This document shows positions 1 through 64,000 of a stretch of DNA of 64,000 nucleotides, in pieces. The position numbers and the translations under genes are program-made. The notes under the pieces are model-generated. The model did not search any database. It had not been told where the DNA came from and saw only the letters and a program-made list of their open reading frames with translations. This DNA is from Sinosporangium siamense (GTDB lineage: Bacteria > Actinomycetota > Actinomycetes > Streptosporangiales > Streptosporangiaceae), in assembly GCF_016863435.1 (NCBI RefSeq), contig NZ_BOOW01000028.1, forward strand, positions 159,799 to 223,798, written 5' to 3'. Each line of letters starts with the position of its first letter. Position 1 is the first letter of the stretch.

Positions 1-436
1 GGTACTGGTTCACCGTCTCCGCGCCGCCGGCGATGGCGACGTCGCGGTCGCCGGCGGCTTCGCGCGCCTGGGCCAGTGCCGCCTCGATCCCCTCGGTGAC
101 GAACGTGAAGGTCGTGCCGCCTTTCATCGTCAACTGCCCACGCGCGTGGTGAGTGAGGACGAAGACCGGCGCGTGGTACGGCGGTTCGTCGCCCCACCAG
201 CCCTTCCAGTCCAGGTCCCAGGCGCCGCGGCCGGGGGTGAACATGTTGCGGCCCATGATGAAGGCTCCGGCTGCGGTGATGCCCTCGATCGCCGCGGTGT
301 GCTTCTCGGATTCGTCGAACATCCACCGGTGCAGGCGGTCCTCCGCGCCTTCGCCGATCGGGTTCTCCAGGCTCTGGTTCGGTCCTGCCGCGAAGCCGTC
401 GAGGGACGCCGACATATCACAAGTGACCTTGCTCAT
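1..436 (-). CDS. Dihydrofolate reductase-family protein (RibD C-terminal-like), partial
   Basis: The gene runs off the left edge, so only the N-terminal 145 residues are present (family about 190-200). It begins MSKVTCDMSASLDGFAAGPNQ and contains GAFIMGRNMF and the late VAIAGGAETVNQY glycine segment, the pattern of RibD C-terminal/DHFR-like reductases that bind NADPH. The substrate cannot be predicted. The ATG at 434-436 is the first start after a stop-rich region and precedes the conserved DxSxSLDG strand. It points away from the ester-cyclase gene at 657, so the 220-bp gap is a divergent promoter region. Confidence 0.85.
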   Translation of the reverse strand, partial: MSKVTCDMSASLDGFAAGPNQSLENPIGEGAEDRLHRWMFDESEKHTAAIEGITAAGAFIMGRNMFTPGRGAWDLDWKGWWGDEPPYHAPVFVLTHHARGQLTMKGGTTFTFVTEGIEAALAQAREAAGDRDVAIAGGAETVNQY

Positions 437-572
437 CTCACTGGCTTCCGTGTAGTCCGACGCTCGTCTGGCGCCGCGTTCAAACAGGGGTCGGAGCCGT
501 CCATCTGTTCTCTACATGCCGGTGGGAAATCTTCGCAGGGTGCGCCGAACGGTGTGCGGGGACGGTGCGTGG

Positions 573-601
573 CCTCACATTCCGGGGGGCTGTGTCGTCA
601 G
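573..601 (+). promoter_or_regulatory. Putative ECF-sigma promoter (site 1) before the ester-cyclase gene
   Basis: The sequence reads CCTCACAT, exactly 15 nt, then CGTCAG. This is the spacing found at seven sites inside the transposon at 12549-26430. The predicted transcript starts near 608 and has a leader of about 50 nt before the ATG at 657. This copy lies outside the element. Its function is inferred from motif recurrence only. Confidence 0.6.
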
Positions 602-656
602 ACAGGTCAGGACGCCCCTACTTCACCGGCGCCGAGGCACCCAAAGGAGAAACCAT

Positions 657-1094
657 ATGTCAACGGCTCAGGCAGCGATCAACAAAGCGACGTATAGCCG
701 CTTTCACGATGCCGTGAACACTCGCGATCTGGAGATCATCTCGAAGGCGATCGACGAGGTCGTCGCGCCGGACGTGCGGTTCCACACGCCGGCGCCGATC
801 GATGCGACGGGGATCCAGGCGTTCAAGCGGGTGTGGGCGGTGCTCCTGCCCGCGTTCCCCGACATTCACGTCGCGGTGGAGGATCTGATCGCGGAAGGGG
901 ACAAGGTCGTCTCCAGGAACACCGTGACCGGGACCCACCAGGGCGAGTACAGGGGCCTTGCGCCAACCGGCAAGTCCGTCGTGTACCAGGAGATCTTCGT
1001 CTTCCGTTTCTCCGACGGCCGGATCGCTGAGGTCTGGGGCGTCGTCGACCTCTACTCACAGCTGCGGCAACTCGGCGCCATTCCAGGCCCGTAG
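657..1094 (+). CDS. SnoaL-like ester cyclase family protein
   Basis: A 145-residue cytosolic alpha+beta barrel of the SnoaL/NTF2 superfamily. Typical motifs are the N-terminal helix with AVNTRDLEII, then FPDIHVAVEDLIAEGDKV and VYQEIFVFRFSDGRIAEVW, with a C-terminal QLGAIPGP. Such proteins include polyketide cyclases and many uncharacterised stress proteins; the substrate is unknown. The ATG at 657 follows AAAGGAGA at good spacing. A promoter of the type shared by the alkylation-repair genes lies upstream (573-601), and a relative under the same promoter type is at 24572, suggesting a common stress role (inference). Confidence 0.85.
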   Translation: MSTAQAAINKATYSRFHDAVNTRDLEIISKAIDEVVAPDVRFHTPAPIDATGIQAFKRVWAVLLPAFPDIHVAVEDLIAEGDKVVSRNTVTGTHQGEYRGLAPTGKSVVYQEIFVFRFSDGRIAEVWGVVDLYSQLRQLGAIPGP

Positions 1095-1169
1095 GCGGCC
1101 GTCACGGTGATGCCGGCATCGACGACTTGGTATGGATCGCACCACTTGGAGAGTCACAGCGGCGCTCAA

Positions 1170-1435
1170 GCGGGAGGGGCCAGACGACGCTGCAGGCGGC
1201 AGAGACGTTCACGGATCGAGTCGAGCAAGCTCAGCAACCCGTGGTGGACCGCGACCGCACTCCGGCGCTCGCCGACGCGGACCGGGAGCTGCTAGGCGAG
1301 ACGTTGAGCGGCCTGAGACGAGTGATCGGCGAGCGCGGCGGCGCCGAGCAGCTGCTGCACGGCGAGCCGCACTCGGGCAACGCTCACCGACGATCAAAGT
1401 CCCTGGATCGGACTGCAGAGATCAGCCGAGCGTGA
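1170..1435 (+). pseudogene. Aminoglycoside phosphotransferase-family remnant
   Basis: A frame in the 3' half encodes LLGETLSGLRRVIGERGG followed by QLLHGEPHSGN, close to the LLHGEPHPGN catalytic loop of APH/choline-kinase-like phosphotransferases. Immediately after it the match continues in the +1 frame as LTDDQSPWIGLQ, resembling the following metal-binding strand. The frame is broken at about 1384 and neither end of a normal protein of about 300 aa is present. It is a decayed fragment, not an expressed gene. Confidence 0.55.
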
Positions 1436-1478
1436 ACGTCCTGGCGCGGATACGGCGCCGGCTGGGAGGGTGGACCTC

Positions 1479-1841
1479 ATGATGGAAGACTTGCGAGACG
1501 CCGAGCGCCGACTCCAGGCCGCGCAGCTCGCTGGAGATGTCGAGGCGCTGGATCGACTGCTGGATGACCGGCTGATCTTTACCTTCGGTGCGAACGTTGC
1601 GACCAAGGCGGACGACCTGGAGCTGCACCGCACTCGGACGCAGGTGGTGACGAAGGTGGCCGAGGAGGAGTTGACCGTGCTCGCCGATGGGCGCACTGGG
1701 GTGACATGGTTTCTCGGCACCCTCGAAGGGACCGTCTCCGGTGCGCCGTTCGCGGCCAGGATGCGCTACACCCGCACTTGGCTATACGACGAGACGCACG
1801 GCTGGCGAATCATCGCCGTGCACGCCGGCACAGCCGATTGA
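1479..1841 (+). CDS. NTF2-like (DUF4440/SnoaL-type) protein
   Basis: A 120-residue protein with the NTF2 fold pattern: an N-terminal helix (LRDAERRLQAAQLAGDVEAL), then LLDDRLIFTFGANVATKADD, and a late strand ending WRIIAVHAG. Single-domain proteins of this kind are often enzymes or small-molecule binders, and no specific role can be given. The ATG at 1479 is preferred over GTG 1470 because GGGAGG (1464-1469) sits 9 nt before it and would abut the GTG. It follows a phosphotransferase remnant and no operon partner is evident. Confidence 0.75.
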   Translation: MMEDLRDAERRLQAAQLAGDVEALDRLLDDRLIFTFGANVATKADDLELHRTRTQVVTKVAEEELTVLADGRTGVTWFLGTLEGTVSGAPFAARMRYTRTWLYDETHGWRIIAVHAGTAD

Positions 1842-2390
1842 CATAGCCGACACGTTGTCCGACGACCGGCCGGATGGTCGCCGGCGAGGTTCGACCGCCC
1901 CCGGGGGGGGCCGACGCTGGAAGCCGGGCTATCCCGGCAAGATCAAGGACTGGATCTTGGTATCCCGGCTCCGGCCCATGCACGTTAGCAGAGCTGAGTC
2001 GAGCGGCTTACCGTGACTTTCCGTTCGGATGCGTCCGGTGAGAGCGTTTTCGCAGGTCACGAATTTGCGTGTGGGCTGGCGGGATTGTGATGTGAGGTCC
2101 ACCGGGCTGCAGTCTGAGTCGGCCGCTAGCGATTGCTGTTGTCGTGAACGCGCCGCGCGACCGATCAGGGGCGCCGGTAAGAACGCTGTCATAGGCCCCA
2201 AACGGCGTTGATCTGGGCCCGGCGCTCGGGTCGGTGTCACCAGACGCAAAGTAGAGCGTCCGAGCTGGTCGGAGGGCCCGGACTGCGGGTGGCCGCAGGA
2301 GTGGCTACGGCTGTGGACAACCGGGGCGGGGCAGTGGCCGAATCATGGCGAGGGGATGATCTCGGTCACGCCGTCCACGATCTCACGCCG
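1842..2390. other. Gene-poor stretch with a Tn3-type end
   Basis: No convincing coding sequence is seen in these 550 bases. The frames present lack family features and start context. The only recognisable element is a Tn3-type inverted-repeat core at 2007-2031. Confidence 0.5.
2007..2031 (-). repeat. Vestigial Tn3-family inverted-repeat core
   Basis: Read on the minus strand, this 25-bp core contains CATCCGAACGGAAAGTCACG then GTAAG. It differs from the copy at 26351-26375 at one position and is close to the inner part of the complete transposon ends at 12549 and 26430. The GGGG outer terminus is not conserved. Orientation makes it the right end of a lost element lying to the left. Confidence 0.6.
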
Positions 2391-2418
2391 ATCTCACATA
2401 ATTAGCATTATGTGAGAT
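2391..2418. promoter_or_regulatory. 28-bp perfect palindrome, probable orphan operator
   Basis: Arms ATCTCACATAAT and ATTATGTGAGAT flank a 4-nt centre (TAGC). The site is AT-rich against a very GC-rich background and symmetric, typical of a dimeric repressor operator. It abuts a truncated transporter gene, so the gene it controlled may be lost. Confidence 0.45.
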
Positions 2419-2630
2419 GAAAATTCGGCTGGAGGAGTCCGAAGCTCGCGATGGAGAGCGACCGAGAGCACCACGAGCCCGACTCCGGCGAGCTCGGCGA
2501 GTGAGGGGACCTGCCGGAGCACCACGATGCCGATCACCGTTGCCGTGGCGGGGAGTAGCGCCACCAGCAGCGCGTACGTGGAGCGGGCCATGCACGACCA
2601 GGCCGACGCGTCGGCGCGAGGAAGCCGCAG
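2400..2630 (-). pseudogene. EamA-family transporter, C-terminal fragment
   Basis: The minus strand encodes ALLVALLPATATVIGIVVL then QVPSLAELAGVGLVVLSVAL and HRE, matching the last two transmembrane helices of 10-TM EamA/RhaT drug/metabolite exporters. Only about 70 of the normal 280-300 residues remain. Upstream sequence joins an IS3-type transposase remnant, suggesting that insertion and deletion removed the rest. Confidence 0.6.
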
Positions 2631-2654
2631 CGGACGCGCCGGCCTGCTCGGTAT

Positions 2655-2876
2655 GAGGAAGTGCCGTCACGCCGAGCGCGGGGCGATCATCGCGAGGAAC
2701 TCGGCAAGCTCTACCTGGCCACCGTCGGGGATTGTTCTCCCACCGGCTGCTCGGCTACGCCATGTCCGAACACCACGATGCCGCGCTGCCCTGCGCCTCA
2801 CTGCAGATGGCGGCGGCCACCTGCGGTGCCGAGGTGTATGGGGTGATCTTCCACTCGGAAAGCGGATTCAACTGAT
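2655..2876 (+). pseudogene. IS3-family transposase (OrfB) fragment
   Basis: Across a frameshift the plus strand encodes LYLATV, then RLLGYAMSEHHDAAL, QMAAATCGAEVYGVIFHS and ESG. This corresponds to the rve integrase core of IS3-type OrfB (usual form LYLATVLDL...RRLLGYAM...GVIFHSDRGSQY). The catalytic DRG has become ESG and a stop follows. It is a decayed IS remnant overlapping the 3' end of the tetR gene at 2868. Confidence 0.6.
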
Positions 2877-3482
2877 CGTCGCAACACCCGCGCCTGCCTG
2901 AGCTTCGGCGTCGATGCTGCCGACGGTCAGGTCGGTCAGCGCCGCGATGGCCTCGGCGACGGTGGCCCGCCCCCGGTTCAGCTCCGCGGCGATCGCCTCT
3001 GCCGCACCCAGCGCGCCGACGCAGCGCAGCCGGAGGGCTTCCTGCGTGAGCCCGGAGTACGGCCGCAGGGCGGTGGCCATCAGGTCCGTGTAGCCGTCGA
3101 GCAGTTTGCGCTCGATCGCCTCCATCTCCTGGTTCCCCTTGAGCGCGGCCGAGATAGCGGTCCACTCGGGCATATCGGTGGCGCACGCGAAGTAGGCGGC
3201 GCTCAGGACGCGGGCGATCTCACGGGGGACGGCCGGGGCATCACGCAGGGCCTCCTCCGAGGCGGCCCGGTGCCGCTCGTCGAGCCTCCGGTAGAGCGCG
3301 ATCAGCAGTCCGGGGCGGGTGCCGAAGTGGTCGTAGACGATCGGCCTGCTCACTCCTGCGGCCTCCGCCAGGCTGAGCAGCGTGAGGCTGTCGGTGCCGT
3401 GGGCGCGCACGATCGCCATGGCGGTGTCGAGCAGTTGCTCCCGCCTGGCCGACTTGGACAGGCGAGTCGATCCCGTGGTCAT
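2868..3482 (-). CDS. TetR-family transcriptional regulator
   Basis: A 204-residue TetR protein. The N-terminal HTH spans residues 10-57 (LLDTAMAIVRAHGTDSLTLL, then LAEAAGVSRPIVYDHFGTR) and is followed by an all-helical ligand/dimer domain. It is divergent from the saccharopine-dehydrogenase-like gene at 3561, and the 78-bp intergenic region holds two palindromes at 3514-3540. The regulator probably represses itself and the divergent gene. The ligand is unknown. Its 3' end overlaps an IS3 remnant by a few bases. Confidence 0.85.
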   Translation of the reverse strand: MTTGSTRLSKSARREQLLDTAMAIVRAHGTDSLTLLSLAEAAGVSRPIVYDHFGTRPGLLIALYRRLDERHRAASEEALRDAPAVPREIARVLSAAYFACATDMPEWTAISAALKGNQEMEAIERKLLDGYTDLMATALRPYSGLTQEALRLRCVGALGAAEAIAAELNRGRATVAEAIAALTDLTVGSIDAEAQAGAGVATIS

Positions 3483-3513
3483 CGTCCTCCCTTGCGTTGC
3501 CTCCCAGCATAAG

Positions 3514-3540
3514 CTACAAAATGTAAGTTACAGAATGTAA
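3514..3540. promoter_or_regulatory. Tandem operator for the divergent tetR/dehydrogenase-like pair
   Basis: Two near-identical 13-bp sites, CTACAAAATGTAA (3514-3526) and TTACAGAATGTAA (3528-3540), lie 14 bp apart. The second is a TTACA-GAA-TGTAA palindrome. They sit midway between the start codons of the two divergent genes, as expected for cooperative TetR-dimer sites. Confidence 0.65.
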
Positions 3541-3560
3541 GTTAACGAAAGGGCATCACC

Positions 3561-4586
3561 GTGGAGCACTCCGTACTGATCATGGGCGGATCCGGCCAGG
3601 CGGGCGCGGGGACCGCAGCCCTCCTGCGCCGGTGGTACCCGGAGCTGCCGCTGACGATCGCGGGCCGCGATCTCGACCGCGCCCGGCGGGTCGCCGACGA
3701 GCTCGGCGGCGCGACAGCCGTGACCATCGATCTGCGGCGAGGCGACCTCGGCCTCCAGGAGACCGACGGCTACTCGGCGGTCGTGGCAACGGTGTGGGAC
3801 AGCCACCTGAACGGACTGCGTTACGCACAGGACCGCGGCCTGCCGTACGTCAGCATCTCCAGCGGCCTGGTCGACATCGGCCCCGAGGTTGTCGCCGCCG
3901 GCTTGCGAGCCGGCGCGGCGCCGATCCTGCTGGCCAGCCACTGGTACGCCGGGCTCGTCGTCCTCGCGGTGCTCGGCCTCGCCAGGGAGTTCGACCGGAT
4001 CGACACCATCGAGGTCAGCGGCGTGCTGGACGAACAGGACAGCGGCGGGCCCGCGGCCACGGTGGACATGGCACGTCTGCTGGCCGCCACCTCGGCGGGG
4101 CACGTCCGCCGCGACGGCGTCTTCAGCTGGGTCAGCGGCCCCGACGCACAGGTGGAGGTCACCAGCGTGGACGGCGCCGTGCTGCCCGGCCAGATCGTCC
4201 CCATCCTCGACGTGCCGAGCCTGGCCATCGCGACGGGCGCCCCCAACGTCCGCTTCGCGTTCGCGATCGGTGAATCGGCGGGCAGGCGGCGCGGAGGGCC
4301 CGCGTCCACGGAGGTCAAGATCGACCTTGAGGGCGTGGACCGCGCGGGCGCACCACTCAGGACGAGCCGCTACCTCCTCCACCCGGAGGGGCAGCGCCCC
4401 CTGACGGCGCTCGGGCTCGCCCTCGGCGTCGAACGGCTGCTCGGCCTGCGCGGCGACCCCGTGCCGCCCGGCCTCCACACCCCCGAGGCGTTGATCGACC
4501 CCGCCTACGCGGCCGAGCGGATGGCGGAAATCGGCGCCACCTTCACCGACTCCGCCGATCGAGAATCGCGGGCGGCGCGCCCGTGA
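3561..4586 (+). CDS. Saccharopine dehydrogenase-like NAD(P)-binding protein
   Basis: A 341-residue protein with an N-terminal Rossmann nucleotide-binding motif (SVLIMGGSGQAGAGTAALL) followed by LTIAGRDLDRARRVADELGG, typical of saccharopine-dehydrogenase-like oxidoreductases. The C-terminal half matches the substrate domain of that broad group, but the substrate is not predictable. The GTG at 3561 follows GAAAGGG at suitable spacing. Expression is probably controlled by the divergent TetR regulator through the tandem operators at 3514-3540. Confidence 0.75.
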   Translation: MEHSVLIMGGSGQAGAGTAALLRRWYPELPLTIAGRDLDRARRVADELGGATAVTIDLRRGDLGLQETDGYSAVVATVWDSHLNGLRYAQDRGLPYVSISSGLVDIGPEVVAAGLRAGAAPILLASHWYAGLVVLAVLGLAREFDRIDTIEVSGVLDEQDSGGPAATVDMARLLAATSAGHVRRDGVFSWVSGPDAQVEVTSVDGAVLPGQIVPILDVPSLAIATGAPNVRFAFAIGESAGRRRGGPASTEVKIDLEGVDRAGAPLRTSRYLLHPEGQRPLTALGLALGVERLLGLRGDPVPPGLHTPEALIDPAYAAERMAEIGATFTDSADRESRAARP

Positions 4587-4710
4587 GACGACCTGATTCA
4601 TGATGGCGCTGTCAGGCACGGGTCGCCCCGCCGAGCTCGCGGGTGCGGACGTCACTTGAACCGGCCTCGGGGAACATCGGTACAGCGGTTATCGGTGAGA
4701 ACGATCATGG

Positions 4711-5077
4711 TCAGGGCGTCAGGGTGCTGACCCGGGTCTCGTACTCGCGTCGGGCCTTGCGCTGGGAAGGAACCGCAGGGCCCCGGCCGCCGTCGAGCGA
4801 CTGGCAGCGGGCGAGGAGCCGGCGGTGTACGGCGGAGGCGGCGGTGTACGGCGGAGGCGGCGGTAACGCGCAGGGTGTAACCCTGGCCGCGTCGTACGGT
4901 GACGCCCTGGTCGAGTGCGGCCCGTTCGGCGGGCTCCAGTTCGGTGGTGCGGAGGAAGTCTGCGATCTTGCCCGGCATGTCGAGGGTGACCGGTAGCTCC
5001 AGGGCTTGGGTGCCCTCCTCGGCGGCGGTACGGTCGGGCAGGAGGTCGGCGACGGCGCTGGCCCACCGTCCGGCCAT
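4711..5077 (-). pseudogene. Unrecognised small gene broken by a 19-bp tandem duplication
   Basis: From the ATG at 5075-5077 the frame encodes MAGRWASAVADLLPDRTAAE and, later, LRVTAASAVHRRL. It then enters a 19-bp direct duplication (4821-4858). Removing one unit restores the frame into LLARCQSLDGGRGPAVPSQ, KARREYETRVSTLTP and a stop at 4711-4713, giving about 115 residues. The present sequence is therefore frameshifted by +1. The family is not recognised; the arginine-rich tail resembles small actinobacterial accessory proteins. Confidence 0.55.
4821..4858. repeat. Tandem 19-bp duplication
   Basis: The unit GGCGGTGTACGGCGGAGGC occurs twice in direct, uninterrupted order, and a partial third (GGCGGT) follows. 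Nineteen is not a multiple of three, so the duplication breaks the minus-strand reading frame that covers it. Confidence 0.9.
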
Positions 5078-5157
5078 GCGTGACGGTGTTTCTACAGGCA
5101 GTCACCCTGCTGCCTGGGCGCGGGCGACCGCGCCACCCCCGTCACTTGGAGGATGAG

Positions 5158-5280
5158 ATGGATCACCCCACGCCGTCCGGGTATGAGGCCCCGCAGCTGA
5201 GCCGCGTCGGCTCGTTCGCGAGCAGCTACAGCAAGGACACCAGCGACGACTCCGACGCCGGCCACTACTACACCAGCTGA
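5158..5280 (+). CDS. Lasso-peptide-type RiPP precursor
   Basis: A 40-residue peptide with GGAGG (5148-5152) 5 nt before the ATG. Residues 9-18 (YEAPQLSRVG) fit the lasso leader consensus YxxPxLxxxG exactly, and GSFA follows as in many actinobacterial precursors. The usual penultimate leader Thr is replaced (Tyr24). The putative core is short and acidic, with Asp at 27, 30, 31 and 33, and ends HYYTS. It lacks an obvious Gly1, so the cleavage site and ring are uncertain. A truncated cyclase-like gene follows after 3 bp, and no protease or leader-binding gene is nearby. Confidence 0.6.
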   Translation: MDHPTPSGYEAPQLSRVGSFASSYSKDTSDDSDAGHYYTS

Positions 5281-5283
5281 ACC

Positions 5284-5415
5284 ATGGACACCGCCGAGCA
5301 GAGCGCCTGGTTCGTGTCCCTGCCCGATGCGGCCACCACGCGGGCGGCTGGTGACCTGCCGGCCCCGCCTAATGTCCGAACTGATCATGACCGTCTAGCC
5401 CGGCGATCACATTAA
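5284..5415 (+). pseudogene. Lasso cyclase (asparagine synthetase-like) N-terminal fragment
   Basis: The ORF starts 3 bp after the precursor and encodes MDTAEQSAWFVSLPDAATT, then RAAGDLPAPPNV. It resembles the start of lasso macrolactam synthetases (the typical WFVxLPD opening). After about 32 residues the similarity ends and the frame stops at 5413-5415, against about 600 residues for a working cyclase. The assignment rests on the short N-terminal pattern plus position. Confidence 0.45.
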
Positions 5416-5741
5416 CCCGGGCCTTCTGAGCGTGATCGAGCACGGCGGAACTCCCACACCCGAAAACCGCCTCTCCACTTGCCAAGTGGTTCCTCGCGGA
5501 GCAACTGGACCAGAAAACGGTCACCAGGAATCGCGCCGTGGATTCAGGGCTAAGGGTGCGATCTAGAAGGTTCCGCCTCAGTTGCCTCCGCACTTGAGTA
5601 ACTTGTGACCACACTCGTGATCTTCAGCCAGCGGGCGGTCTCGGTTCAATGCCGGGGCTGCCAGTTGGAGTCCTACTCGCAATCATCCTGTCGGTGAAGC
5701 CGGAAGTCCTCGGCGAGATCAGGAAGGGAGTGAGTTCGACT
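5416..5741. other. Stretch without a recognisable gene
   Basis: Nothing here can be assigned. A minus-strand frame (5369-5614) is open but has no recognised family pattern or ribosome-binding site. Confidence 0.4.
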
Positions 5742-5849
5742 ATGAAGATCGCCAAGAAGGTGCACGCTCTCATTTCGATCCGCGCCATCCTGGCGGCTGG
5801 AGCGATCGGTAGCTCGCCCGCCTCTAATGATCACGGGCGCTCCTCATAG
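5742..5849 (+). pseudogene. Truncated secreted-protein gene (signal peptide only)
   Basis: From the ATG at 5742, preceded by AGGAAGGGAG, the frame encodes MKIAKKVHALISIRAILAAG followed by AIGSSPAS, a clear Sec-type signal peptide with a likely cleavage site at SPA-S. The frame stops 7 residues later. A complete secreted protein would continue, so this is probably the 5' stub of a gene cut by a deletion near 5825. The mature product is unknown. Confidence 0.4.
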
Positions 5850-5997
5850 GTTCCCGGAATCTTCACCCAGTGAGCCGATGTGCCCACGCGGGCACACCAA
5901 CCTGGTGGGACTCGAGCCACTGTAGAAAGCTTCACGCTAGACCACACGGTTCCTGCTGTCGGCAGGAGCTCAACCAAGCCCGTCAGGCGCGAATCGG

Positions 5998-6786
5998 TCA
6001 GCGGCAGGTCACCATGAGCGCGCCCAGGTGGGCGAACTCGGCGGCGACCGGGCGGCCGGGTTCCAGCGGGACAGCGTCGGTCATCCCGCCGGTGAGGACG
6101 ATCCAGCCCTCCTCCAGGGCCAGCCCTCGCTCGGCGAGGGAGTTCGCGGCGAGCGCGAGCGCCCGCGCCGGATGGCCCTGCATGGCCGCGCCCGTCGCGG
6201 TGTCCACCACCGTCCCCGCCACACTCAGCACGCACGCCTCGAGCGCGAGGTCGAGGCCGGCCGGGTCCACTTCCACGTCACCCACCACGAACTGGGCCGA
6301 CGACGCGTTGTCGGCGACCACGTCGAGGAGGGTGAACCGGAAGTCGCGGTAGCGGCTGTCGATCACTCCGAGGCCCGCGGACACGCTCCGCACCGCCGCC
6401 ATCGCCGAGGCAGGGGTGACCCCGGGACCCTCCAACCGCCGACCGAGCGTGAAGACGATCTCGGGCTCCACCCGCGGGTGGATGAGGCGCTCGGTCCGCA
6501 CGTGCGCGCCGGCGTCGAGCACCATGCCGTCGGTGAGCCAGCCGGTCAGCGGGGCGTCCACGCCCATCCGCCGCTGCTTGGCACGCGAAGTGAGTCCCAG
6601 CTTTACGCCGACGATCCTCTCGCCTCCGGCGATTCTGGCCGCCACCAGCTCCGACTGCACCTGGTAGGCGGTGCCGAGGTCCAGGCCGGGCCAGTCCTCG
6701 GTGATGGGGTGGCGCGCCGTACGGGTCGACTCCGCCGCGCGCAACTCTTCGACGGCCCGAACGACCGTCCATGTGTTCGTCGTCAT
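5998..6786 (-). CDS. 2-keto-4-pentenoate hydratase / 4-oxalocrotonate decarboxylase family protein
   Basis: A 262-residue protein of the fumarylacetoacetase/MhpD superfamily. Diagnostic segments are VGVKLGLTSRAKQRRMGVDA, EPEIVFTLGR (metal-binding acidic residues), GVIDSRYRDF and the C-terminal GWIVLTGGMTDAVPL. These enzymes act in meta-cleavage catabolism of aromatics, hydrating 2-hydroxypentadienoate or decarboxylating 4-oxalocrotonate, and the two activities cannot be told apart here. The start at 6786 is chosen over an upstream TTG. No other meta-pathway gene is present, but the adjacent truncated MHS-type transporter may have supplied substrate. Confidence 0.8.
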   Translation of the reverse strand: MTTNTWTVVRAVEELRAAESTRTARHPITEDWPGLDLGTAYQVQSELVAARIAGGERIVGVKLGLTSRAKQRRMGVDAPLTGWLTDGMVLDAGAHVRTERLIHPRVEPEIVFTLGRRLEGPGVTPASAMAAVRSVSAGLGVIDSRYRDFRFTLLDVVADNASSAQFVVGDVEVDPAGLDLALEACVLSVAGTVVDTATGAAMQGHPARALALAANSLAERGLALEEGWIVLTGGMTDAVPLEPGRPVAAEFAHLGALMVTCR

Positions 6787-6945
6787 GGTGACCAAGGTGG
6801 ACCGGGACGGCCACGGCTTCGACCTGACGTTCCCGCATACCGGAAATCCGGATAGTTGCGTCCGTCACTATCGGTCCTACGGTCACTCCAACCCGCCGTC
6901 GTGCCTTGAGGCGGGAGAAACATCCCAGGCTGGAGGAATCCGTCG

Positions 6946-7413
6946 ATGAACAGACAGGAACTCAAGGTCGTCGGCGCGTCGGCCGTCGGCACGGTGTTCG
7001 AGTGGTACGACTTCTTCCTCTACGGCGCGCTCGTCCCCGTGATCGGCAGCAGGTTCTTCAGCGACTACGGCACGGCGGCGCAGACCGTGTTCGCGCTGTT
7101 GACCTTCGCCGCCGGGTTCATCGTCCGCCCGATCGGCGCGCTGGTGTTCGCCCGGATCACCGACCTGGTCGGCCGCAAGATCGTGTTCCTGATGACGCTC
7201 GTGCTGATGGGCGCCTCGACGGTCGCGGTCGGCTTGCTGCCCACCGCGGACGAGATCGGCATCCTGGCCCCCATCCTGCTGGTGACCTGCCGCATCCTGC
7301 AGGGACTCGCGGTCAGCGGCGAGTTCGGCGCGGCGATCACCCACGTCTCGGAGTACGCCCCCGCGCGGCAGCGCGCGTACTTCGTCGGCTGGCTCACCGG
7401 CACCACGCAGGCC
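6946..7413 (+). pseudogene. MHS-family MFS transporter, 5' fragment
   Basis: Begins [20 protein letters not shown] then [11 protein letters not shown], the hallmark start of metabolite:H+ symporters (shikimate/proline-betaine type), and continues through four helices to [14 protein letters not shown] and [11 protein letters not shown]. At about 7413 the frame runs into the reversed sequence of an ABC ATPase gene and ends at 7551. About 155 of the usual 430-450 residues are native. It is divergent from the hydratase gene at 5998. Confidence 0.8.
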
Positions 7414-7578
7414 GGCGAGCGCGTGCGCGAGCGTGGACTTGCCCGAACCCGACTCGCCGACCACCGCCACGATGCGCCCGGCCTCCACCGTCAGGTCGGC
7501 GCCGTCCACGGCGGGCCGGCCGCGCCCGTACGGCCCGTAGCGGACGCTTAGGCCACGTACGGCCAGCAGGGGTGTCAT
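7413..7578 (-). pseudogene. ABC transporter ATP-binding protein, N-terminal fragment
   Basis: From the ATG complement at 7576-7578 the strand encodes [15 protein letters not shown] and the Walker A motif [10 protein letters not shown], then ALAGLR, typical of peptide/nickel importer ATPases (DppD/OppD type). The sequence is cut at about 7413, before the Q-loop, signature and Walker B motifs, and joins the truncated MFS gene tail to tail. Confidence 0.75.
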
Positions 7579-7582
7579 CGTG

Positions 7583-7742
7583 TCTCCGATCGCGTACGCA
7601 GTACGTGGCCGAGGTGGTTGACCGCGAGCGCCACCGCGGTGACGACGAGACCGGGCACGGTCGTCAGCCACCAGGCCGAGGCGAGGAAGGGGCGTCCCGC
7701 GGCGACCAGCGAGCCCATTCGGGCGCCGGGGACGGGGGCTCC
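7583..7742 (-). pseudogene. ABC peptide-type permease, C-terminal fragment
   Basis: The frame encodes [39 protein letters not shown] and [10 protein letters not shown] before a stop, the C-terminal end of DppC/OppC-type permeases. It lies directly upstream of the ATPase fragment, as in a normal dpp/opp operon, but its N-terminal part is missing and it is fused to a second permease fragment at about 7743. Confidence 0.6.
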
Positions 7743-7990
7743 TAGACGGCACCGCCAGGGTCACGGTCGGCAGCACCAGACCGGCGAGCCCGTCCTCGGC
7801 CCTGGCGGGGAACAGCGGCAACCTGAACGAGAACGCCGGCAACAGCACCAGCTTGAGCCAGAAGGTCGTGACGGACAGCGACAGGCCGGGCAATGCGCCG
7901 AGCGAACGGCGCAGCCACATCCACCGGGTGTGCGCGGCCCACCAGGCGATCAAGAAGCCGAGCGGGAGCGCTGGCGGCAGCGCGCCCGCT
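7743..7990 (-). pseudogene. ABC peptide-type permease (DppB-like), internal fragment
   Basis: Encodes [44 protein letters not shown] and [16 protein letters not shown], the central part of DppB/OppB permeases. Both ends are missing. It is joined upstream to an ankyrin-like gene and downstream to the DppC-type fragment, so an internal deletion collapsed the two permease genes. Confidence 0.6.
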
Positions 7991-8353
7991 CGGGCGGCGT
8001 TGAAGCGCAGCATCGCGATGTCGCCGAGCGGGCTGGCCCCGAGCGGGTGGGTCGCACCAGTTGCGCAGGCTCTGCCGAGCCTGCTCGGGATGGGCAGCCA
8101 GCAGGGCCTGCAGCCGGGTCAGGTCGCGTTGGTTGAGGATGTCGCGCCGCTCGACTTCGGCCTTCAGCTTCGCCCAGTTGGTGAAACCGTAGTCGCGGGC
8201 GATCGCCGGCTGGGCGGCGTTCAGCGTCGGATGCTCGGTGATGGCGGCGAGGCGGGAGGTCGCGGCGTCCTCGCCGGCCTGGGCTGCGCGCAGGAGCTCT
8301 GTGGCCTGGCGGCGCAGCTGGGCGAGGTCGGGGCGGTCGGGAAGCTGGGGCAT
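7991..8353 (-). pseudogene. Ankyrin-repeat-type protein, frameshifted N-terminal fragment
   Basis: Begins MPQLPDRPDLAQLRRQATEL then LRAAQAGE, with IARDYGFTNWAKLKAEVE and [20 protein letters not shown], as at the N-terminus of actinobacterial ankyrin-repeat proteins. After LRNWCD one extra C shifts the frame; the continuation ([19 protein letters not shown]) lies in the next frame. It then runs into permease sequence at about 7990. Both the frameshift and the truncation inactivate it. Confidence 0.6.
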
Positions 8354-8485
8354 GACATCTCCCTGGCGAGCCGGTGGTCCGCATACCAGGCCGAAAGGAG
8401 ATCGCCTGTGTGCTGATGGCTGTGCTGCGGTGAGGTGGACTCTGTCCTGCCCGCGGACCCGGAGGCGCCCTCCTGCGCCGTGGGC

Positions 8486-8690
8486 TCCACCCTAGCCGGG
8501 AGCGGCCTGCGGCGCAGGGCGTCAGGCGTGAGGTCGTAGTCGGTGCCGGGCAGGCGGGCGAACTCCGCGGCGACCTCCTGCTCGCTCCACCCGCGTGCGA
8601 CCTCCGCCGCGATGTACCGGATAACGTGCCGGAGTCGCGCAGCGTTCCGGCGGGACTTTGTCCTGGTCGGCGTGCCGCCATGATCGCTTA
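8486..8690 (-). pseudogene. Homologue of the small ORF that precedes the TnpI-like recombinase
   Basis: The strand encodes ISDHGGTPTRTKSRRNAARL then RHVIRYIAAEVARGWSEQEV, AAEFARLPGTDYDL and TPDALRR. The first 30 residues align with the 36-residue ORF at 25215, and both follow the same palindrome. The equivalent of its start codon is ATA here, although the frame stays open upstream to 8751 and downstream to 8221. The function is unknown; the basic helical pattern would fit a small DNA-binding accessory protein. Probably a relic of a related element. Confidence 0.5.
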
Positions 8691-8718
8691 TACGTGAAAA
8701 TAGACGATTATCACGTAC
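8690..8718. repeat. Dif-like palindrome, second copy
   Basis: Arms TACGTGAAAA and TTATCACGTA flank a 7-nt centre (TAGACGA). This matches the 11-7-11 palindrome at 25186-25214 next to the tyrosine recombinase. As there, it immediately precedes the small-ORF homologue, but in opposite orientation. Confidence 0.65.
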
Positions 8719-8752
8719 ATGCCTTGCCATCGTGGAGCCCTTCGAGCTCATA

Positions 8753-10192
8753 TCACCGGCTCGTGCCGGTGCGGATGATTTCGCGTGGAATGAGACGTAG
8801 GGCGGTCGCGGCTGCCATCAGGCACATGCCGATGGCGATGGCGATGGCTGCGAGGGTGCCCCTGTCGGGGTCTGTCGCGACGACCGCTCCGAGTAGTGCG
8901 ACCCCGATGACGCCGCCTGTCTGCCGGGCCGTGTTCAGGGCACTCGATCCCATGTTCTGGTGCCGGTCGGGGGCGAACGTCATGACGGCGAGCGTCTGGG
9001 AGGGTGCGGAGAGCCCCATGCCGATGGAGAAGACGCAGAAGCCGGCTGCGATGAGTGGATACGGTGCGGAGGCGACGGTGAGAGGCGCGAGTCCGATGGC
9101 CGAGAGGGTCATTCCGGTGGCCAAGCCGGTACGCGGGCCGAACGCGGTGATGAAACGGGCACCGAGAAAGGTCGAGGCGAGGGTGGCGGCCACGGTCAAG
9201 GGGAGGAAGGCCAACCCGGTCTGCAAGGCCGAGTAGCCACGTAGCTGCTGGAAGTTGAACGTGTAGACGATCAGCATCCCGTAGAGCGTGAAGTTGTACG
9301 TCGCACCACCGAGCAGGCCGGCGAGCACGGGACGCGCGGCGATGATGGCGGGGGGCAGGAGGACCTGTCGCCCGTCTCGCGCCCAGGAATACTGCGCGGC
9401 GACGAACACGACGAGGGCCGCGGTGCCGCCCACGAGAGCCGTGAGCACGGCGGGGTTGAGCCAGCCTGCGACGCTCGACTCCACCAGCGCCCACACCACG
9501 GCGGCGAGGCCGACGATCACGAGGGCCTGCCCGCGGATGTCGAACGACACGCGTTGCAGCGGAACCTCAGCCACGTGTCGGGCGACAAGCCAGCCGGTGA
9601 CGGCGGCGACCGGGATGTTGAGCAGGAAGATGCTCCGCCAGCCGAGAGTGTCGACCAGCAGTCCACCGACGAACGGGCCGATCACGAAGCCGATACCGCC
9701 TACGCTCACCCAGACCGAGACCGCTCTGGTGCGTTCGGCCGGCACGGTGAAGATGCGGGTGATCAGGGTCAGCGGTGCCGGGGCAAGGAGCGCTGCTCCC
9801 AGACCTTGGCAGGCGCGGCCGAGGACGAGCAGGCCCGTGTTGGGAGCGACAGCGCAGGCGATCGAGGCAACGGCGAACAACCCCAGTCCGGTCAGGTAGG
9901 CGCGTCGGGCACCGATCCGATCTCCGAGCCGGCCTGCGGACAGCAGCAGGGCGGCGAATATGAGCGTGTAGGCGTCGATGGCCCACAGTCCGCCGGCCAG
10001 GCTTGCGTGCAGGTCAGTACGTATCACTGGGATCGCGACGTTGATGACGTTCGCTTCCATGATGATCAGAGCGGTGCCGAGACAGAGTCCGGTGAGGCCC
10101 AGTGTCCGGCTGGTGGCATAAGCAGGTGGTGGTAGCCGATTTTGGGCAGCGTCAGGTGACACGGTCACTCCGATGGAGGTATGGGAAAGCAC
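8753..10192 (-). CDS. MFS drug exporter, DHA2 (EmrB/QacA) type, 14 TM
   Basis: A 479-residue inner-membrane protein with 14 predicted helices. The first helix carries GTALIIMEANVINVAIPVI, followed by GRLGDRIGARRAYLTGL (motif A) and GPFVGGLLVDTLGWRSIFLL (motif C). The family uses the proton gradient to export drugs and metabolites. The start may be GTG 10190-10192 or the GTG ten codons later, which has GGAG 5 nt upstream. The tetR and amidase genes upstream share the strand, but a 245-bp gap separates it from tetR. Confidence 0.85.
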   Translation of the reverse strand: MLSHTSIGVTVSPDAAQNRLPPPAYATSRTLGLTGLCLGTALIIMEANVINVAIPVIRTDLHASLAGGLWAIDAYTLIFAALLLSAGRLGDRIGARRAYLTGLGLFAVASIACAVAPNTGLLVLGRACQGLGAALLAPAPLTLITRIFTVPAERTRAVSVWVSVGGIGFVIGPFVGGLLVDTLGWRSIFLLNIPVAAVTGWLVARHVAEVPLQRVSFDIRGQALVIVGLAAVVWALVESSVAGWLNPAVLTALVGGTAALVVFVAAQYSWARDGRQVLLPPAIIAARPVLAGLLGGATYNFTLYGMLIVYTFNFQQLRGYSALQTGLAFLPLTVAATLASTFLGARFITAFGPRTGLATGMTLSAIGLAPLTVASAPYPLIAAGFCVFSIGMGLSAPSQTLAVMTFAPDRHQNMGSSALNTARQTGGVIGVALLGAVVATDPDRGTLAAIAIAIGMCLMAAATALRLIPREIIRTGTSR

Positions 10193-10437
10193 GCCTTCGT
10201 CGGGAGACGACGGCTGTGGCAGGTGCCGGGGTGCTCGGCCGCGCGCCGAAGCCGCCGAAGGTTAATGGGCAGAGAAGGTTCCCGGTGCCTGTGGTGTCGC
10301 TAGCCGATGGGGCTATGGCCGAGCCAGTAGCGGCTGGGGCCCCGAGTGCCTACGCCAGCCGGCGTCTTGCGGGCATGGGAAGAGAAGGGCCTTCGAGCTC
10401 GTCGAGGGCCCTGGTCGATGGGTGGTGGTGCTTGGGT

Positions 10438-11016
10438 TCAGTTCGCGCGCGGAGCGCTCGCCCGCAGAAGTGAGAGCACTCCTCTGATGGCGCGGTCGAA
10501 GGGCTCCACCGCCTGCGCCGCGCGGGCCAGGGCGTAACCGCCCTGGATGACGGCGGCGATGGCGGAAGCGATCTCGTCGATGTCCAGATCGCCGGCGAAT
10601 TCACCGGCCGCCACACCTTCGGCGATCGTGCGCCGGAGGTGTTCGTGCAGCACCTCGAAGGCCTCCCGGATCGGTGCGCGCAAGGTGTCGTCGGCCATGA
10701 CCTCCGGGTCGGCGGTGAGCCGTCCCACGCTGCACCCACGCAACACATCGCGTTCGCGCCCTAGATATCCCGTGATGCGTTCGAGCGCAGTGCCTTCCAC
10801 GGCGAACGCTTCGGCGATCTGTTGTTGCATCAGTTCCGCACTGCGCTGCTCGGCCGCCAACACCAGGTCCGGCTTGCCATCGAAGTGGTGGTACATGCTG
10901 CCCTGACCGACGCCGGAGCGTGCCAGGATCGCGGTCGGACTGGTGCCGACGTATCCACGCTCCCACAGCAGTTGCCGCGTGCCCTCGATCAAGCGCTCCC
11001 GAGCGTTCGGTTTCAT
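10438..11016 (-). CDS. TetR-family transcriptional regulator
   Basis: A 192-residue TetR protein beginning MKPNARERLIEGTRQLLWER, with the HTH in residues 8-52 (TSPTAILARSGVGQGSMYHH). The ATG at 11014-11016 follows GGGAGG at good spacing. It lies 43 bp after the amidase gene on the same strand, so the two probably form one unit. A perfect palindrome at 12504-12519 over the amidase promoter is the likely operator. The inducing ligand is unknown. Confidence 0.85.
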   Translation of the reverse strand: MKPNARERLIEGTRQLLWERGYVGTSPTAILARSGVGQGSMYHHFDGKPDLVLAAEQRSAELMQQQIAEAFAVEGTALERITGYLGRERDVLRGCSVGRLTADPEVMADDTLRAPIREAFEVLHEHLRRTIAEGVAAGEFAGDLDIDEIASAIAAVIQGGYALARAAQAVEPFDRAIRGVLSLLRASAPRAN

Positions 11017-11059
11017 GGTGCCTCCCAGCAATGCAGTGCGGTGCCTGTCGCGGCCCGTA

Positions 11060-12493
11060 TTACAGGGCCGGATGCCGCAGGTGCCAGTCCGTCTCACGCT
11101 GGTAGGCGTGGCCGAGCTGAATCAGTAGTTGTTCCTCGAACGGCCGGCCGACGAACTGGAACCCCAGCGGCATGTCATCCTCGCCGAAACCGCCCGGCAG
11201 GGTGATGGTCGGGGCGCCGGCCATGTTGAACGGGGTGACGAAGCGGAGGAAGTCCGTCAGGGCTTCGGGGTCGGCATAGAGCGCCTCCTTCTGCGCAAGC
11301 GTGAGGCTCGTGGTCGGCTGCACCGGAGCCAGCAGGACATCCACGTCGCACAGGGTACGCGCCAGTCCGCCGGTGAACGCGAGCCGCTCATGGTGCGCGT
11401 GCATCAGCTCGATCGCGGAGACGGTGTGGCCGTGCGTGATGAGCCCGGCGATCGAGCCGGGTGTGTCGGCCGAGCCGTATTCCGAGGCGCGCGAGGGATA
11501 GGTCGCCTGGTGGGCGATCGCGGTCTCCACACCGGCGTACCGGGGCCACATGGCATTGATGGTGCTGGTATCAGGAAGGGTGACCTCGACGATCGTCGCG
11601 CCGAGGCGGCGCAGTACGGCGATGACATCATCGAGCATGTCGATGGTCGCCTGGTCGACACGGGTCTCGTTGTAGGCGCGGTCCACTCCGATGCGTACCG
11701 GCCCGATCGGGGCGCCGAGGCCGGCCAGGTAGTCGGGCACCGGTATGGCGGCCGCGGTCGGGTCATGCGGGTCTGCTCCGGCGATCGCTCCCAGGATTGC
11801 GGCCGCGTCCTGCGCTGAGCGTGCCATCGGGCCGACGTGGTCGAGGCTCGCGGCGAGCGCGAAGACGCCGTGCCTGCTTACCCGTCCCCATGTGGGTTTG
11901 ATGCCGGTGATGCCGTTGGCCGCGGAGGGGTACCGGATCGACCCGCCGGTGTCGGTGCCGAGGGAACCGAAGGCGAGGCCGGCCCCCACCGCGACGCCGG
12001 AACCGCTCGAGGAGGCGCCGGACCAGTACTCCGGGTTCCACGGGTTGAGGGGTGGTGTGACGGACGGGTGGTGCTCGGCGAATGCACCTTCGGTGAGCTG
12101 CAGCTTGCCGAGCAGAATGGCCCCGGCTTGCGAAAGACGCTGGACCACTGTCGCATCGTAGGTGGGCACATGGCCGGAGTGGATCGTGGTGCCGGCCGCG
12201 GTCACGATGCCGGCGGTGAAGCAGAGGTCTTTCACAGCGATCGGCACGCCGTGCAGGGGGCCTCGGTACCGGCCTGCTGCCAGCTCGGCTTCGGCCCTCC
12301 TGGCTTGAGCGAGGGCGACGTCCGCCGTCACCGTGGCGTAGCTGCGCAGCACCGGATCGACCTGGTCGATCCGTGCCAGCAGTGCCTCGGTCAACTCCAC
12401 TGGCGTGAGTTCGCGTGCGCGTAGCTTCGTGGCGACTTCCAGCAGGCTCGCATAGTGCACACGGGGCTCGTGTGCGGTGGAGGTGAGGGTCAT
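11060..12493 (-). CDS. Amidase (amidase-signature family)
   Basis: About 477 residues. The catalytic Lys is in HGVPIAVKDLCF, the Gly/Ser loop is SGASSSGSG, and the cis-Ser/Ser nucleophile segment is GTDTGGSIRYPSA, the complete Ser-cisSer-Lys triad of amidase-signature hydrolases. These cleave carboxamides; the substrate is not predictable. It lacks the organisation of GatA and is not in a gatCAB context. ATG 12493 is preferred to the ATG at 12508 because the latter lies inside the operator palindrome. The downstream tetR gene probably regulates it. Confidence 0.85.
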   Translation of the reverse strand: MTLTSTAHEPRVHYASLLEVATKLRARELTPVELTEALLARIDQVDPVLRSYATVTADVALAQARRAEAELAAGRYRGPLHGVPIAVKDLCFTAGIVTAAGTTIHSGHVPTYDATVVQRLSQAGAILLGKLQLTEGAFAEHHPSVTPPLNPWNPEYWSGASSSGSGVAVGAGLAFGSLGTDTGGSIRYPSAANGITGIKPTWGRVSRHGVFALAASLDHVGPMARSAQDAAAILGAIAGADPHDPTAAAIPVPDYLAGLGAPIGPVRIGVDRAYNETRVDQATIDMLDDVIAVLRRLGATIVEVTLPDTSTINAMWPRYAGVETAIAHQATYPSRASEYGSADTPGSIAGLITHGHTVSAIELMHAHHERLAFTGGLARTLCDVDVLLAPVQPTTSLTLAQKEALYADPEALTDFLRFVTPFNMAGAPTITLPGGFGEDDMPLGFQFVGRPFEEQLLIQLGHAYQRETDWHLRHPAL

Positions 12494-12503
12494 GAAGACA
12501 CCA

Positions 12504-12519
12504 TACATACTAGTATGTA
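12504..12519. promoter_or_regulatory. Perfect 16-bp palindrome before the amidase gene (TetR operator)
   Basis: The sequence TACATACTAGTATGTA is fully symmetric and lies 11 bp upstream of the amidase start. It is typical of AcrR/NemR-like TetR sites, and the linked tetR gene at 10438 is the obvious candidate regulator. Confidence 0.6.
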
Positions 12520-12543
12520 CGGTGTCGAGTGCCGATAGCGCTG

Positions 12544-12548
12544 GACAA
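12544..12548. repeat. Target-site duplication, left copy (GACAA)
   Basis: GACAA directly precedes the left terminal repeat and recurs at 26431-26435 directly after the right one. Five base pairs is the normal Tn3-family duplication length. Confidence 0.9.
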
Positions 12549-12586
12549 GGGGCATGACGAGCATCGGATCGGAAAGTCCCGTTAAC
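12549..12586 (+). repeat. Tn3 transposon left inverted repeat
   Basis: Starts GGGGCATGACGAGCATCGG and continues GGAAAGTCCCGTTAAC. It is imperfectly complementary to 26393-26430; the outer 17 bp are identical. Confidence 0.9.
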
Positions 12587-12655
12587 GACCTCGCCAGCTA
12601 ACTATTTGATCTTCTGCTCGCCCATACCACCGCGGCTGCCCTACTTTCGGCGGCT

Positions 12656-15600
12656 ATGCCAGTTGAGTTCCTCAGTGATGGCGAGGCGGCCGTGTACGGC
12701 CGGTTCTCGGGTGCTCCCTCCCAGGCGGAGTTGGAGCGGTTCTTCTTCCTTGATGACGTGGACAGGGCGCTGGTCGCCGAACGGCGCGGATCACACCACC
12801 GGCTCGGCTTCGCTCTTCAGGTAACGACGGCTCGGTTCGTCGGCCGGTTCCTCCCCGACCCGCTGGACGTGCCCAGCGAGGTGCTGCATTACCTCGCCGA
12901 CCAGCTCGGGATCGAGGACGTCACGCAGATCGCCCGCTACACCGAGCGGCGCAGCACGCCGTTTGAGCACCAGGAGGTCATCCGCGACGCCTACGCGTTG
13001 AAGGACTTCGCCGAGGCGGAAACGGACTTCGTCGCCTGGGCAGATGCCCGCGCCTGGAACACCGGCGACGGCAAGAAGACGATCTTCTATGACGGGGTGA
13101 CGTGGCTGCGCACCAAGAAGGTCCTGCTCCCAGGCGTGACCACCCTGACCCGGCTGGTAGCCAGGGTGCGCGATGCGGCTACCGACCGGCTCTATGAGAC
13201 CCTGCATGACGTGCTGTCCCCACGTCAGCGGACGATCCTGCAGATGCTGCTGGAAGTGCCGGACGGCAGGCGTGCCTCCGACCTGGAACGCTGGCGCAAA
13301 GGCCCGGCCGTCACCTCGGGCAAGAACCTGGAGAAGGTGCTGGAGCGCGCGGCTGAGATCCTCGGCGTGGGCCTGGGTGCGATGCCGCTGCCGCTGGAGG
13401 TGCCGCACCGGCGGATGGTGGATCTGGCCCGCTACGGGATGCAGGCCACGGCCACGACGTTGCGCCGCCACGGTCCGTCCCGCCAGCTCGCCACGCTGCT
13501 GGCCACGGGGATCTTCTTGGAGGGCAAGGCGGTCGACGACTGCCTGGAGATGCTGGATCTGCTGGTCACCACCGAGCTGCTGGGCAAGGCCGATACCGCC
13601 GCGGGCAAGGAGCGGGCGCGCCAGCATCCCAAGCTGGCCAAGCACTCGGCCACCCTCGCCGCGGCGGTGGAGATGCTGTTGGAGGTCACCGAATACGGCG
13701 AGGAGTTGCGGCTGGATCAGGTGTGGGAGGCGATCGACGCCATCGTGCCGCGGCGGGAGCTGCGCGAGGCGGTCGCCGCGGTGACCGAGATGGTGCCGCC
13801 GCCCGACGGTGACGCCGACGGCGAGATGCGGGCGCTGCTGGCCTCGCGGATCGCCACCGTGTCCGGGTTTCTCAAGACGCTGACCACGGTGATCGACTTC
13901 GGCGCCAACGCCGAGGGCGCGCGGGCGCTGGCGGCGATGAAGCAGTTGCCCCGACTGCTGGACGGCCGCAAGAAGAAGGTCACAGAGGCCGACATCGATC
14001 CCGCGCTGGTGAGCGGTTCCTGGAAGCGGCTGGTGTTCAAGAACCTGCCGAACGGCAGCACCGTGGACAAGAACGCCTACAGCATGTGCGTGCTCACGCA
14101 GTTCCACCGCCACCTCAAGCGCCGCGACGTCTACGCCGAGACCTCGGCCCGCTGGCGAGACCCGCGCGGCCAGCTCCTGGACGGCGCGCGCTGGCAAGCG
14201 GCCAAGGGGCCTGCCCTGGTCGACCTGCAGCTTCCGGAGGATCCCGGCCAGATGCTCGCCGAGCACGCGCTGGTGCTGCACCTGGCGCTCAACGACGTCG
14301 CCGGCCGGGCCGGGCGCGACGGGGTGGACGTCAGCGTGGACGCCGAAGGACGGCTGCATGTGGCCAAGCTGACGGCCCTGCCGGAGCCGCCGTCGCTGAT
14401 CGATTTGCGCAAGCGGGTGCTGGCGATGCTTCCGCGGGTCGACCTGCCGGAGGTGCTGCTGGAGGTGATGGGCCGGGTTCCGGCGTTCGAGGCCGCGTTC
14501 ACCTCGGCCGCCGGCGGGGTGAGCAAGCTGGCCGACTTCCGCGTTTCGGTCGCGGCCTGTTTGACGGCCCAGGCGCTGAACATCGGCTACGCGCCGGTGG
14601 TCAAGGCCGGGACGCCCGTGCTGGAGCGCGGCCGGCTCTCGCATGTGGCGCAGAACTACCTCTCAGCCGAGACCTACACCCTGGCCAACGCCCCGCTCAT
14701 CGACGAGCAGGGACAGCTCGGCTTCGCCCAGGCGCTCGGCGGCGGGCTGGTCGCGGCGATCGATGGGATGCGGTTCGTGGTCCCGGTGCCCTCCATCTAC
14801 ACCCGGCCGAACAAGAAGTACTTCGGCCGCTCGCGCGGGGTCACCTGGCTCAACATGATCAACGACCGTGGTGTGGGGCTCGGCGCGAAGGTGGTCACCG
14901 GCACCGTGCGCGACTCCCTGCACATGATCGACGTGGCGTTCCGGCGTGATGGCGGGCCGCGCCCGGAGGTCCTGGTGACCGACACCGGCTCCTACAGCGA
15001 CGTCGTCTTCGGGCTGGTCCACCTGCTGGGCATGCAGTACCGGCCGGCGCTGGCCGACATTCCCGACCAGAAGGGCTGGCGCATCCAGGACGCCGACTAT
15101 GGCAGCCTGTCCCGCTTCGCGCGCGGGAAGATCGACCTGGACAAGATCAGGCGGCATTGGGGCGACATCCTGCGCGTCGTGGTGTCGATCTACACCGGCG
15201 AGATCCGCGCCTACGACCTGATGCGCATGATCCAGCGCGACGGCAACCCCACCCCGCTGGGCGAGGCGATCGCGCACTACGGCCGCATCTTCAAGACGCT
15301 GCACATCCTCACCTACGCGGTGGAGGAGCCCTACCGGCGCGACATCAAGGGTGTGCGCAATCTGCAGGAGTCCCGGCACGCCCTGGCCGGGAAGATCTTC
15401 CACGGCAAGAAGGGTGAGTTGTATCAGCGCTACCACAAGGGCATGGAAGACCAGCTTGGGGCGCTTGGCCTGGTGCTCAACTGCGTCACGCTGTGGAACA
15501 CCTTCTACATCGACCGGGCCCTCGACCAGCTCAAAGCCGACGACTACCCCCTGGCTGAGGAGAATGTGGCGCGGTTGTCGCCGTTCGTGCGCCAGCATCT

Positions 15601-15706
15601 CAACGTGATCGGCACGTACTCCTTCGCCCAGCCCGACCTCGGACCCGCCGGTGTCCGCCGGCTCCGTAACCCCGATGAACCGGACTGGGAGGACGAGGGC
15701 CTGTAG
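12656..15706 (+). CDS. tnpA: Tn3-family transposase TnpA
   Basis: A 1016-residue DDE transposase of normal full length that binds the terminal repeats and forms cointegrates. The N-terminal DUF4158-like domain (about 1-170, starting MPVEFLSDGEAAVYGRF) recognises the ends; the catalytic domain lies in the last 400 residues. Conserved acidic blocks are IDGMRFVVP, VTDTGSYSDVVFGLVHLLG and MEDQLGALGLVLN, with GRSRGVTWLNM between the first two. The reading frame is intact. It begins about 70 bp inside the left repeat, with no gene between. Confidence 0.95.
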   Translation: MPVEFLSDGEAAVYGRFSGAPSQAELERFFFLDDVDRALVAERRGSHHRLGFALQVTTARFVGRFLPDPLDVPSEVLHYLADQLGIEDVTQIARYTERRSTPFEHQEVIRDAYALKDFAEAETDFVAWADARAWNTGDGKKTIFYDGVTWLRTKKVLLPGVTTLTRLVARVRDAATDRLYETLHDVLSPRQRTILQMLLEVPDGRRASDLERWRKGPAVTSGKNLEKVLERAAEILGVGLGAMPLPLEVPHRRMVDLARYGMQATATTLRRHGPSRQLATLLATGIFLEGKAVDDCLEMLDLLVTTELLGKADTAAGKERARQHPKLAKHSATLAAAVEMLLEVTEYGEELRLDQVWEAIDAIVPRRELREAVAAVTEMVPPPDGDADGEMRALLASRIATVSGFLKTLTTVIDFGANAEGARALAAMKQLPRLLDGRKKKVTEADIDPALVSGSWKRLVFKNLPNGSTVDKNAYSMCVLTQFHRHLKRRDVYAETSARWRDPRGQLLDGARWQAAKGPALVDLQLPEDPGQMLAEHALVLHLALNDVAGRAGRDGVDVSVDAEGRLHVAKLTALPEPPSLIDLRKRVLAMLPRVDLPEVLLEVMGRVPAFEAAFTSAAGGVSKLADFRVSVAACLTAQALNIGYAPVVKAGTPVLERGRLSHVAQNYLSAETYTLANAPLIDEQGQLGFAQALGGGLVAAIDGMRFVVPVPSIYTRPNKKYFGRSRGVTWLNMINDRGVGLGAKVVTGTVRDSLHMIDVAFRRDGGPRPEVLVTDTGSYSDVVFGLVHLLGMQYRPALADIPDQKGWRIQDADYGSLSRFARGKIDLDKIRRHWGDILRVVVSIYTGEIRAYDLMRMIQRDGNPTPLGEAIAHYGRIFKTLHILTYAVEEPYRRDIKGVRNLQESRHALAGKIFHGKKGELYQRYHKGMEDQLGALGLVLNCVTLWNTFYIDRALDQLKADDYPLAEENVARLSPFVRQHLNVIGTYSFAQPDLGPAGVRRLRNPDEPDWEDEGL

Positions 15707-15781
15707 GCATCGGCTCTCTCGCCCGACCGCAGCCCCGACCATGAGCCCCTCCGCCACGAGCGCCGGAGGCAGGGCCGATGG

Positions 15782-16015
15782 TCACTCGGTGGCGTGCCGA
15801 ACTTGGGCGCTGCTCGTAGCCCGGGCGGCGAGAAAGTGCAGGCGGTCGCCGGACGGGGTGACCGGTGCAGCGGAGTAGGCCAGCAAGGTGAGCGGCGTCT
15901 CGGCGGGCAATTTGAAGACCTCGTAGTCGAGCTCGAGGACGCCGACAGCGGGGCGGTGAAAACGTCTGGTGCCGTGACCCGCATGAGCCGATTCGTCACC
16001 TGGCGAAGATCGCAT
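15782..16015 (-). pseudogene. MmyB-like XRE regulator, C-terminal fragment
   Basis: Encodes HGTRRFHRPAVGVLELDYEV then FKLPAETPLTLLAYSAAP and SGDRLHFLAA, the ligand-binding C-terminus of actinobacterial XRE/MmyB-type regulators (usual form RFHHPxVGxLxLxYE). The N-terminal HTH and most of the protein are absent. It overlaps the promoter motif at 16015-16043, which probably belongs to the gene going the other way. Confidence 0.55.
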
Positions 16016-16043
16016 CTCACGATTCCTTCCGCCCCGGCGTCTT
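16015..16043 (+). promoter_or_regulatory. Putative ECF-sigma promoter (site 2) before the 16149 gene
   Basis: TCTCACGA, 15 nt, CGTCTT. Same spacing as the sites before ogt and the sigma gene. The start codon of the downstream gene lies about 105 nt away. Confidence 0.65.
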
Positions 16044-16148
16044 CTCGATGCCGGGGCTCGAACGCCCGGCTCAGCGTGCCCGCGGCCGCCCGCGCCCGGC
16101 GGTCGCGGGCATCCTTATCCCGACGACGGGCGCGTGGAAATTGTGCGA

Positions 16149-16628
16149 ATGAGCAGCCGACGAGACCGGCGTTATAGCCTGATCGACTTCGGCCCTGACT
16201 CGTACGGGGTTCTCCGGCAGCGAGCGGCCGCCGCCGGTTACCGCTTCCCGAATCTCGCGATCCGTGACACGAGGCTCGCCATGGCGGTCGGAGACCTCCT
16301 CCAATCCGCCATGGTCTGCGGCGGAATCGACGTAATGCCGTTCACCATCCGCGACGAGAGCCTCGTCGTGGTGGCCTGCGAAGGCGACGAGCCCGCCGGC
16401 ATTTCGGCTATTGACCCCACCGGAGACATCCCACGCGACGTCGTGACCTGGGTAGACCCCACCCACGAGCCGTGGGTGGAGCAGGTTCTCAAGATCGAAC
16501 TGCTGCGCGAGGCCCGGACGGCGGGCATCGACCGGGTGAGTGTCGTGCGTGGCACGGCGACCGAGGCCGTCTATGAGTCCCTCGGCCTGCATGGCGTCCG
16601 GGAGATCTCTTCCGATGCGCCGCAGTAG
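16149..16628 (+). CDS. Hypothetical protein under an alkylation-regulon-type promoter
   Basis: About 159 residues, beginning MSSRRDRRYSLIDFGPDSYG. The middle part (LVVVACEGDEPAGISAI) and the C-terminus (LLREARTAGIDRVSVVRG, EAVYESLGLHGVREI) faintly resemble GNAT acetyltransferases, in which a late helix ends in a xYESLGF segment, but no clear acetyl-CoA loop (R/QxxGxG/A) is seen. No family is assigned. A GTG 15 nt upstream is an alternative start. The ECF-type promoter at 16015 suggests co-expression with the repair genes. Confidence 0.5.
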   Translation: MSSRRDRRYSLIDFGPDSYGVLRQRAAAAGYRFPNLAIRDTRLAMAVGDLLQSAMVCGGIDVMPFTIRDESLVVVACEGDEPAGISAIDPTGDIPRDVVTWVDPTHEPWVEQVLKIELLREARTAGIDRVSVVRGTATEAVYESLGLHGVREISSDAPQ

Positions 16629-16929
16629 ATCACACGTGAGGTTCCCGGGTTGGGTCATGCCGGAGCGCCCTGCTGCGACTGCTCACGGCTGGTTCACGGC
16701 ACGCCCGCCGCACCCGACCGGCGTGCGCGGTGCCGCGCAGCGGGCGCTCCACGTACCGGGACGGACGGGCACGACAGCTGGGCGCCGTGAATCGCGGTTC
16801 GCCGAGCGCGGCGTGCGGGCCGTCCCCATCTCTACCCCGAGGACATGTCGTGCACGCTCTTGTGTGAACATCCGCGCGGGCTTGCTGCGTCTGGCGTGAG
16901 CGTCGCGTGCCACGTCGAGTTCTGCCGGA

Positions 16930-16958
16930 TCTCACGTGTCGTCTCGACCGAGCGTCTT
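16930..16958 (+). promoter_or_regulatory. Putative ECF-sigma promoter (site 3) before the MGMT pseudogene
   Basis: TCTCACGT, 15 nt, CGTCTT, located 27 nt before the ATG at 16985. It closely resembles the ogt promoter at 18959 and appears intact although the gene behind it is broken. Confidence 0.7.
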
Positions 16959-16984
16959 CGCACCACCATGAGGGAGGGACTCAG

Positions 16985-17235
16985 ATGAACAGTCGACATG
17001 TCATGGCCGACACCGGCTTCGGGTCGATCACCGTGCCCGCCAAGGACGAGGCGATCAAGCGGCTGTCCGTCTGGGACCACATCCGCCGGCCCGAGCAGGA
17101 CACGTTCGGTCCGGAAACGGTCGCCTCTACCGACATGCCCCGAACGACGCGGCCGAGCAGTTGCGGGACCACCTCGCTGGCAAGCACGCGCGAGAGCCGG
17201 TGTGTCCGGGCACCCGCCTCGCCAGGCGGTGACGT
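16985..17235 (+). pseudogene. Degraded O6-methylguanine-DNA methyltransferase N-terminal copy
   Basis: The frame from 16985 (MNSRHVMADTGFGSITVPAK, then DHIRRPEQDTFGPETVAS) aligns with the N-terminus of the intact ogt at 19022 (MNTRHAVIETYLGPITVVAK, HHVRRPSQEMFGPEV). After about 45 codons the match moves to another frame (NDAAEQLRDHLAGKHARE) and stops before the active-site domain. It is a decayed paralogue that retains the regulon-type promoter, a GAGGGAGG ribosome-binding site and a start codon. Confidence 0.75.
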
Positions 17236-17239
17236 CCGA

Positions 17240-17268
17240 TCTCACGATCATGGGATCGCGAGCGTCTG
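17240..17268 (+). promoter_or_regulatory. Putative ECF-sigma promoter (site 4) before the 17317 gene
   Basis: TCTCACGA, 15 nt, CGTCTG. It lies at the decayed end of the MGMT pseudogene and 49 nt before the ATG at 17317. Confidence 0.65.
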
Positions 17269-17316
17269 CCTGAGCGCAGACAAAGAGCAGACCTGCATGC
17301 AGATGGGGCAAATGCG

Positions 17317-17607
17317 ATGAACCAGGAACGAGACCAGCAAGATCCAGAATCGGCGTCGTGGCTTGATGAACACTATTCGTTGTCGGCGGACCGGATGTTT
17401 GCCCTCGACGAAGTGGCGGCCGCAGCACTGATTCCTACGGCTCCCGGCGTCGTGTGGAGGGCGGCTGTCGTCGCTACGTTCGGGACCGACGCCACTGGGA
17501 AGGCCGTCACGTACCTGCAGTATCTCCAGGATGTCGAGGGGCGAGTAGCGGAACGCGACATCATGCGGACCTTGATCCGCATGATGCGTAGCCGCATCGG
17601 AATCTAG
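17317..17607 (+). CDS. Hypothetical small protein under an alkylation-regulon-type promoter
   Basis: A 96-residue acidic-then-basic protein, starting MNQERDQQDPESASWLDEHY, with a central hydrophobic stretch (AAAALIPTAPGVVWRAAVVA) and a basic C-terminus (MRTLIRMMRSRIGI). No family is recognised. The start overlaps a short reading frame (MQMGQMR, 17297-17320) by ATGA, suggesting translational coupling. The regulon-type promoter at 17240 argues that it is expressed. Its role in alkylation stress is inferred from that site and from position only. Confidence 0.45.
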   Translation: MNQERDQQDPESASWLDEHYSLSADRMFALDEVAAAALIPTAPGVVWRAAVVATFGTDATGKAVTYLQYLQDVEGRVAERDIMRTLIRMMRSRIGI

Positions 17608-17660
17608 GTGTGATGCCCGTTCAAAGATCGCCTGCCTTATGGATCTTCGGCGGCCGTGGA

Positions 17661-17900
17661 TCACGCGGTCGGAATGCTGTCCAGCTGCTGGATACCGCGA
17701 GGCCGTCGTCGAGGTGGAATTTCTCGACGATCTGGCCGTCCATGACCTGGAGAATGGGTCATGTCCGTGAAGCGCATGGTCTTGCCGGACGCTGCCGGGG
17801 CGGAGGCGATGGGCAGGGTCGGTGAAGTCGGAATGGCCGGTGTGCGTATCGCCGCTCTCCCACCGGCCCTCGACGAAATCGACCTCGGCGGTCAGGCCGG
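17661..17900 (-). pseudogene. SnoaL-like protein, degraded copy
   Basis: Successive frames encode VDFVEGRWESGDTHTGHSDF, PIASAPAASGKTMRFTDMT and a final DSIPTA plus stop. They align with the intact protein at 24572 (VGQWEGGGTHTG, PIGSVPAASGKTLRFTGKT, LGIIPTA). Several frameshifts and loss of the N-terminal half make it non-functional. Confidence 0.65.
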
Positions 17901-17939
17901 TGGTGTGAGAGAGGTAAGGCGACAAGAGGTATTGCCCCG

Positions 17940-18100
17940 TGGGGTTGGGGACGCGGCTGGCCCTTCAGCGCGGTGTGCCCGCGATGGTGGCTGCAGGGTG
18001 TTAGCCCCATACCGAAGGCGTCGCGTCGTTCGTGCTCGGTGCGATTGGGCCGGGCGTATGCCCGTTCGTCGAACAGGGTTTGGTTGAAGCGTCCGTTTTC
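17940..18100 (-). pseudogene. IS481-family transposase, C-terminal fragment
   Basis: Encodes GRFNQTLFDERAYARPNRTE then HHRGHTALKGQP, the end of the integrase core of IS481-type transposases (usual pattern NQTLLDEWAY...NHHRxHTALxGxPP). Only about 55 residues remain. Its insertion may explain the loss of the adjacent SnoaL copy. Confidence 0.6.
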
Positions 18101-18545
18101 CCGTTGGTTGGGGGCTCGGCGGGTGGTGAAGCGGAGGTTGACCAGCTCCAGCTCGTCGATGATCGGCCTCAACGTGGCCAGGGCAGCGTGGTCCCGCCCG
18201 CCTCGGCCCGGTCCCGATGCCGCCGGGACCGGTGATCCCCAGCCGGGCCGAGGCGGGCGGGGTTCTGTCCGACGATCAGTCCGCCGAGGTCGGGGAGGAC
18301 CTGCTCCATGGTGCTCCCGCGTCCTGGCCGGCGACCGACTGCGCGTCTTGGACGCCGGACACGCCACACTGGCCCGGGCATCGCCGGGCGGTCAGAAGAC
18401 GCGCCATGCCCGCGGTCTATGCCGGGTGCCTGCATGAGACGTGGGAAGGGGCTGCGGATGTCGATGAGAATGGTGTGGCTCATGCGGCCAGAGGCCGGAA
18501 GCGGCCGAGGCGGCGTCGACGCGCTTACGGGCCATCTTCGGTGCC
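18101..18545. other. Stretch without a recognisable gene
   Basis: A minus-strand frame (18169-18483) contains MEQVLPDLGGLIVGQNPARL, which looks protein-like but has no recognised family and breaks soon after. It is probably debris between the IS481 remnant and the small gene at 18546. Confidence 0.4.
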
Positions 18546-18797
18546 TCAGGCCTCGCGGGGAGGTGGATGATCTGTCTTGGCCGCAGTCGCGTCGTCGCCC
18601 GGGTCCGCGCCGCGATAGGGGATGTCGGTGCCGTAGTAGGTGATGCCTTCGGCCGGCATGAGGAACCAGTGGCGCTCGACGCAGCGCAGCTTGAGAAGCA
18701 GAACCTCATCGACAGGGCTCTCCCACTCGATGGAAGCCATATTGCCGCATTCCGGGCAGGTGAGAAGTGTGAGCCCGCTGTCGGACGGCCACGTCAT
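18546..18797 (-). CDS. Small zinc-ribbon-like protein under a regulon-type promoter
   Basis: An 83-residue protein beginning MTWPSDSGLTLLTCPECGNM, with one CPEC knuckle and a later LRCVERHWFLMPAEGITYYG. Similar small actinobacterial proteins pair CPxC with a CVxRHWFLMP segment, suggesting a one-metal fold; their function is unknown. The ATG at 18797 follows GAGGGG by 9 nt. A minus-strand ECF-type promoter lies 43 nt upstream, divergent from the ogt promoter, so it probably belongs to the alkylation regulon. Confidence 0.65.
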   Translation of the reverse strand: MTWPSDSGLTLLTCPECGNMASIEWESPVDEVLLLKLRCVERHWFLMPAEGITYYGTDIPYRGADPGDDATAAKTDHPPPREA

Positions 18798-18839
18798 GAT
18801 GTGCACCCCTCAGACGAGCTCGGGCGGCTGGTCGATGAG

Positions 18840-18868
18840 CAAACGCATCCCGGCGGCCCGATGTGAGA
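18840..18868 (-). promoter_or_regulatory. Putative ECF-sigma promoter (site 5), minus strand
   Basis: On the minus strand TCTCACAT (18868-18861), 15 nt, CGTTTG (18845-18840). It directs transcription toward the zinc-ribbon gene starting at 18797. Confidence 0.65.
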
Positions 18869-18958
18869 TCCGTGCCCGGCTGGGTCAGATCGTGCGGGTC
18901 AGGTGCGGGAGCCGCAGCGGGAACGGCCGCACCGACCACGGCCCGGTGGCGGAGCGGA

Positions 18959-18987
18959 TCTCACGTTCTGCGGACGACGTCCGTTTA
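18959..18987 (+). promoter_or_regulatory. Putative ECF-sigma promoter (site 6) before ogt
   Basis: TCTCACGT, 15 nt, CGTTTA, ending 34 nt before the ogt start codon. Confidence 0.75.
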
Positions 18988-19021
18988 CCGGGTGAGAGAT
19001 GTCAGGAGAGGGGAGACGCAG

Positions 19022-19534
19022 ATGAATACCCGACATGCCGTGATCGAGACATACCTGGGCCCGATCACGGTCGTCGCCAAGGCCGCGGCGATCAGCGGGC
19101 TGTACTACGAGCATCATGTCCGCCGCCCCTCGCAGGAGATGTTCGGCCCCGAGGTCGGTGACGGGACGGATCCGCTGCTGAACGAGGCTGTGGGCCAGCT
19201 GTGCGACTACCTGGCGGGGCGGCGCAGGGACTTCGATCTCCCGTTGGAGGCCGAGGGTGACGCGTTCCAGCGGGCCGTGTGGGACCTCGTGAAGAGCATC
19301 CAGTGCGGGGACACCACCACCTACGGCCGAATCGCGGAGCAGGTCGGAGACCGTGCTCTCGCGCAGAAGGTCGGGCAGGCCGTGGGTGCGAACCCGCTGT
19401 GCATCTTCGTCCCGTGCCACCGCGTCGTCGGCTCCACCGGCGCTCTGACCGGGTACGCCGGCGGGCTCAACCGCAAGCAGGTGCTGCTGGCACTCGAGGA
19501 GCCGTCCGCGGGCGAGACCGGGAGGTTGTTTTGA
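19022..19534 (+). CDS. ogt: Methylated-DNA--protein-cysteine methyltransferase
   Basis: A 170-residue suicide repair protein that transfers the methyl group from O6-methylguanine to its active-site cysteine in FVPCHRVVG (about residue 127). The DNA-binding wing is GALTGYAGGLNRKQVLLALE, and FQRAVWDLVKSIQCGDTTTY precedes the helix-turn-helix. The N-terminal RNase-H-like domain is present, so it is full length. The ATG follows GGAGAGGGGAGA. Promoter site 6 lies upstream, and the sigma operon starts 43 bp downstream under its own copy of the motif. A broken paralogue is at 16985. Confidence 0.95.
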   Translation: MNTRHAVIETYLGPITVVAKAAAISGLYYEHHVRRPSQEMFGPEVGDGTDPLLNEAVGQLCDYLAGRRRDFDLPLEAEGDAFQRAVWDLVKSIQCGDTTTYGRIAEQVGDRALAQKVGQAVGANPLCIFVPCHRVVGSTGALTGYAGGLNRKQVLLALEEPSAGETGRLF

Positions 19535-19541
19535 CCGGGAA

Positions 19542-19570
19542 TCTCACGTTTGCCGCCGCATATACGTCTT
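19542..19570 (+). promoter_or_regulatory. Putative ECF-sigma promoter (site 7), autoregulatory
   Basis: TCTCACGT, 15 nt, CGTCTT. The predicted start of transcription is at or within a few nt of the ATG at 19578, so the sigma mRNA may be nearly leaderless. It implies that the sigma factor activates its own operon. Confidence 0.75.
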
Positions 19571-19577
19571 CCATGGG

Positions 19578-20075
19578 ATGGGCATGAAACAACCGTTCGA
19601 GAGCGTGGTGGCACAGCATGGCGCCACCGTGCTGCGCGTCTGCCGGGTCATTCTCGGCCCGCATGACGCCGAAGACGCGTGGTCGGAGACCTTCCTGGCC
19701 GCCATGCGCGCCTATCCCGATCTGCCGGAGATGGCGAATGTGGAGGCGTGGCTGGTGACGATCGCGCATCGCAAGGCGATCGACGTGCTGCGGGCCGCGA
19801 AGCGGAACCCCCTGCCCGTCGACGAGGTACCGCAAGCGCCGGGGCAGGACGACGCGGTGGATGTCGAGGCCGTCGGCCTGTGGTCGGTGGTGAAGGAACT
19901 GCCCAGCAAGCAGCGCCAGGCCATCGCCTACCGATACGTGGCGGGGCTGGCCTACGCCGAGATCGCGGAGATCCTCGGCGGCACCGCCGACGCGGCCAGG
20001 AGAGCCGCCGCCGACGGGCTGAAGAATCTCAGGAGACACTATCCGGGCGCCATCTCGAAAGGAGCATCGTCGTGA
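19578..20075 (+). CDS. ECF-type RNA polymerase sigma factor, predicted alkylation-response regulator
   Basis: A 165-residue ECF sigma factor. Region 2 covers about 9-70 (ATVLRVCRVILGPHDAEDAW, then SETFLAAMRAYPDL) and region 4 about 105-155 (LPSKQRQAIAYRYVAGLAYA, EIAEILGGTADAARRAA). No anti-sigma gene is adjacent; instead the next gene, a methyltransferase, overlaps it by GTGA. Eight copies of a TCTCAC-N15-CGT-type motif in the window, one before this gene, are the predicted target promoters. The start may be ATG 19578 (near-leaderless) or ATG 19584. Confidence 0.88.
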   Translation: MGMKQPFESVVAQHGATVLRVCRVILGPHDAEDAWSETFLAAMRAYPDLPEMANVEAWLVTIAHRKAIDVLRAAKRNPLPVDEVPQAPGQDDAVDVEAVGLWSVVKELPSKQRQAIAYRYVAGLAYAEIAEILGGTADAARRAAADGLKNLRRHYPGAISKGASS

Positions 20076-20689
20076 GCGACGTGCGCAACGATGACGACCT
20101 GGCCGTCCTGCTGTCGACTGCCGTGGACGCCGATACCCTCAGCCGTCTCCACCGCCGTCTGGAGCAGGCCGCGGAGCGGGCGGACCTGATCGATGTCGCG
20201 TACACGACCATCGACTCACCCGTCGGCAGGCTGCTGCTCGCCGCCACCCCGAAGGGATTGGTCCGGGTCGCCTTCGACGGCGAGGACCACGACCGGGTTC
20301 TGGAAACCCTCAGCCAGAAGATCAGCCCGCGGATCCTGCGTGCGCCTCAGCGGCTGGAGGAGACGGCTCGCGAGATCGACGAATACTTCGCCCGCCGCCG
20401 TCAGGTCTTCGACGTGCCACTGGATTTGTCCCTGTCGCACGGGTTCCGGCGGCTGGTGCAGACACACCTGCCCGAGATCGCCTACGGGCAGACCCGCAGC
20501 TACCGGGACATGGCCGAGCTCGTCGGCAACCCCAGGGCCGTCCGCGCCGTGGGCACCGCCTGCGCGACCAACCCGCTGCCGATCGTCGTCCCCTGCCACC
20601 GCGTGCTGCGCACCGACGGCACCCTCGGCGGCTACATCGGCGGACTCGACGCCAAGACCACGCTGCTGGACCTGGAGGCCGCCGCATGA
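20072..20689 (+). CDS. AdaB/Ogt-type methyltransferase coupled to the ECF sigma gene
   Basis: A 205-residue protein with the MGMT active site IVVPCHRVLR (Cys near residue 175) and the DNA-binding GTLGGYIGGLDAKTTLLDLE. Before the methyltransferase domain is an N-terminal extension of about 45 residues (DLAVLLSTAVDADTLSRLHR, then RLEQAAERADLIDVAY) that the Ogt at 19022 lacks. Start GTG 20072 overlaps the sigma stop, so translation is coupled. The helical extension could contact the sigma factor, making this protein a candidate alkylation sensor; that is inference. Otherwise it is a second O6-alkylguanine repair enzyme. Confidence 0.9.
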   Translation: MSDVRNDDDLAVLLSTAVDADTLSRLHRRLEQAAERADLIDVAYTTIDSPVGRLLLAATPKGLVRVAFDGEDHDRVLETLSQKISPRILRAPQRLEETAREIDEYFARRRQVFDVPLDLSLSHGFRRLVQTHLPEIAYGQTRSYRDMAELVGNPRAVRAVGTACATNPLPIVVPCHRVLRTDGTLGGYIGGLDAKTTLLDLEAAA

Positions 20690-21423
20690 GCACGACAGCA
20701 ACGGGGAAGGCGACGGACCGCTGGCACCGGCGGGTCGCCTCCGGCGACTGGGAGGCGATCACCGTGGAGGTCAACGAGTACGGCGGCGCGCTGCTGCCGC
20801 AGCTGCTGACCCCCCAGGAGAGCGCGGAGATCAGGGAACTGTACGAGCAGGACCACCTTTTCCGCAGCACCGTCGACATGGGCCGCCACCGCTTCGGCGC
20901 GGGCCAGTACCGCTACTTCAACACGCCCTACCCCGAGCCTGTCGAGCAGCTCAAGCAGGCGCTCTACCCCCGGCTGCTGCCCATCGCCCGCGACTGGTGG
21001 GCCAAGCTCGGCCGGCCCGCGCCGTGGCCCGACTCCCTGCAGGAGTGGCTGCAGATGTGCCACGACGCCGGCCAGACGAAGTCCACCGCGATCCTGCTGC
21101 GCTACGCCGAGAAGGACTGGAACGCCCTGCACCGTGACCTGTACGGCGACCTGGTGTTCCCGCTCCAGGTCGTGATCAACCTCAACGAGCCCGGCGTGGA
21201 TCACACGGGCGGCGAGTTCCTGCTCCTGGAGCAGCGCCCGCGCGCCCAGTCCAGGGGCACCTCCACCCTGCTGCCGCACGGTCACGGCTACCTGTTCACC
21301 ACCCGCGACCGGCCCGTTCGCTCGGCCCGCGGATGGTCGGCCGCACCGGTACGGCACGGCGTGTCCGCCATCCGGTCCGGCGAACGCCACACCCTGGCCC
21401 TCGTCTTCCACGACGCCGCATGA
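20686..21423 (+). CDS. 2OG-Fe(II) oxygenase
   Basis: A 245-residue double-stranded beta-helix dioxygenase. The HxD metal motif is in NALHRDLYGDLVFPLQ, the distal His probably in PVRHGVSAIRSGERHTLAL, where the following Arg would bind 2-oxoglutarate. It overlaps the previous gene by ATGA and the next by ATGA. It differs from AlkB and resembles prolyl-hydroxylase-like 2OG enzymes. A role in oxidative dealkylation or protein modification during alkylation stress is inferred from its operon. Confidence 0.85.
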   Translation: MSTTATGKATDRWHRRVASGDWEAITVEVNEYGGALLPQLLTPQESAEIRELYEQDHLFRSTVDMGRHRFGAGQYRYFNTPYPEPVEQLKQALYPRLLPIARDWWAKLGRPAPWPDSLQEWLQMCHDAGQTKSTAILLRYAEKDWNALHRDLYGDLVFPLQVVINLNEPGVDHTGGEFLLLEQRPRAQSRGTSTLLPHGHGYLFTTRDRPVRSARGWSAAPVRHGVSAIRSGERHTLALVFHDAA

Positions 21424-21710
21424 GTGACGCGACCAGGACGTACACCCTGCTGGGAGCGGACGGCCTCCCCTACCAGTCAGCGGTCAAGGGACTGTGGGGC
21501 GGCCACCGCTGCTCGAAGATCTACGGCCGGCTCGACTGCCCCGCCGCCCTGCGCGCCATCGCCGACGGCGGCTACGTGCGGCACCGGGTCTTCTTCGCCG
21601 ACGAGGCCACCGCGATCGCGGCCGGGTTCCGTCCCTGCGGGGCCTGCTGCCGCGACCGCTTCCAGCAATGGAAGAGCTCCCAGCAGGAGGACCGGCCATC
21701 GACTTCCTGA
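21420..21710 (+). CDS. Ada-type metal-binding domain protein, stand-alone
   Basis: A 96-residue protein made only of the Ada N-terminal zinc-binding fold: YTLLGADGLPYQSAVKGLWG, IYGRLDCPAALRAIADGGYV, HRVFFADEATAIAAGFRPCG and ACC. In Ada, four cysteines bind zinc and one accepts methyl groups from phosphotriesters to switch on transcription. Here Cys residues lie in HRCSK, RLDCP and CGACC. No HTH is fused, so it may repair methylphosphotriesters or signal methylation to the operon's sigma factor (inference). Confidence 0.8.
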   Translation: MSDATRTYTLLGADGLPYQSAVKGLWGGHRCSKIYGRLDCPAALRAIADGGYVRHRVFFADEATAIAAGFRPCGACCRDRFQQWKSSQQEDRPSTS

Positions 21711-22222
21711 CCAGCCCCCTGTTGAAGAGGCCTGCCGGCCACGACGCCGACGTCATGATCACGGACGCCGAGACCGAGGCCCTTATCCGGCTGGCCCGCG
21801 ACCGCCGCGCCCAAACCATCGCGATCGGCTCCGGCCGTACCCCGCGCGCGCTGGAGAGCGCCCGGCTGATCGAAGCGGTCTGGGAGCGTACGGGAGGCAC
21901 CATCCTCACCATGATCACCTGGCCCGAGATCGGCGCTTCCTGGCTGCGCCACGCCTCCCGGTTCGCCGACGCCGACCCTGACCTGTGGGTGATGACGGGC
22001 GCCGCGACCGGCTGGGCGCAGATGACCCGCCGCCTGCTGTGGTCGACACCGTGGCGCCCCGAGCGCACCCTGGCGACCGCCGCGATAGGCGATCCGCGCA
22101 CCCTCGCGCTCGTCGGCCTGATCAACCTGAACGGCTTGGCCGGCACGACCGCCCACGGCACGACCTGGCGCGTCGAGGACGACACCTTCCACTATCCCGC
22201 CCGCACGCAGGAGGGACCGTGA
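21669..22222 (+). CDS. Conserved hypothetical protein in the alkylation-repair operon
   Basis: About 184 residues with an alpha/beta pattern: IAIGSGRTPRALESARLIEA, TILTMITWPEIGASWLRHAS, DPDLWVMTGAATGWAQMTRR and LVGLINLNGLAGTTAHGTTW. No family is recognised. The start is uncertain: ATG 21669 overlaps the previous gene by 42 nt, ATG 21754 has no ribosome-binding site, and the best GGAGG (21686-21690) is followed by ATC at 21698. It is coupled to alkB by GTGA. Repair-linked function is inferred from context only. Confidence 0.65.
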
Positions 22223-22890
22223 CAGCACTGTTCACCGCGCAGTTCCCCGGCCGCGACGCCAGGGAGATCATGCCCGGCGCCGTCCATGTCCCGGACTGGC
22301 TGACCCTGCGGCAGCAGCGATGGATCACCGGCCAGTTCCACACGTGGGCGCAGGGCCCGGTGCCCCTGCGTGCCGCGATGGTCCGAGGCCACCGGATGTC
22401 CGTGCGCACCGTGTGTCTGGGCTGGCACTGGCAGCCCTACCGGTACACACGAGCGGCCACCGACGTCAACGGGGCCCGCGTGCTGCCGTTCCCCGATTGG
22501 ATGATCCGTCTGGGACGCGATGCCCTCCAGGCCACCGGCCACGCCCCGGACGTCGTTCGCGCCTACGATCCGGACACCGCTCTGGTGAACTTCTACGACA
22601 CCGACGCCCGCCTGGGGATGCACCAGGACAAGGACGAGAACTCCCGAGCCCCGGTCGTCTCGCTGTCCATCGGCGACACCTGCACCTTCCGCTTCGGCAA
22701 CACCGAAAGCCGCGGCCGGCCGTACACCGACCTGATGCTGGCCTCCGGCGACCTGTTCGTCTTCGGCGGGCCCGCCCGCCTGGCCTACCACGGTGTCACC
22801 AAGGTGCATCCAGATACCGCCCCCGCGGGGTGCGGTATCAGCAACGGCCGGATCAACATCACGATGCGCATGACAGGGCTGGACGGGTGA
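22219..22890 (+). CDS. alkB: Alpha-ketoglutarate-dependent dioxygenase AlkB
   Basis: A 223-residue AlkB that oxidatively demethylates N1-methyladenine and N3-methylcytosine. The metal HxD is in LVNFYDTDARLGMHQDKDE, the nucleotide-lid region upstream includes LGWHWQPYRYTR, the distal His is in RLAYHGVTKVHP and the 2OG-binding Arg in NGRINITMRMTG. It is full length. Start GTG 22219 overlaps the previous stop. It lies in the operon driven by the autoregulated sigma promoter at 19542. Confidence 0.95.
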   Translation: MTALFTAQFPGRDAREIMPGAVHVPDWLTLRQQRWITGQFHTWAQGPVPLRAAMVRGHRMSVRTVCLGWHWQPYRYTRAATDVNGARVLPFPDWMIRLGRDALQATGHAPDVVRAYDPDTALVNFYDTDARLGMHQDKDENSRAPVVSLSIGDTCTFRFGNTESRGRPYTDLMLASGDLFVFGGPARLAYHGVTKVHPDTAPAGCGISNGRINITMRMTGLDG

Positions 22891-22894
22891 CCAC

Positions 22895-23518
22895 ATGACG
22901 CAACAAGCCGGCCCCACGCTCTCCGACCCTGGGGTGGTCGTCGGAGAGGACGGACTCGCCCGGCCCGCCTGGGCCGCCGTCGACCCCCTGCTGCGCGACT
23001 ACTACGACTGCGAGTGGGGCATGCCGGTCACCGACGAGCGCGGCGTCTACGAACGCGTCAGCCTCGAAGGGTTCCAGGCGGGCTTGTCCTGGGCGACGAT
23101 CCTGCGCAAACGGCCCGCGTTCCGGGTGGCGTTCGACGACTTCGACCCGAACGTGATCGCCACCTACACCGACGCGGATGTCGAACGGCTGATGGCCGAC
23201 GCCGGTATCGTGCGCAACCGGCGCAAGATCCTGGCCACCATCGCCAACGCCCGCGCCACCATCAGGCTGCGCGAGAACGAGGGGCTGCCCGGCCTGGTGT
23301 GGTCCTTCCAGCCCGAGAGCACCCCCCGCCCCCGGACCTTCGCGGAGATCCCCACGAAGTCCGCGGAGTCCATCGCGCTGTCGAAGGAACTGCGCCGGCG
23401 CGGCTTCGCCTTCGTCGGCCCGACCACCATGTACGCCCTCATGGAGGCGATCGGTATCGTCGACACCCACCTGCTGGACTCGCACCGGCGCGGCAGCTCG
23501 GGCATCTGGCCCTCGTGA
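22895..23518 (+). CDS. tag: DNA-3-methyladenine glycosylase I
   Basis: A 207-residue HhH-superfamily glycosylase that excises 3-methyladenine. Hallmarks are YYDCEWGMPVTDERGVYERV, LEGFQAGLSWATILRKRPAF, AGIVRNRRKI and the C-terminal GFAFVGPTTMYALMEAIGIV with DTHLLDSHRR. The Cys of DCEWG and the C-terminal His residues fit the Tag zinc site. It starts 4 bp after alkB and is the last intact gene of the operon. A broken AlkA gene follows. Confidence 0.93.
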   Translation: MTQQAGPTLSDPGVVVGEDGLARPAWAAVDPLLRDYYDCEWGMPVTDERGVYERVSLEGFQAGLSWATILRKRPAFRVAFDDFDPNVIATYTDADVERLMADAGIVRNRRKILATIANARATIRLRENEGLPGLVWSFQPESTPRPRTFAEIPTKSAESIALSKELRRRGFAFVGPTTMYALMEAIGIVDTHLLDSHRRGSSGIWPS

Positions 23519-23534
23519 CCCTCCTCCTCCGCCG

Positions 23535-24190
23535 GGCCCCAAAGGGAACATCTGCTGCGAGGCCGCGTTGCGGATGCTGGCCGCCCAAGCAATCCCGCGA
23601 GCCGAACACGTCGACGTCCCGGGCCGCAGCCACACCCGGCTGCTGCACCACGCCGGCGCACCCGTACGGGAGAGGTGACCTTCGCCGAGGACGTGGTCGC
23701 CGCCGAATCCCGTGACCAGACGCCTCACCCCGACGGCATGGCGGCCGCGATCCGCCGGTGGCCGGACCTCGACTCCGACATCGCCCGGATCGAGGGCGAA
23801 CTCGCCGCCGACCCGCTGATCCGCCCGCTGGTCGAACGCCGGCCGGCGTCCGGCTCCTCGGCTACCCCCGACGAATGCGAAGCGGTCATCGCGACGGTCG
23901 CCGGCCAGCAAGCCTCCCTCGCCGCGGCCCGCACCTGTAAGGCCAGACGTGTCGCCGCCGACGGAAGGACGGCAGCCGGGCTGAGGGCCCTGCCCGCACC
24001 GTGAGAACTCGCGGCGGTCCCCGACACCGAACTCCAGGCGACCGTCGGGCTCACCGGTGCACGCACCCGCACCCTCCGCGCCGTCGCCGAGCGGTGGGCG
24101 GACGGGTTCACCCTCGCGCACCTCACCACCGACCAGGCCCGCGGAGCCCCACTCTCGCGCTCCCCGGCATCGACATTCCTGCGTAATGCC
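23535..24190 (+). pseudogene. 3-methyladenine DNA glycosylase II (AlkA), degraded
   Basis: Pieces in different frames match AlkA in order: ALRMLAAQAIPRAEHVDVPG and RSHTRLLHHAGAPV, then MAAAIRRWPDLDSDIARIEG, ELAADPLIRPLVERRP and VAGQQASLAAART, then after an internal stop ELAAVPDTELQATVGLTGAR and TLRAVAERWADGF. The HhH and catalytic Asp region is missing. The island thus once included AlkA as well as Tag, AlkB and MGMT. Confidence 0.7.
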
Positions 24191-24290
24191 CCGCGCGCAG
24201 GGCACCGACCCATGATCGTCCAAGCGGCACCACGACACAGACCAACGAGGAACCGCTCGGCCTGAACCCCGTCGAGACAGCCGCCCGGCC

Positions 24291-24316
24291 GAAGCCCGGC
24301 CCCGCGTGCGGGCTTC
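24291..24316 (+). terminator. Hairpin downstream of the repair operon
   Basis: Arms GAAGCCCG and CGGGCTTC with a 10-nt loop, followed by a C/T-rich run. A plausible factor-independent terminator between the alkA remnant and the next regulon gene. The rest of 24191-24486 shows no gene. Confidence 0.4.
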
Positions 24317-24486
24317 TCCCCTCCCTTCTCTGCCGGACGGCCCGGCGGTCCTGCTGCGGGCGCCTCCCGACCGCGACAGGAACCAGTCCCGGCATGCCCC
24401 CAGCAGTAGTGCGCCTTGAACCCGAAGAACAAGCGCACGCCCGCACGGCCGGCCTTCGGTTCGATCCCGGAAGGCTCTATCTCCCA

Positions 24487-24515
24487 TCTCACATTTCGAA
24501 CCCGGCGAACGTCTT
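24487..24515 (+). promoter_or_regulatory. Putative ECF-sigma promoter (site 8) before the SnoaL-like gene
   Basis: TCTCACAT, 15 nt, CGTCTT, ending 56 nt before the ATG at 24572. Confidence 0.75.
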
Positions 24516-24571
24516 CGGAACGTCATCACGCCGCAGGCGAACCGCTGACAACAACAGAAAGAGACAGACCC

Positions 24572-25021
24572 ATGTCGCTTGAAGAGAACAAGGCCATCGT
24601 CGGCCGCTGGTTCACCGAGTTCTGGGGCAAGGACTTCAACCCCGGCATCATCGACGAGCTCGCCGCACCGGACATCCGCTTCGAGTACTCACTGCACAAG
24701 CCGATGAGCGGGCGCGAGGAGGTTCGCGCCTTTGCGACCAACTTCCGCACCGCGTTCCCGGACCTCAACTTCTGGGGCACCGCCGACCTCATCGCCGAGG
24801 GCGACTACGTCGTCGGACAGTGGGAGGGCGGCGGCACGCACACCGGACCGATCGTCTTCGACGACCTGCCCATCGGCTCCGTCCCGGCAGCGTCGGGCAA
24901 GACGCTCCGTTTCACCGGTAAGACGGTCCTCAAGGTCCAGAACGGCCTCATCGTCGAAGAACTCGGACTCGACGACGGCGTGACGGTCCTCCAGCAGCTC
25001 GGCATCATTCCCACCGCCTGA
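24572..25021 (+). CDS. SnoaL-like ester cyclase family protein in the alkylation island
   Basis: A 149-residue SnoaL/NTF2 protein: ENKAIVGRWFTEFWGKDFNP, MSGREEVRAFATNFRTAFPD, DLIAEGDYVVGQWEGGGTHT and C-terminal LGLDDGVTVLQQLGIIPTA. It is preceded by AGAAAGAGA and by ECF-type promoter site 8. A degraded copy is at 17661, and a family member under the same motif is at 657. The catalytic role is unknown. Consistent co-regulation suggests that it handles a toxic electrophile or alkylated metabolite (inference). Confidence 0.85.
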   Translation: MSLEENKAIVGRWFTEFWGKDFNPGIIDELAAPDIRFEYSLHKPMSGREEVRAFATNFRTAFPDLNFWGTADLIAEGDYVVGQWEGGGTHTGPIVFDDLPIGSVPAASGKTLRFTGKTVLKVQNGLIVEELGLDDGVTVLQQLGIIPTA

Positions 25022-25112
25022 GCTGAACAGCCACGGTGAGCCACCTCGGCGTCGAGGCCACCGGCGACGTAGTAGCCGACCCCCTTGATCGCCCTGCTGG
25101 TCGCTGAAATAG

Positions 25113-25139
25113 GGTCGGCGGCTCATTGAGCCGCCGACC
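25113..25139. terminator. Perfect hairpin between the SnoaL gene and the recombinase module
   Basis: Arms GGTCGGCGGCTCA and TGAGCCGCCGACC almost abut; the effective stem is about 11 bp with a 5-nt loop. No T-run follows, but its position fits a terminator for the SnoaL transcript or an insulator for the recombinase module. Confidence 0.45.
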
Positions 25140-25185
25140 TTACCGAGACCAGGACGTGGCTACCGCCCGAAGGCCTCCGGCTGAA

Positions 25186-25214
25186 GTACGTGATAACAGC
25201 CTATTATCACGTAC
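25186..25214. promoter_or_regulatory. Dif-like 11-7-11 palindrome, candidate TnpI resolution site or operator
   Basis: Perfect arms GTACGTGATAA and TTATCACGTAC flank a 7-nt spacer (CAGCCTA), ending directly before the ATG at 25215. Eleven-bp arms around a 6-8-nt spacer is the geometry of tyrosine-recombinase core sites. Its place immediately before the recombinase operon also fits an autoregulatory operator. A second copy is at 8690-8718. Confidence 0.65.
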
Positions 25215-25325
25215 ATGAGCGACCACGGCACCGCGGCGACCAGGCGAACGCCTTGCCGGGACGCTGCGCGACTCCGGCACGTTATCCAGTACATCGCCGA
25301 CGGCGCAACGCGGCGGCCGGCATGA
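25215..25325 (+). CDS. Small conserved protein coupled to the TnpI-like recombinase
   Basis: A 36-residue ORF, MSDHGTAATRRTPCRDAARL then RHVIQYIADGATRRPA. It begins right after the palindrome and overlaps the recombinase start by ATGA. It is homologous to the longer frame at 8486-8690, which also follows this palindrome. It may be a shortened DNA-binding accessory protein or only a coupling leader. Conservation of the pair supports a real module. The function is unknown. Confidence 0.5.
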   Translation: MSDHGTAATRRTPCRDAARLRHVIQYIADGATRRPA

Positions 25326-26263
25326 GCGCCGCGCCGAAGGTGACCGCCCTGCGCGGCGGGAACGTCTCGCTCGCCGCGGCCGCCGACGCCTTCCTGGCCA
25401 CCCCGCGCGCCGCCAACGCCAACACCCACCGCGCCTACGCCTCGGCCATCGACCGCGTCATCGTCCTGCTCGTCCGAGATCGGACCCTCGCCGACGTCGC
25501 CGACGCCGAGATCGGCGCCGCGCTCGCCGAGCTGTGGGGCCGATGCGCGCCGGCGACCTGGAACCGCAACCGCGCCGCCATCGCCTCCTGGCTGACCTGG
25601 TGCCAGACCAGGAAACACTGGGCCGCCCCGTCGGTCCCGGCCGAGGCCGAACGCCGCAAGGAGAACGCCGACGAGACCCGCGCGGTCGCCAAGACCACCG
25701 TCCACCGGCTACTGTCACGCCGCGACATCCCCCTGCGCGAGAAGACGCTGTGGCGGATGCTCTACGAAACGGCGGCCAGAGCGGCTGAGATCCTGGCGCT
25801 GAACGTCGAGGACCTCGACCTTGAGCATCGCCGCGCCCCGGTTCGGTCCAAGGGCGGCTCGATCGAGTGGGTGTACTGGGACAGCGGCACCGCCCACCTG
25901 CTGCCCCGTCTGCTCCGGCTCCCGGACGGCAGCGCGCGCACGCGCGGCCCGCTGTTCCTGTCCGAACGCCGCCCCGTCCCCGCCCGCCGCCCGGCGGCTG
26001 CCGACATCTGCCCGCACACGGGCCGCGCCCGCCTGGGCTACGACCGCGCCCGCGTCCTTCTGGAGAAGTACGCCGGGCTCGATCTGCACCAGCTGCGCCA
26101 CAGCGCCGCCACCCACCTCGGCGAGGCCGAGGTCCCGCTGCAGCTCATTATGGGCAAGACCCGGCACAAGAACCCCCGCACCGCCATGCGCTACGTCAAA
26201 CCCGGCGCCGAGGCCATCGCCAAGGTCACCGAAGTTCTGGCGCCCCGCCGTCGTACGCACTGA
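25322..26263 (+). CDS. Tyrosine recombinase, TnpI/XerD-like
   Basis: A 313-residue tyrosine recombinase. A SAM-like N-terminal core-binding domain (about 15-105, THRAYASAIDRVIVLLVRDR) precedes the catalytic domain, with Arg in LYETAARAAEILALNVEDLD, HQLRHSAATHLGEAEVPLQL (HxLRH) and IMGKTRHKNPRTAMRYVKPG (His and Tyr nucleophile). Its place beside the right end of a Tn3-family element makes it the likely cointegrate resolvase, as TnpI is in Tn4430. Start ATG 25322 is coupled to the small ORF. Confidence 0.88.
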   Translation: MSAAPKVTALRGGNVSLAAAADAFLATPRAANANTHRAYASAIDRVIVLLVRDRTLADVADAEIGAALAELWGRCAPATWNRNRAAIASWLTWCQTRKHWAAPSVPAEAERRKENADETRAVAKTTVHRLLSRRDIPLREKTLWRMLYETAARAAEILALNVEDLDLEHRRAPVRSKGGSIEWVYWDSGTAHLLPRLLRLPDGSARTRGPLFLSERRPVPARRPAAADICPHTGRARLGYDRARVLLEKYAGLDLHQLRHSAATHLGEAEVPLQLIMGKTRHKNPRTAMRYVKPGAEAIAKVTEVLAPRRRTH

Positions 26264-26350
26264 TCAACTCTTGCACTCAGCCTTCCCGAAGGCATGGTCG
26301 CTCTTCGTGGTGCCCGACACTCCTACATGCGAAAACACGATCGCGAGGGA

Positions 26351-26375
26351 CATCCGAACGGAAAGTCACGCTAAG
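26351..26375 (+). repeat. Internal vestigial Tn3-type repeat near the right end
   Basis: CATCCGAACGGAAAGTCACG then CTAAG, facing the functional right repeat (26393-26430) across 17 bp. It differs at one position from 2007-2031. The two facing repeats could form a short hairpin. Probably the remnant of an older element end captured inside the transposon. Confidence 0.6.
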
Positions 26376-26392
26376 TCGTCCGCTGGCGCTCC

Positions 26393-26430
26393 ACTAACGG
26401 GATTTTCCGTTCGGATGCTCGTCATGCCCC
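26393..26430 (-). repeat. Tn3 transposon right inverted repeat
   Basis: Read inward on the minus strand it begins GGGGCATGACGAGCATCCG and continues GGAAAATCCCGTTAG. GACAA follows outside at 26431-26435. Confidence 0.9.
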
Positions 26431-26435
26431 GACAA
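26431..26435. repeat. Target-site duplication, right copy (GACAA)
   Basis: Matches 12544-12548 exactly and abuts the right terminal repeat. Confidence 0.9.
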
Positions 26436-26737
26436 GGAAAGGCCGGCACGTCGTCCCGCCGGTCCAAGACGGCGACCGCACCGCCCCCGGGCTTCAGGCC
26501 AAGTCCCGCCATCAAGACCTTGGCCGCCTCGGCCATGTTGCGGGCGAACCGGTCGAACTTCGGCCACGGTAAAACACACTGTCGGGCCACACCGCCGCCC
26601 ACGCCTGATCGGCCCGGCACGGTTGCGGTGCGTGGTGCCGGAAAGAAACCCCGGTCGATGTAGATCCGGCCCTCGGACGCGCCGAGCGCCACCGACTGCC
26701 CGGTCTGGATGGTCGGTGGAGCAGCGCCGGCAGGCAT
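26436..26737 (-). pseudogene. Serine resolvase (TnpR-like) remnant at the insertion site
   Basis: The strand encodes SVALGASEGRIYIDRGFF and PWPKFDRFARNMAEAAKVLM, matching resolvases (pattern RIYxDxGxSG and KLDRFAR). The catalytic N-terminal Ser region is missing and the glycine-rich RPGL segment is scrambled. It is a relic of an older Tn3-type element, and the present transposon lies right against it. Confidence 0.6.
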
Positions 26738-26767
26738 GGTCTCCTCGTCGGCCGGGGCTGTACGGGG

Positions 26768-27946
26768 TCAGCCGGTCTTGGCGGCGAAGGGGCCGTTGTT
26801 CTCGAACACGAGCCTGGCGAAGTTCTCGCCGATGCGGCGGTGTCCTTCGGGGCTGGGATGGATCGCGTCCGGCAGCGGGAACTCGGCGTGGTCGCTCTCG
26901 CCGTAGAGGTCGAGTCCGTCGAGGTAGTGGAGGTTCGGGTCCTCGACGGCCCTCTGCTTGCCGATGCCGGCGAGTACGTCGCGGATGATCGTGAGCGTCA
27001 GCCGTCCGGCGGCGGTTTCAGCCTGATCACCGGTGGCCTTGAACCGGAGGGTTCCGCTTTCGAGGTCCGGCATAAGAGGGCCGGGGGTGTTTTCGTGGGT
27101 CGGGCACAGGAGCGGCGACACGAGGAGCAGGGGTGTCGTCGGGTGGTCCTCGCGGATGGTGTCGAGGAAGCCGTGGATGGCGGGGGAGAAGGCTCGCAGG
27201 CGCATGGCGTCGCTGTTGACGACGTTGATGCCGAGCTTGACGCTGATCAGGTCGGCTGGGGTGTCCCGCATCGCACGCGCGGTGAACGGGTCCACCAGTG
27301 CGCTGCCGCCGAATCCGAGGTTGATCAGTTCCACGCCGCCCGTGGACGCGGCCAGGGCGGGCCAGATGGTGCTCGGGAAGACGGCGTTCGAGCCGTGGCT
27401 GATGGAACTGCCGTGGTGCAGCCACACCCGGCGTCCGTTGTCCGGGGCCGGCTCGACGGGGGCGTCGGTGCGCAGGGCGATCACCTCGGTGATCTCCGAG
27501 TGCGGAAGCCAGATCTCGATGTCCTTCTCGCCCGCGGGGAGGTCGGTGAAGTGGGCGGTGCCCGCCGGTCCCTCGGTGAACTCCGCGGTCTGCGTTTGCA
27601 TGTCGGTGATCGTGCGGAGGTTTCCGCCGTTCACGGTGGCCTGGGCGGTGAGCCGGCCGTCGACCAGCAGGTCGTACACGCCGTCCGGCGGGGGCGGGAA
27701 GCCCAGGTAGACACGCTTGGTGGGCAGCGTGTCCAGTTCGACGACGGTGGCGCGGGTGCGGAAGGCCAGCCGGACACCGGAGGGCTGGGCCTCGGCCACG
27801 GCCAGCCGGTCGTCCGGGATCTGGCGGCGCGCCCAGGCGGGCAGCCGGTGCGGCAGCAGACCGTGCGCGGTCTCTTCCACTTCAAGATGTCCGCGCAGGA
27901 AGCCCGCGGTGACGGGGGTGGTGATCCACTTCTGTTCGGTGCTCAT
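26768..27946 (-). CDS. GDSL/SGNH-family hydrolase
   Basis: A 392-residue hydrolase. Residues 1-165 form a beta-rich domain; the SGNH catalytic domain follows with Ser in WLHHGSSISHGSN (block I), INLGFGGSALVDPF (block II Gly), VKLGINVVN (block III Asn) and LPDAIHPSPEGHRRI (Asp/His, block V). No signal peptide is seen, so it is probably cytosolic. Substrates are likely esters of carbohydrates or lipids. It lies 83 bp after a tetR gene on the same strand and is probably co-transcribed with it. Confidence 0.85.
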   Translation of the reverse strand: MSTEQKWITTPVTAGFLRGHLEVEETAHGLLPHRLPAWARRQIPDDRLAVAEAQPSGVRLAFRTRATVVELDTLPTKRVYLGFPPPPDGVYDLLVDGRLTAQATVNGGNLRTITDMQTQTAEFTEGPAGTAHFTDLPAGEKDIEIWLPHSEITEVIALRTDAPVEPAPDNGRRVWLHHGSSISHGSNAVFPSTIWPALAASTGGVELINLGFGGSALVDPFTARAMRDTPADLISVKLGINVVNSDAMRLRAFSPAIHGFLDTIREDHPTTPLLLVSPLLCPTHENTPGPLMPDLESGTLRFKATGDQAETAAGRLTLTIIRDVLAGIGKQRAVEDPNLHYLDGLDLYGESDHAEFPLPDAIHPSPEGHRRIGENFARLVFENNGPFAAKTG

Positions 27947-28029
27947 TGCCTCAAGCCGTTGGTTCTGGGTGGAGGTTGGGGGAGTCGGGGCGCTACGCGG
28001 GAACCGTTCGAAGAGTGGCGCACCCCTGG

Positions 28030-28605
28030 TCAGGGGGTGGCCCGCCTCCGCAGCGCGGCGTCGAGGGAGTCCAGGGTCCAGGCCCAGGAATCCTGCGAGG
28101 CGACGTCCGTGTGACTGAAGCCGCCGGCCGCTTCCAGGCTGACGTAACCGTGGAAGACGCTGCCCAGCATGCGGACCGCGTGTGTCTGGTCCGGTTCTGC
28201 CAGGTCGTAGCCGCGCAGAATCGCGCGTGCCATCTGCGCGTGCCGGACGCCGGCGCTGGCTGCGGCCGTCTGCGGGTCGAGCCGGAACCGGGCTGCGTCG
28301 TACCGGCCTGGGTGCGCTCGGGCATAGTCCCGGTAGGCGTTCGCGAAGGCCGTCAGGGCGTCTTTGCCCGCACGTCCGGCCACGGCGTGGGCGACCCGGT
28401 CGGCGAGTTCCTCCAACGCGAACAGCGCGATCCGGGTCTTGAGCTCGTGGGAGTTCTTCAGGTGCGAGTACAGGCTCGCGACCTTCACGTCGAAGTGCCG
28501 GGCGAGCGCCGACAGAGTCACCTGGTCGAAACCGGCTTCATCGGCGAGTTCCGCACCGGCGCGCGTGAGCCGCTCCGGGCTCAGTCCTGCCCGAACCACA
28601 ACCAT
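28030..28605 (-). CDS. TetR-family regulator of the SGNH hydrolase
   Basis: A 191-residue TetR protein. The HTH is in residues 8-52 (AGAELADEAGFDQVTLSALA, then RHFDVKVASLYSHLKNSHEL), and the C-terminal domain is of the WHG type (YRDYARAHPGRYDAARF, GYVSLEAAGGF). ATG 28605 is the first good start. A 19-bp perfect palindrome 36 bp upstream (28642-28660) is the likely operator, so it probably represses itself and the downstream hydrolase. Confidence 0.85.
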   Translation of the reverse strand: MVVVRAGLSPERLTRAGAELADEAGFDQVTLSALARHFDVKVASLYSHLKNSHELKTRIALFALEELADRVAHAVAGRAGKDALTAFANAYRDYARAHPGRYDAARFRLDPQTAAASAGVRHAQMARAILRGYDLAEPDQTHAVRMLGSVFHGYVSLEAAGGFSHTDVASQDSWAWTLDSLDAALRRRATP

Positions 28606-28641
28606 CACCTACTCTCATTTTTCCTATATCAAGCGTGTATC

Positions 28642-28660
28642 TGCCTATAGCCTATAGGCA
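28642..28660. promoter_or_regulatory. 19-bp perfect palindrome before tetR
   Basis: TGCCTATAG-C-CTATAGGCA, AT-rich within GC-rich DNA and close to the tetR start. A strong TetR-operator candidate. Confidence 0.65.
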
Positions 28661-28915
28661 ACACGGAAGGGTGCACGTCGTGCGCCGCGACGGCAGGGCG
28701 GGCCGGGGCGGACGGAGCCGCACGGTCCCGCATCACGGTTCGCATAGGCGGGGCCTTTGCGCTGACGAACCCCCAGGTCGACTAGGCGACCATTCGCGCA
28801 ACCAGCCCACCCAGAGGGTGTAGCAAGATCCACACTCTGTGTAACTTGCGGGAATCTGCAATCTCGTGAGTTACTTTGACCTTCCGGCACGCAACAGATC
28901 AGCTTTATTGAATTT
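28661..28915. other. Divergent intergenic region
   Basis: No gene is seen between the tetR palindrome and the coiled-coil gene. It should hold both promoters. Confidence 0.4.
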
Positions 28916-28931
28916 GAATTTCTAGAAATTC
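28916..28931. promoter_or_regulatory. AT-rich palindrome before the coiled-coil gene
   Basis: GAATTTCTAGAAATTC is perfectly symmetric and is flanked by TTGAATTT and CAATAAT, a strikingly AT-rich island 40 bp before the ATG. It fits autoregulation by the DNA-binding protein encoded downstream, as known for KfrA-type coiled-coil proteins. Confidence 0.55.
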
Positions 28932-28970
28932 AATAATGCTAAGATCGCCTCTGTGGCTGAGGAGACGGAG

Positions 28971-30134
28971 ATGACGACGCGACCCTGCGTGCACTGCGGG
29001 GCGCCGATCGAGCGGAGGCCCGGGCGGGGCAGGCCGAAGGCCTACTGTCCGGAGGGGGACTGCCAGGCCGCCGCCAAGCGGGATCGCGAGATGCGGCGGG
29101 CGACGCCGGGGCTGACCGGCACCCTGGCGCGGGCGGAGGATTTCTACGAGCGCATGGAAAAGGGGCTTGCCGCCGCGATCGAGCCGCTCGCGCTGGTGCT
29201 GGCCGAGGAGCTCAGCCCGGCCGGGGTCGAGGCGAAGCTGAGTGCGATGCAGGCCGACGCGCACACCCGGGTCGCCATCGCGCGGGCCGAGCGTGAGCAG
29301 GCCTTCGAGCAGGTGCGGCTGTCGCGTGAGGCGGCCGAGGCCGCACGCGAGGAGGCCGAGCGCATGCGGGGGCAGGTCGAGGAGGCGGGGGTCGAGCGGG
29401 ACACGGCGCTCGCCGACGCGGAGCGGGCACGTGAGCAGGCGCTCGCGGCGTTGCGTGAGGCGGCCTCGACGCAGCGGCAGTCCAGGCAGACGGCGGAGGA
29501 GGCGCTGCGCCGGGCCGACGCCGCCGAGCGGTCGAGGGTGCAGGCGGTGGGGGAGATGACCGTACGGCTGGAGGCCGCCTTGGCCGAAAGCGAGGAGTCG
29601 GCCGGGCGAGCGGCCGAGGCTCAGGCGACCGCTGAGCAGGCGGCGGCCGAGCGTGACAAGGCGATCGCCGAGGCCACGCTGGCGGGGCGCATGCGGGTGG
29701 AGGCCGAGCAGGCGGCGGCCGGGTCCATCGCCCGTGCCCAGGCGGCGGAGGCGGAACGTGACCGCGCCTTGAGCAGGGCCGTCGCGGCCGAGCAGGCGCG
29801 TGAGCAGGCCGTCGCCGAGCGGGCCGAGGCGCGGGCTCGCGAGGCGGAAGCCGTACGGCAGGCCGAGAGAAGTGAGAACGCGGCGGCTGAGCGGATCGCG
29901 GCTGCCGAGCAGGAGGCGGCGCGGCGCATCGAAGGTGAGCGCGGGCTCCGCGCGGAGGCGGAGCGGGGGACCGCCGCGGCCGTCGCCGAGCGCGATCGGC
30001 TCACCATGGAACTGGCCTTGGAGCAGGCACGCGGCGCCGACCTGCGCGCACAGATCGAGTCACTGCGAGCCGAGGCGTCGGGGCTGCGGGAGCGGGCGGT
30101 CGCGGCGGAGCTGCGAGTTGCCCAAGGGGATTAG
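28971..30134 (+). CDS. Zinc-finger coiled-coil protein
   Basis: About 387 residues. The N-terminus carries a small metal-binding motif, CVHCGAPIERRPGRGRPKAY then CPEGDC, like FCS-type fingers with a GRPxxYC signature. Residues 60 to the end are almost entirely Ala/Glu/Arg-rich heptads forming one long coiled coil. The architecture resembles KfrA/alpha-helical DNA-binding filament proteins, but with a finger instead of an HTH. ATG 28971 has GGAGACGGAG upstream; GTG 28953 is the alternative. It may bind its own palindrome at 28916 and organise DNA (inference). Confidence 0.75.
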   Translation: MTTRPCVHCGAPIERRPGRGRPKAYCPEGDCQAAAKRDREMRRATPGLTGTLARAEDFYERMEKGLAAAIEPLALVLAEELSPAGVEAKLSAMQADAHTRVAIARAEREQAFEQVRLSREAAEAAREEAERMRGQVEEAGVERDTALADAERAREQALAALREAASTQRQSRQTAEEALRRADAAERSRVQAVGEMTVRLEAALAESEESAGRAAEAQATAEQAAAERDKAIAEATLAGRMRVEAEQAAAGSIARAQAAEAERDRALSRAVAAEQAREQAVAERAEARAREAEAVRQAERSENAAAERIAAAEQEAARRIEGERGLRAEAERGTAAAVAERDRLTMELALEQARGADLRAQIESLRAEASGLRERAVAAELRVAQGD

Positions 30135-30173
30135 GCCGGCGCGGTCCGGCCGGCCCCCTGGACCGCCGCCCCG

Positions 30174-30396
30174 CGTCTCCCGGTCGCCGGCGAACCTGCC
30201 GACGATCGCCCGTCGCCGGTGGACCATGCGGCACCCGTTCACCACGGCAGTCCGCAGGTAGGGCAGCACCCGATCATGGTCGACCAATCGGCTCCACCGG
30301 CGATGGAGCGCCGCGAATGCGTCCTGGACGACGTCCTCGGCGGTCTCCTGGCTCCCTACCAGCAAGAACGCCAAACGGACCAGGCCAAGCCGGTGG
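30174..30396 (-). pseudogene. Inverted partial copy of the ECF sigma gene at 31167
   Basis: The strand encodes LVRLAFLLVGSQETAEDVVQ, DAFAALHRRWSRLVDHDRVL and AVVNGCRMVHRRRAIVGRFA, nearly identical to region 2 of the intact sigma factor. DNA identity over about 220 bp is very high. Region 4 is absent and the frame continues into unrelated sequence. It lies in inverse orientation about 0.9 kb from the parent gene. Confidence 0.85.
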
Positions 30397-31048
30397 GCGA
30401 ACTCGGCCACTGCGGCGTCAGCCGATCTGGGTGCGGGTGCCGGCCCGGTCGAGGGCGACGACGATGAAGCCGTCCCCCGGGGGGTGTTCGGGTGGGGCGT
30501 GCCGGGTCAAGGGTCCGGCGGCGGCGGCCGGCATCCACGTTACGGTGAGGCGATCTCCGCTGTGCGGTGGCGCCGTGTCCCTATGAGCGGTCCTCCGTCG
30601 CCACCCGTCCCGGTGACACCACCCCCCGGATCATCGGAGCGACAGGGGCGAGCAGTCATGCCGGGTCGGGTGACCTGGCTCCCCGACTCTCATCGGGGAC
30701 GATCAAAAAGGTAACGGGAGTCGCGCCGCCGTCCGGACCGCGCTGGCCGATCTGCTGCCCGACCAACCGATCCCGCTCCCGTGATCGCCCTGATTCGTAG
30801 TTGAGGAATCCAGGAGCAGCGGTTGGCGCTGATAATGATCATGAATCTTCCCCCGGGTGCAGAGATTGATCATTTCCGGTGAGGTTCCGGCCATCGTGGC
30901 GACAGCCGGCAAAGCGGCTGTTCTCATGCGCGCCGAGTTACAGAATCGCGATCACACGCGCACACTCTCTTCGGAGAACTCAGTGATCGTCCGTTACCGC
31001 TTCACAGGCTTTGCGCCAGAACCGCACCGCACCTACGGAGACAGGCAG
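30397..31048. other. Stretch without a convincing gene
   Basis: A minus-strand frame around 30430-30600 ends GDGFIVVALDRAGTRTQIG, which looks coding but is not recognised. Nothing else is supported up to the leader repeat at 31049. Confidence 0.4.
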
Positions 31049-31165
31049 CCAGGGAACAGCCAAGCCGAGGCCGGGCCGGATGGATACCTGCCCATCAAGG
31101 ACTTGTGAAGAATGTCACTTTGGCCTTGCCGAGCAACCTGGACGGTGGGTTGTGCATGGAAGAGG
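31049..31165 (+). repeat. Sigma-gene leader repeat, copy 1
   Basis: About 117 bp, from CCAGGGAACAGCC to the ATGGAAGAGG segment just before the sigma start, recur in inverted orientation at 35228-35345. Shared blocks include GAGGCCGGG, GGATGGATA, CACTTTGGCC and GCAACCTGGACGGTGGGTTG. It probably contains the promoter and translation start region of the sigma operon. Confidence 0.75.
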
Positions 31166-31166
31166 T

Positions 31167-31721
31167 ATGCCATCTGAGATTCAAATAGTGGTCGCGAAAC
31201 CACCGCCACCGGGACGGCCGCCGGCTGAAAGCGCGGGTGATGCCGTCGTGGCCGAAATGTTCTCGGCTCACCGGCTCAGCCTGGTCCGTTTGGCGTTCTT
31301 GCTGGTAGGGAGCCAGGAGACCGCCGAGGACGTCGTCCAGGACGCATTCGCCGCGCTCCACAGTCGGTGGAGCCGATTGGTCGACCATGATCGGGTGCTG
31401 CCCTACCTGCGGATGGCCGTGGTGAACGGGTGCCGCATGGTCCATCGGCGGCGGGCGATCGTCGGCAGGTTCGCCCGTGACCGGGAGACACCGTTTTGGT
31501 CGGCGGAGGCCGCCATCCTGCTAGGCGAGACGCGCCGGGAGGTGTTCCTGGCCGTGCATGCGCTGCCACGCCGCCAGCGCGAGGCCGTGGTACTGCGCTA
31601 TTACCTCGACCTGTCGGAGGCGGAGATCTCCGAGGCCATGGGAGTCAGCCGCGGAACGGTGAAGTCGACCATTTCCCGAGCCCTTAAGGCACTCACCGCG
31701 AAACTGGAGGGGAACCGATGA
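31167..31721 (+). CDS. ECF RNA polymerase sigma factor (SigE-like)
   Basis: A 184-residue ECF sigma factor. Region 2 is at about 30-95 (LVRLAFLLVGSQETAEDVVQ, DAFAAL) and region 4 at about 125-178 (VHALPRRQREAVVLRYYLDL, SEAEISEAMGVSRGTVKSTI). The gene overlaps the next, a membrane beta-propeller-like protein, by ATGA, the usual layout for a sigma and its membrane partner. The start at 31167 has GGAAGAGG almost touching it; a GTG 21 nt downstream is an alternative. A partial inverted copy lies at 30174. Confidence 0.88.
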   Translation: MPSEIQIVVAKPPPPGRPPAESAGDAVVAEMFSAHRLSLVRLAFLLVGSQETAEDVVQDAFAALHSRWSRLVDHDRVLPYLRMAVVNGCRMVHRRRAIVGRFARDRETPFWSAEAAILLGETRREVFLAVHALPRRQREAVVLRYYLDLSEAEISEAMGVSRGTVKSTISRALKALTAKLEGNR

Positions 31722-32896
31722 GCCCACGGATCGAAGATCGACTCCGCGATGCCTTCGCCGTCGGCGCCGAACTGGTCCGCGCCGAGACTTTGCGCCCGGC
31801 CGAAGAGAGCGTGCGGGCGAAAGTCATCGCGCCGCGGCGCGGATTCGTCCTGGCCATCCCGCTGGCGGCCGCCCTTGGCGTCGCCGTCATAGGCGCGGTC
31901 GTCGTTACGGTGGCCGGGATACACGCTCCGGCTCCGGCCGGGCCCGCGGCCAAGACCCTCTCGGGCCCGCGTTTTCTGCTGGCCGCCCACAACGACGGGG
32001 TGACGGTCCGCGACGCGCAAACCGGGAAGATCACAGGCCGGGTCGAATTGCCCCGAACCCCCGAGGGGATCCGTCGAGAACCCGGTGGATACCTGCTGGC
32101 CGGGACCGGCGAAGGCACGACGTTCTACGTCGCCCAGAGCGTGACATCCCGCCAGACACAGGTGAGCATCACCTGGTTTCATCGGGTGCGGGTCGATGAG
32201 CGGGGAAGAGTGGCCGAACTGGCCCGCGATGTGATCCCCGCGGTGACCGGCACGACCGCGAGTTCCCTCGCCGTCACCGGTGACGGCACTCAGCTGGCCT
32301 ACAGCCTCGACGGCAAGGTGTGCGGCAAGGACAAGACGTTGCGTTTTTGTCCCGGAGCACAGCTGACGGTCGTCGACTTGCCCGCGGGGACGAGACGCAC
32401 CTGGACAACGAACGCCGCGGAACAGATCAGGAACCTCTCATGGGCGGCTGATCGCCGCGTGCTCGGTTTCGTGGTGAAATCCGAGGCCCGGGTCCTGGAC
32501 ACCGCCGCCGCCGGCACCACGCTCGCAGGGAGCCGCGTCGTGGCTCCAGGGCAGGAGGCCAAGACTTCGGCGATCAGTCCGGATGGCCGAAGCATGCTGA
32601 TCGGCCGCACCCATCTGTCGGACGGCCGGCAACCGCATCGCTACACCATTGATGAGTACTCCGTCACAGATGGCCGCAAGATTCGCACGCTGCTCAGTGC
32701 GGACCGCCACGGCAAGACCATCGCCTGGTGGAACCTGATCCGCTATGACGCTACCGGACGCCACCTGCTGGTCGTGGGAAACTTCTACCCGCTGAGCAGG
32801 CTGGACGACGGACGGGTCACCCCCTTGCTCTACCACGGGCCTTCAGATCCGCATCTCTCGAACTCCCCGCCGCCGGCGATAGAAGCGGCCTGGTGA
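31718..32896 (+). CDS. Membrane-anchored beta-propeller-like partner of the sigma factor
   Basis: A 392-residue protein with a cytosolic N-terminus (1-42), one transmembrane helix (about 43-67, VLAIPLAAALGVAVIGAVVV) and a large extracytoplasmic domain containing blade-like repeats (LLAAHNDGVTVRDAQTG, SSLAVTGDGTQLAYSLDG, TSAISPDGRSMLIGR). ATGA overlap with the sigma gene and this topology fit an anti-sigma or sensor protein, but no zinc-binding HxxxCxxC anti-sigma motif is seen. The ligand is unknown. Confidence 0.75.
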   Translation: MSPRIEDRLRDAFAVGAELVRAETLRPAEESVRAKVIAPRRGFVLAIPLAAALGVAVIGAVVVTVAGIHAPAPAGPAAKTLSGPRFLLAAHNDGVTVRDAQTGKITGRVELPRTPEGIRREPGGYLLAGTGEGTTFYVAQSVTSRQTQVSITWFHRVRVDERGRVAELARDVIPAVTGTTASSLAVTGDGTQLAYSLDGKVCGKDKTLRFCPGAQLTVVDLPAGTRRTWTTNAAEQIRNLSWAADRRVLGFVVKSEARVLDTAAAGTTLAGSRVVAPGQEAKTSAISPDGRSMLIGRTHLSDGRQPHRYTIDEYSVTDGRKIRTLLSADRHGKTIAWWNLIRYDATGRHLLVVGNFYPLSRLDDGRVTPLLYHGPSDPHLSNSPPPAIEAAW

Positions 32897-33086
32897 ATGA
32901 CTGCCAGGTGGCCCTCCACTCGGGTCCGCACGATGAGGCCCAAAGTAGCTCTGGGTAATTGCGAGTTAATGTCCACGAAGCTTCGGCAATGAAAGTAAGT
33001 CTTACGATCAGCCGGTGAGCTGGCCAGCTCGAACGGGTTGGCCAGCTGCCGCACATCATGATTTGTGTAATAGGAAGGCGCCGTGG

Positions 33087-33614
33087 GTGACTGACGATCA
33101 GCGACATGGCCGTCGACAGCGGGACCGCTCGTATGTGACCCGGCTTACAGGGATCGTGGTGAGTGTCCTGGCGGTTGGAGGGGGATTCGGTGCGGCGACC
33201 TCCCTCGTCAACGCCATCTCCCACAGCTTCGCCGATCTTGAAAGCCGCGCCTACACCACCAGCGGGTGGTCAGGTGCGGAAATCGTGAGCGTGCTGCTCG
33301 ACTCCGGCTGGGCCTGGGCGGGTTTGGCGGTGGCAGCGGGGTGGCCGGTCACGCGCACCGAAGAGAGTCGGCCCGTGGCACTGGCGCAAGGCGCCGCCGC
33401 CGGTGTGCTGGCCCTGCTTGTGGCCACGGCCGCCTACAGCATCGTGGACACCATCCGTAGCGGCGGGCAGCCCCTTTGGTATGAATCCAAATTCGTGTGG
33501 TGGTTCGCCAGCGTCATCTTCGGAGGGCCTTTGGCGGGGGCGGCCGGAATACGCCAGAAACACCCCGCGCTCCCATTCCCTTACCGCTGTGCGATCGTTC
33601 ACGTCCACGGATGA
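33087..33614 (+). CDS. Hypothetical membrane protein
   Basis: About 175 residues with four hydrophobic segments (LTGIVVSVLAVGGGFGAATS, GWAWAGLAVAAGWPV, AAAGVLALLVATAAYSIVDT, FVWWFASVIFGGPLAGAAGI). The start at GTG 33087, after AGGAAGG, is preferred to the upstream in-frame ATG at 33015. The last residues (RCAIVHVHG) may be foreign, because the following 350 bp look like debris, so the C-terminus may be truncated. No family is recognised. Confidence 0.6.
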   Translation: MTDDQRHGRRQRDRSYVTRLTGIVVSVLAVGGGFGAATSLVNAISHSFADLESRAYTTSGWSGAEIVSVLLDSGWAWAGLAVAAGWPVTRTEESRPVALAQGAAAGVLALLVATAAYSIVDTIRSGGQPLWYESKFVWWFASVIFGGPLAGAAGIRQKHPALPFPYRCAIVHVHG

Positions 33615-33960
33615 TCTCGCGCGTCTGCACGGTGGTGCGGTCGTCCGTGGACGCTTCCCGCGGACGAGGACGAGGGCTGTCCAGCCCTTCGCGGGGGAGC
33701 TGCGCCGACGCAGCAAGATAGGCAATCGGGGCCCCTGATCGCGTCCGCGGCCGCCAGGAGATCCGGCCGGATCGCGGCGTTCAGGGGGCCGCGCTGCGGA
33801 ACAAGATGGAACACAAGTCGGACTTACCGATCCGGGGACGGATCGGCCACGCCGGGCGCGGGCGTCGACCAAGCCGCGACGCATCAGGTTTCTAACGCCA
33901 ATTTCTGCACTCAGCCTCCTGGAAGGCCGACCAGCCCCTCAATATCCCAGGTCAACCAGT
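33615..33960. other. Stretch without a recognisable gene
   Basis: A short minus-strand frame (MFHLVPQRGPLNAAIRPDLL) looks protein-like but breaks after about 35 codons. Nothing else is supported. Confidence 0.35.
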
Positions 33961-33967
33961 GTCGGGC

Positions 33968-34528
33968 TCATTGCAGCTCGCCGGGCAGCAAGCTGAACAT
34001 CACCGAGTCACGGCGCCCGCCCTTGAAGCGCACATGCGAGCGCAGCACTCCCTCACGCACGAACCCGCACCGTGTGGCTACGCGTTGGGAAGCGACGTTG
34101 TCGGGCGCGCATGTCAGCTCCAGGCGGGCAAGGTGGATGTGGTCGAACGCCCAACGCGCCAGCAGACGCAGTGTGCGAGTGGCGACCCCTCGCCCGCGTG
34201 CGTGCGGTGCCAGCCAATAGCCGATCGCCGCACGCGCCTGGCCAAGGTCTACGTCATATATCGAAGCCCCGCCCAAGATCAGGCCCGAGTCGACCGTATC
34301 GGCTACGGCGAGGTTGAGTTCCTCCCCGCAAAGCCGTGCCTCCTCCTCCTCGTCGAAGCGCCTCTGCACATGCCTTTCGGCGAAGGGCTCGACGAGCGGC
34401 CAGGAGAAACGCAGACACAGTGGGTCGCAGAAGCCGGCAAACCGCTGCGGCACATCGGACCTTCGCCAAGGACGCAACGCGACGACCGCATCGGTGAGTG
34501 GAGGATCCGGAAACAGCAACGCTGACAC
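33968..34528 (-). CDS. GNAT-family N-acetyltransferase (RimJ/RimL-like)
   Basis: A 186-residue acetyltransferase. The core is ALRPWRRSDVPQRFAGF at the N-terminus, IGYWLAPHARGRGVATRTLR (acetyl-CoA pyrophosphate loop RGRGVA) and LTCAPDNVASQRVATRCGFV then REGVLR. These are the standard RimJ/RimL hallmarks, acting on protein N-termini or small molecules. It is full length. The Tn3-type end at 34576 lies 48 bp upstream of the start codon. Confidence 0.88.
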   Translation of the reverse strand: MSALLFPDPPLTDAVVALRPWRRSDVPQRFAGFCDPLCLRFSWPLVEPFAERHVQRRFDEEEEARLCGEELNLAVADTVDSGLILGGASIYDVDLGQARAAIGYWLAPHARGRGVATRTLRLLARWAFDHIHLARLELTCAPDNVASQRVATRCGFVREGVLRSHVRFKGGRRDSVMFSLLPGELQ

Positions 34529-34575
34529 ACCCCAGAAGTTACAACGAAGTCCGCCTCTTTGATCAAGCGGTCTCG

Positions 34576-34610
34576 GGGGTCAGAGAACAGCGGAACGAAA
34601 AGTCCCGTCA
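34576..34610 (+). repeat. Tn3-type terminal repeat without a matching partner
   Basis: Starts GGGGTCAGAGAACAGCGG and continues AACGAAAAGTCCCGTCA, strongly resembling the classical Tn3 end (GGGGTCTGACGCTCAGTGG, AACGAAAACTCACGTTAAG). It faces right, toward the fragment at 34774. No opposing end was found in the window. Confidence 0.75.
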
Positions 34611-34773
34611 TGGCTGTCTGCCGAAGTGAGAGGGCAAGCGCGCCGGACCAGTTGAGGTGACGGTGCTTGGAATCACCGACGATGGTGAGTCGCTGGTTGC
34701 CGGGTGATCGCCAGTGGCGGGTTCGGATGAGTTCGGGAGGCCATCTTCCCCGCGGCGTCCCAGCCGGTGTGGT

Positions 34774-35035
34774 TCAGGCTGTGCCCTCGCTCCTGGCCGC
34801 GTTGTGCAGGTGGGTGCGCAGCGTGCCGCGCAGTTGCGCGAGCGGTATGCGTGCACCGAGCCGGTGCAGGAACTCCTGGACGTCCCAGGTGATCAGGGCG
34901 CCTTGGCGGGACAAATACAGGCCGACGCGGTTGATGCGGTAGAGGTCGTCGTAGTCGAGCAGCAGGTAGCCGGCGAGTTGGTAGATCTCCTCGCGGCCCA
35001 GCTGCCGCGGGTTGCGGGTGGCTTTCCCACTCCCG
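34774..35035 (-). pseudogene. C-terminal fragment of a conserved Tn3-associated-type protein
   Basis: The strand encodes NPRQLGREEIYQLAGYLLLD, YDDLYRINRVGLYLSRQGAL, ITWDVQEFLHRLGARIPLAQ and LRGTLRTHLHNAA before a stop. The pattern is that of an actinobacterial hypothetical protein; I cannot name the family. The N-terminus is missing. With the repeat at 34576 it forms the remnant of one end of a mobile element. Confidence 0.5.
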
Positions 35036-35227
35036 ACGCACCCGAACCGCCCTCCACCCGACCGCCTCCGACACCAACACGATCAAGCAGAAACCCAGGC
35101 CAATCAGCTCCATTCACCCACCCGTGACGACCACGAACCGCAATCGTGATGTTTCACATAGCTACTTTGGGGCTGGGGCCACGTTCGGGAGCGGAGGGCC
35201 CACTAGGAGGATCTTTTGTGGAAGTAC

Positions 35228-35345
35228 CCTCTTCCATGTACAACCCACCGTCCAGGTTGCTCCGTACGGCCAAAGTGGCATTCTGCATACGTAACTCAAC
35301 GGGCAGCTATCCATCCGACCCGGCCTCGACCTGGCTGTTCCCTGG
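35228..35345 (-). repeat. Sigma-gene leader repeat, copy 2 (inverted)
   Basis: The reverse complement matches 31049-31165 over about 117 bp with scattered mismatches, including the ATGGAAGAG start region. After the ATG the frame runs only 29 codons and ends, so the sigma gene once behind it is gone. Confidence 0.75.
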
Positions 35346-35368
35346 CCACCATGCTCTGTAGGTGAATC

Positions 35369-35755
35369 TCATGACCTGTCGCGAAACGCCCTGCGGTAGG
35401 CGCCCGGTGTTGTGCCCACGATGGTGAGGAACCGTCTGCGGAGGTTGGTGGCCGAGGAGAGGCCGACGCGGCGGGCAACGGCGTCCAGCGGGAGGTCGGA
35501 GGATGCCAGCAGGTCCCGGGCCGTGGCGATCCGCTGGGCTAGTAGCCACTGCCCGGGGCTGGTGCCGAGTTGATCGGCGAAGCGCCGGGCCAGGGTGCGT
35601 GGCGAGATGCCCGCGTGCGCGGCCAGGCTCTCGACGGTCACCGGTTCGCCGAGTCGCTCGTTGATCCACTCCAGCAGCGGCGCGAGCGTTGCGGGTTCCT
35701 TCATCCACGCCCCCGCAGGCAGCTCACACGTCCCGCAGACGACGACGGGCTGCAC
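35369..35755 (-). pseudogene. AraC/GlxA-type regulator, C-terminal DNA-binding half
   Basis: Encodes a complete AraC double HTH: VTVESLAAHAGISPRTLARR, FADQLGTSPGQWLLAQRIAT, LPLDAVARRVGLSSATNLRR and VGTTPGAYRRAFR. GlxA/FtrA-type regulators are about 320 residues with an N-terminal DJ-1/PfpI domain. Here only MQPVVVCGTCELPAGAWMKE precedes the HTH, so the sensing domain is lost. The remaining 128 residues could still bind DNA. It is most likely a truncated gene. Confidence 0.65.
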
Positions 35756-35976
35756 GTTGTTCCTCTTCTACCCCGAGGGTTAGCGCCGGTTTTCGGTCAG
35801 AGCCGGGTGCGTTCGTCTACCACCATGTCGGCCTAAGCGCCACCGGCTCCCTGAACGAGTTCGGGGAAAAGAATCGTATGACGATGACCAGGACCTGTCA
35901 GGGTTTGCCGTTAGCGTGCTCCCCATGAGTGACGACGCCAAGGGGGGTGCGGTCTTCACCCAGAACGAGAAGACCG

Positions 35977-36225
35977 CGGCTCGCCGTGCTGGCCGAGGTG
36001 CTCGGGCGTTACCTGCGCTTTCACGCGCAGTCCGACGAGGAGGCCAGGGCCGACATGGCGCGATGTGTGTCGGAGAGGTACATCGAGGCGTTCTTCAGCT
36101 TCTACAGCGCCGGAACCCTCGACGAGTCCCTGATCTATCCCACCGTGGAGGAGGCGACGGGCGCACCGCCACGGACCTTCCGCCAGTGGGCCGCCGCCCA
36201 CCGCGCCGCCTTCTCCCAGGTGTAG
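35977..36225 (+). pseudogene. NmrA-like NAD(P)-binding protein, C-terminal fragment
   Basis: Encodes LAVLAEVLGRYLRFHAQSDE then MARCVSERYIEAFFSFYSAG, TLDESLIYPTVEEATG and PPRTFRQWAAAHRAAF, the C-terminal part of NmrA/SDR-type proteins (compare RTFRQW with family ends). The Rossmann domain is missing. A different N-terminal frame (35926, MSDDAKGGAVFTQNEKTAA) runs into it. Confidence 0.65.
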
Positions 36226-36227
36226 CG

Positions 36228-36893
36228 TCAGCGGCTCTCGGTCACCATGCGCACTCCCAAGGCGACGAGGACCGTGCCGCTGACCGCTTCCAGCCGGCGC
36301 CGGATCGCCGGGCGGCGGAACCACGCCCCGGCCCGGCCCACCACGGCCGCGAGCGCCAGATACAGGACGATCTCGATCGCCACCTGGATCACGGCGAGCA
36401 ATGCGGTCGTGGCGAACAGCGGCCGGTCGGCGGGCACGAACTGGGGATAGAAGGCGATCATGAAAGCGGCGGCCTTCGGGTTGGCCAGCATCACTACCGC
36501 CCCTTCGCCGAACGCCTTCCACCAGGACAACGACGGGCCGGGCTCTGGCTCCTCGGCCGGCGCCTCCGGGCTCCGGTCGCGCCACGCCGTGCGCCAGGCC
36601 TTGAACCCGAGGTACAGCAGAAAGCCTCCTCCCAGCACACGCAGGATCAGGTAGGCGATCTCCGAGGCGGCCACCAGTGCGGCGAGCCCGGTGGCGGCGA
36701 GTAACGCCCATAAGTACAGGCCTGCCTCCAGACCCAGCACCGTGGGCACCGCGCCGGAGAAACCGTGCAGGGCGGCGCGGCGCAGGATCAGCGCCATCGC
36801 CGGGCCCGGTGAGGCGGAGATCAGCACCACGGCGAGGGCGAAGGCAGGCAGCGAGAAAATGAGATCCATGCGGCTCATCATGATTGTCTGCAT
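36228..36893 (-). CDS. LysE-family amino-acid exporter
   Basis: About 215-221 residues with six hydrophobic helices. The N-terminus reads FALAVVLISASPGPAMALIL (the LysE/RhtB SPGP motif), followed by GLEAGLYLWALLAATGLAAL, LGGGFLLYLGFKAW and GAVVMLANPKAAAFMIAFYP (NPK motif). The family exports amino acids or related metabolites. Several ATGs near the N-terminus are possible (36893, 36881, 36878, 36869). The distance to the neighbouring trpS is 42 bp, but trpS is upstream on the same strand, so readthrough is possible. Confidence 0.85.
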   Translation of the reverse strand: MQTIMMSRMDLIFSLPAFALAVVLISASPGPAMALILRRAALHGFSGAVPTVLGLEAGLYLWALLAATGLAALVAASEIAYLILRVLGGGFLLYLGFKAWRTAWRDRSPEAPAEEPEPGPSLSWWKAFGEGAVVMLANPKAAAFMIAFYPQFVPADRPLFATTALLAVIQVAIEIVLYLALAAVVGRAGAWFRRPAIRRRLEAVSGTVLVALGVRMVTESR

Positions 36894-36935
36894 ATCGCCT
36901 GTTCAACGCATTTCCCGTGGCAAATCGCAAAAAAA

Positions 36936-38039
36936 TTAGTAGTTACTGTTCATGGCGGACCGTACCTGGGTGAGCGTGGCGTCGGCGACGGCGTTGGCCC
37001 GCTCATTGCCGTCTCGCAAGATCTGCCGGAGATAGGTGCGGTCTCGTCCATATTCCGCGCGGCGCGCACGTATCGGTGCGAGATGGTCGTTGACCGCCTC
37101 GGTGACGGTCCTCTTCAGCGCGGCGGCCCCGCCGGAGCCGATGCCGGCGGCGACCTCCTGCGCGGTGCGGCCCTGACAGAGGGCGGCCAGCAGGACGAGG
37201 GAGGAGACCTCGGGGCGGTTCGCCGGGTCATAGGTGATGTGCCGCTCGGAGTCGGTCTTCGCTCCCCGGATCAACCGTGCGGTCTCGTCGGCGTCGGCGG
37301 CCAGGGTGACGGCGTTGCCCCGGCTCTTGCTCATCTTGACGCCGTCGGTCCCAAGCAACAGCGGCGCGTTCGACAGCAGGACCTCCGGTTCGGGGAACAC
37401 CGGCGTGGCGCCGCCGTACCGATCGTTGAAGCGGCGGGCGACGGTACGGGTCAGTTCGAGGTGGGGGAGCTGGTCCTGGCCGGCCGGTACGAGGTTGGCC
37501 TTGCAGAACAGGATGTCGGCGGCCTGGTGGGCGGGGTAGGTGAACATCAGGCCGCTGACCGAGGACTGCCGTGAATGGGCGATCTCGTCCTTGACCGTGG
37601 GGTTGCGGCTCAGCTCGGCGACGGAGACCAGGCTGAGAAACGGCAGGAGCAACTGATTGAGGGCGGGCACCGCGCTATGCGCGAAGATCGTGCTGCGGGC
37701 CGGGTCCACGCCGATGGCAAGGTAATCCAGGACGAGATCCTCGACGTACTCCGGCAAATTTTCGGCTGCGTCACGATCGGTCAGGACCTGGTAGTCCGCG
37801 ATGATGACGAACGTCTCCACCCCGAGGTTCTGGAGACGAACCCGGTTGTGCAGGGTGCCGAAATAGTGGCCCAGGTGGAGCCGCCCGGTCGGGCGATCCC
37901 CGGTCAGAATGCGAAACCGTCCGGGATCCCGCTGAATAAGGGTTTCGAGTACGGCACTGCGTGCTCGCGCGGTGGCTGTGCCTGAAGTCTCGGCTGCGGC
38001 TTCACCGGCGAGGGTGGCGATATCCGGGATTGTGGTCAC
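36936..38039 (-). CDS. trpS: Tryptophanyl-tRNA synthetase
   Basis: A 367-residue class Ic synthetase that charges tRNA-Trp. The HIGH motif is in ILTGDRPTGRLHLGHYFGTL, KMSKS in DGVKMSKSRGN, and the tRNA-contact region is SVSGLMFTYPAHQAADIL. GTG 38039 has AGGAGA 6 nt upstream. A 13-residue leader peptide with tandem Trp codons and a terminator hairpin precede it, so expression should rise when charged tRNA-Trp falls. This matches the inducible, antibiotic-insensitive TrpRS1 type known in streptomycetes, suggesting an auxiliary, resistance-type enzyme (inference). Confidence 0.93.
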   Translation of the reverse strand: MTTIPDIATLAGEAAAETSGTATARARSAVLETLIQRDPGRFRILTGDRPTGRLHLGHYFGTLHNRVRLQNLGVETFVIIADYQVLTDRDAAENLPEYVEDLVLDYLAIGVDPARSTIFAHSAVPALNQLLLPFLSLVSVAELSRNPTVKDEIAHSRQSSVSGLMFTYPAHQAADILFCKANLVPAGQDQLPHLELTRTVARRFNDRYGGATPVFPEPEVLLSNAPLLLGTDGVKMSKSRGNAVTLAADADETARLIRGAKTDSERHITYDPANRPEVSSLVLLAALCQGRTAQEVAAGIGSGGAAALKRTVTEAVNDHLAPIRARRAEYGRDRTYLRQILRDGNERANAVADATLTQVRSAMNSNY

Positions 38040-38099
38040 GATTGTCTCCTGGTCGGTCGGGGCCGACGTCAGGACGGCTCCCCCCGGTCCGGGAAACAC

Positions 38100-38126
38100 A
38101 AAAAGGGCCGTCCATTTGAACGGCCC
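38100..38126 (-). terminator. Attenuator terminator in the trpS leader
   Basis: On the minus strand GGGCCGT and ACGGCCC form a 7-bp GC stem with an 8-nt loop, followed by TTTTT. A GCGGCC segment just after the leader stop (38148-38143) can pair with GGCCGT of the terminator's first arm, a possible antiterminator. Confidence 0.8.
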
Positions 38127-38145
38127 GGTCATGCTGATAAATGGC

Positions 38146-38162
38146 CGCTTCTACGAGAAGCG
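38146..38162 (-). promoter_or_regulatory. Leader hairpin overlapping the Trp leader stop codon
   Basis: CGCTTCT and AGAAGCG pair around a 3-nt loop at the end of the leader ORF. It is the expected pause or protector hairpin of a ribosome-mediated attenuator. Confidence 0.6.
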
Positions 38163-38192
38163 CCACCAGTTCCGGCACGACGAACAATGCAT
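38151..38192 (-). CDS. trpS leader peptide with tandem Trp codons
   Basis: ATG at 38192 opens a 13-codon ORF, MHCSSCRNWWRFS, ending TAG at 38151. The adjacent TGG TGG codons lie just before the hairpin at 38146-38162. A ribosome stalled there for lack of Trp-tRNA would free the antiterminator. The -10-like TATACT ends 6 nt before the ATG, so the leader may be translated from a nearly leaderless mRNA. Confidence 0.8.
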   Translation of the reverse strand: MHCSSCRNWWRFS

Positions 38193-38198
38193 GCCACA

Positions 38199-38228
38199 AG
38201 TATAAGGGCCCCTCAGCGGGTCCGTGCA
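38199..38228 (-). promoter_or_regulatory. trpS promoter
   Basis: On the minus strand TTGCAC and TATACT are separated by 19 nt. The -10 ends just before the leader-peptide ATG. Confidence 0.55.
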
Positions 38229-38280
38229 ACCGGGGACCGGGGCGTCATTCCTCGCGGGAAAGGATGACGCCCCGCTCTGT

Positions 38281-38427
38281 TCACCAGGTCTTGCCGGCCT
38301 GCTCCCTGTTCGTACGGTTGATCCGGTTGAAGAAGTTGGTCAGCGCGATGTTCAAGGTGATCGAGGACAGCTGCTTCTCGTCCAAGTGGGCGGCGGCGGC
38401 ATCCCAGATCTCGTCGGTCACACCGGC
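38281..38427 (-). pseudogene. AhpD/carboxymuconolactone-decarboxylase-like, C-terminal fragment
   Basis: Encodes VTDEIWDAAAAHLDEKQLSS then ITLNIALTNFFNRINRTNRE and QAGKTW, the C-terminus of alkylhydroperoxidase-like proteins. The catalytic CxxC half is gone. At 38427 it meets the truncated sigma fragment head to head. COE genes of this family normally neighbour ECF41 sigma genes. Confidence 0.65.
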
Positions 38428-38761
38428 TCCGCCGTCCTGGATCCGGGCGGCGGCCCGCCTCGGGGACTTCGAGGGGTTGCTGCGAGTGCTCGACCCCGAG
38501 GTGAGGTTGACCATCGAATCGGCCGGCGGTGTGGCCGTCACGCTCGGCGCCACCGAGGTGGCCACCGGAGCGCGCCTGGGCGCCAATGCGGCGGTGGGCG
38601 GGCGCGCGGTGCTCGTCAACGGCCTGCCGGGGATCATGTCGTGGCTCGAGGACGGCACGCCGGTCTCGGTGGCCGCGTTCATTGTCGCCGGCGGCCGGAT
38701 CATCGGCATCACCATCGTGATCGACCCGGCCAGGCTGGCGTCGCTGGACCTGCCCGGCTGA
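38428..38761 (+). pseudogene. SigJ/ECF41-type sigma factor, SnoaL-like C-terminal fragment
   Basis: Encodes RAAARLGDFEGLLRVLDPEV, RLTIESAGGVAVTLGATEVA, GRAVLVNGLPGIMSWLEDGT and ITIVIDPARLASLDLPG, the SnoaL-like tail of ECF41 sigma factors. Regions 2 and 4 are missing. The remnant lies against the carboxymuconolactone-decarboxylase-like fragment, its usual genomic partner. Confidence 0.7.
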
Positions 38762-38764
38762 TCC

Positions 38765-39406
38765 TCAAGCCGCCGCAGCCCCCTCCGGGTCCGCGGCCGG
38801 GTCCGGTGTGCCCGCCCCGTGCAGGAAGAGGTCGACGACGTCGCATGCCCGCCGGCCGGCGGGGGGCAGGGAGGCGCGCTCGACCGGCGGCATCGCGACA
38901 TCCTCGGGCATGGGCTGAAGCGTGCCGGCGAGCTCCATGAACGCCGTCGCCAGGAAACCGGGATCGGCAGCCTGCAGCTCGCCACTCTCCACCGCCCGGG
39001 CCATCAGCTCGGTGACCGGCGCGATCAGGCGCTGCACGTAGGCATGCGAGACCTCGGCCCGCTGCGCCTCGTCAAGGTGGCGGGTGGCGTAGTAGATCTG
39101 ATCGCCGAGCGGAGAGTTGCAGGTGCCCAGCGCATATGTGCCGGCGAGGGCGAGCAGCCGGTCACGCAGGCCGCCCTCGGTCTCCAGAGCGCCGCGTAGC
39201 GTGGCGGAGGTCTCCTCGATGTAGTGGTGGGCCACCTCCAGGAACAGCCCCAGCTTCCCGCCGGGGAAGTGGTAATAGAGGCTGGCCTGCTTCACGTTCA
39301 CGTTCTTGGCTATCTCGTCGAGAGAGACACCGAGATAGCCGTGCACGGTGAGGAGCCGGGCGAACTCGTCACGAGCGCGGGCACGGGTGCCGACTTGTCG
39401 GGGCAT
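38765..39406 (-). CDS. TetR-family transcriptional regulator
   Basis: A 213-residue TetR protein with HTH in residues 10-55 (TVHGYLGVSLDEIAKNVNVK, then QASLYYHFPGGKLGLFLEVA). It lies just after the end of a truncated MFS-exporter gene, so it was probably the repressor of that exporter. It has no intact target nearby. Confidence 0.85.
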   Translation of the reverse strand: MPRQVGTRARARDEFARLLTVHGYLGVSLDEIAKNVNVKQASLYYHFPGGKLGLFLEVAHHYIEETSATLRGALETEGGLRDRLLALAGTYALGTCNSPLGDQIYYATRHLDEAQRAEVSHAYVQRLIAPVTELMARAVESGELQAADPGFLATAFMELAGTLQPMPEDVAMPPVERASLPPAGRRACDVVDLFLHGAGTPDPAADPEGAAAA

Positions 39407-39412
39407 GACGGT

Positions 39413-39540
39413 TCAGACTCCAGTGTGGGTGCGGCGGAGGAGGGCCGGGCGGACCGCGATGGCGCCAAGAGCGAGGATAGCGGCGGTGATGACGGCGCCG
39501 GGAAGCACGTCCTGCACTCTCCAGGGCGAAATCAGCAGTC
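39413..39540 (-). pseudogene. MFS exporter, C-terminal fragment
   Basis: Encodes WRVQDVLPGAVITAAILALG then AIAVRPALLRRTHTGV and a stop, the last helix of a drug exporter. The remainder is missing. The stop is 7 bp upstream of the tetR start, consistent with a former exporter-tetR operon. Confidence 0.45.
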
Positions 39541-39572
39541 CGCGCCTCGCCTCCAGCGGCGGGCTCTACGGA

Positions 39573-39923
39573 TCAGGCGGTCTGCAGCAGTTCGGCGAGG
39601 TCGGCGGGCATCGGCATGGGCTCGGTAAGGCCCACGCCGGCGCGGCCGGTGTTGCCCTCGGGGTAACGCCCCAGGGCGCTGCCGGGTGCGGCCACGATGA
39701 TCCGTACGACCTGCCCGAACGCTTCGCGCCGATCGCGTTGCCGTACGGCGAGAGCGAACATGGCGATGTGATTGCGGGTGTGCGGCCAGGGCCAGGGCTG
39801 GGAGATGATGTGCGCGCGCTCCAGATGCCGCCAGCGCGCCTCGGGGTCGGCCGCGGTGCGGGCGGCGCGCATCTCGGCGCAATAGGCGGCGCGGACACGG
39901 ATGGGCATGGGGCGGCCGGTCAT
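39573..39923 (-). CDS. DUF3703-family protein
   Basis: A 116-residue protein: RAAYCAEMRAARTAADPEAR, WRHLERAHIISQPWPWPHTR, NHIAMFALAVRQRDRREAFG, QVVRIIVAAPGSALGRYPEG and NTGRAGVGL. This matches DUF3703 proteins, often encoded next to metal-resistance genes. Its His-rich central helix suggests metal binding, though no function is established. ATGA overlap places it as the third gene of the arsR-CDF operon. Confidence 0.85.
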   Translation of the reverse strand: MTGRPMPIRVRAAYCAEMRAARTAADPEARWRHLERAHIISQPWPWPHTRNHIAMFALAVRQRDRREAFGQVVRIIVAAPGSALGRYPEGNTGRAGVGLTEPMPMPADLAELLQTA

Positions 39924-40621
39924 CGGGGGTTCTCCTCAGTGGTCGAGCAGCAGGTTGTGCCGGCTGTGCCGTACGGCGCGGATGGTTCGGCGGCGTCGGG
40001 GAGCGTGCAGCAGGTGTCGCCGCGCCAGGCGTCGCGGCCTTCCTTGACCGCGACGGCGGCGATGATCAGCGCGGCGATCGGGTCGGCCCACGACCAGCCG
40101 AACATGCCGTTGAGCGCCAGCCCCGCGAGCAGCACGCCCGACAGATAGGTGCACAGCAGCGTCTGCTTGGAGTCGGCCACCGCGGAGGCGGAGCCGAGTT
40201 CGCGGCCGGTGCGGCGCTGTGCATAGGACAGGAACGGCATGACGACCAGGGACAGGGCCGCCAGGATGAGGCCGGGCGTGGAGGGGGCGGCCTCACCGGA
40301 GCCGAGCAGGGCGCGCACGGCGTCGACGGTGACGTAGGCGGCCAGCCCGAAGAAGGACAGCGCGATGACGTGGAGCGCGGCCTTCTCGCGGCGTTCGTGG
40401 TCGGCGGCGGAGAACTGCCAGGCCACGGCGGCGGCGGAGGCGACCTCGACCACCGAGTCCAGGCCGAAGCCGATGAGTGCCGCCGAGGACGCGGCGGCCC
40501 CGGCGGTGATGGCGACCGCCGCCTCGACGACGTTGTAGGCGATGGTGCCGGCGACCAGCAGCCGGATCCTGCGCCGCAGCACCACCCTGCGGGCCGGGGC
40601 GGCCGGGTGCAGTGTGATCAC
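39920..40621 (-). CDS. Cation diffusion facilitator (CDF) transporter
   Basis: A 233-residue, six-helix antiporter for divalent metals. The Asp-containing transport motif is in ALIGFGLDSVVEVASAAAVA, with a second in FGWSWADPIAALIIAAVAVK. The C-terminus ends with Cys-rich pieces (GDTCCTLPD, GTTCCSTTEE) that may bind soft metals. The cytosolic CDF domain is short, as in the CDF subgroup found in arsR operons. GTG start at 40621 overlaps the arsR stop. It probably confers Zn/Cd/Co efflux. Confidence 0.85.
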   Translation of the reverse strand: MITLHPAAPARRVVLRRRIRLLVAGTIAYNVVEAAVAITAGAAASSAALIGFGLDSVVEVASAAAVAWQFSAADHERREKAALHVIALSFFGLAAYVTVDAVRALLGSGEAAPSTPGLILAALSLVVMPFLSYAQRRTGRELGSASAVADSKQTLLCTYLSGVLLAGLALNGMFGWSWADPIAALIIAAVAVKEGRDAWRGDTCCTLPDAAEPSAPYGTAGTTCCSTTEENPR

Positions 40622-41010
40622 GACACCATGCCCTCTTGCGGGCCGAGGGCCTCCGGGCCGTGGATGGGGCACAGGGCCACGGCGTGGCCGGTGGCGGCCA
40701 GCAGTTGCTCGGCCGAGGCCATCAGGTCGATCAGCTCGGGCCGGGTCAGTGAGTAGAAGGACTGGCGTCCCTCGGGGCGGTAGTCGATCAGGCCGCAGTC
40801 GCGCAGGCAGGCCAGGTGCTTGGAGACCGTGGACTGGGCGAGCCCGAGCTCGCCGGTCAGATCCACCACGCGCGCCTCACCCCGGGCCAGGCGCTGCACG
40901 ATGCGCAATCGGGTCTCGTCGGCCAGGGAGTGGAACAGCGCCGCCGCGGGGGAGACCCCGGCGGTGATGTCCGCACTGACGCAGCGTCCGCCTCCTGAAT
41001 CAATCGCCAT
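40618..41010 (-). CDS. ArsR/SmtB-family metal-responsive repressor
   Basis: A 130-residue winged-helix repressor. The DNA-recognition helix is in LAQSTVSKHLACLRDCGLID and the wing YRPEGRQSFYSLTR. Cys residues near the N-terminus (GGRCVSAD), in helix 4 (LACLRDCG) and at the C-terminus (VALCPIHGP) resemble CmtR-type Cd/Pb sensors. It heads the arsR-CDF-DUF3703 operon and should repress it through the palindrome at 41003-41018. Confidence 0.88.
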   Translation of the reverse strand: MAIDSGGGRCVSADITAGVSPAAALFHSLADETRLRIVQRLARGEARVVDLTGELGLAQSTVSKHLACLRDCGLIDYRPEGRQSFYSLTRPELIDLMASAEQLLAATGHAVALCPIHGPEALGPQEGMVS

Positions 41011-41018
41011 ATGGCGAT
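41003..41018. promoter_or_regulatory. ArsR operator palindrome
   Basis: ATCGCCATATGGCGAT is perfectly symmetric and covers the arsR start codon. It fits repression at the transcript start. Confidence 0.55.
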
Positions 41019-41345
41019 GATAGCGCGATTTGCTTATGCAATGACAGCCCTCCGTACGGCGGAAGCCATACCGGTGGCCGTTCGAAGGGGTCCGCGTCAG
41101 GTGGCCGCCAGGTGACCAATCACGGGAGCATGCGGGCGGAGCGGCGACCAACCCTCGCCGTTGACGCGGGAGGAATCGCACGGCGGCGAATCCCCGAGTG
41201 CCGCCTGGTGAACGGCATCGCCGCGGATTTCCGTACGTTTTGAAGGTTCGTCTCCATCGAACAGCAGAGAGCATCGCCAAACTTTAAAGTCCGATCTTCA
41301 ACGATAAAGTTGAAGTGTCTGTGCCCCTAATCGAAGGACGGCGCC
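41019..41345. other. Intergenic region, no gene
   Basis: Divergent promoters of the arsR operon and the immunity-like gene. ACTTTAAAGT (41281-41290) and the CTTCAAC/GTTGAAG inverted repeat (41296-41315) lie before the latter. Confidence 0.45.
41296..41315. promoter_or_regulatory. Inverted repeat before the Imm5-like gene
   Basis: CTTCAAC and GTTGAAG flank 6 nt, about 30 bp before the start. Possible operator. No regulator is adjacent. Confidence 0.35.
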
Positions 41346-41885
41346 ATGGCGGATGACTCCTTGACGATCGAACTCAGCCTGGCCGAACTTCGCGAGGTAA
41401 CCGGCTACGCGGTGGCGTGCGCCAGGCCCGCGCTGGCGCTCTACGAGCGTGAACGCCCTGACGACCCGCGCCCACGGGCCGCCATCGATGCCGCACAGGT
41501 GTTCGCGGACGGAGCCGCGCGGACCAAGGTGCTGCGCGACAACGCGTGGGCCGCACACCGCGCGGCCCAGGAAACCCGCGACGCGGGACAGGCCGTGGCG
41601 AGCGCCGCCGCCCGCGCCGCCGCCCACACCTGCGGCGCGGCCTTCCTCCATCCCCTGGCGAAGGCCACCCAGGTCAGACACATCCTCGGATCGGCCGCCT
41701 ATGCAGCACTGGCATTCGAGCTCTCCGCCGGAGACGACCCCACCGTCGGAGCCGGCCACATCACGCAGTTGCATCCCCTCGCGCACCCCGTCGTGGTGAA
41801 CGTCCTGCGGCGCTACCCGGCCGCCCCAGCCGGCGGCGGGCGACTCGGAGAACTAATCCGCCGGCTGGACACGGCACTCCGCTGA
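41346..41885 (+). CDS. Imm5-like putative immunity protein
   Basis: A 179-residue, all-helical protein: SLAELREVTGYAVACARPAL, YERERPDDPRPRAAIDAAQV, AWAAHRAAQETRDAGQAVAS, HPLAKATQVRHILGSAAYAA and LAFELSAGDDPTVG. This is the pattern of the Imm5-like family of predicted polymorphic-toxin immunity proteins. No toxin gene is next to it, so it may be an orphan immunity gene or have another role. Confidence 0.75.
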   Translation: MADDSLTIELSLAELREVTGYAVACARPALALYERERPDDPRPRAAIDAAQVFADGAARTKVLRDNAWAAHRAAQETRDAGQAVASAAARAAAHTCGAAFLHPLAKATQVRHILGSAAYAALAFELSAGDDPTVGAGHITQLHPLAHPVVVNVLRRYPAAPAGGGRLGELIRRLDTALR

Positions 41886-42096
41886 CCTGCGGCAATCTCC
41901 CGTCGGCGTGCTTTCCGCAGCATGACTGCCACGTCGAGCGGCTCGTTGACGGCGGGTTACGTAGAATTCAGGTGAGGGCCGTGGGTGCTGCGCGGCACCG
42001 CCCACGGTTTCCTCCGTCGGCACGCGGACGCATTCGCCGCCGACATCGACGAGTCCCCGGGACATCTGAGACATCAGACGAACGGAGGAGGATCCG

Positions 42097-43035
42097 ATGC
42101 CCGATGCGCCCCTCCACCTGGTGACCGCCGCCGCCGGAGGCGGAGTCGGCGGTGTGGCCCGTCTCGTCGTCGAGCGGCTGCTGGCCCGCGGCCAGGCCGT
42201 GCTCGCGACCGTGCATCATGAGGACGAGCGGGCCGAGCAGCTACGAGCCCTTGGCGCCGACGTGATCGCCGGTGACCTGACCGACCCTCGCCACGTCGCC
42301 GCCGCCCTCGATCAAGTGGGCAGGGTGTTCTTCAGCATGGGGGTGTCGGAGCGATACCTCGAGGCCACCACCGTGCTGGTGCTCGCGGCCCGCGGCCTGC
42401 CCGGCATCGAGGTGCTGGTGAACATGTCGCAGATGACGGTCTCGCAGATGACGCCGGCCGGCAGCGGGGAGTCCCGGCAGCAGCGGCTGCACTTCCTGGC
42501 CGAGCACGTCATCGACTGGTCGGGCGTGCCGGCCGTGCACATCCGGCCCACCGTCTTCCTGGAGAACCCGCTGTTCAACCAGCTCGCCGCGGCCACCGTA
42601 CGGCAGCGCGACGCGCTGGCTTTGCCGTTCGGCGACGGCCGCACCTCGCCGGTGGCCGCGCGCGACGTGGCGGACGCCGTCACCGCCGTTCTGCTCTCAC
42701 CCGGCGCGCACCTCGGTGGTGTGTATGAGCTGACGGGGCCCGAGGCGCTGGACCTGCGGCAGCTCGCGGAAGCGTACGGCAGAGGCCTTGGACGGCATAT
42801 CGCCGCCGAGCGCATAGCACTGGCCCAGTGGGCCGACCGGCTCGCGCAATCGGGGCTGAACCCCCACGTCCAGCAGCATTTGTCCACCATGGCCCGGCTG
42901 CACCAGGAGAACCGCTACGACCGCTCCACCGGCGACGTCGAGCGGCTGACCGGGCACCGGGCCATGAGCGTCGAGGAATATGTGCGCGGACATCTGAACC
43001 GGTTCACCGCGCAGGCGAGTGCCGACCCGGCTTAG
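42097..43035 (+). CDS. NmrA-like NAD(P)-binding oxidoreductase
   Basis: A 312-residue Rossmann protein. The dinucleotide motif is LVTAAAGGGVGGVARLVVER, followed by ALGADVIAGDLTDPRHVAAA and the substrate region HIRPTVFLENPLFNQLAAAT, with TSPVAARDVADAVTAVLL. It belongs to the NmrA/quinone-oxidoreductase-like atypical SDR group, whose members sense redox state or reduce quinones; the catalytic Tyr/Lys pair is not evident. Start ATG 42097 follows GGAGGAGG. The strong hairpin at 43197 probably ends its transcript. Confidence 0.82.
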   Translation: MPDAPLHLVTAAAGGGVGGVARLVVERLLARGQAVLATVHHEDERAEQLRALGADVIAGDLTDPRHVAAALDQVGRVFFSMGVSERYLEATTVLVLAARGLPGIEVLVNMSQMTVSQMTPAGSGESRQQRLHFLAEHVIDWSGVPAVHIRPTVFLENPLFNQLAAATVRQRDALALPFGDGRTSPVAARDVADAVTAVLLSPGAHLGGVYELTGPEALDLRQLAEAYGRGLGRHIAAERIALAQWADRLAQSGLNPHVQQHLSTMARLHQENRYDRSTGDVERLTGHRAMSVEEYVRGHLNRFTAQASADPA

Positions 43036-43196
43036 GCGTCCGTGACTGGTCGGCACCACCACGCAATGCCGCCTGGCACATATCCAGTTCGCCGCGTGGC
43101 GGTGTCATTCCTTGCCAGGCAGGGGACGGCGGACAATGGCCTGGGCCCCCATCTGGGCGCCGCGGGCGTCGCGGTAGGCGCGAAACGCGCCCGTGC

Positions 43197-43238
43197 CCCG
43201 CCGCCGGTCACGCCTGCGGGGGCGTGACCGGCGGCGGG
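43197..43238. terminator. Bidirectional terminator hairpin
   Basis: A perfect 18-bp stem (CCCGCCGCCGGTCACGCC and its complement) with a 6-nt loop, between the convergent genes ending at 43035 and 43247. Confidence 0.8.
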
Positions 43239-43246
43239 TCAACGTG

Positions 43247-43600
43247 TCACAGGATCTGGATGGCGACGACCTTCGGAGGGCGGTTGGGGAAGCTGATGTC
43301 GCGCCAGCGATCGATCCTCACCGAGTCGCCGTTGGCGTCGTAGTAGATCACGTCGTTGTTGCCTGTGGAGATCCGGTCGACCCACCAGCCGCCGAAGTTG
43401 GTCTTCCCGCGGTTGGCGTAGCAGTCGACGCTGTGGCGGCCGTTGAGGTGCGACCAGATCTTCAGGAAGTTCTCGCCGCCAACGCATTGGATGTGGTCGA
43501 TGGCGAAGGCCGTGCCGCCCGGCATGGCGATGGTGAAGGCGGCGGCTGCCGCGAGCGCCACGGCCGCGGAACGGGCGTTCTTCTTGCTCTTCGAGATCAC
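43247..43600 (-). CDS. Secreted beta/gamma-crystallin-like protein
   Basis: A 117-residue exported protein. Residues 1-33 form a Sec signal peptide (SAAVALAAAAAFTIAMPGG, TAFA). The mature part (HIQCVGGENFLKIWSHLNGR, HSVDCYANRGKTNFGGWWVD, DVIYYDANGDSVRIDRW) is like the single-domain crystallin-fold proteins of actinomycetes (SMPI/Sklp type), some of which are protease inhibitors or yeast-killer toxins. Two Cys can form a disulfide. GTG 43600 follows GGAGGAG. Confidence 0.8.
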   Translation of the reverse strand: MISKSKKNARSAAVALAAAAAFTIAMPGGTAFAIDHIQCVGGENFLKIWSHLNGRHSVDCYANRGKTNFGGWWVDRISTGNNDVIYYDANGDSVRIDRWRDISFPNRPPKVVAIQIL

Positions 43601-44011
43601 GGACTCTCCTCCTGCGGAGACCGGCGCACACGGCCCCGGCCCTGTTGGTGACGTCACGTCCTGACGGAACGGTGCATCGCCGGGCCAACGACCGGCTGAC
43701 TACGTTCCGGAGTTGCTCGATAACCCAAAGTAACATCACTCCTGCGGTGGTGCCTCTCCCCAATCAGAGGAGGAACGGATCCGCCCACCGCCAGGTGTAG
43801 TGCTCGGGTAGGTGGCAGCGGCACTCCTCAAGCACGGCGGAGACCTGTTCACCTCCACCGCTCACCAGCTTCTGATGCCCGGTTCATACGGTGGTGGCGC
43901 AGGCCTGTGGGCCGCGGCACCGGCCTTCCGGCAGCGGACGATATGACGGCGTGGTGGGCTGGAACAGTACTTTCGGCTGGTACAGCTCAGCGGGGTGCAC
44001 TCCCTAGCCTG
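43601..44011. other. Intergenic region, no gene supported
   Basis: Contains the crystallin-like gene's promoter side. Frames here (including an upstream extension of the kinase to 43907) lack family content. Confidence 0.4.
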
Positions 44012-45124
44012 ATGGCCGTGCATGTTCCCGATCGGCTCAAGGCGGCGGCTGACGTCGGGCTGGGTGGCGTGTTCGCGGGGGCCGTCGCCTTCCAGGCGTG
44101 GGAGGTCGCCGGGAGCTGGGGGCACGGCTACTGGTTGTCCGGCGCGCTCGTCGGCGCGGTGGTGTGCGTGCTCGCGCTGGTACGGCACCGCAACCCGCTG
44201 TGGACCGCGGCGGCCGGCCTGACCGTCGCCGGGCTCGCCGTCCCCATAGCCCACCTTCTCGGCCTGCCCGCCGAACCCGGCCCCGCCGCCTCCCTCGGCC
44301 TCGCGGTGCTCACCGGCTCCGCGGTCCGGACACTGCCCGTCCGCGCGGCAGGCGCCGTGGCCGCCGCGGGGCCGGCCGTGGTGGCGGGGAGTTTCGTGGC
44401 GGGCAACGGCTCCGGTGTGCCGGTGCTGGCCGGGGTCGCCTGGCTCGGCGGGATGGCGTCAGGGCTCGGCCGTCGCCTGCTGACCGCCCGTCGCCGGGCG
44501 GCGGCCGAGCGGCTGCGCCGCGCCGAACGCCTCGAACTCGCCAGGGAACTGCACGACGTCGTCGCCCACCACGTCACCAGCATTGTGCTCCAGGCCCAGG
44601 CGGGCCGGCTCGTCACCCGCAAGCACCCGGATAGAGCACCCGCATCCTTCGCCGACATCGAGACCGCGGGCTCGGAGGCCCTGGCCGCGACCCGCCGCCT
44701 GGTCGGCCTCCTGCGCGACACCACCCCGGTCCCGGACGGTCGTGTACGGCTCAGCGAGCTAATCGAGGGCTTCGAAAGCCACGGCAGGCGGGCGCGGCTG
44801 CGGCTGGACGCCGATCCGTCGAGCTGGCCGCCCGAGGTGAGCGGCACCGTCTACCGGGTCGTACGCGAGTCGCTGACCAACGTTCTGCGGCACGCCGGAA
44901 ACTCCCGCCTTGTCACCATCGGCGTCACCCAGGAGAGGGACACCGTCACGGTGGTCGTCGAGGACGACGCCCCGCAGACCGCCGCCCACCAGGCCGGATA
45001 CGGGCTCAACGGCATGCGCGAACGCCTCGACGCCCTCGGCGGCTCCCTGTCCGCGGGCCCCCGTCCCGAATACGGCTGGTCCATACGCGCCACCATCCCC
45101 ATGGGCAGGAGGGGACGGCGGTGA
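44012..45124 (+). CDS. Two-component sensor histidine kinase, NarL-partner type
   Basis: A 370-residue inner-membrane kinase. Residues 1-150 hold several hydrophobic segments (GGVFAGAVAFQAWEVAG, GALVGAVVCVLALV, GLTVAGLAVPIAHLLGL) with no large external domain. The HisKA_3 H-box is in LELARELHDVVAHHVTSIVL and the ATPase in VVRESLTNVLRHAGNSRLVT (N-box) and GYGLNGMRERLDALGGSL (G-box). Start ATG 44012 is chosen over the in-frame ATG at 43907. GTGA overlap couples it to the regulator. The signal is unknown. Confidence 0.88.
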   Translation: MAVHVPDRLKAAADVGLGGVFAGAVAFQAWEVAGSWGHGYWLSGALVGAVVCVLALVRHRNPLWTAAAGLTVAGLAVPIAHLLGLPAEPGPAASLGLAVLTGSAVRTLPVRAAGAVAAAGPAVVAGSFVAGNGSGVPVLAGVAWLGGMASGLGRRLLTARRRAAAERLRRAERLELARELHDVVAHHVTSIVLQAQAGRLVTRKHPDRAPASFADIETAGSEALAATRRLVGLLRDTTPVPDGRVRLSELIEGFESHGRRARLRLDADPSSWPPEVSGTVYRVVRESLTNVLRHAGNSRLVTIGVTQERDTVTVVVEDDAPQTAAHQAGYGLNGMRERLDALGGSLSAGPRPEYGWSIRATIPMGRRGRR

Positions 45125-45771
45125 GCATCCGGGTGCTGCTGGCCGACGACCAGGCGATGATCCGGGCCAGCCTGCGGATCATCCTTGAGGATCAACCCGA
45201 CATCGCGGTGGTGGCCGAGGCGGGCGACGGTGTCGAGGCGATCGAGCAGGCCCGCCGTACCCGCCCCGACGTGTGCCTTGTGGACGTGCAAATGCCGCGC
45301 CTCGACGGGATCGAGGTGGCCCGCGCATTGGCCGAGACCCGGCAGAAGGTGGTCATGGTCACCACCTTCGACCTTGACGAATACGTCTACGGGGCGTTGC
45401 GCTGCGGCGCCGCCGGGTTCGTGCTGAAGGACGCGGGCCCGAGCCTGCTGGTCGAGGCGGTGCGAGCCGCGTACGCGGGTGACGCGCTCATCTCGCCGTC
45501 GATCACGTTGCGGCTGCTGCGCCGCCTCGCCGCCGCCGAGGCTCGGGGCGGGATCCATCCGTCCGCGCGGCTTCTCACTGCGCGGGAGGTGGAGGTCGCC
45601 CGGGCGATCGCCCGGGGACACACCAACCAGCAGATCGCCGACGAGTTGTTCCTCGCACTGAGCACGGTGAAGGGACACGCGTCGGGCATCCAGGCCAAAC
45701 TCGGGCTGCGCAACCGGATCGAGATCGCGGCGTGGGCGTGGGAGAGCCGCCTGATGGGCCCGGCTGAATAG
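45121..45771 (+). CDS. LuxR/NarL-family response regulator
   Basis: A 216-residue regulator. The receiver domain has the phosphoacceptor Asp55 in CLVDVQMPRLDG, Thr in VVMVTTFDLDEY and Lys in GFVLKDAG. The C-terminal LuxR HTH is LTAREVEVARAIARGHTNQQ, IADELFLALSTVKGH. It is co-translated with the kinase. Targets are unknown; no obvious transporter operon adjoins. Confidence 0.92.
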   Translation: MSIRVLLADDQAMIRASLRIILEDQPDIAVVAEAGDGVEAIEQARRTRPDVCLVDVQMPRLDGIEVARALAETRQKVVMVTTFDLDEYVYGALRCGAAGFVLKDAGPSLLVEAVRAAYAGDALISPSITLRLLRRLAAAEARGGIHPSARLLTAREVEVARAIARGHTNQQIADELFLALSTVKGHASGIQAKLGLRNRIEIAAWAWESRLMGPAE

Positions 45772-45824
45772 CCACAACAAGCTTCCCCCGGCGATCTGCA
45801 GCCTGGACAGAGCCTGATCGATGC

Positions 45825-45998
45825 GAACTGCCGGTAGTTGTCGCTGGTGTCCACGTGGGTGACCCCCGCGTCCAGCGCCGCGTTGATCGCCGCCTCTCCT
45901 TGCCGGTCGTCGACGGATCCGTAGACGCCAGGGGAGACCACCATCGCGCCGAAGCCGATCGGCGACACCGACAATTTGGCGAGTTCACGATTTCTCAT
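45825..45998 (-). pseudogene. Aldo/keto reductase, N-terminal fragment
   Basis: MRNRELAKLSVSPIGFGAMV then VSPGVYGSVDDRQGEAAINA and ALDAGVTHVDTSDNY is the first part of an aldo/keto reductase, including the catalytic Asp of the HVDTSDNY strand. It breaks off at about 45825 into the end of the response-regulator region. It is divergent from the lysR gene at 46182, its probable former regulator. Confidence 0.7.
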
Positions 45999-46181
45999 GG
46001 CATGGATCATCGGGCCCGTGCCGTACGGCGGTCCAAGACCTGTCGCCATAACCGTTGGCTATGGCCTCGCATGGCTCCGCCGTACGGCACAGCCACGTGA
46101 GCGCGTGATCGACAAGCGGGAGTTAGGCTCTGGGCGATGGGCGACATGACGGCACTTGAGAGACGCGGATAGCGGTTTGTC

Positions 46182-47039
46182 GTGGATGTGAACCTGCGGG
46201 AGCTCCGCTACTTCGTGGCCGTGGCCGAGGAGCTCAACGTCACCCGGGCCGCTCAGCGGCTGTTCGTGTCGCAGCCGGCGTTGTCCAAGCAACTGCGGAC
46301 GCTGGAACGCCGACTGGGATTCGCGTTGTTCGACCGGGTTCATGCGGGAATGGCGCTGACAGAGCAGGGCGAGACGCTGCTGCCGTTCGCCCGCGAAACG
46401 CTGACGCGGTGGGACTCCGGGGTCGAGGCGGCGCGGGCGTCGGCACTGAGCGGCACGCTCGTCGTCGGCCTGCAGACGGCTGTCGGCCGGGGCATCCAGC
46501 AGGCGGCGCTACGCGGTTTCAGAGCCGCGATGCCCGGCTGGAAGGTATCGCTGCACCTCAACTGGACGGACCCGAGCGGCGGGCTCACCGACGGCGGGTC
46601 CGACGTCGCCTTCCTCTGGCTGCCCACACTCCCGGGCCTGGCCACCCGGGTGCTGGCGGTGGAGCGCCGGTTCGTCGCGATGGCCGAGTGGCATCCGCTG
46701 GCGTCCGAGGCCGAGATCCCGTTCACGGCGCTACGTGACGAGCCGTTCGTAGCGCTGCCGCGCACCGCCGGGGCGCTGCGCGACTTCTGGCTCGGCATGG
46801 ACGCCAGGGACGATCCCCCGGTCGTCGTGGCGACGGCGAGCACGCCGGACGAGACATTCGAGGCGATCAGCGGCGGCTGCGGCGTGGCGCTGCTCGCGGA
46901 GGGCAACACCGCGCTCTACAGCCGGCCCGGCCTGGCCTACCGGCCGGTGACCGGGCTGCCCCCGGCGGAGCTGGCGATCGCCTGGCGCGAGGGCGACAGC
47001 CGCCCCCAGGTGCGGGCTTTTCTCGACGCCTTGCCTTAG
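46182..47039 (+). CDS. LysR-family transcriptional regulator
   Basis: A 285-residue LysR protein. The winged HTH is in residues 1-60 (LRELRYFVAVAEELNVTRAA, QRLFVSQPALSKQLRTLERR) and the effector-binding domain follows from about 90. It is divergent from a truncated aldo/keto reductase gene that was presumably its target. Start GTG 46182. Its frame is intact. Confidence 0.88.
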   Translation: MDVNLRELRYFVAVAEELNVTRAAQRLFVSQPALSKQLRTLERRLGFALFDRVHAGMALTEQGETLLPFARETLTRWDSGVEAARASALSGTLVVGLQTAVGRGIQQAALRGFRAAMPGWKVSLHLNWTDPSGGLTDGGSDVAFLWLPTLPGLATRVLAVERRFVAMAEWHPLASEAEIPFTALRDEPFVALPRTAGALRDFWLGMDARDDPPVVVATASTPDETFEAISGGCGVALLAEGNTALYSRPGLAYRPVTGLPPAELAIAWREGDSRPQVRAFLDALP

Positions 47040-47098
47040 TTGCCGCGACGCGGGCGCGCCGCCACATGGAGGCGGGCAGGCCCCGGTTCGAAACCGAC

Positions 47099-47515
47099 CG
47101 TTAAGAGCGCGACAAACTCGCCGGACGATTCCTCGACGCCTTCCGGGACGGGGACGTCGACAGTCTGGCCGAGCTACTGGCCGCCGACGTCCAGCTGGTC
47201 GGCGACAGTGGCGGCAAGGCCCCGCAGTGGGCCGACCGCTTCCTTGGTGCCGAAGAGGTGGCCCGGGTGCTCGCCGCGTTCATCCCGTTGTTCATGCGGA
47301 TCGGCGGCACGGTGGAGCCGCACCAGGTGAACGGCCAGCCAGGCGCGATCTTCCGCGACCGTGACGGCAAGGTCCTCAACACCTGGGCGCTCGACATCCT
47401 CGACGGACAGATCCAGACGATCCGTACGGTGAACAACCCCGACAAGCTCGGACACCTGGGACCTGTGGCGGACGCCTGGCGCGCCGTAAGACCTGAACCC
47501 ATCCGGGGGCAACGA
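47099..47515 (+). pseudogene. SigJ-type sigma factor, SnoaL-like C-terminal fragment
   Basis: Encodes RDKLAGRFLDAFRDGDVDSL, AELLAADVQLVGDSGGKAPQ, EPHQVNGQPGAIFRDRDGKV and LNTWALDILDGQIQTIRTVN, the regulatory SnoaL domain of sigma-J-type factors. Regions 2 and 4 are missing and no start is present. Its frame continues into the next remnant. Confidence 0.7.
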
Positions 47516-47629
47516 CTCCGACCAACCGGCGACGTCGGCGGTGGCGGTCCGACCGTGACCCGGTTGCCGAGCTCGGCCCTCCTCAATGGGTCGGGCGGGA
47601 ATGCGGTCGGCCACAATCTGGTCAACGGG

Positions 47630-47990
47630 ATGGTCATGAAGAACGCCGTGCCCAGTAACACCAGCACCCGCTACAGCGGCGTCTACAGGGGAGCCGCCAT
47701 CGGGCTAGCGCGGCACCGGATGTACGAGCCGACCGGGTTGGACATCCGAGCCATCAGCATTGACGAGCTCATCGCCGAGGGTCCCACTCGCGTGGTAGTG
47801 GCCACGAACAGTGGCACCGATATCCACGGCAAGCCGTGGAGGATGACCGTTCTCGAGCTGGTCGACGTGACGAACGGAAAGATCACCAGAAAGCGTTCGT
47901 TCTACCAGAACACCGCTCCTGCGGGATATCTCACTCGAACGCGAGGCGGCACTGGCGCAGAAGGCCGGCGGAGGGCCGGGTTGACGACCT
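47630..47990 (+). pseudogene. SnoaL-like protein fragment fused to the sigma remnant
   Basis: In the same open frame, after a junction at about 47620, the sequence encodes YSGVYRGAAIGLARHRMYEP, DIRAISIDELIAEGPTRVVV, ATNSGTDIHGKPWRMTVLEL and VDVTNGKITRKRSFYQNTAP, an NTF2/SnoaL-like domain. The open frame 47258-48088 is therefore a chimera of two truncated genes and not a normal protein. Confidence 0.55.
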
Positions 47991-48062
47991 GCCGGCCGAG
48001 CTCAACCCCGACGACCCCGCCTTTTGCATCCTGTGACGGCACACTCGACACCAGGAAAGTAG

Positions 48063-48075
48063 TTTGTAATACAAA
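48063..48075. promoter_or_regulatory. MarR operator upstream of marR
   Basis: TTTGTA-A-TACAAA palindrome 22 bp before the marR start. Related sites occur at 49814 and 49841 before the lipocalin-like gene. Confidence 0.65.
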
Positions 48076-48097
48076 ATATGGCGAGTAGCGTAGGCAC

Positions 48098-48511
48098 ATG
48101 ACTTCCGACGCCCTCGTGGATGCCCTCGTGCGCAGCACCTTCGAGGTGGCGGGCGTGCTCACCCGCATCGGAGCCGAGCGCGACCTCTCACTCACCCAGC
48201 TGCGGGTCCTCGGCATCCTCCGCGACCGCCGCCCGCGCATGACCGAGCTCGCGGCGTTCCTCGGCCTGGACAAATCAACCCTGTCCGGCCTCATCGACCG
48301 TGCCGAACGCCGAGGGCTGGTGGCCAGGGGCAAAAACCCCCAAGACCTCCGTGTCGTCGATGTGTTCCTCACCCCCGCCGGCCTGGAACTGGCGGAGCAG
48401 GTGTACGGCGAAGTCCGACGCGCACTGGCACCCGCGATCAACCGGCTCGACCCGCAAGACCGCGATCGGCTCGTCCAGCTGCTGCACACTGCCCTGCACT
48501 CTCCCGGCTGA
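48098..48511 (+). CDS. MarR-family transcriptional regulator
   Basis: A 137-residue winged-helix dimer. The HTH is MTELAAFLGLDKSTLSGLID and the wing RRGLVARGKNPQDLRVVDVF. It probably represses itself and the secreted lipocalin-like protein gene, since matching palindromes lie before both. The effector is unknown. Confidence 0.88.
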   Translation: MTSDALVDALVRSTFEVAGVLTRIGAERDLSLTQLRVLGILRDRRPRMTELAAFLGLDKSTLSGLIDRAERRGLVARGKNPQDLRVVDVFLTPAGLELAEQVYGEVRRALAPAINRLDPQDRDRLVQLLHTALHSPG

Positions 48512-48529
48512 GGCGGTCTCCCAAAGGTT

Positions 48530-48558
48530 CACCCCGGGATCGGTGTTCGATCCCGGGG
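48530..48558. terminator. Bidirectional terminator hairpin
   Basis: A perfect 12-bp stem (ACCCCGGGATCG and its complement) with a 5-nt loop between the convergent marR and lipocalin-like genes. Confidence 0.75.
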
Positions 48559-48627
48559 TGATGCCGTATCGCGTCAGCCGAGGACGGCTTTCGCCGCGGT
48601 GATCAGGGGTTTTACTCCCCGGTCATC

Positions 48628-49698
48628 TCATTTCCACTCGCCGGTCATCTCGACGTAGTTCTCACCGCGGACCTTCTTGCCCTTGTACTTGCCGGTGAAA
48701 GCCACCGTGGCCTCCAGGTAGCCGCTCCCGTCGGGAGTTTCGATCTCCTGGTCCGGATTCCCGGTGACCTGCACGTCGAGCTCGGAGTGCAGGGAGGGGA
48801 TGCGGATGCGCCAACGCGTGGGATAGGTCTGGCCGGTGGCCGGGCTGGTCCACCGCCGGGAGACGCCCGGCGCGAGCGGCTCCACGTCGACCACTTCGTA
48901 GGAGCCGTCGGGGCGGAGGACCGTCGCCCAGCTGTCCTTGGATTTGGTGCCGACGGTGTCCCAGAGGGCGACCTTGTCGCCGTTGGGCATGCTGAAGTTC
49001 ATCCACGTCCACCGTGTCAGCGACGGCGGCATCTCACCCCATTGCCTGTCCAGCCAGGAGGTGCCTGCGATCTTGTGTTTCTTGCCGTCGAGGACGAGTG
49101 TTCCGGACGTGCGCATCTCCGGGAGGGCGAACTGGTAGTTCGGCACGCCGTCGACCAGGTGGAAAACGCCGGTCGAGGCGTAGTTCATGGCGGGGCCGGT
49201 GGGCGCCAGCTGGACATCGAGAGAACCCCAGGGCGTCTCGACCTGCACCGACTGGCGGGCGGAGTCACCCGTCCAGCTGAACCCCGGCGCCTTGATGTCG
49301 AGCTTGCCCTGGCTCCACCGGTAGTCCTTCGGTTCGACCATCGCGGCGTAGTCCTTGTACCACCCGGTGGTCTTGTTGATCACCGAGAACGTCCAGCGGT
49401 AGGCGGCCTGGTCCCTGTTCGGGATGATGCGCGTGTGGACCTGAAGACCGAAATCCTGACCGTTGGCCTTCACCGAACTGGTGAAGTAAATCGAGTCGAA
49501 CCAGGTCGACTGGGGCCCGGGCACGTGCCGTCCCAGGTCGGCCGCAGGATCGACCACGCCAGGGATCCCCGAGGTGGCAGAGCGGGCGGCCGGTGTCCCG
49601 GACTGCGAAGCCGCCTGGGCCGAAGAGGCGGCGAACGTGCAGAGCGCCAAAGCCATGACCAGGACTACGGTTCGGCCCTTGGCCGGGATTGCGGGCAT
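48628..49698 (-). CDS. Secreted lipocalin-like (AttH/CrtC-type) protein
   Basis: A 356-residue exported protein. Residues 1-32 are a signal peptide (TVVLVMALALCTFAASSAQA, A). The mature part has tandem lipocalin-like beta domains with STWFDSIYFTSSVKANGQDF, YRWTFSVINKTTGWYKDYAA, GTSWLDRQWGEMPPSLTRWT and WMNFSMPNGDKVALWD, as in AttH/CrtC hydratase-like proteins. The SWLDRQWG segment is the family hallmark. The substrate is unknown, possibly a lipid or isoprenoid. ATG 49698 follows AAGGAGAA. MarR-type sites lie upstream. Confidence 0.8.
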   Translation of the reverse strand: MPAIPAKGRTVVLVMALALCTFAASSAQAASQSGTPAARSATSGIPGVVDPAADLGRHVPGPQSTWFDSIYFTSSVKANGQDFGLQVHTRIIPNRDQAAYRWTFSVINKTTGWYKDYAAMVEPKDYRWSQGKLDIKAPGFSWTGDSARQSVQVETPWGSLDVQLAPTGPAMNYASTGVFHLVDGVPNYQFALPEMRTSGTLVLDGKKHKIAGTSWLDRQWGEMPPSLTRWTWMNFSMPNGDKVALWDTVGTKSKDSWATVLRPDGSYEVVDVEPLAPGVSRRWTSPATGQTYPTRWRIRIPSLHSELDVQVTGNPDQEIETPDGSGYLEATVAFTGKYKGKKVRGENYVEMTGEWK

Positions 49699-49809
49699 GC
49701 GGATTTCTCCTTGCGTCAGGGGTGAACGAGACCGTCGCTCAGTTACCGGAGCCGACCGGCAAAGCCGCAGATGATCACCATTGCTGCGGAGTCGCTCCTG
49801 GCAGGCGCA

Positions 49810-49853
49810 TTGGTTTGCAGTACCAACAACTGGATAATGGTTGGTAATGCAAA
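49810..49853. promoter_or_regulatory. Two MarR-type operators before the lipocalin-like gene
   Basis: TTTGCAGTACCAA (49814-49826) and, inverted, TTTGCATTACCAA (49853-49841) differ at one base and resemble the marR operator TTTGTAATACAAA. They are placed symmetrically around the likely promoter. Confidence 0.65.
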
Positions 49854-50174
49854 CAATGTCAAGTGCGGCGCCGCGTGTCGAGCTCGCTGCAATCACGTGG
49901 TGATCAAGCGGCCAGGAGGGCGATGCCGCATAGGCAGCCACGGTCAGGGCGTTCGGGGCGGCTTCCGACTTGTACGGCACGACACGTGCAGCCGCTGAAC
50001 GGCTCGCCGGGGGGCTTGGGGTTCGCCGGCCGCCGAGGGCGCTGAGTCAGCGGACCCGATCGTCGCACGTCTCATCCGTTGGATTTTCGGCGATTGCCAT
50101 TGGACCGCGATGGCCAGACCTTAGGCGAAGAGGTACACGCCGACCGTCGCGCCGTTCATGCCCGTGACGTCCTG
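49854..50174. other. Stretch without a recognisable gene
   Basis: Nothing supported in these 320 bases. Confidence 0.4.
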
Positions 50175-50381
50175 TCAGAACGGCACGATGTAGGTCAGTG
50201 CCGCGTGCAGCGACGTGAACACCACCAGATCCAGGCCCAGTACGGCGAGCACTCGCGGGGCGAAGGCGTACTTGGCCTGGCCGGCGGAGCCGCCGCCAGG
50301 CCAAGCCGGCTCGGTGATCGGACGACGCCCGCCGTCCGCTGCTATGGGAGCGTCGTGGTCACTGTGGGTCGTGTGCCCCAC
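50175..50381 (-). CDS. Small membrane protein, uncertain
   Basis: A possible 68-residue ORF with one hydrophobic helix (RVLAVLGLDLVVFTSLHAAL) at the C-terminus. Its start overlaps the end of the DUF899-like frame by 23 nt. It may be a real small protein or the tail of a lost gene. Confidence 0.3.
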   Translation of the reverse strand: MGHTTHSDHDAPIAADGGRRPITEPAWPGGGSAGQAKYAFAPRVLAVLGLDLVVFTSLHAALTYIVPF

Positions 50382-50903
50382 CGATGACGGCGGGATCGTA
50401 TTCGTCGTGGCGGCGCAGCCAGCTCATGGAAGGGCCGTCGCCGCGACCGGGCGGTTGTTCCCAGTCCTCCTGACGGCCACGGGCGGTGAGGTCGAGCCAG
50501 TTGTAGGTGCCGTTGAGCAGATCGATGCCGCGTCCATAGCAGGAATAGGTGTGGAGACGCGATCGCCGCGGCGCAGGGAAGGCACTCACGCCCATCTCCT
50601 CGCCGGTGTACCCCTCCCAGCCCGGGTTTTCTCGCACCAGCTGGGCGTAGTTCTTGTAGTTCCATTCGACCGGCGTGATCGACGCGTCGAAGCTGACGTG
50701 AAAGTCGTAGTTGAAGTTGCTGCCGAGCGATGAGTACCACGGCACCGCCCAGCCCATTCGCCGCTTGTAGCGCTCGAGCTTGTCCAGCGGCGCTCGCGAG
50801 ACGGCGGCCAATGAAGTGTCGCGGGCGTGCAGGTGGTTGAGGTGGCCCACGTTGTCGATCCAGAACGAGCAGGCCGGGCAGGCTTCGTCGGCATCGGTCC
50901 CGA
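50359..50903 (-). pseudogene. DUF899-family (thioredoxin-like) protein, N-terminally truncated
   Basis: Encodes ACPACSFWIDNVGHLNHLHA, RDTSLAAVSRAPLDKLERYK, RRMGWAVPWYSSLGSNFNYD and HTYSCYGRGIDLLNGTYNWL, the C-terminal two thirds of DUF899 proteins, including their CPACS motif. The first 60-70 residues are missing and the sequence meets an HxlR fragment head to head at about 50900. The open frame from ATG 50850 could give a shortened product. Confidence 0.7.
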
Positions 50904-51279
50904 GCGGATCTCATCCAACATCCTCGCCGACCGGCTCGCCGTGCTTGTCGAGCACGGGCTGCTCACCAAGGCCGAGGATCCCTCGCACAAGCAGAAGGTC
51001 ATCTACAGCCTGACCGAGCCGGCGATCCAGCTGGTGCCCGTCTTCGCCCAGCTCGGCGCCTGGGGAACCCGACACCTCCCGGTGGCCGAGGAATACGCCG
51101 CCCGCGGCGAGGTGATCGCCGGCGGCGGTCCGCCGGCCTTGGCGGCGTTCATGGACGAACTCCGTGAAATCCACCTCGGACCTGAGGCCCGCCGGCAACC
51201 AGCACCGGGCGGCCCCACCATCGCGGCGCAAATGGATGCCGCCTACGCAGCCGCACTCGACCACGCAGCCGGCACCTAA
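50896..51279 (+). pseudogene. HxlR-family regulator, N-terminally truncated
   Basis: Encodes RISSNILADRLAVLVEHGLL, TKAEDPSHKQKVIYSLTEPA and LVPVFAQLGAWGTRHLPVAE, the recognition helix, wing and C-terminal helix of HxlR proteins. The first 30-40 residues, including the conserved N-terminal Cys, are absent. HxlR genes are commonly divergent from DUF899 genes; the shared promoter and both 5' ends have been lost. Confidence 0.7.
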
Positions 51280-51791
51280 CCGAGTCGACCAGCACATCGG
51301 GGCATACCGAAGCCTGAGCCCGTCGATCGAGCGGCTGCTCCTCAACGCCGTTGCCGGCGCGCCGAGTCCGGTCTGACACAACCCGCCCGCACCTTCCCGT
51401 GACGGCGCTTCCAGCGCCACACGATCCAGGCGGAAGAAGGGAGCGGATGGCCCCGTCAGGGGTGTCGGGCTGTGCCGTACATTCGGGTGGGTGTGGCGGG
51501 AGTGGCCGATGGTGGGCCCGTGACCTGTCGGTTCGCGGGTGTACGACTCGACGACGTTGACCATCTTTGGTAAATTGGCTTTGCCGCTTGCATGGTAAGC
51601 CGGAAAATCGGCAGCCGCGCTTCCCCGTCTGTCGGCGGCGCCATACAAGTTCGTCACGGACCGGAAGTCCGCTCGGAACGAGGGGGGCTCGTGGACGTGG
51701 AGTTCTCGCCGGGCCACACTGCGTGCGGAGTGCCGTCGGCGGCGGCGGCCGGGGGAGGGCGCGCGGCGTCCGCGGGCGGGAGGGCCTCCAG
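51280..51791. other. Stretch without a recognisable gene
   Basis: No supported coding sequence in these 510 bases. The last 200 bp should hold the gntR promoter; a TTGACC box near 51560 is noted. Confidence 0.4.
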
Positions 51792-52571
51792 ATGAAGAGC
51801 GGCACCACGGGACGTGGCCGCCCCGGTCCCGTCGACCTCGGTCCGGTCCGCCCGGTGACGGTGAGCAGGTTGTCGGAGCTGGTGGCCGAGCAGATCCGCG
51901 ACTTCATCGTGAGCGAGGACCTCGCCGAGAACATCAGGCTTCCCTCCGAGCGCGATCTCGCCGCCCGTTTTGGTGCAAGCCGTCCCACTGTGAGCCAGGC
52001 GTTGCGCACCCTGTCGCTCATGGGGCTGGTCGAGATCCGTCCGGGTTCGGGGGCCTATGTCGTGCACCGTCCCGACCGCATCATCACCGCCTCGGTCAGC
52101 CTCATGCTGGACCTCGACCGGGAGTCGGTCGCGGATCTGGCCGAGCTGCGGCTGTGGCTGGAGTCGATCGGTGTCCAGGAGGCCATACGGCGTGAGCCCG
52201 CCGGCGGCCTCGACGAGGTCCGGGTGGCGTTCAACCGGCTGAAGGAGAGTGTGGGGAGCAGCACGTCGGCGTGGATAGCGGCCGACACCGTCTTCCACGC
52301 CGCGGTGGTGAGACGCTCGGGCAATCCCTTCCTCACCTCGATCTACGAGAGCGTGCATCTGGCGGTGATCCGCTACGAGCACGACCCGTGGATTCAGACC
52401 GAGCGTGTCCCCGCCTGGCTCAAGCCCAACGTGGCGGGCAAGCTGATCGCCATTCACGAGCCGATCATGAACGCGCTTGAGGAGGGGGACGAGGAGGCGG
52501 CGCTGGCCGCGGTGCGCCACCACCACGAGGTGATGATGGAGCACGTGAAGCGGCGCCACAGCCCGCGCTGA
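51792..52571 (+). CDS. FadR-type GntR transcriptional regulator
   Basis: A 259-residue regulator. The GntR winged helix is at about 25-90 (SRLSELVAEQIRDFIVSEDL, LPSERDLAARFGASRPTVSQ, ALRTLSLMGLVEIRPGSGAY), and the all-helical FCD ligand domain follows (ELRLWLESIGVQEAIRREP, FHAAVVRRSGNPFLTSIYES, HEPIMNALEEGDEEAALAAV). The metal-binding His residues of FCD domains appear in FHAAVVR, IHEPIM and VRHHHEV. ATG 51792. No obvious catabolic operon adjoins. Confidence 0.9.
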   Translation: MKSGTTGRGRPGPVDLGPVRPVTVSRLSELVAEQIRDFIVSEDLAENIRLPSERDLAARFGASRPTVSQALRTLSLMGLVEIRPGSGAYVVHRPDRIITASVSLMLDLDRESVADLAELRLWLESIGVQEAIRREPAGGLDEVRVAFNRLKESVGSSTSAWIAADTVFHAAVVRRSGNPFLTSIYESVHLAVIRYEHDPWIQTERVPAWLKPNVAGKLIAIHEPIMNALEEGDEEAALAAVRHHHEVMMEHVKRRHSPR

Positions 52572-52833
52572 CCCCCCTCGGGACCACGAGGGCGGCAGAT
52601 GCCCGTCGCGGTGAACATGTAGCGGTGGAACAGGCTCGACTTCACGGGCAGGCCGCAGCCCCATCCCATCGACGAAGCGCTTGAGGATCTGTACGGCATG
52701 GCGATGTACGGCTGAGCGTGCCGGAGAAAGTCGCCTTCACCAAGCCCACAGGCATGCCGAGACGAGGTGGCAGTAGGTCGGCCGGGGGCACATGACTGAG
52801 CAGGTAAGTTCTGCGCGGACTCGGTTGGTCCAG

Positions 52834-52873
52834 GGGCCGGGTGGCGGGGATCCGGGGCTCCGCCACCCGGCCC
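52834..52873 (+). terminator. Strong hairpin upstream of lgt
   Basis: A 14-bp GC stem (GGGCCGGGTGGCGG and its complement) with a 12-nt loop, 26 bp before the lgt start. It could end the preceding transcript or shape the lgt leader. The 260 bp before it hold only gene debris. Confidence 0.5.
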
Positions 52874-52898
52874 TGCGGCCTTTCGGCAGATTGTTTAT

Positions 52899-53903
52899 GT
52901 GTCGGCCGACGACCTGGCGGTAGTGTTCACTCCCGTGACACTTGCCAGCATTCCGAGCCCCGAAACCGCGGTCTGGTATTTGAACCTCGGGTTCGTCGAG
53001 ATTCCGCTCCGGGCTTATACGCTGTGCATGATTGCCGGCATCGTTGTCGCCGGCATTGTCACGGACAGGCGGATGCGCAGCCGCGGCGCGCCTGCGCAGG
53101 CCGCTCTCGATATCGCCGTGTGGGCGGTGCCATTCGGCATCGCGGGCGCCCGCCTTTATCACGTCGTCTCCACTCCGGATAAATACTGGGGCGCCGGCGG
53201 TGAGGGCATTGTGGGCGCCCTCAAGGTCTGGGAAGGCGGCTTGAGCATCTGGGGTGCCGTTCTCGGCGGTGCGCTGGGCGCCTGGATCGCCTGCAGGAAA
53301 ATGCAGTTGAGCTACTCGCTCCTCGCCGCCTCCATCGCCGTGGGTCTTCCGCTCGGCCAGGTGGTCGCCCGCCTGGGCAACTGGTTCAACAACGAGCTCT
53401 ACGGTGGCAGGACCGACCTGCCGTGGGGCCTTGAAGTGCACGTGATGTCCGGCGGCAGTGCGGCGGTCGGCCCCGGCGGCAGGCCCGTTCTGCTGGAGGG
53501 GCTTTATCACCCCACATTCCTCTACGAGATGGTGTGGAACCTCGGTGTGGCCGGTTTGGTCTACTGGCTCGACCGCAAATACAAGTTCGGCAAAGGCCGC
53601 GCCTTCGCGCTTTATGTGATGGCTTACACCGCGGGCCGCGCCTGGATCGAGACCATACGCACGGACGAGGCCTTGGTCTTCTTCGGCCAGCGGCTCAACG
53701 TCTGGGTCGCGATTCTGATTTTCCTGTGCGCCCTGGCCTATTTTGTGCTGCGCAAGGGAGTGCAGGAGTTCCTCATCCCGAACCCCGACGGCAAGGGATT
53801 CCTGACCGTCACCGAGAAAGAGTTCCTCGCGTACAAAGCGGATGAGCACCCGGCCAAGGCCGACGACGCCGCCCCTGCGGACGGACTAGGTCAGAGCCGC
53901 TGA
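52899..53903 (+). CDS. lgt: Phosphatidylglycerol:prolipoprotein diacylglyceryl transferase
   Basis: A 334-residue inner-membrane enzyme with seven helices that attaches diacylglycerol to the lipobox Cys of prelipoproteins. The signature is VVARLGNWFNNELYGGRTDL, with the conserved Arg/Asn/Gly; IPLRAYTLCMIAGIVVAGIV and GARLYHVVSTPDKYW mark the N-terminal half, and HPTFLYEMVWN the substrate pocket. GTG 52899 or GTG 52935 may start it. The C-terminus carries an actinobacterial-type polar tail. Core gene. Confidence 0.95.
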   Translation: MSADDLAVVFTPVTLASIPSPETAVWYLNLGFVEIPLRAYTLCMIAGIVVAGIVTDRRMRSRGAPAQAALDIAVWAVPFGIAGARLYHVVSTPDKYWGAGGEGIVGALKVWEGGLSIWGAVLGGALGAWIACRKMQLSYSLLAASIAVGLPLGQVVARLGNWFNNELYGGRTDLPWGLEVHVMSGGSAAVGPGGRPVLLEGLYHPTFLYEMVWNLGVAGLVYWLDRKYKFGKGRAFALYVMAYTAGRAWIETIRTDEALVFFGQRLNVWVAILIFLCALAYFVLRKGVQEFLIPNPDGKGFLTVTEKEFLAYKADEHPAKADDAAPADGLGQSR

Positions 53904-54634
53904 ATGCCGGCAGGCCACACGCGGAGGCCGTCGTGTCCGCGTAGCGGGACAGTGAGCACAGCCGGCAGATAACGCCTGGTTGTGCGCACCTCGGACCAAG
54001 CGCGCGATAGGCATGTGCCGGACCACGATCGACTGCCCGGCTCATGCCGTACGGCACGAGCCCCGCAGGCCACCCCCAGGAACGTCAGGTAGATCACGTT
54101 CAGTACTGCGTCGAGCGCGGCCGGCGGTTCGGCCGGTGCCGGCATGCGGAACGGGATCCCGGCCGCCGCGATCCGCTTCTTGGCCCGCGTGATCCGGGCC
54201 GCCATGGCCGGCTCCGAGACCAGGAACGTGCTCGCGATGTCGGGCGTCGCTACGCCGCTGACCAGCCGCAACGTGAGCGCGACCCGCCCCTCGGGGGTCA
54301 GCGCGGGATGGCAGCACAGGAACACCAGCCGCAGCCGGTCGTCGTATGCCACCGGCCCCGCTTCCTCGGGCTCCACTAGCAGGTGCAGCTTCGAGCGCAG
54401 GGTGTCGGCGCGCCGCAAGGCCCGCAGCGCGTTGCGGCGGGCCGCGACGGTCAGCCAGGCACCCGGCCGTTCCGGCACGCCGCCGCGCTCCCAGTCGTCC
54501 AGCGCCGCGATGTAGGCGTCCTGGACACACTCCTCGGCCAGGTCGAGATCACGGGTGATCCGTACGGTCGCGGCGATGAGCGCGGCCCACTCGCGGCGAT
54601 GCGCCCAGGCCACCGCCTCCTCGGCCGGGGTCAC
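53891..54634 (-). pseudogene. ECF42-type sigma factor, C-terminally truncated
   Basis: Begins MTPAEEAVAWAHRREWAALI with region 2 (ATVRITRDLDLAEECVQDAY) and region 4 (LTLRLVSGVATPDIASTFLV, SEPAMAARITRAKKRIAAAG), then LDAVLNVIYLTF. ECF42 factors continue for about 200 residues in a TPR-like domain needed for activity. Here native sequence ends at about 54085, followed by unrelated codons. It is coupled by GTGA to a DGPF/YCII gene, the normal ECF42 partner. Confidence 0.75.
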
Positions 54635-54960
54635 TGCAGCGGCCGCACCTCGACGGCGCCGTCCATGATCGGCAGCAGCCTGCCGACGGCCACCGCCTGG
54701 TCGAGGTCCTTGGCCTCCACCACGAAGAAGCCGGCGATGACCTCCTTGGTCTCCAGGAACGGGCCGTCGGTCACCAGGCCGCCCTTGCGGATCGTGCGCG
54801 CGGTCGGGCTGGGCTGCGTGGCGTGCTCGTGGAGCACCTTCACCCCCATCACGGCGATCTCGTCACCGGCGGCGATGTTGGCCTCCATGACCTCGGGCGG
54901 GATGTCGGCCACGCCACCTGGGGTTTCCTTCTCGTAGATCAGGATCGCGTATTAGGGCAT
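54631..54960 (-). pseudogene. DGPF/YCII-related protein with a stop at codon 3
   Basis: GGAGGGTGACC and ATG (54958-54960) are followed by MP, then TAA (54952-54954), then YAILIYEKETPGGVADIPPE, EIAVMGVKVLHEHATQPSPT, VTDGPFLETKEVIAGFFVVE. The family begins MPKYAILIYE, so codon 3 appears to have mutated to a stop. Translation could restart at the GTG at 54912, without the first strand. It is the normal partner of the adjacent, also damaged, ECF42 sigma gene. Confidence 0.75.
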
Positions 54961-55087
54961 GGTCACCCTCCTAATCAGGTGTGTGCGCACCTCCCGAGCT
55001 GCCTTCGAGAAAGGTTACCGATCCCCGCACGACGCCGCCCGCCGCCCGCCGTACCCGTGTCCGGGTCAGGGGCGGCGGCCGACGCGA

Positions 55088-55549
55088 TCAGCGGGGTTCG
55101 AGGCCGCGGAGGACCTCGTCGATGCGGCGCAGGACCGTGGAGCGCCAGCCGCTGCCCATGAAGTCGCGGGCGCGCTGCTGGAGCGGGTTGTCGGGGTCGA
55201 AGCCCGCGTGGGTGAGGAAGATCCGGGTGCCGCGGCCCTCGGGCGCCAGAGTCCAGGTGATGGTCCAGTCGGCGTTGCCGGGGCTGCCGGGATCGGCGTC
55301 GCGCCAGCCGACGCGCAGCATGCGCTCGGGCTCGAAGGCCAGCACCTCGGCCTGGATGGTGCCGGAGAAGCCCGTGGCGGGGATGGCTTTGGCCTGCATG
55401 GTGTAGCGGTGGCCGACCTGCAGGCGGAAGTCGCCGGGCATCAGCCACCGGGCGATCAGGTCTGGCTCGGTCAGCGCCCGCCACACCTTCGCCGGTGGAT
55501 GGGCCAGGAACTGGTCGACCCGGACGGTCGTCAGATCGTCTTCACTCAC
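55088..55549 (-). CDS. SRPBCC (AHSA1-type) protein
   Basis: A 153-residue START-like protein: VDQFLAHPPAKVWRALTEPD, LIARWLMPGDFRLQVGHRYT, RMLRVGWRDADPGSPGNADW, TITWTLAPEGRGTRIFLTHA and SGWRSTVLRRIDEVLRG. It has the Aha1-domain pattern of SRPBCC proteins that accompany small ArsR regulators. Start GTG 55549 overlaps the arsR stop, so the two are co-translated. The ligand is unknown. Confidence 0.88.
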   Translation of the reverse strand: MSEDDLTTVRVDQFLAHPPAKVWRALTEPDLIARWLMPGDFRLQVGHRYTMQAKAIPATGFSGTIQAEVLAFEPERMLRVGWRDADPGSPGNADWTITWTLAPEGRGTRIFLTHAGFDPDNPLQQRARDFMGSGWRSTVLRRIDEVLRGLEPR

Positions 55550-55890
55550 GGCTCATCGTCGTCCATCGAGTCGAGGACGTCGCGCAGGCCGCCGAGCCGC
55601 TCACGCCAGAACCGCTCGAACGGGTTCAACCATTCCTGCACCTCGTACAAGGGGGCACCCTCTAGGCGATAAAGCCGCTGCCGGCCCGCCCGGGTCTCGC
55701 TGACCAGCCCGGCTTCCCGCAGCACCCGCAGGTGTTCGGAGAAGCTCGGGCGTGCCATGGCGAAGTGGGAGGCGAGTTCGGCGACCGGCTGCGGGCCCTC
55801 GTCGCGCAGCATTCGCAGCACCTCCCGGCGCACCGGGCTGGCCAGGGCGGCGAACACCCGCTCCTCGGTGCTCCGCTCGATGGTGGACAT
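55546..55890 (-). CDS. ArsR-family regulator (SRPBCC-linked)
   Basis: A 114-residue winged-helix protein: RVFAALASPVRREVLRMLRD, VAELASHFAMARPSFSEHLR and VLREAGLVSETRAGRQRLYR. There is no metal-binding Cys motif; this is the type paired with SRPBCC proteins. It is the second gene of a VOC-arsR-SRPBCC unit; the near-palindrome at 56286-56299 before the VOC gene is its likely operator. Confidence 0.9.
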   Translation of the reverse strand: MSTIERSTEERVFAALASPVRREVLRMLRDEGPQPVAELASHFAMARPSFSEHLRVLREAGLVSETRAGRQRLYRLEGAPLYEVQEWLNPFERFWRERLGGLRDVLDSMDDDEP

Positions 55891-55895
55891 CGGGG

Positions 55896-56270
55896 TCAAA
55901 AGCCCGAGGGGGCGGGCTCGGAGAGCACGAAGCTGTTGCCGTCGGGGTCGGTGAGGGTGGCCTGGCGTCCCCAGGGCAGGTCCGTCGGCCCCTGTACGGC
56001 GGCGCCCGCCTCCAGCAGCGCGGCGCAGTCGGCGTCCAGGTCGGACGTCTCCAGGACGATGCCGGTCGCACTGCCGGGGGTGAAGCCCTGCTCGGCGGTG
56101 GCCAGCGTGAACCCGGTCTGGGCGCCCTTCGGGGCGACCTGGAGCCACCTCACCGGCCCCATCTGCCGGTCGACGATCACGTCGAAGCCGAGTGCGGCGA
56201 CGTAGAAGTCCTTTGCCCGATCCTGGTCGGAAACGGGCAGTGTGACGATCTTGGCGTGCGTGATGTTCAT
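55896..56270 (-). CDS. VOC-family (glyoxalase-like) protein
   Basis: A 124-residue vicinal-oxygen-chelate protein with two beta-alpha-beta-beta-beta modules: ITHAKIVTLPVSDQDRAKDF, YVAALGFDVIVDRQMGPVRW and GPTDLPWGRQATLTDPDGNS. Such proteins include glyoxalases, dioxygenases and resistance proteins; the metal ligands and substrate are not certain. It lies 5 bp upstream of arsR on the same strand. Start ATG 56270 is preferred to ATG 56279. Confidence 0.87.
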   Translation of the reverse strand: MNITHAKIVTLPVSDQDRAKDFYVAALGFDVIVDRQMGPVRWLQVAPKGAQTGFTLATAEQGFTPGSATGIVLETSDLDADCAALLEAGAAVQGPTDLPWGRQATLTDPDGNSFVLSEPAPSGF

Positions 56271-56285
56271 GCTCAGCACTATATA

Positions 56286-56299
56286 TAGGTTTTTTCCTA
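56286..56299. promoter_or_regulatory. ArsR operator before the VOC-arsR-SRPBCC unit
   Basis: TAGG and CCTA flank TTTTTT within ATATATAGG and TTCCTACC, an AT-rich near-palindrome 15 bp before the VOC start. Sites with TAGG/CCTA arms are common for ArsR proteins of this class. Confidence 0.5.
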
Positions 56300-56403
56300 C
56301 CTGTCATCTCGATCCTTGCCGCCGGAGTGCGAGGGCTCTGCCGTACATGCGACTGTTACTATGCGTTATGGGATAAATGCATTGCGTAACATCGGGGGCT
56401 CTT

Positions 56404-57540
56404 GTGAAGATCGCATGTGTCGGCGGTGGACCCGCCAACCTCTACTTCTCCATCCTCATGAAACGGGTGAATCCCTCCCATGACATCACCGTCTATGAGC
56501 GGAATCCGGAGGGATCGACCTACGGCTGGGGGGTGACCTACTGGCGGGAGCTGCTCGACAACCTGCACAGTGCCGACCCCGACTCCGCCACCGCCATCGA
56601 GAACAACTCGGTTCACTGGGATCGCTGGGTCGCCCGCGTGCGTGACGGCGCCCCGGTGGAGGCGAGGCACTGGGACGGGGGCTACGGCATCGGGCGGCGC
56701 GAGCTGCTCGGCGTTCTCACCGAGCGGGCGCGGGGGCTCGGTGTACGGGTGGAGTTCGAGCGCGAGGTCACGCGCGAGGAGCAGGTGGGCGAGGTCGATC
56801 TCGTGCTCGTCGGCGACGGCGCGGGCAGCGCGCTGCGGGATCGCCATGCCGACCACTTCGGGACCGAGGTCGAGGCCGGGCGGAACACCTATATCTGGCT
56901 GGGCACGACCAAGGGCTTCGACGCGTTCACCTTCGCCTTCACCGAGACGCCGCACGGGTGGGTCTGGTGCTACGGCTACGCATACGGCAACGATCACAGC
57001 ACCTGTGTGGTCGAGTGCGCGCCCGAGACCTGGCAGGGGCTCGGCCTCCAGCAGGCCAACGAGGCCGATTCGCTGACCATGCTGGAGAAGCTGTTCGCCG
57101 AGATGCTGGACGGCCACCCGCTGATCGCCCAGGGCCCCGTGCACTGGCGGAATTTCCGCACTCTGACCAACCGCACATGGCACCGGGACAATCTCGTGCT
57201 ACTCGGCGACGCCGCGCACACCACGCACTATTCCGTCGGCGCCGGCACCGCCCTCGCCTTCGGCGACGCCGCCGTGCTGGTCAAGGCGCTGCACGGCGAC
57301 ACCTCACTCCAGCAGGCGCTCGCCCGCTATGAGCAGAGACGCAAGGCCGCGATCACGCCCGCGCAGCGTGCGGCCCGCTATAGCGCGCAGTGGTATGAGA
57401 ACCTCTCGCGCTACGTCAAGCTGCCGCCCGCCCAGATGATCGCCCTCCTCGGCGACCGTCACTCCCGAGTGCTGCCACACGTCCCGCCGCGGCTCTATTA
57501 CCACCTCAGCCGGCTGCGCGGCACCAGGCGCACCTCATAG
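56404..57540 (+). CDS. FAD-dependent aryl-CoA hydroxylase-like monooxygenase
   Basis: A 378-residue flavoprotein hydroxylase. The FAD-binding start is KIACVGGGPANLYFSILMKR, then VYERNPEGSTYGWGVTYW, and the second FAD motif is NLVLLGDAAHTTHYSVGAGT then ALAFGDA. The GSTYGWGV segment is typical of salicylyl-CoA 5-hydroxylase and the monooxygenase part of 2-aminobenzoyl-CoA monooxygenase/reductase. No OYE-like reductase domain follows, so it resembles the stand-alone hydroxylase. GTG 56404 is preferred to ATG 56377. The divergently placed operon and convergent lysR give no CoA ligase nearby. Confidence 0.82.
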   Translation: MKIACVGGGPANLYFSILMKRVNPSHDITVYERNPEGSTYGWGVTYWRELLDNLHSADPDSATAIENNSVHWDRWVARVRDGAPVEARHWDGGYGIGRRELLGVLTERARGLGVRVEFEREVTREEQVGEVDLVLVGDGAGSALRDRHADHFGTEVEAGRNTYIWLGTTKGFDAFTFAFTETPHGWVWCYGYAYGNDHSTCVVECAPETWQGLGLQQANEADSLTMLEKLFAEMLDGHPLIAQGPVHWRNFRTLTNRTWHRDNLVLLGDAAHTTHYSVGAGTALAFGDAAVLVKALHGDTSLQQALARYEQRRKAAITPAQRAARYSAQWYENLSRYVKLPPAQMIALLGDRHSRVLPHVPPRLYYHLSRLRGTRRTS

Positions 57541-57573
57541 AGGTCCCCGTGAGAACTGCGCGGCGCGAGCTCC

Positions 57574-58506
57574 TCACGCCGTGAAGGCGGGCCGGTCGAA
57601 CGGCGGTAGCCACTGACAACGGGGGTCGAAGGGCTGGAACCGGTTCGCGATGTGCCGGGCGAACCGGGGCAGCACCGGGTGAGGGTTCTGGCGGTGGTAG
57701 AGCATCGACCACGGAAACGCGGGGATGGGGTCGACAATCGGCATCTGGACGGTGCGGGGATGCCAGGGCACCTTGATCTTCTCCCCGACGAAGCCGATGC
57801 GTTCGCCGCGGCCGATCTCCTCGACGTAGTGGTCCAGCCCCCAGTTGGGCCCGGAGGTGTCGATCCGGAGGCCGAATTCGGCGCTGAGGTGGTCGTAGAA
57901 GTCGGTCCACTCGCTGCCCTCGACGTTGCCGGGCATCCAGACCGCCTCCCCGGACAGGCGGGCGATCTCCACGTGCGGCCGGTTCGCGAGGGGGTGGTCG
58001 CGGCCGACCAGCAGATGCAGCGGTTCCAGGTAGGCGGGCACGTAGGCGAGGTCCTCCTCCAAGACCCTGTCGACCCGGCCGAAGGCGGCGTCGAGGATTC
58101 CGCGGAGGATTCTTCCGCGCGCCGATCTGAACCCGTTCGACGAGATGATGTCGATCTCGATGTCCCCGGCCGTCTCGTGGAACCCACGGACCATGTCGAT
58201 GGACGCCACCCGGCTGCTGATCACGTCGACGCGGAGCGAGCGGCGGCGTTCGCGGAGTACGGCGAGGGCCTGGTCGGCGAGGCCGACGAGGGCGCGGGCG
58301 TGGGGGAGGAACAACCGCCCGTCCTCGGTGAGGCCGGCCCCGGTCCGGGAACGCAGGAACAGCCGCACGCCAAGGTCGGATTCGAGTCTGGCGATGCGTT
58401 TGGAGATGGCCTGCTGGCTGATGCCGAGGCCCGCCGCGGCCTCGCTGAAGTAGCGGTCCTCGGTGATGGCGACGAAGGCGCGCACCGCCGCGAGGTCGAG
58501 GTCCAT
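57574..58506 (-). CDS. LysR-family transcriptional regulator
   Basis: A 310-residue LysR regulator. The HTH is LDLAAVRAFVAITEDRYFSE, AAAGLGISQQAISKRIARLE, SDLGVRLFLRS; the effector domain spans about 90-300. Start ATG 58506 is chosen; an in-frame TTG at 58563 would add 19 residues. It is convergent with the hydroxylase gene and divergent from dnaE. Its targets are unknown. Confidence 0.88.
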   Translation of the reverse strand: MDLDLAAVRAFVAITEDRYFSEAAAGLGISQQAISKRIARLESDLGVRLFLRSRTGAGLTEDGRLFLPHARALVGLADQALAVLRERRRSLRVDVISSRVASIDMVRGFHETAGDIEIDIISSNGFRSARGRILRGILDAAFGRVDRVLEEDLAYVPAYLEPLHLLVGRDHPLANRPHVEIARLSGEAVWMPGNVEGSEWTDFYDHLSAEFGLRIDTSGPNWGLDHYVEEIGRGERIGFVGEKIKVPWHPRTVQMPIVDPIPAFPWSMLYHRQNPHPVLPRFARHIANRFQPFDPRCQWLPPFDRPAFTA

Positions 58507-58643
58507 CCCATCTGGGGGCACAACCGTGGGTTGTGGTGGATCGGTGTGTCGATTGTTGGACAATCCCGCCTGCTCTCAGGTCGAATGCTCGGGTTCCAAG
58601 CTCGGGTCGCGAGCGAGCCTACAACTGAGAGGCGTGGATTAGG

Positions 58644-61600
58644 GTGGGATCCTTCGTGCATCTCCACGTGCACACCGAATACAGCATGCTCGACGGCGCC
58701 GCGAAGGTCGGCCCGCTGATGGACGAGGTGGCCCGGCTCGGGATGCCCGCCGTGGCGATGAGCGACCACGGCAACGTGCACGGGGCGTACGAGTTCTACC
58801 AGAAGGCCGGCAAGGCGGGCGTCAAACCGATCATCGGCATCGAGAGCTACGTCGCCCCGGCCTCGCGGCACCACCGGCAACCGGTCTTCTACAGCGACAA
58901 CCTGGCGCTTCGCCGTTCCAACGACGAGACCGGCGAGGGCGGCGACGTCTCCGGTCGCGGCCTCTACACGCACATGACGATGTGGGCGGCCGACACCGGG
59001 GGACTGCGCAACCTGTTCCGCCTCCAGTCCCGGGCCTGGCTCGAAGGCCATGTCCAGAAATATCCGCGCATGGATGATGAGCTGCTCGCCGAGCACGGCC
59101 AAGGCCTCATCGCCACGACCGGCTGCCCCTCCGGCGAGGTGCAGACCCGCCTCCGCCTCGGACAGTACGGCGAAGCCGTCGAGGCCGCCGCCCGCTACCG
59201 CGACATCTTCGGCCCCGGCAACTACTTCCTGGAACTCATGGACCACGGCCTCGCCATCGAGCGCCGTGTCCGCGACGATCTGCTCAAACTGGGCAGAGAG
59301 CTCGGCCTGCCGCCCCTGGCCACCAACGACTCGCACTACGTCACGGAAAGCCAGGTTCAGGCGCACGACGCGCTGCTGTGCGTCGGCACCGGCAAGCGGC
59401 TCGCCGACACCGACCGCTTCCGCTTCGGCGGCAGCGGCTACTACATCAAGTCCGCCGAGGAGATGCGCGCCCTGTGGGACGCCGAGGTGCCGGGCGCCTG
59501 CGACAACACGCTGCTGATCGCCGAACGCGTCGGCGACTACGGGGAGGTCTTCGCCCACCGCGACCTGACGCCGCGTTTCCCGGTGCCCGAGGGCGAGACC
59601 GAGTCGAGCTGGCTGCGTGAGGAGACCCTGCGCGGCGCACGCCGCCGCTACGGCGCCGAACCACCGCAGGAGGTGCTGGACCGCATCGACTACGAGTTGT
59701 CGGTCATCGACGCCATGGGCTTCCCCGGCTACTTCCTGGTGGTCGCCGACATCTGCGCTTATGCCCGGGAAAACGGCATCGGCCTGGGCCCCGGCCGAGG
59801 CTCGGCCACCGGCTCGATCGTCGCCTACTGCACAGGCATCACTCAGCTCGACCCCATCGAGCACAAACTCATCTTCGAGCGTTTCCTCAACCCCGAGCGC
59901 ATCTCCATGCCCGACGTCGACCTCGACTTCGACGACCGCCGGCGCAACGAGATGATCGACTACGTCACCCGCAAGTACGGCGAGGACCGGGTCTGCCAGA
60001 TCGTCACCTTCGGCACCATCAAGGCCAAGGCCGCCGTCAAGGACTCATGCCGCGTGCTCGGTTTGCCGTACGCACTGGGCGACCGCATCACCAAAGCCTT
60101 CCCGGCGGCCGACGGCGGCAAGGAGATCCCCCTGGCCGCCATCCACGACAACCGCCACCCCCGGCACGGCGAGGCGGCCGAACTCCGCACGATGTATGAG
60201 CAGGAACCCGACGTCAAACGGGTGATCGACACCGCGGCCGGCCTGGAGGGACTGACCCGGGGGACCGGCGTGCACGCGGCGGGCGTGATCCTGTCCAGCG
60301 TGCCCCTGATCGACGTCATCCCGCTCGTCAAACCCAAGGCCGACGGCCCGGTCATCACGGGCTTTCCCTTCACCCAGGCCGAGGACATGGGCCTGCTGAA
60401 AATGGATTTTCTCGGCCTGCGCAATCTCACCGTCACCGGCGACGCCATCGCGAACGTGCGCGCCAACAAAGGCGTCGACATCGACATCCTCGACATCCCG
60501 CTCGACGACGCCACGACCTACGAGATGCTGGCGCGCGGCGACACCCTCGGTGTCTTCCAGCTCGACAGCGGCGGCATGCGGGTGCTGCTGCGGCTGATGC
60601 AGCCCACGACGTTCACCGACATCGCCGCGGTGAACGCGCTGTACCGGCCCGGCCCGATGGAGATGAACGCCCACACCAACTACGCGCTCCGCAAAACCGG
60701 TAAACAGCCGGTCGAGCCGATCCACCCCGAGCTCAAGGACGCCCTCGAACCCATCCTGGGCGACACCTACCACCTGGTCGTCTTCCAGGAGCAGGTCATG
60801 GCCATCGCCCAGCAGCTCGCCGGCTACTCCCTCGGCGGGGCCGACATGCTGCGGCGGGCCATGGGCAAAAAGAAGAAAGAGGTCCTGGACGCCGAATGGG
60901 CCAGATTCTCGGCGGGCATGCACGAGCACGGCTATTCCGTGGAGGCGATCACGGCGGTCTGGGAGGTGCTCGTCCCCTTTAGCGGCTACGGGTTTAACAA
61001 GTCGCACACCGCCGGATACGGCCTCGTCTCCTACTGGACCGCCTATCTCAAGGCCAACTATCCCAGCGAGTACCTCGCCGCCCTGCTCACATCCGTCGGC
61101 GATGACAAGGACAAGATGGCCGTCTACCTGTCGGACTGCCGCCGCCTCGGCATCAAGGTGCTGCCGCCCGACGTCAACGCCAGCAGGCTCGACTTCGCCG
61201 CCGTCGGCTCCGACATCCGCTTCGGCCTCGGCGCTGTCCGCAACGTCGGCGCCGGCGTCGTCGACGCGATCGTCGCCACCCGGGAGGCCAAGGGCCCCTA
61301 CACCGGCTTTCACGACTTCCTCACCAAGGTCCCGTCCGTCGTCTGCAACAAGCGGGTCATCGAGTCCCTGGCCAAGTCCGGGGCGTTCGACAGCCTCGGC
61401 CACCGCCGTAAGGCACTGGTCGCCGTGCACGAACAGGCCGTCGACACCGTCATCGACGTCAAACGCGCCGAAGCCCACGGCCAGGACTCGCTGTTCGGCG
61501 AGCCGGCACAGAGCGCCGCGTTCGCGATCGCGATCCCGGAGGGGGAGTGGGACACCGCCACCCTGCTGACCTTCGAACGCGAGATGCTCGGCCTCTACGT

Positions 61601-62186
61601 CTCCAGCCACCCGCTCGACGGCGCCGAACATGTGCTCTCCGCCCACCGCGACACCCCCATCGCCGACCTGCTGTCCTCCGGGCGGCAGGACGGGCCGGTC
61701 CGGGTCAGCGGCATCGTCTCCGGCCTGCAACGCAAGGTCACCAAACAGGGCAGCCCGTGGGCGATCGTCACCCTTGAGGACCACGACGCGTCCGTGGAGT
61801 GCCTGATCTTCCCCAAGACCTACATCCTGTACGGCGAAGCCCTCGCGGAAGACCGCGTGATCTCGATGCGGGGCCGGATCAACGAGCGCGACGAGACGAC
61901 GAGCGTCTACGTCGAGGAGGTCGTGCCCCTCGACGTCACCCGGGCCGACACTGAACCCCCCGTGGTGATCTCCCTCCACGAGACGCAGCTGACCCCGCGG
62001 CTCGTGCGGGAGTTCAAGGACATCCTCACCACCCATCCCGGCAGGGCACCTGTGCATGTGCGCCTGCACCGCCCCGGCGCCCCGGGCACGCTCCTGAACC
62101 TCGAATCCTTCCGCGTCACCCCGGAACCGGCGTTCTACGGCGACGTCAAAGCCCTGCTCGGCGCCGGCGCGATCGGGGGAGCATGA
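58644..62186 (+). CDS. dnaE: DNA polymerase III alpha subunit
   Basis: A 1180-residue replicative polymerase of normal length. The N-terminal PHP domain begins FVHLHVHTEYSMLDGAAKVG; the palm contains GIGLGPGRGSATGSIVAYCT and the catalytic ISMPDVDLDFDDRRRNEMID. The fingers, with NKSHTAGYGLVSYWTAYLKA, the HhH region and an OB domain (VRVSGIVSGLQRKVTKQGSP) follow. No intein or frameshift is seen. It is coupled by ATGA to the small gene at 62183. Core DNA replication gene; start GTG 58644. Confidence 0.96.
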   Translation: MGSFVHLHVHTEYSMLDGAAKVGPLMDEVARLGMPAVAMSDHGNVHGAYEFYQKAGKAGVKPIIGIESYVAPASRHHRQPVFYSDNLALRRSNDETGEGGDVSGRGLYTHMTMWAADTGGLRNLFRLQSRAWLEGHVQKYPRMDDELLAEHGQGLIATTGCPSGEVQTRLRLGQYGEAVEAAARYRDIFGPGNYFLELMDHGLAIERRVRDDLLKLGRELGLPPLATNDSHYVTESQVQAHDALLCVGTGKRLADTDRFRFGGSGYYIKSAEEMRALWDAEVPGACDNTLLIAERVGDYGEVFAHRDLTPRFPVPEGETESSWLREETLRGARRRYGAEPPQEVLDRIDYELSVIDAMGFPGYFLVVADICAYARENGIGLGPGRGSATGSIVAYCTGITQLDPIEHKLIFERFLNPERISMPDVDLDFDDRRRNEMIDYVTRKYGEDRVCQIVTFGTIKAKAAVKDSCRVLGLPYALGDRITKAFPAADGGKEIPLAAIHDNRHPRHGEAAELRTMYEQEPDVKRVIDTAAGLEGLTRGTGVHAAGVILSSVPLIDVIPLVKPKADGPVITGFPFTQAEDMGLLKMDFLGLRNLTVTGDAIANVRANKGVDIDILDIPLDDATTYEMLARGDTLGVFQLDSGGMRVLLRLMQPTTFTDIAAVNALYRPGPMEMNAHTNYALRKTGKQPVEPIHPELKDALEPILGDTYHLVVFQEQVMAIAQQLAGYSLGGADMLRRAMGKKKKEVLDAEWARFSAGMHEHGYSVEAITAVWEVLVPFSGYGFNKSHTAGYGLVSYWTAYLKANYPSEYLAALLTSVGDDKDKMAVYLSDCRRLGIKVLPPDVNASRLDFAAVGSDIRFGLGAVRNVGAGVVDAIVATREAKGPYTGFHDFLTKVPSVVCNKRVIESLAKSGAFDSLGHRRKALVAVHEQAVDTVIDVKRAEAHGQDSLFGEPAQSAAFAIAIPEGEWDTATLLTFEREMLGLYVSSHPLDGAEHVLSAHRDTPIADLLSSGRQDGPVRVSGIVSGLQRKVTKQGSPWAIVTLEDHDASVECLIFPKTYILYGEALAEDRVISMRGRINERDETTSVYVEEVVPLDVTRADTEPPVVISLHETQLTPRLVREFKDILTTHPGRAPVHVRLHRPGAPGTLLNLESFRVTPEPAFYGDVKALLGAGAIGGA

Positions 62187-62482
62187 TCGCGGCGTGCCCC
62201 CGCTGCCGCACGGGCGAGGTGGTGGCCGTCCTGCGTGTGCCGTACTCCTGGACGAACACGTCGGGAAAACCCGTCAGGGGCCGCAGCGACATTCTCCTGT
62301 GCACCCGCTGCGACGCGGCCGACCCGGTGACGGGCCCGCTGATCACCCATTTCACCGTCCACGGCACGGTCCCCGACGGCGATGACCTCCTGCTCCGCTG
62401 GATCGATCAGGCGAAGCCTCGGAAGCCGGATGAACACGCCCTGAGGGCCGAATTCGACGCCTGGCGTCAAGGTGATCTGTGA
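62183..62482 (+). CDS. DUF6300-like small zinc-ribbon protein
   Basis: A 99-residue protein with two CxxC knuckles (ACPRCRTGEVVAVLRVPYSW and LLCTRCDAADPVTGP), a probable zinc ribbon, plus a helical C-terminus (HALRAEFDAWRQGDL). It matches the actinobacterial DUF6300 pattern; the function is unknown. ATGA overlap with dnaE suggests co-translation. Confidence 0.7.
   Translation: MIAACPRCRTGEVVAVLRVPYSWTNTSGKPVRGRSDILLCTRCDAADPVTGPLITHFTVHGTVPDGDDLLLRWIDQAKPRKPDEHALRAEFDAWRQGDL

Positions 62483-64000
<1,518 letters not shown>

Follow-up and report, generated by a model that had tools for sequence, protein, structure and literature searches.

Which factor reads the promoter-like motif YCTCACRW-N15-CGTY that recurs in this 64-kb stretch of DNA (the window, meaning the whole stretch analysed), and what signal might set that factor to work? 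The window holds eight exact matches on its two strands, at 573, 16015, 16930, 17240, 18959, 19542 and 24487 (plus) and at 18868-18842 (minus). An earlier sequence-only reading had given the same plus-strand positions, but had placed the end of the minus-strand copy at 18840. Its claim of eight exact copies with a fixed 15-nt spacer is confirmed: 100 dinucleotide shuffles of the window gave a mean of 0.19 matches (maximum 3), and among spacer lengths from 9 to 21 only N15 gave 8 matches, with 1 for N11 and 0 for all others. With two mismatches allowed there is no excess (56 matches in the window against 61 by chance). The whole genome (8.86 Mb) contains 22 exact matches, namely the 7 of the cluster, the copy at 573 and 14 outside the window. 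This is close to chance, as 0.19 per 64 kb scales by hand to about 26, and it is therefore the clustering that carries the signal. The distance from the CGTY end to the start codon spans 9 nt (sigma) to 107 nt (ORF at 16149) and does not keep to the 25-105 nt initially proposed.

Seven copies had been assigned to a single transposon, which is borne out by the element ends listed in Table 1. The element has the features of the Tn3 family: a Tn3 transposase, terminal inverted repeats (TIRs) of 36 nt that are 92% complementary, a 5-bp target duplication (GACAA, 12544-12548 and 26431-26435) and a site-specific recombinase. It differs in its cargo, which is an alkylation-repair gene row together with its own sigma factor. 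This row is tightly packed in the order sigma, OGT2, oxygenase, Ada-type zinc domain, unassigned protein, AlkB and Tag. A plasmid source of the transposon was considered and rejected, since the partial matches in 50 plasmid records all cover less than 80%.

Table 1. Features of the transposon, with positions in the window.
Feature	Position	Strand	Evidence or remark
Tn3-family transposon	12549..26430		13,882 bp; TIRs 12549-12584 and 26395-26430
Tn3 transposase	12656..15706	+	PF01526, E 7e-114
Predicted sigma promoter, before ORF at 16149	16014..16044	+	PWM 28.6
ORF, 159 aa, no Pfam match	16149..16628	+	relatives in 3/80 loci (best 80 of 386)
Predicted sigma promoter, before decayed ogt copy	16929..16959	+	PWM 25.1
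Decayed OGT1 copy	16985..17320 (end approximate)	+	50% identity to OGT1, first 50 residues
Predicted sigma promoter, before ORF at 17317	17239..17269	+	PWM 26.5
ORF, 96 aa	17317..17607	+	sub-threshold Pfam match only
ORF, 86 aa	18546..18806	-	no Pfam match
Predicted sigma promoter, before ORF at 18806	18839..18869	-	PWM 21.9, weakest of seven
Predicted sigma promoter, before OGT1	18958..18988	+	PWM 30.2
OGT1, O6-alkylguanine-DNA alkyltransferase without N-extension	19022..19534	+	PF01035, E 2e-30
Predicted sigma promoter, before sigma gene (autoregulation)	19541..19571	+	PWM 32.1
ECF sigma factor, ECF122 type	19578..20075	+	PF04542, PF08281
OGT2, N-terminally extended alkyltransferase, predicted methyl-sensing anti-sigma factor	20072..20689	+	PF01035, E 2e-29
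Oxygenase-NA family protein	20686..21423	+	PF09859, E 2e-77
Stand-alone Ada-type zinc domain, 96 aa	21420..21710	+	PF02805, E 4e-6
Protein with sub-threshold Pfam match only	21755..22222 (start uncertain)	+	related gene in 18/80 loci (best 80 of 386)
AlkB-like 2OG-Fe(II) oxygenase	22219..22890	+	PF13532, E 2e-48
Tag-like 3-methyladenine DNA glycosylase	22895..23518	+	PF03352, E 5e-64
Predicted sigma promoter, before SnoaL gene	24486..24516	+	PWM 30.8
SnoaL-like protein	24572..25021	+	PF07366, E 6e-24
Tyrosine recombinase of transposon	25190..26263	+	PF00589

A scan for relatives of the sigma factor found 386, of which the best 80 were retained as loci. The motif learned from these best 80 of 386 is A-YCTCACRW-N15-CGTY-TNC, longer than the pattern as first given by an A before it and TNC after it. 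This extended consensus was built from 81 distinct sites of relatives with the window left out, and fits 7/7 transposon copies. The score matrix (PWM) comprises 75 sites 5' of sigma or OGT1 (79 sites for the oxygenase test described below); scores of the 80 loci are circular because all matrix sites come from them, and the window scores are not. Exact sites number 93 in the 80 loci, where 2.7 would be expected; 91 share the strand of sigma and 79 precede sigma or ogt. In the scan of relatives, as proposed earlier, an exact motif stands 5' of sigma or of an upstream ogt in 66 of the best 80 of 386 and, by the relaxed score, in 75/80; 14/80 have no exact site 5' of sigma or OGT1. Exact sites precede OGT1 in 40 of the 48 loci that have this gene. 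The genes found behind the motif in relatives encode sigma, ogt, SnoaL and oxygenase, at times distant from sigma. The site lies 55-59 nt upstream of SnoaL in three loci (L024, L031, L039), and in L024 also 120 nt upstream of a relative of the 16149 ORF; for the ORFs at 17317..17607 and 18546..18806 no relatives were found among the best 80 of 386.

Within the transposon the TNC end is followed by the start codon after 104, 25, 47, 33, 6 and 55 nt on the plus strand and after 32 nt on the minus strand. The gap of 6 nt belongs to the sigma gene itself, where a promoter-like site had been noted before and where relatives have an exact site in 39/80 loci (best 80 of 386). The genome scan that had been suggested gives about the chance number for the unsharpened pattern; with the sharpened form, the seven transposon copies are the only matches in the genome. 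A host-wide regulon was rejected, no sharpened match being present beyond the transposon. The looser CTCAC-N17-CGTYTNC yields 3 more matches in this genome, and the reversed control 7.

The copy at 573 lies outside the transposon and is without the flanking A and T.C common to the other seven. Sites resembling it stand in this genome 5' of genes for an ECF41-like sigma factor, a carboxymuconolactone decarboxylase and an oxidoreductase; a sigma factor other than the transposon's (L021), encoded behind such a site, has a fused SnoaL-type domain. According to the accessible text of PMC3426412, ECF41 sigma factors read their own promoters, composed of TGTCACA, 16 +/- 1 nt and CGTC. The -35/-10 layout is similar, whereas the window motif is CTCACRW, N15, CGTYTNC and the family search found no fused C-terminal SnoaL domain in the window's sigma factor. 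The 573 copy fits the ECF41 side better. It fails the sharpened motif and was rejected as a regulon member, so the eighth copy originally counted in the regulon drops out.

Co-occurrence was examined in 394 genomes, which may have species in common with the 80 loci. Among the 393 other genomes the sharpened motif is found in 28/45 that have a close relative of the sigma factor (threshold E <= 1e-30; here called sigma-bearing) and in 8/348 that do not, two of the latter class (G128 and G007) being counted as sigma-less yet having a 40-43% identical sigma beside OGT2. The reversed-pattern control occurs in 0/45 and 9/348, respectively, and the sharpened motif is missing from 17 of the 45 sigma-bearing genomes. 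Oxygenase genes located away from sigma allow a further comparison, for which 27 upstream regions were used, from 9 of the 19 sigma-bearing genomes that have the gene (in 7 it is distant or on a different contig, in 2 divergent; the other 10 have it near sigma) and from 18 of the 19 sigma-less genomes that have it (the best match in each; G292, which is partial, and the second copy present in each of three genomes were excluded). A site lies 5 nt 5' of the start codon in 3/7 unlinked genes of sigma-bearing genomes versus 0/18 in sigma-less ones, the three (G188, G049 and G274) belonging to one genus and the G274 match containing an internal stop. The other 4/7 unlinked and the 2/2 divergent cases have no site. 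By conservation, co-occurrence and the unlinked oxygenase sites, the core of the original proposal, an autoregulated sigma regulon, is strongly supported, with seven copies in place of eight. The promoter reading, in which the ECF sigma factor encoded on the transposon is predicted to recognise the sites, is well supported.

This sigma factor consists of 165 aa with regions 2 and 4 only (PF04542, PF08281) and has no long C-terminal extension; low confidence in its structure model is confined to the linker and the last residues. It is the only close copy in the genome, the next best having 35% identity. The sequence-only reading had left its group unnamed, but a name already exists: the group is called ECF122, following the 2021 ECF classification, in PMC8999054, the accessible text of which describes a minimal sigma2-sigma4 protein with an O6-methylguanine methyltransferase neighbour, no known anti-sigma factor and a mechanism given as unknown. 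The window sigma fits this group as far as its sequence and gene context indicate, being likewise a minimal sigma2-sigma4 protein with a 6-O-methylguanine DNA methyltransferase neighbour, OGT2, in the window and in 80/80 loci (best 80 of 386). The exemplar is WP_057211282.1 from Cellulomonas sp. Root930 (PMC8999054), and one of our loci (L098) comes from that strain, with a 61% identical sigma, OGT2 adjoining and a relaxed site; the link to the exemplar is at the strain level. The promoter consensus, predicted regulon, input and transposon carriage described here are absent from the accessible text of PMC8999054, which is the only place in the open-access literature searched where ECF122 was met, and nothing in the accessible texts pointed to this promoter or mechanism.

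For the signal input, on which the earlier reading was silent, OGT2 is the best candidate. It is an alkyltransferase by family (PF01035), by fold match to Ada C-terminal and Ogt structures and by the acceptor motif PCHR, which is conserved in 80/80 loci (best 80 of 386). Its gene follows sigma in every one of the 46 sigma-bearing genomes, G113 included, where it lies on another contig end, and the pairing and overlap looked for in an anti-sigma factor gene are both found, with OGT2 directly behind sigma in 80/80 loci (best 80 of 386) and an overlap in 74/79 (4 nt in 70, 8 nt in 4 more; locus L087, which lacks the start codon, is not counted). The N-terminal extension of OGT2, modelled with helices at 5-14 and 20-36, has no counterpart in solved natural alkyltransferases. 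It is matched in 45/46 sigma-linked versus 3/7 sigma-less OGT2-like genes, a contrast with some circularity, as the extension itself raises the match score by which OGT2-like genes were called; the seven exclude G128 and G007, and six of them were read (not G047). The alignments covered 32/80 relatives for sigma and 35/80 for OGT2. An OGT2-like gene without a sigma found beside it occurs in at least six genomes, hence OGT2 can also occur as a repair protein and nothing more. No natural sigma-OGT2 fusion was found, and sequence and fold searches for a solved sigma/alkyltransferase pair returned alkyltransferases and ECF sigma factors separately only.

We lean slightly towards a reading in which the seven sites are promoters of the transposon's own ECF122-type sigma factor and OGT2 keeps this sigma inactive until methylated by damaged DNA; OGT2 would then be a methyl-sensing anti-sigma factor, a role we infer from sequence and gene arrangement. 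The sigma factor would read the seven sites and activate its own expression along with that of the repair row, giving positive feedback, and with a start codon 6 nt past the site its transcript may be leaderless. The steps of which we are least certain are that unmethylated OGT2 might bind sigma via its N-terminal helix, that methylation of Cys175 might release it, and that the response might scale with damage and come to an end as newly made OGT2 and OGT1 build up. Cysteine methylation is irreversible in this enzyme family. The more specific proposal that OGT2 is a suicide-enzyme anti-sigma factor, whose cysteine repairing methylated guanine would be the switch freeing an ECF sigma in a circuit carried entirely by the transposon, is in our estimate evenly poised.

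The pairing, overlap and extension of OGT2 can also be read otherwise. The sites could be promoters of this sigma with OGT2 as no more than a target; sigma would then be controlled via the promoter of its own gene, via turnover or via a different sensor, for instance the Ada-type zinc domain. We consider this unlikely though still worth weighing. OGT2 retains its catalytic motif, as expected of an active repair enzyme; genes like OGT2 occur without sigma, and the row does encode an Ada-type methyl-accepting domain; that domain, however, is found in only 28/80 loci compared with 80/80 for OGT2 (best 80 of 386), plain repair is already supplied by OGT1, and the conserved extension and start-stop overlap would need another explanation. 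Methylated Ada of E. coli is an activator, and OGT2 might act in an Ada-like manner as a co-activator that, once methylated, binds sigma or polymerase and turns it on. Pairing, overlap and extension speak for this just as they do for an anti-sigma factor, from which sequence alone does not separate it, but family and fold searches found no DNA-binding activator domain in OGT2 besides the alkyltransferase fold, and we rate it as improbable.

Two further explanations concern the motif itself. The sites might be read by another sigma factor or be repressor operators, the linkage to sigma being indirect; similar ECF41 promoters (accessible text of PMC3426412) and the similar sites 5' of the ECF41-like gene in this genome speak for this, but the sharpened motif excludes the ECF41-like sites, co-occurs with the present sigma gene, is asymmetric and faces start codons, which leaves this explanation very improbable. 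Chance or composition as the source of the motif was rejected and has a negligible probability: the unsharpened pattern is indeed at chance level genome-wide, but the shuffles, the spacer control, the relatives and the reversed-pattern control all argue against it.

In the Ada adaptive response, alkylation-repair genes occur together with a methyl-accepting sensor. Repair genes and a methyl-accepting candidate sensor are found here as well, and the working would be similar if the preferred reading, with OGT2 as anti-sigma factor, holds; the difference is an ECF sigma factor in place of the Ada activator. Ada-type regulators combine the zinc domain with an AraC-type DNA-binding domain; the 96-aa protein has PF02805 only. 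Similar to what is proposed for OGT2, RsrA acts in the cytoplasm as an anti-sigma factor and uses cysteine for chemical sensing, in its case as a redox-sensing zinc protein (accessible text of PMC4960319), whereas OGT2 belongs to the alkyltransferases by both family and fold and has a putative anti-sigma role. If OGT2 is an anti-sigma factor, covalent DNA repair would be directly coupled to transcription initiation, and a sigma/anti-sigma pair would read DNA damage molecule by molecule, which in Actinobacteria would be a novel type of alkylation response. The findings give the orphan group ECF122 a circuit that can be tested, comprising promoter consensus, predicted regulon and candidate sensor. 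They also suggest a way in which many Actinobacteria could respond to alkylation without having an Ada-type activator. A circuit with seven promoters on a transposon would carry the element's own transcription specificity into a new host; as found here, the element carries its own sigma together with the genome's only sharpened matches to that sigma's predicted promoter.

Eight exact matches to YCTCACRW-N15-CGTY were found in the window, as compared to 0.19 expected from dinucleotide shuffles, whereas with two mismatches allowed the count (56) was at the level of chance (61); the signal is thus a sharp motif and not a composition bias. With other spacers, N11 gave one match and all remaining lengths from 9 to 21 except 15 gave none. 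The motif is therefore near certain to be real, with the eight copies and fixed 15-nt spacing recognized in the sequence-only reading. The list of two-mismatch matches also led to an operator-like, near-perfect palindrome TCTCACATAATTAGCATTATGTGAGAT at 2391-2418. The source genome (8.86 Mb) harbors 22 matches: seven in a cluster, the copy at 573, and 14 outside the window.

The seven clustered copies, 16015 to 24513, all lie between the terminal inverted repeats (TIRs) of one transposon, as had been proposed. The element belongs to the Tn3 family, as indicated by its Tn3 transposase, its TIRs and a perfect 5-bp duplication (GACAA) on both flanks, and it also encodes a tyrosine recombinase. About 2.5 kb to the left of the window, at G000:C28:157303-157319, the first 17 nt of the repeat recur for a third time, which may mark the end of a related or nested element. 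The cargo comprises, in this order, the alkyltransferase OGT1, the ECF sigma factor, a second alkyltransferase with an N-terminal extension (OGT2), an Oxygenase-NA family protein (oxygenase), an Ada-type zinc domain, an ORF without family, AlkB, Tag and then SnoaL. From the sigma gene through Tag, successive genes are separated by short overlaps or gaps in an operon-like manner. Decayed second copies of the OGT1 and SnoaL genes lie in the left part of the cargo, which therefore resembles an old duplication.

Features of the transposon and its cargo
Feature	Coordinates	Remark
Left TIR	12549-12584	
Decayed second copy of OGT1	16985-17320	50% identity over first 50 residues; site before remnant still intact
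Decayed, inverted SnoaL copy	about 17661-17905	minus strand
OGT1	19022-19534	plus strand
ECF sigma factor	19578-20075	plus strand
OGT2	20072-20689	plus strand
Candidate new alkylation-response protein	21755-22222	no Pfam match above cut-off; kept in repair row of 18/80 loci (best 80 of 386)
Right TIR	26395-26430	

Relatives of the sigma factor are encoded at 386 places, of which the best 80 (55-89% identity, names nearly all Actinobacteria) were used. Their 0.93 Mb contain 93 exact motif occurrences, as compared to 2.7 expected, and any spacer other than N15 gave at most five matches. The sigma gene's strand carries 91 of these sites, and both minus-strand ones precede a minus-strand OGT1 gene. 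The genes behind the sites are OGT1 (40), sigma (39), SnoaL (3), oxygenase, AlkB and OGT2 (one each), with no query gene behind the other eight; the earlier observation of a site before the sigma gene itself thus recurs in 39 of the 80 loci. An exact site precedes sigma or OGT1 in 66/80 loci, and a site by relaxed score in 75/80. CGTC most often lies 8-9 nt ahead of the start codon of the sigma gene, which suggests that leaderless sigma transcripts may be formed. Within the search reach of at most 6 kb on either side, neighbors matched were OGT1 (48 loci), oxygenase (44), AlkB (28), Ada-type domain (28), Tag (19) and SnoaL (6); transposase and recombinase were matched in none of the 80. Small membrane proteins, one with a PQ-loop match below cut-off, stand behind strong sites at L033:8170 and L046:5605 (scores 21.0 and 33.6) and are possible further regulon members.

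Among 81 distinct sites of the relatives, 70 have an A immediately ahead of the motif, 80 a T at position +28 and all 81 a C at +30, which gives the sharpened motif A-YCTCACRW-N15-CGTY-TNC, derived without the window's own sites. The class is represented by 393 genomes besides the source genome, of which 45 have a sigma relative (E ≤ 1e-30). A sharpened match occurs in 28 of these 45 versus 8 of the 348 others (Fisher 4e-24, indicative as the genomes are related). A reversed control pattern was found in 0/45 and 9/348 genomes, and the eight matches in the other genomes therefore look like background. Sites also occur in trans. An oxygenase gene begins 5 nt past the end of the site in G188 (site at 405838; sigma at 1330334) and in G049 (site at 3683787; sigma at 4766374). 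Among the oxygenase upstream regions read, a site is present in 3/7 of those that lie far from sigma or on another contig in sigma-bearing genomes (G188, G049 and G274, all of one genus) versus 0/18 in sigma-less genomes (one-sided probability, by hand, 35/2300 = 0.015); the two divergent oxygenase genes of sigma-bearing genomes have none upstream. Other sharpened sites of sigma-bearing genomes, at a distance from sigma, precede genes for a short-chain dehydrogenase (G058), for a SnoaL protein (G383) and for two EamA transporters (G295, G009); further sites in these genomes have no recognizable gene behind them, for example two of G354. From these sequence comparisons we conclude with high confidence that the sites are promoters of this sigma group.

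The sharpened motif is fitted by 7/7 transposon copies and not by the copy at 573, for which the matrix score is 12.1 versus 21.9-32.1; no further window position scores at least 12. In the source genome the sharpened pattern has seven matches, every one inside the transposon. The gene downstream of 573 is a SnoaL gene, and behind look-alike sites at other places in the genome stand an ECF41-like sigma gene that has a SnoaL_2 match, a carboxymuconolactone decarboxylase gene and a gene for a pyridine nucleotide-disulphide oxidoreductase. ECF41 promoters, as described in PMC3426412, consist of TGTCACA, 16 ± 1 nt and CGTC, and neighbor genes of the same kinds are mentioned there. On account of this layout and these neighbors, the 573 copy is likely an ECF41-type site, and its earlier inclusion in the transposon sigma's regulon is abandoned, leaving seven copies. 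A second motif family, CCTCACAT...TCGTC, comprises 573-599 and the loci L005, L014, L020 and L021 of the source genome and looks like a chromosomal ECF41-type regulon; the L014 copy has no ORF of at least 90 aa within 300 nt.

The transposon sigma factor itself is very likely a member of ECF122. In a 2022 review (PMC8999054) the mechanism of this group is listed as unknown, 6-O-methylguanine methyltransferases are given as neighbors, and the exemplar is from Cellulomonas sp. Root930. In the locus of that strain (L098) sigma is accompanied by OGT2, and a relaxed site lies 8 nt ahead of the start of sigma, which argues for the assignment. A literature search, which did not reach the original classification paper, found no ECF122 promoter, regulon or mechanism. 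The sigma group is already known; the predictions of a regulon and an input for it are new, and here it is carried on a transposon.

None of the element's genes that were scanned showed a known anti-sigma domain. The sole invariable partner of sigma is OGT2, which lies downstream in 80/80 of the best 80 loci, its acceptor motif PCHR kept in all. The overlap of the OGT2 gene with the end of the sigma gene is 4 nt in 70/79 loci and 8 nt in four more; where the two are separated, by 80 nt in L082 and by 61 nt in L095, a site directly precedes OGT2. Cys175 is invariant in 36/36 aligned sequences, as are Leu26 and Leu30 of the second helix in the alignment. Solved natural alkyltransferases have nothing that corresponds to residues 1-40, their matches starting no earlier than residue 41; in two engineered fusion chains the match starts at residues 15 and 24. 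The structural model (mean pLDDT 91.3 overall, 54-87 for ten-residue blocks within residues 1-40) has N-terminal helices 5-14 and 20-36. In the class search, the match to the query began at or before residue 22 in 45/46 sigma-linked versus 3/7 sigma-less genes (p 0.0006), a contrast partly circular for weak hits as the OGT2-like selection score profits from the extension. Read by eye, 4/6 sigma-less OGT2-like genes have no helix motif. The extension thus probably serves the sigma factor, and we consider the chance about even, or slightly better, that OGT2 is a methyl-sensing anti-sigma factor, methylation of which would release sigma. In L191 (G081) OGT1, which has a weak site before it, stands immediately ahead of OGT2; as there is no room for a sigma gene between them and the congener G273 keeps sigma, this looks like loss of sigma.
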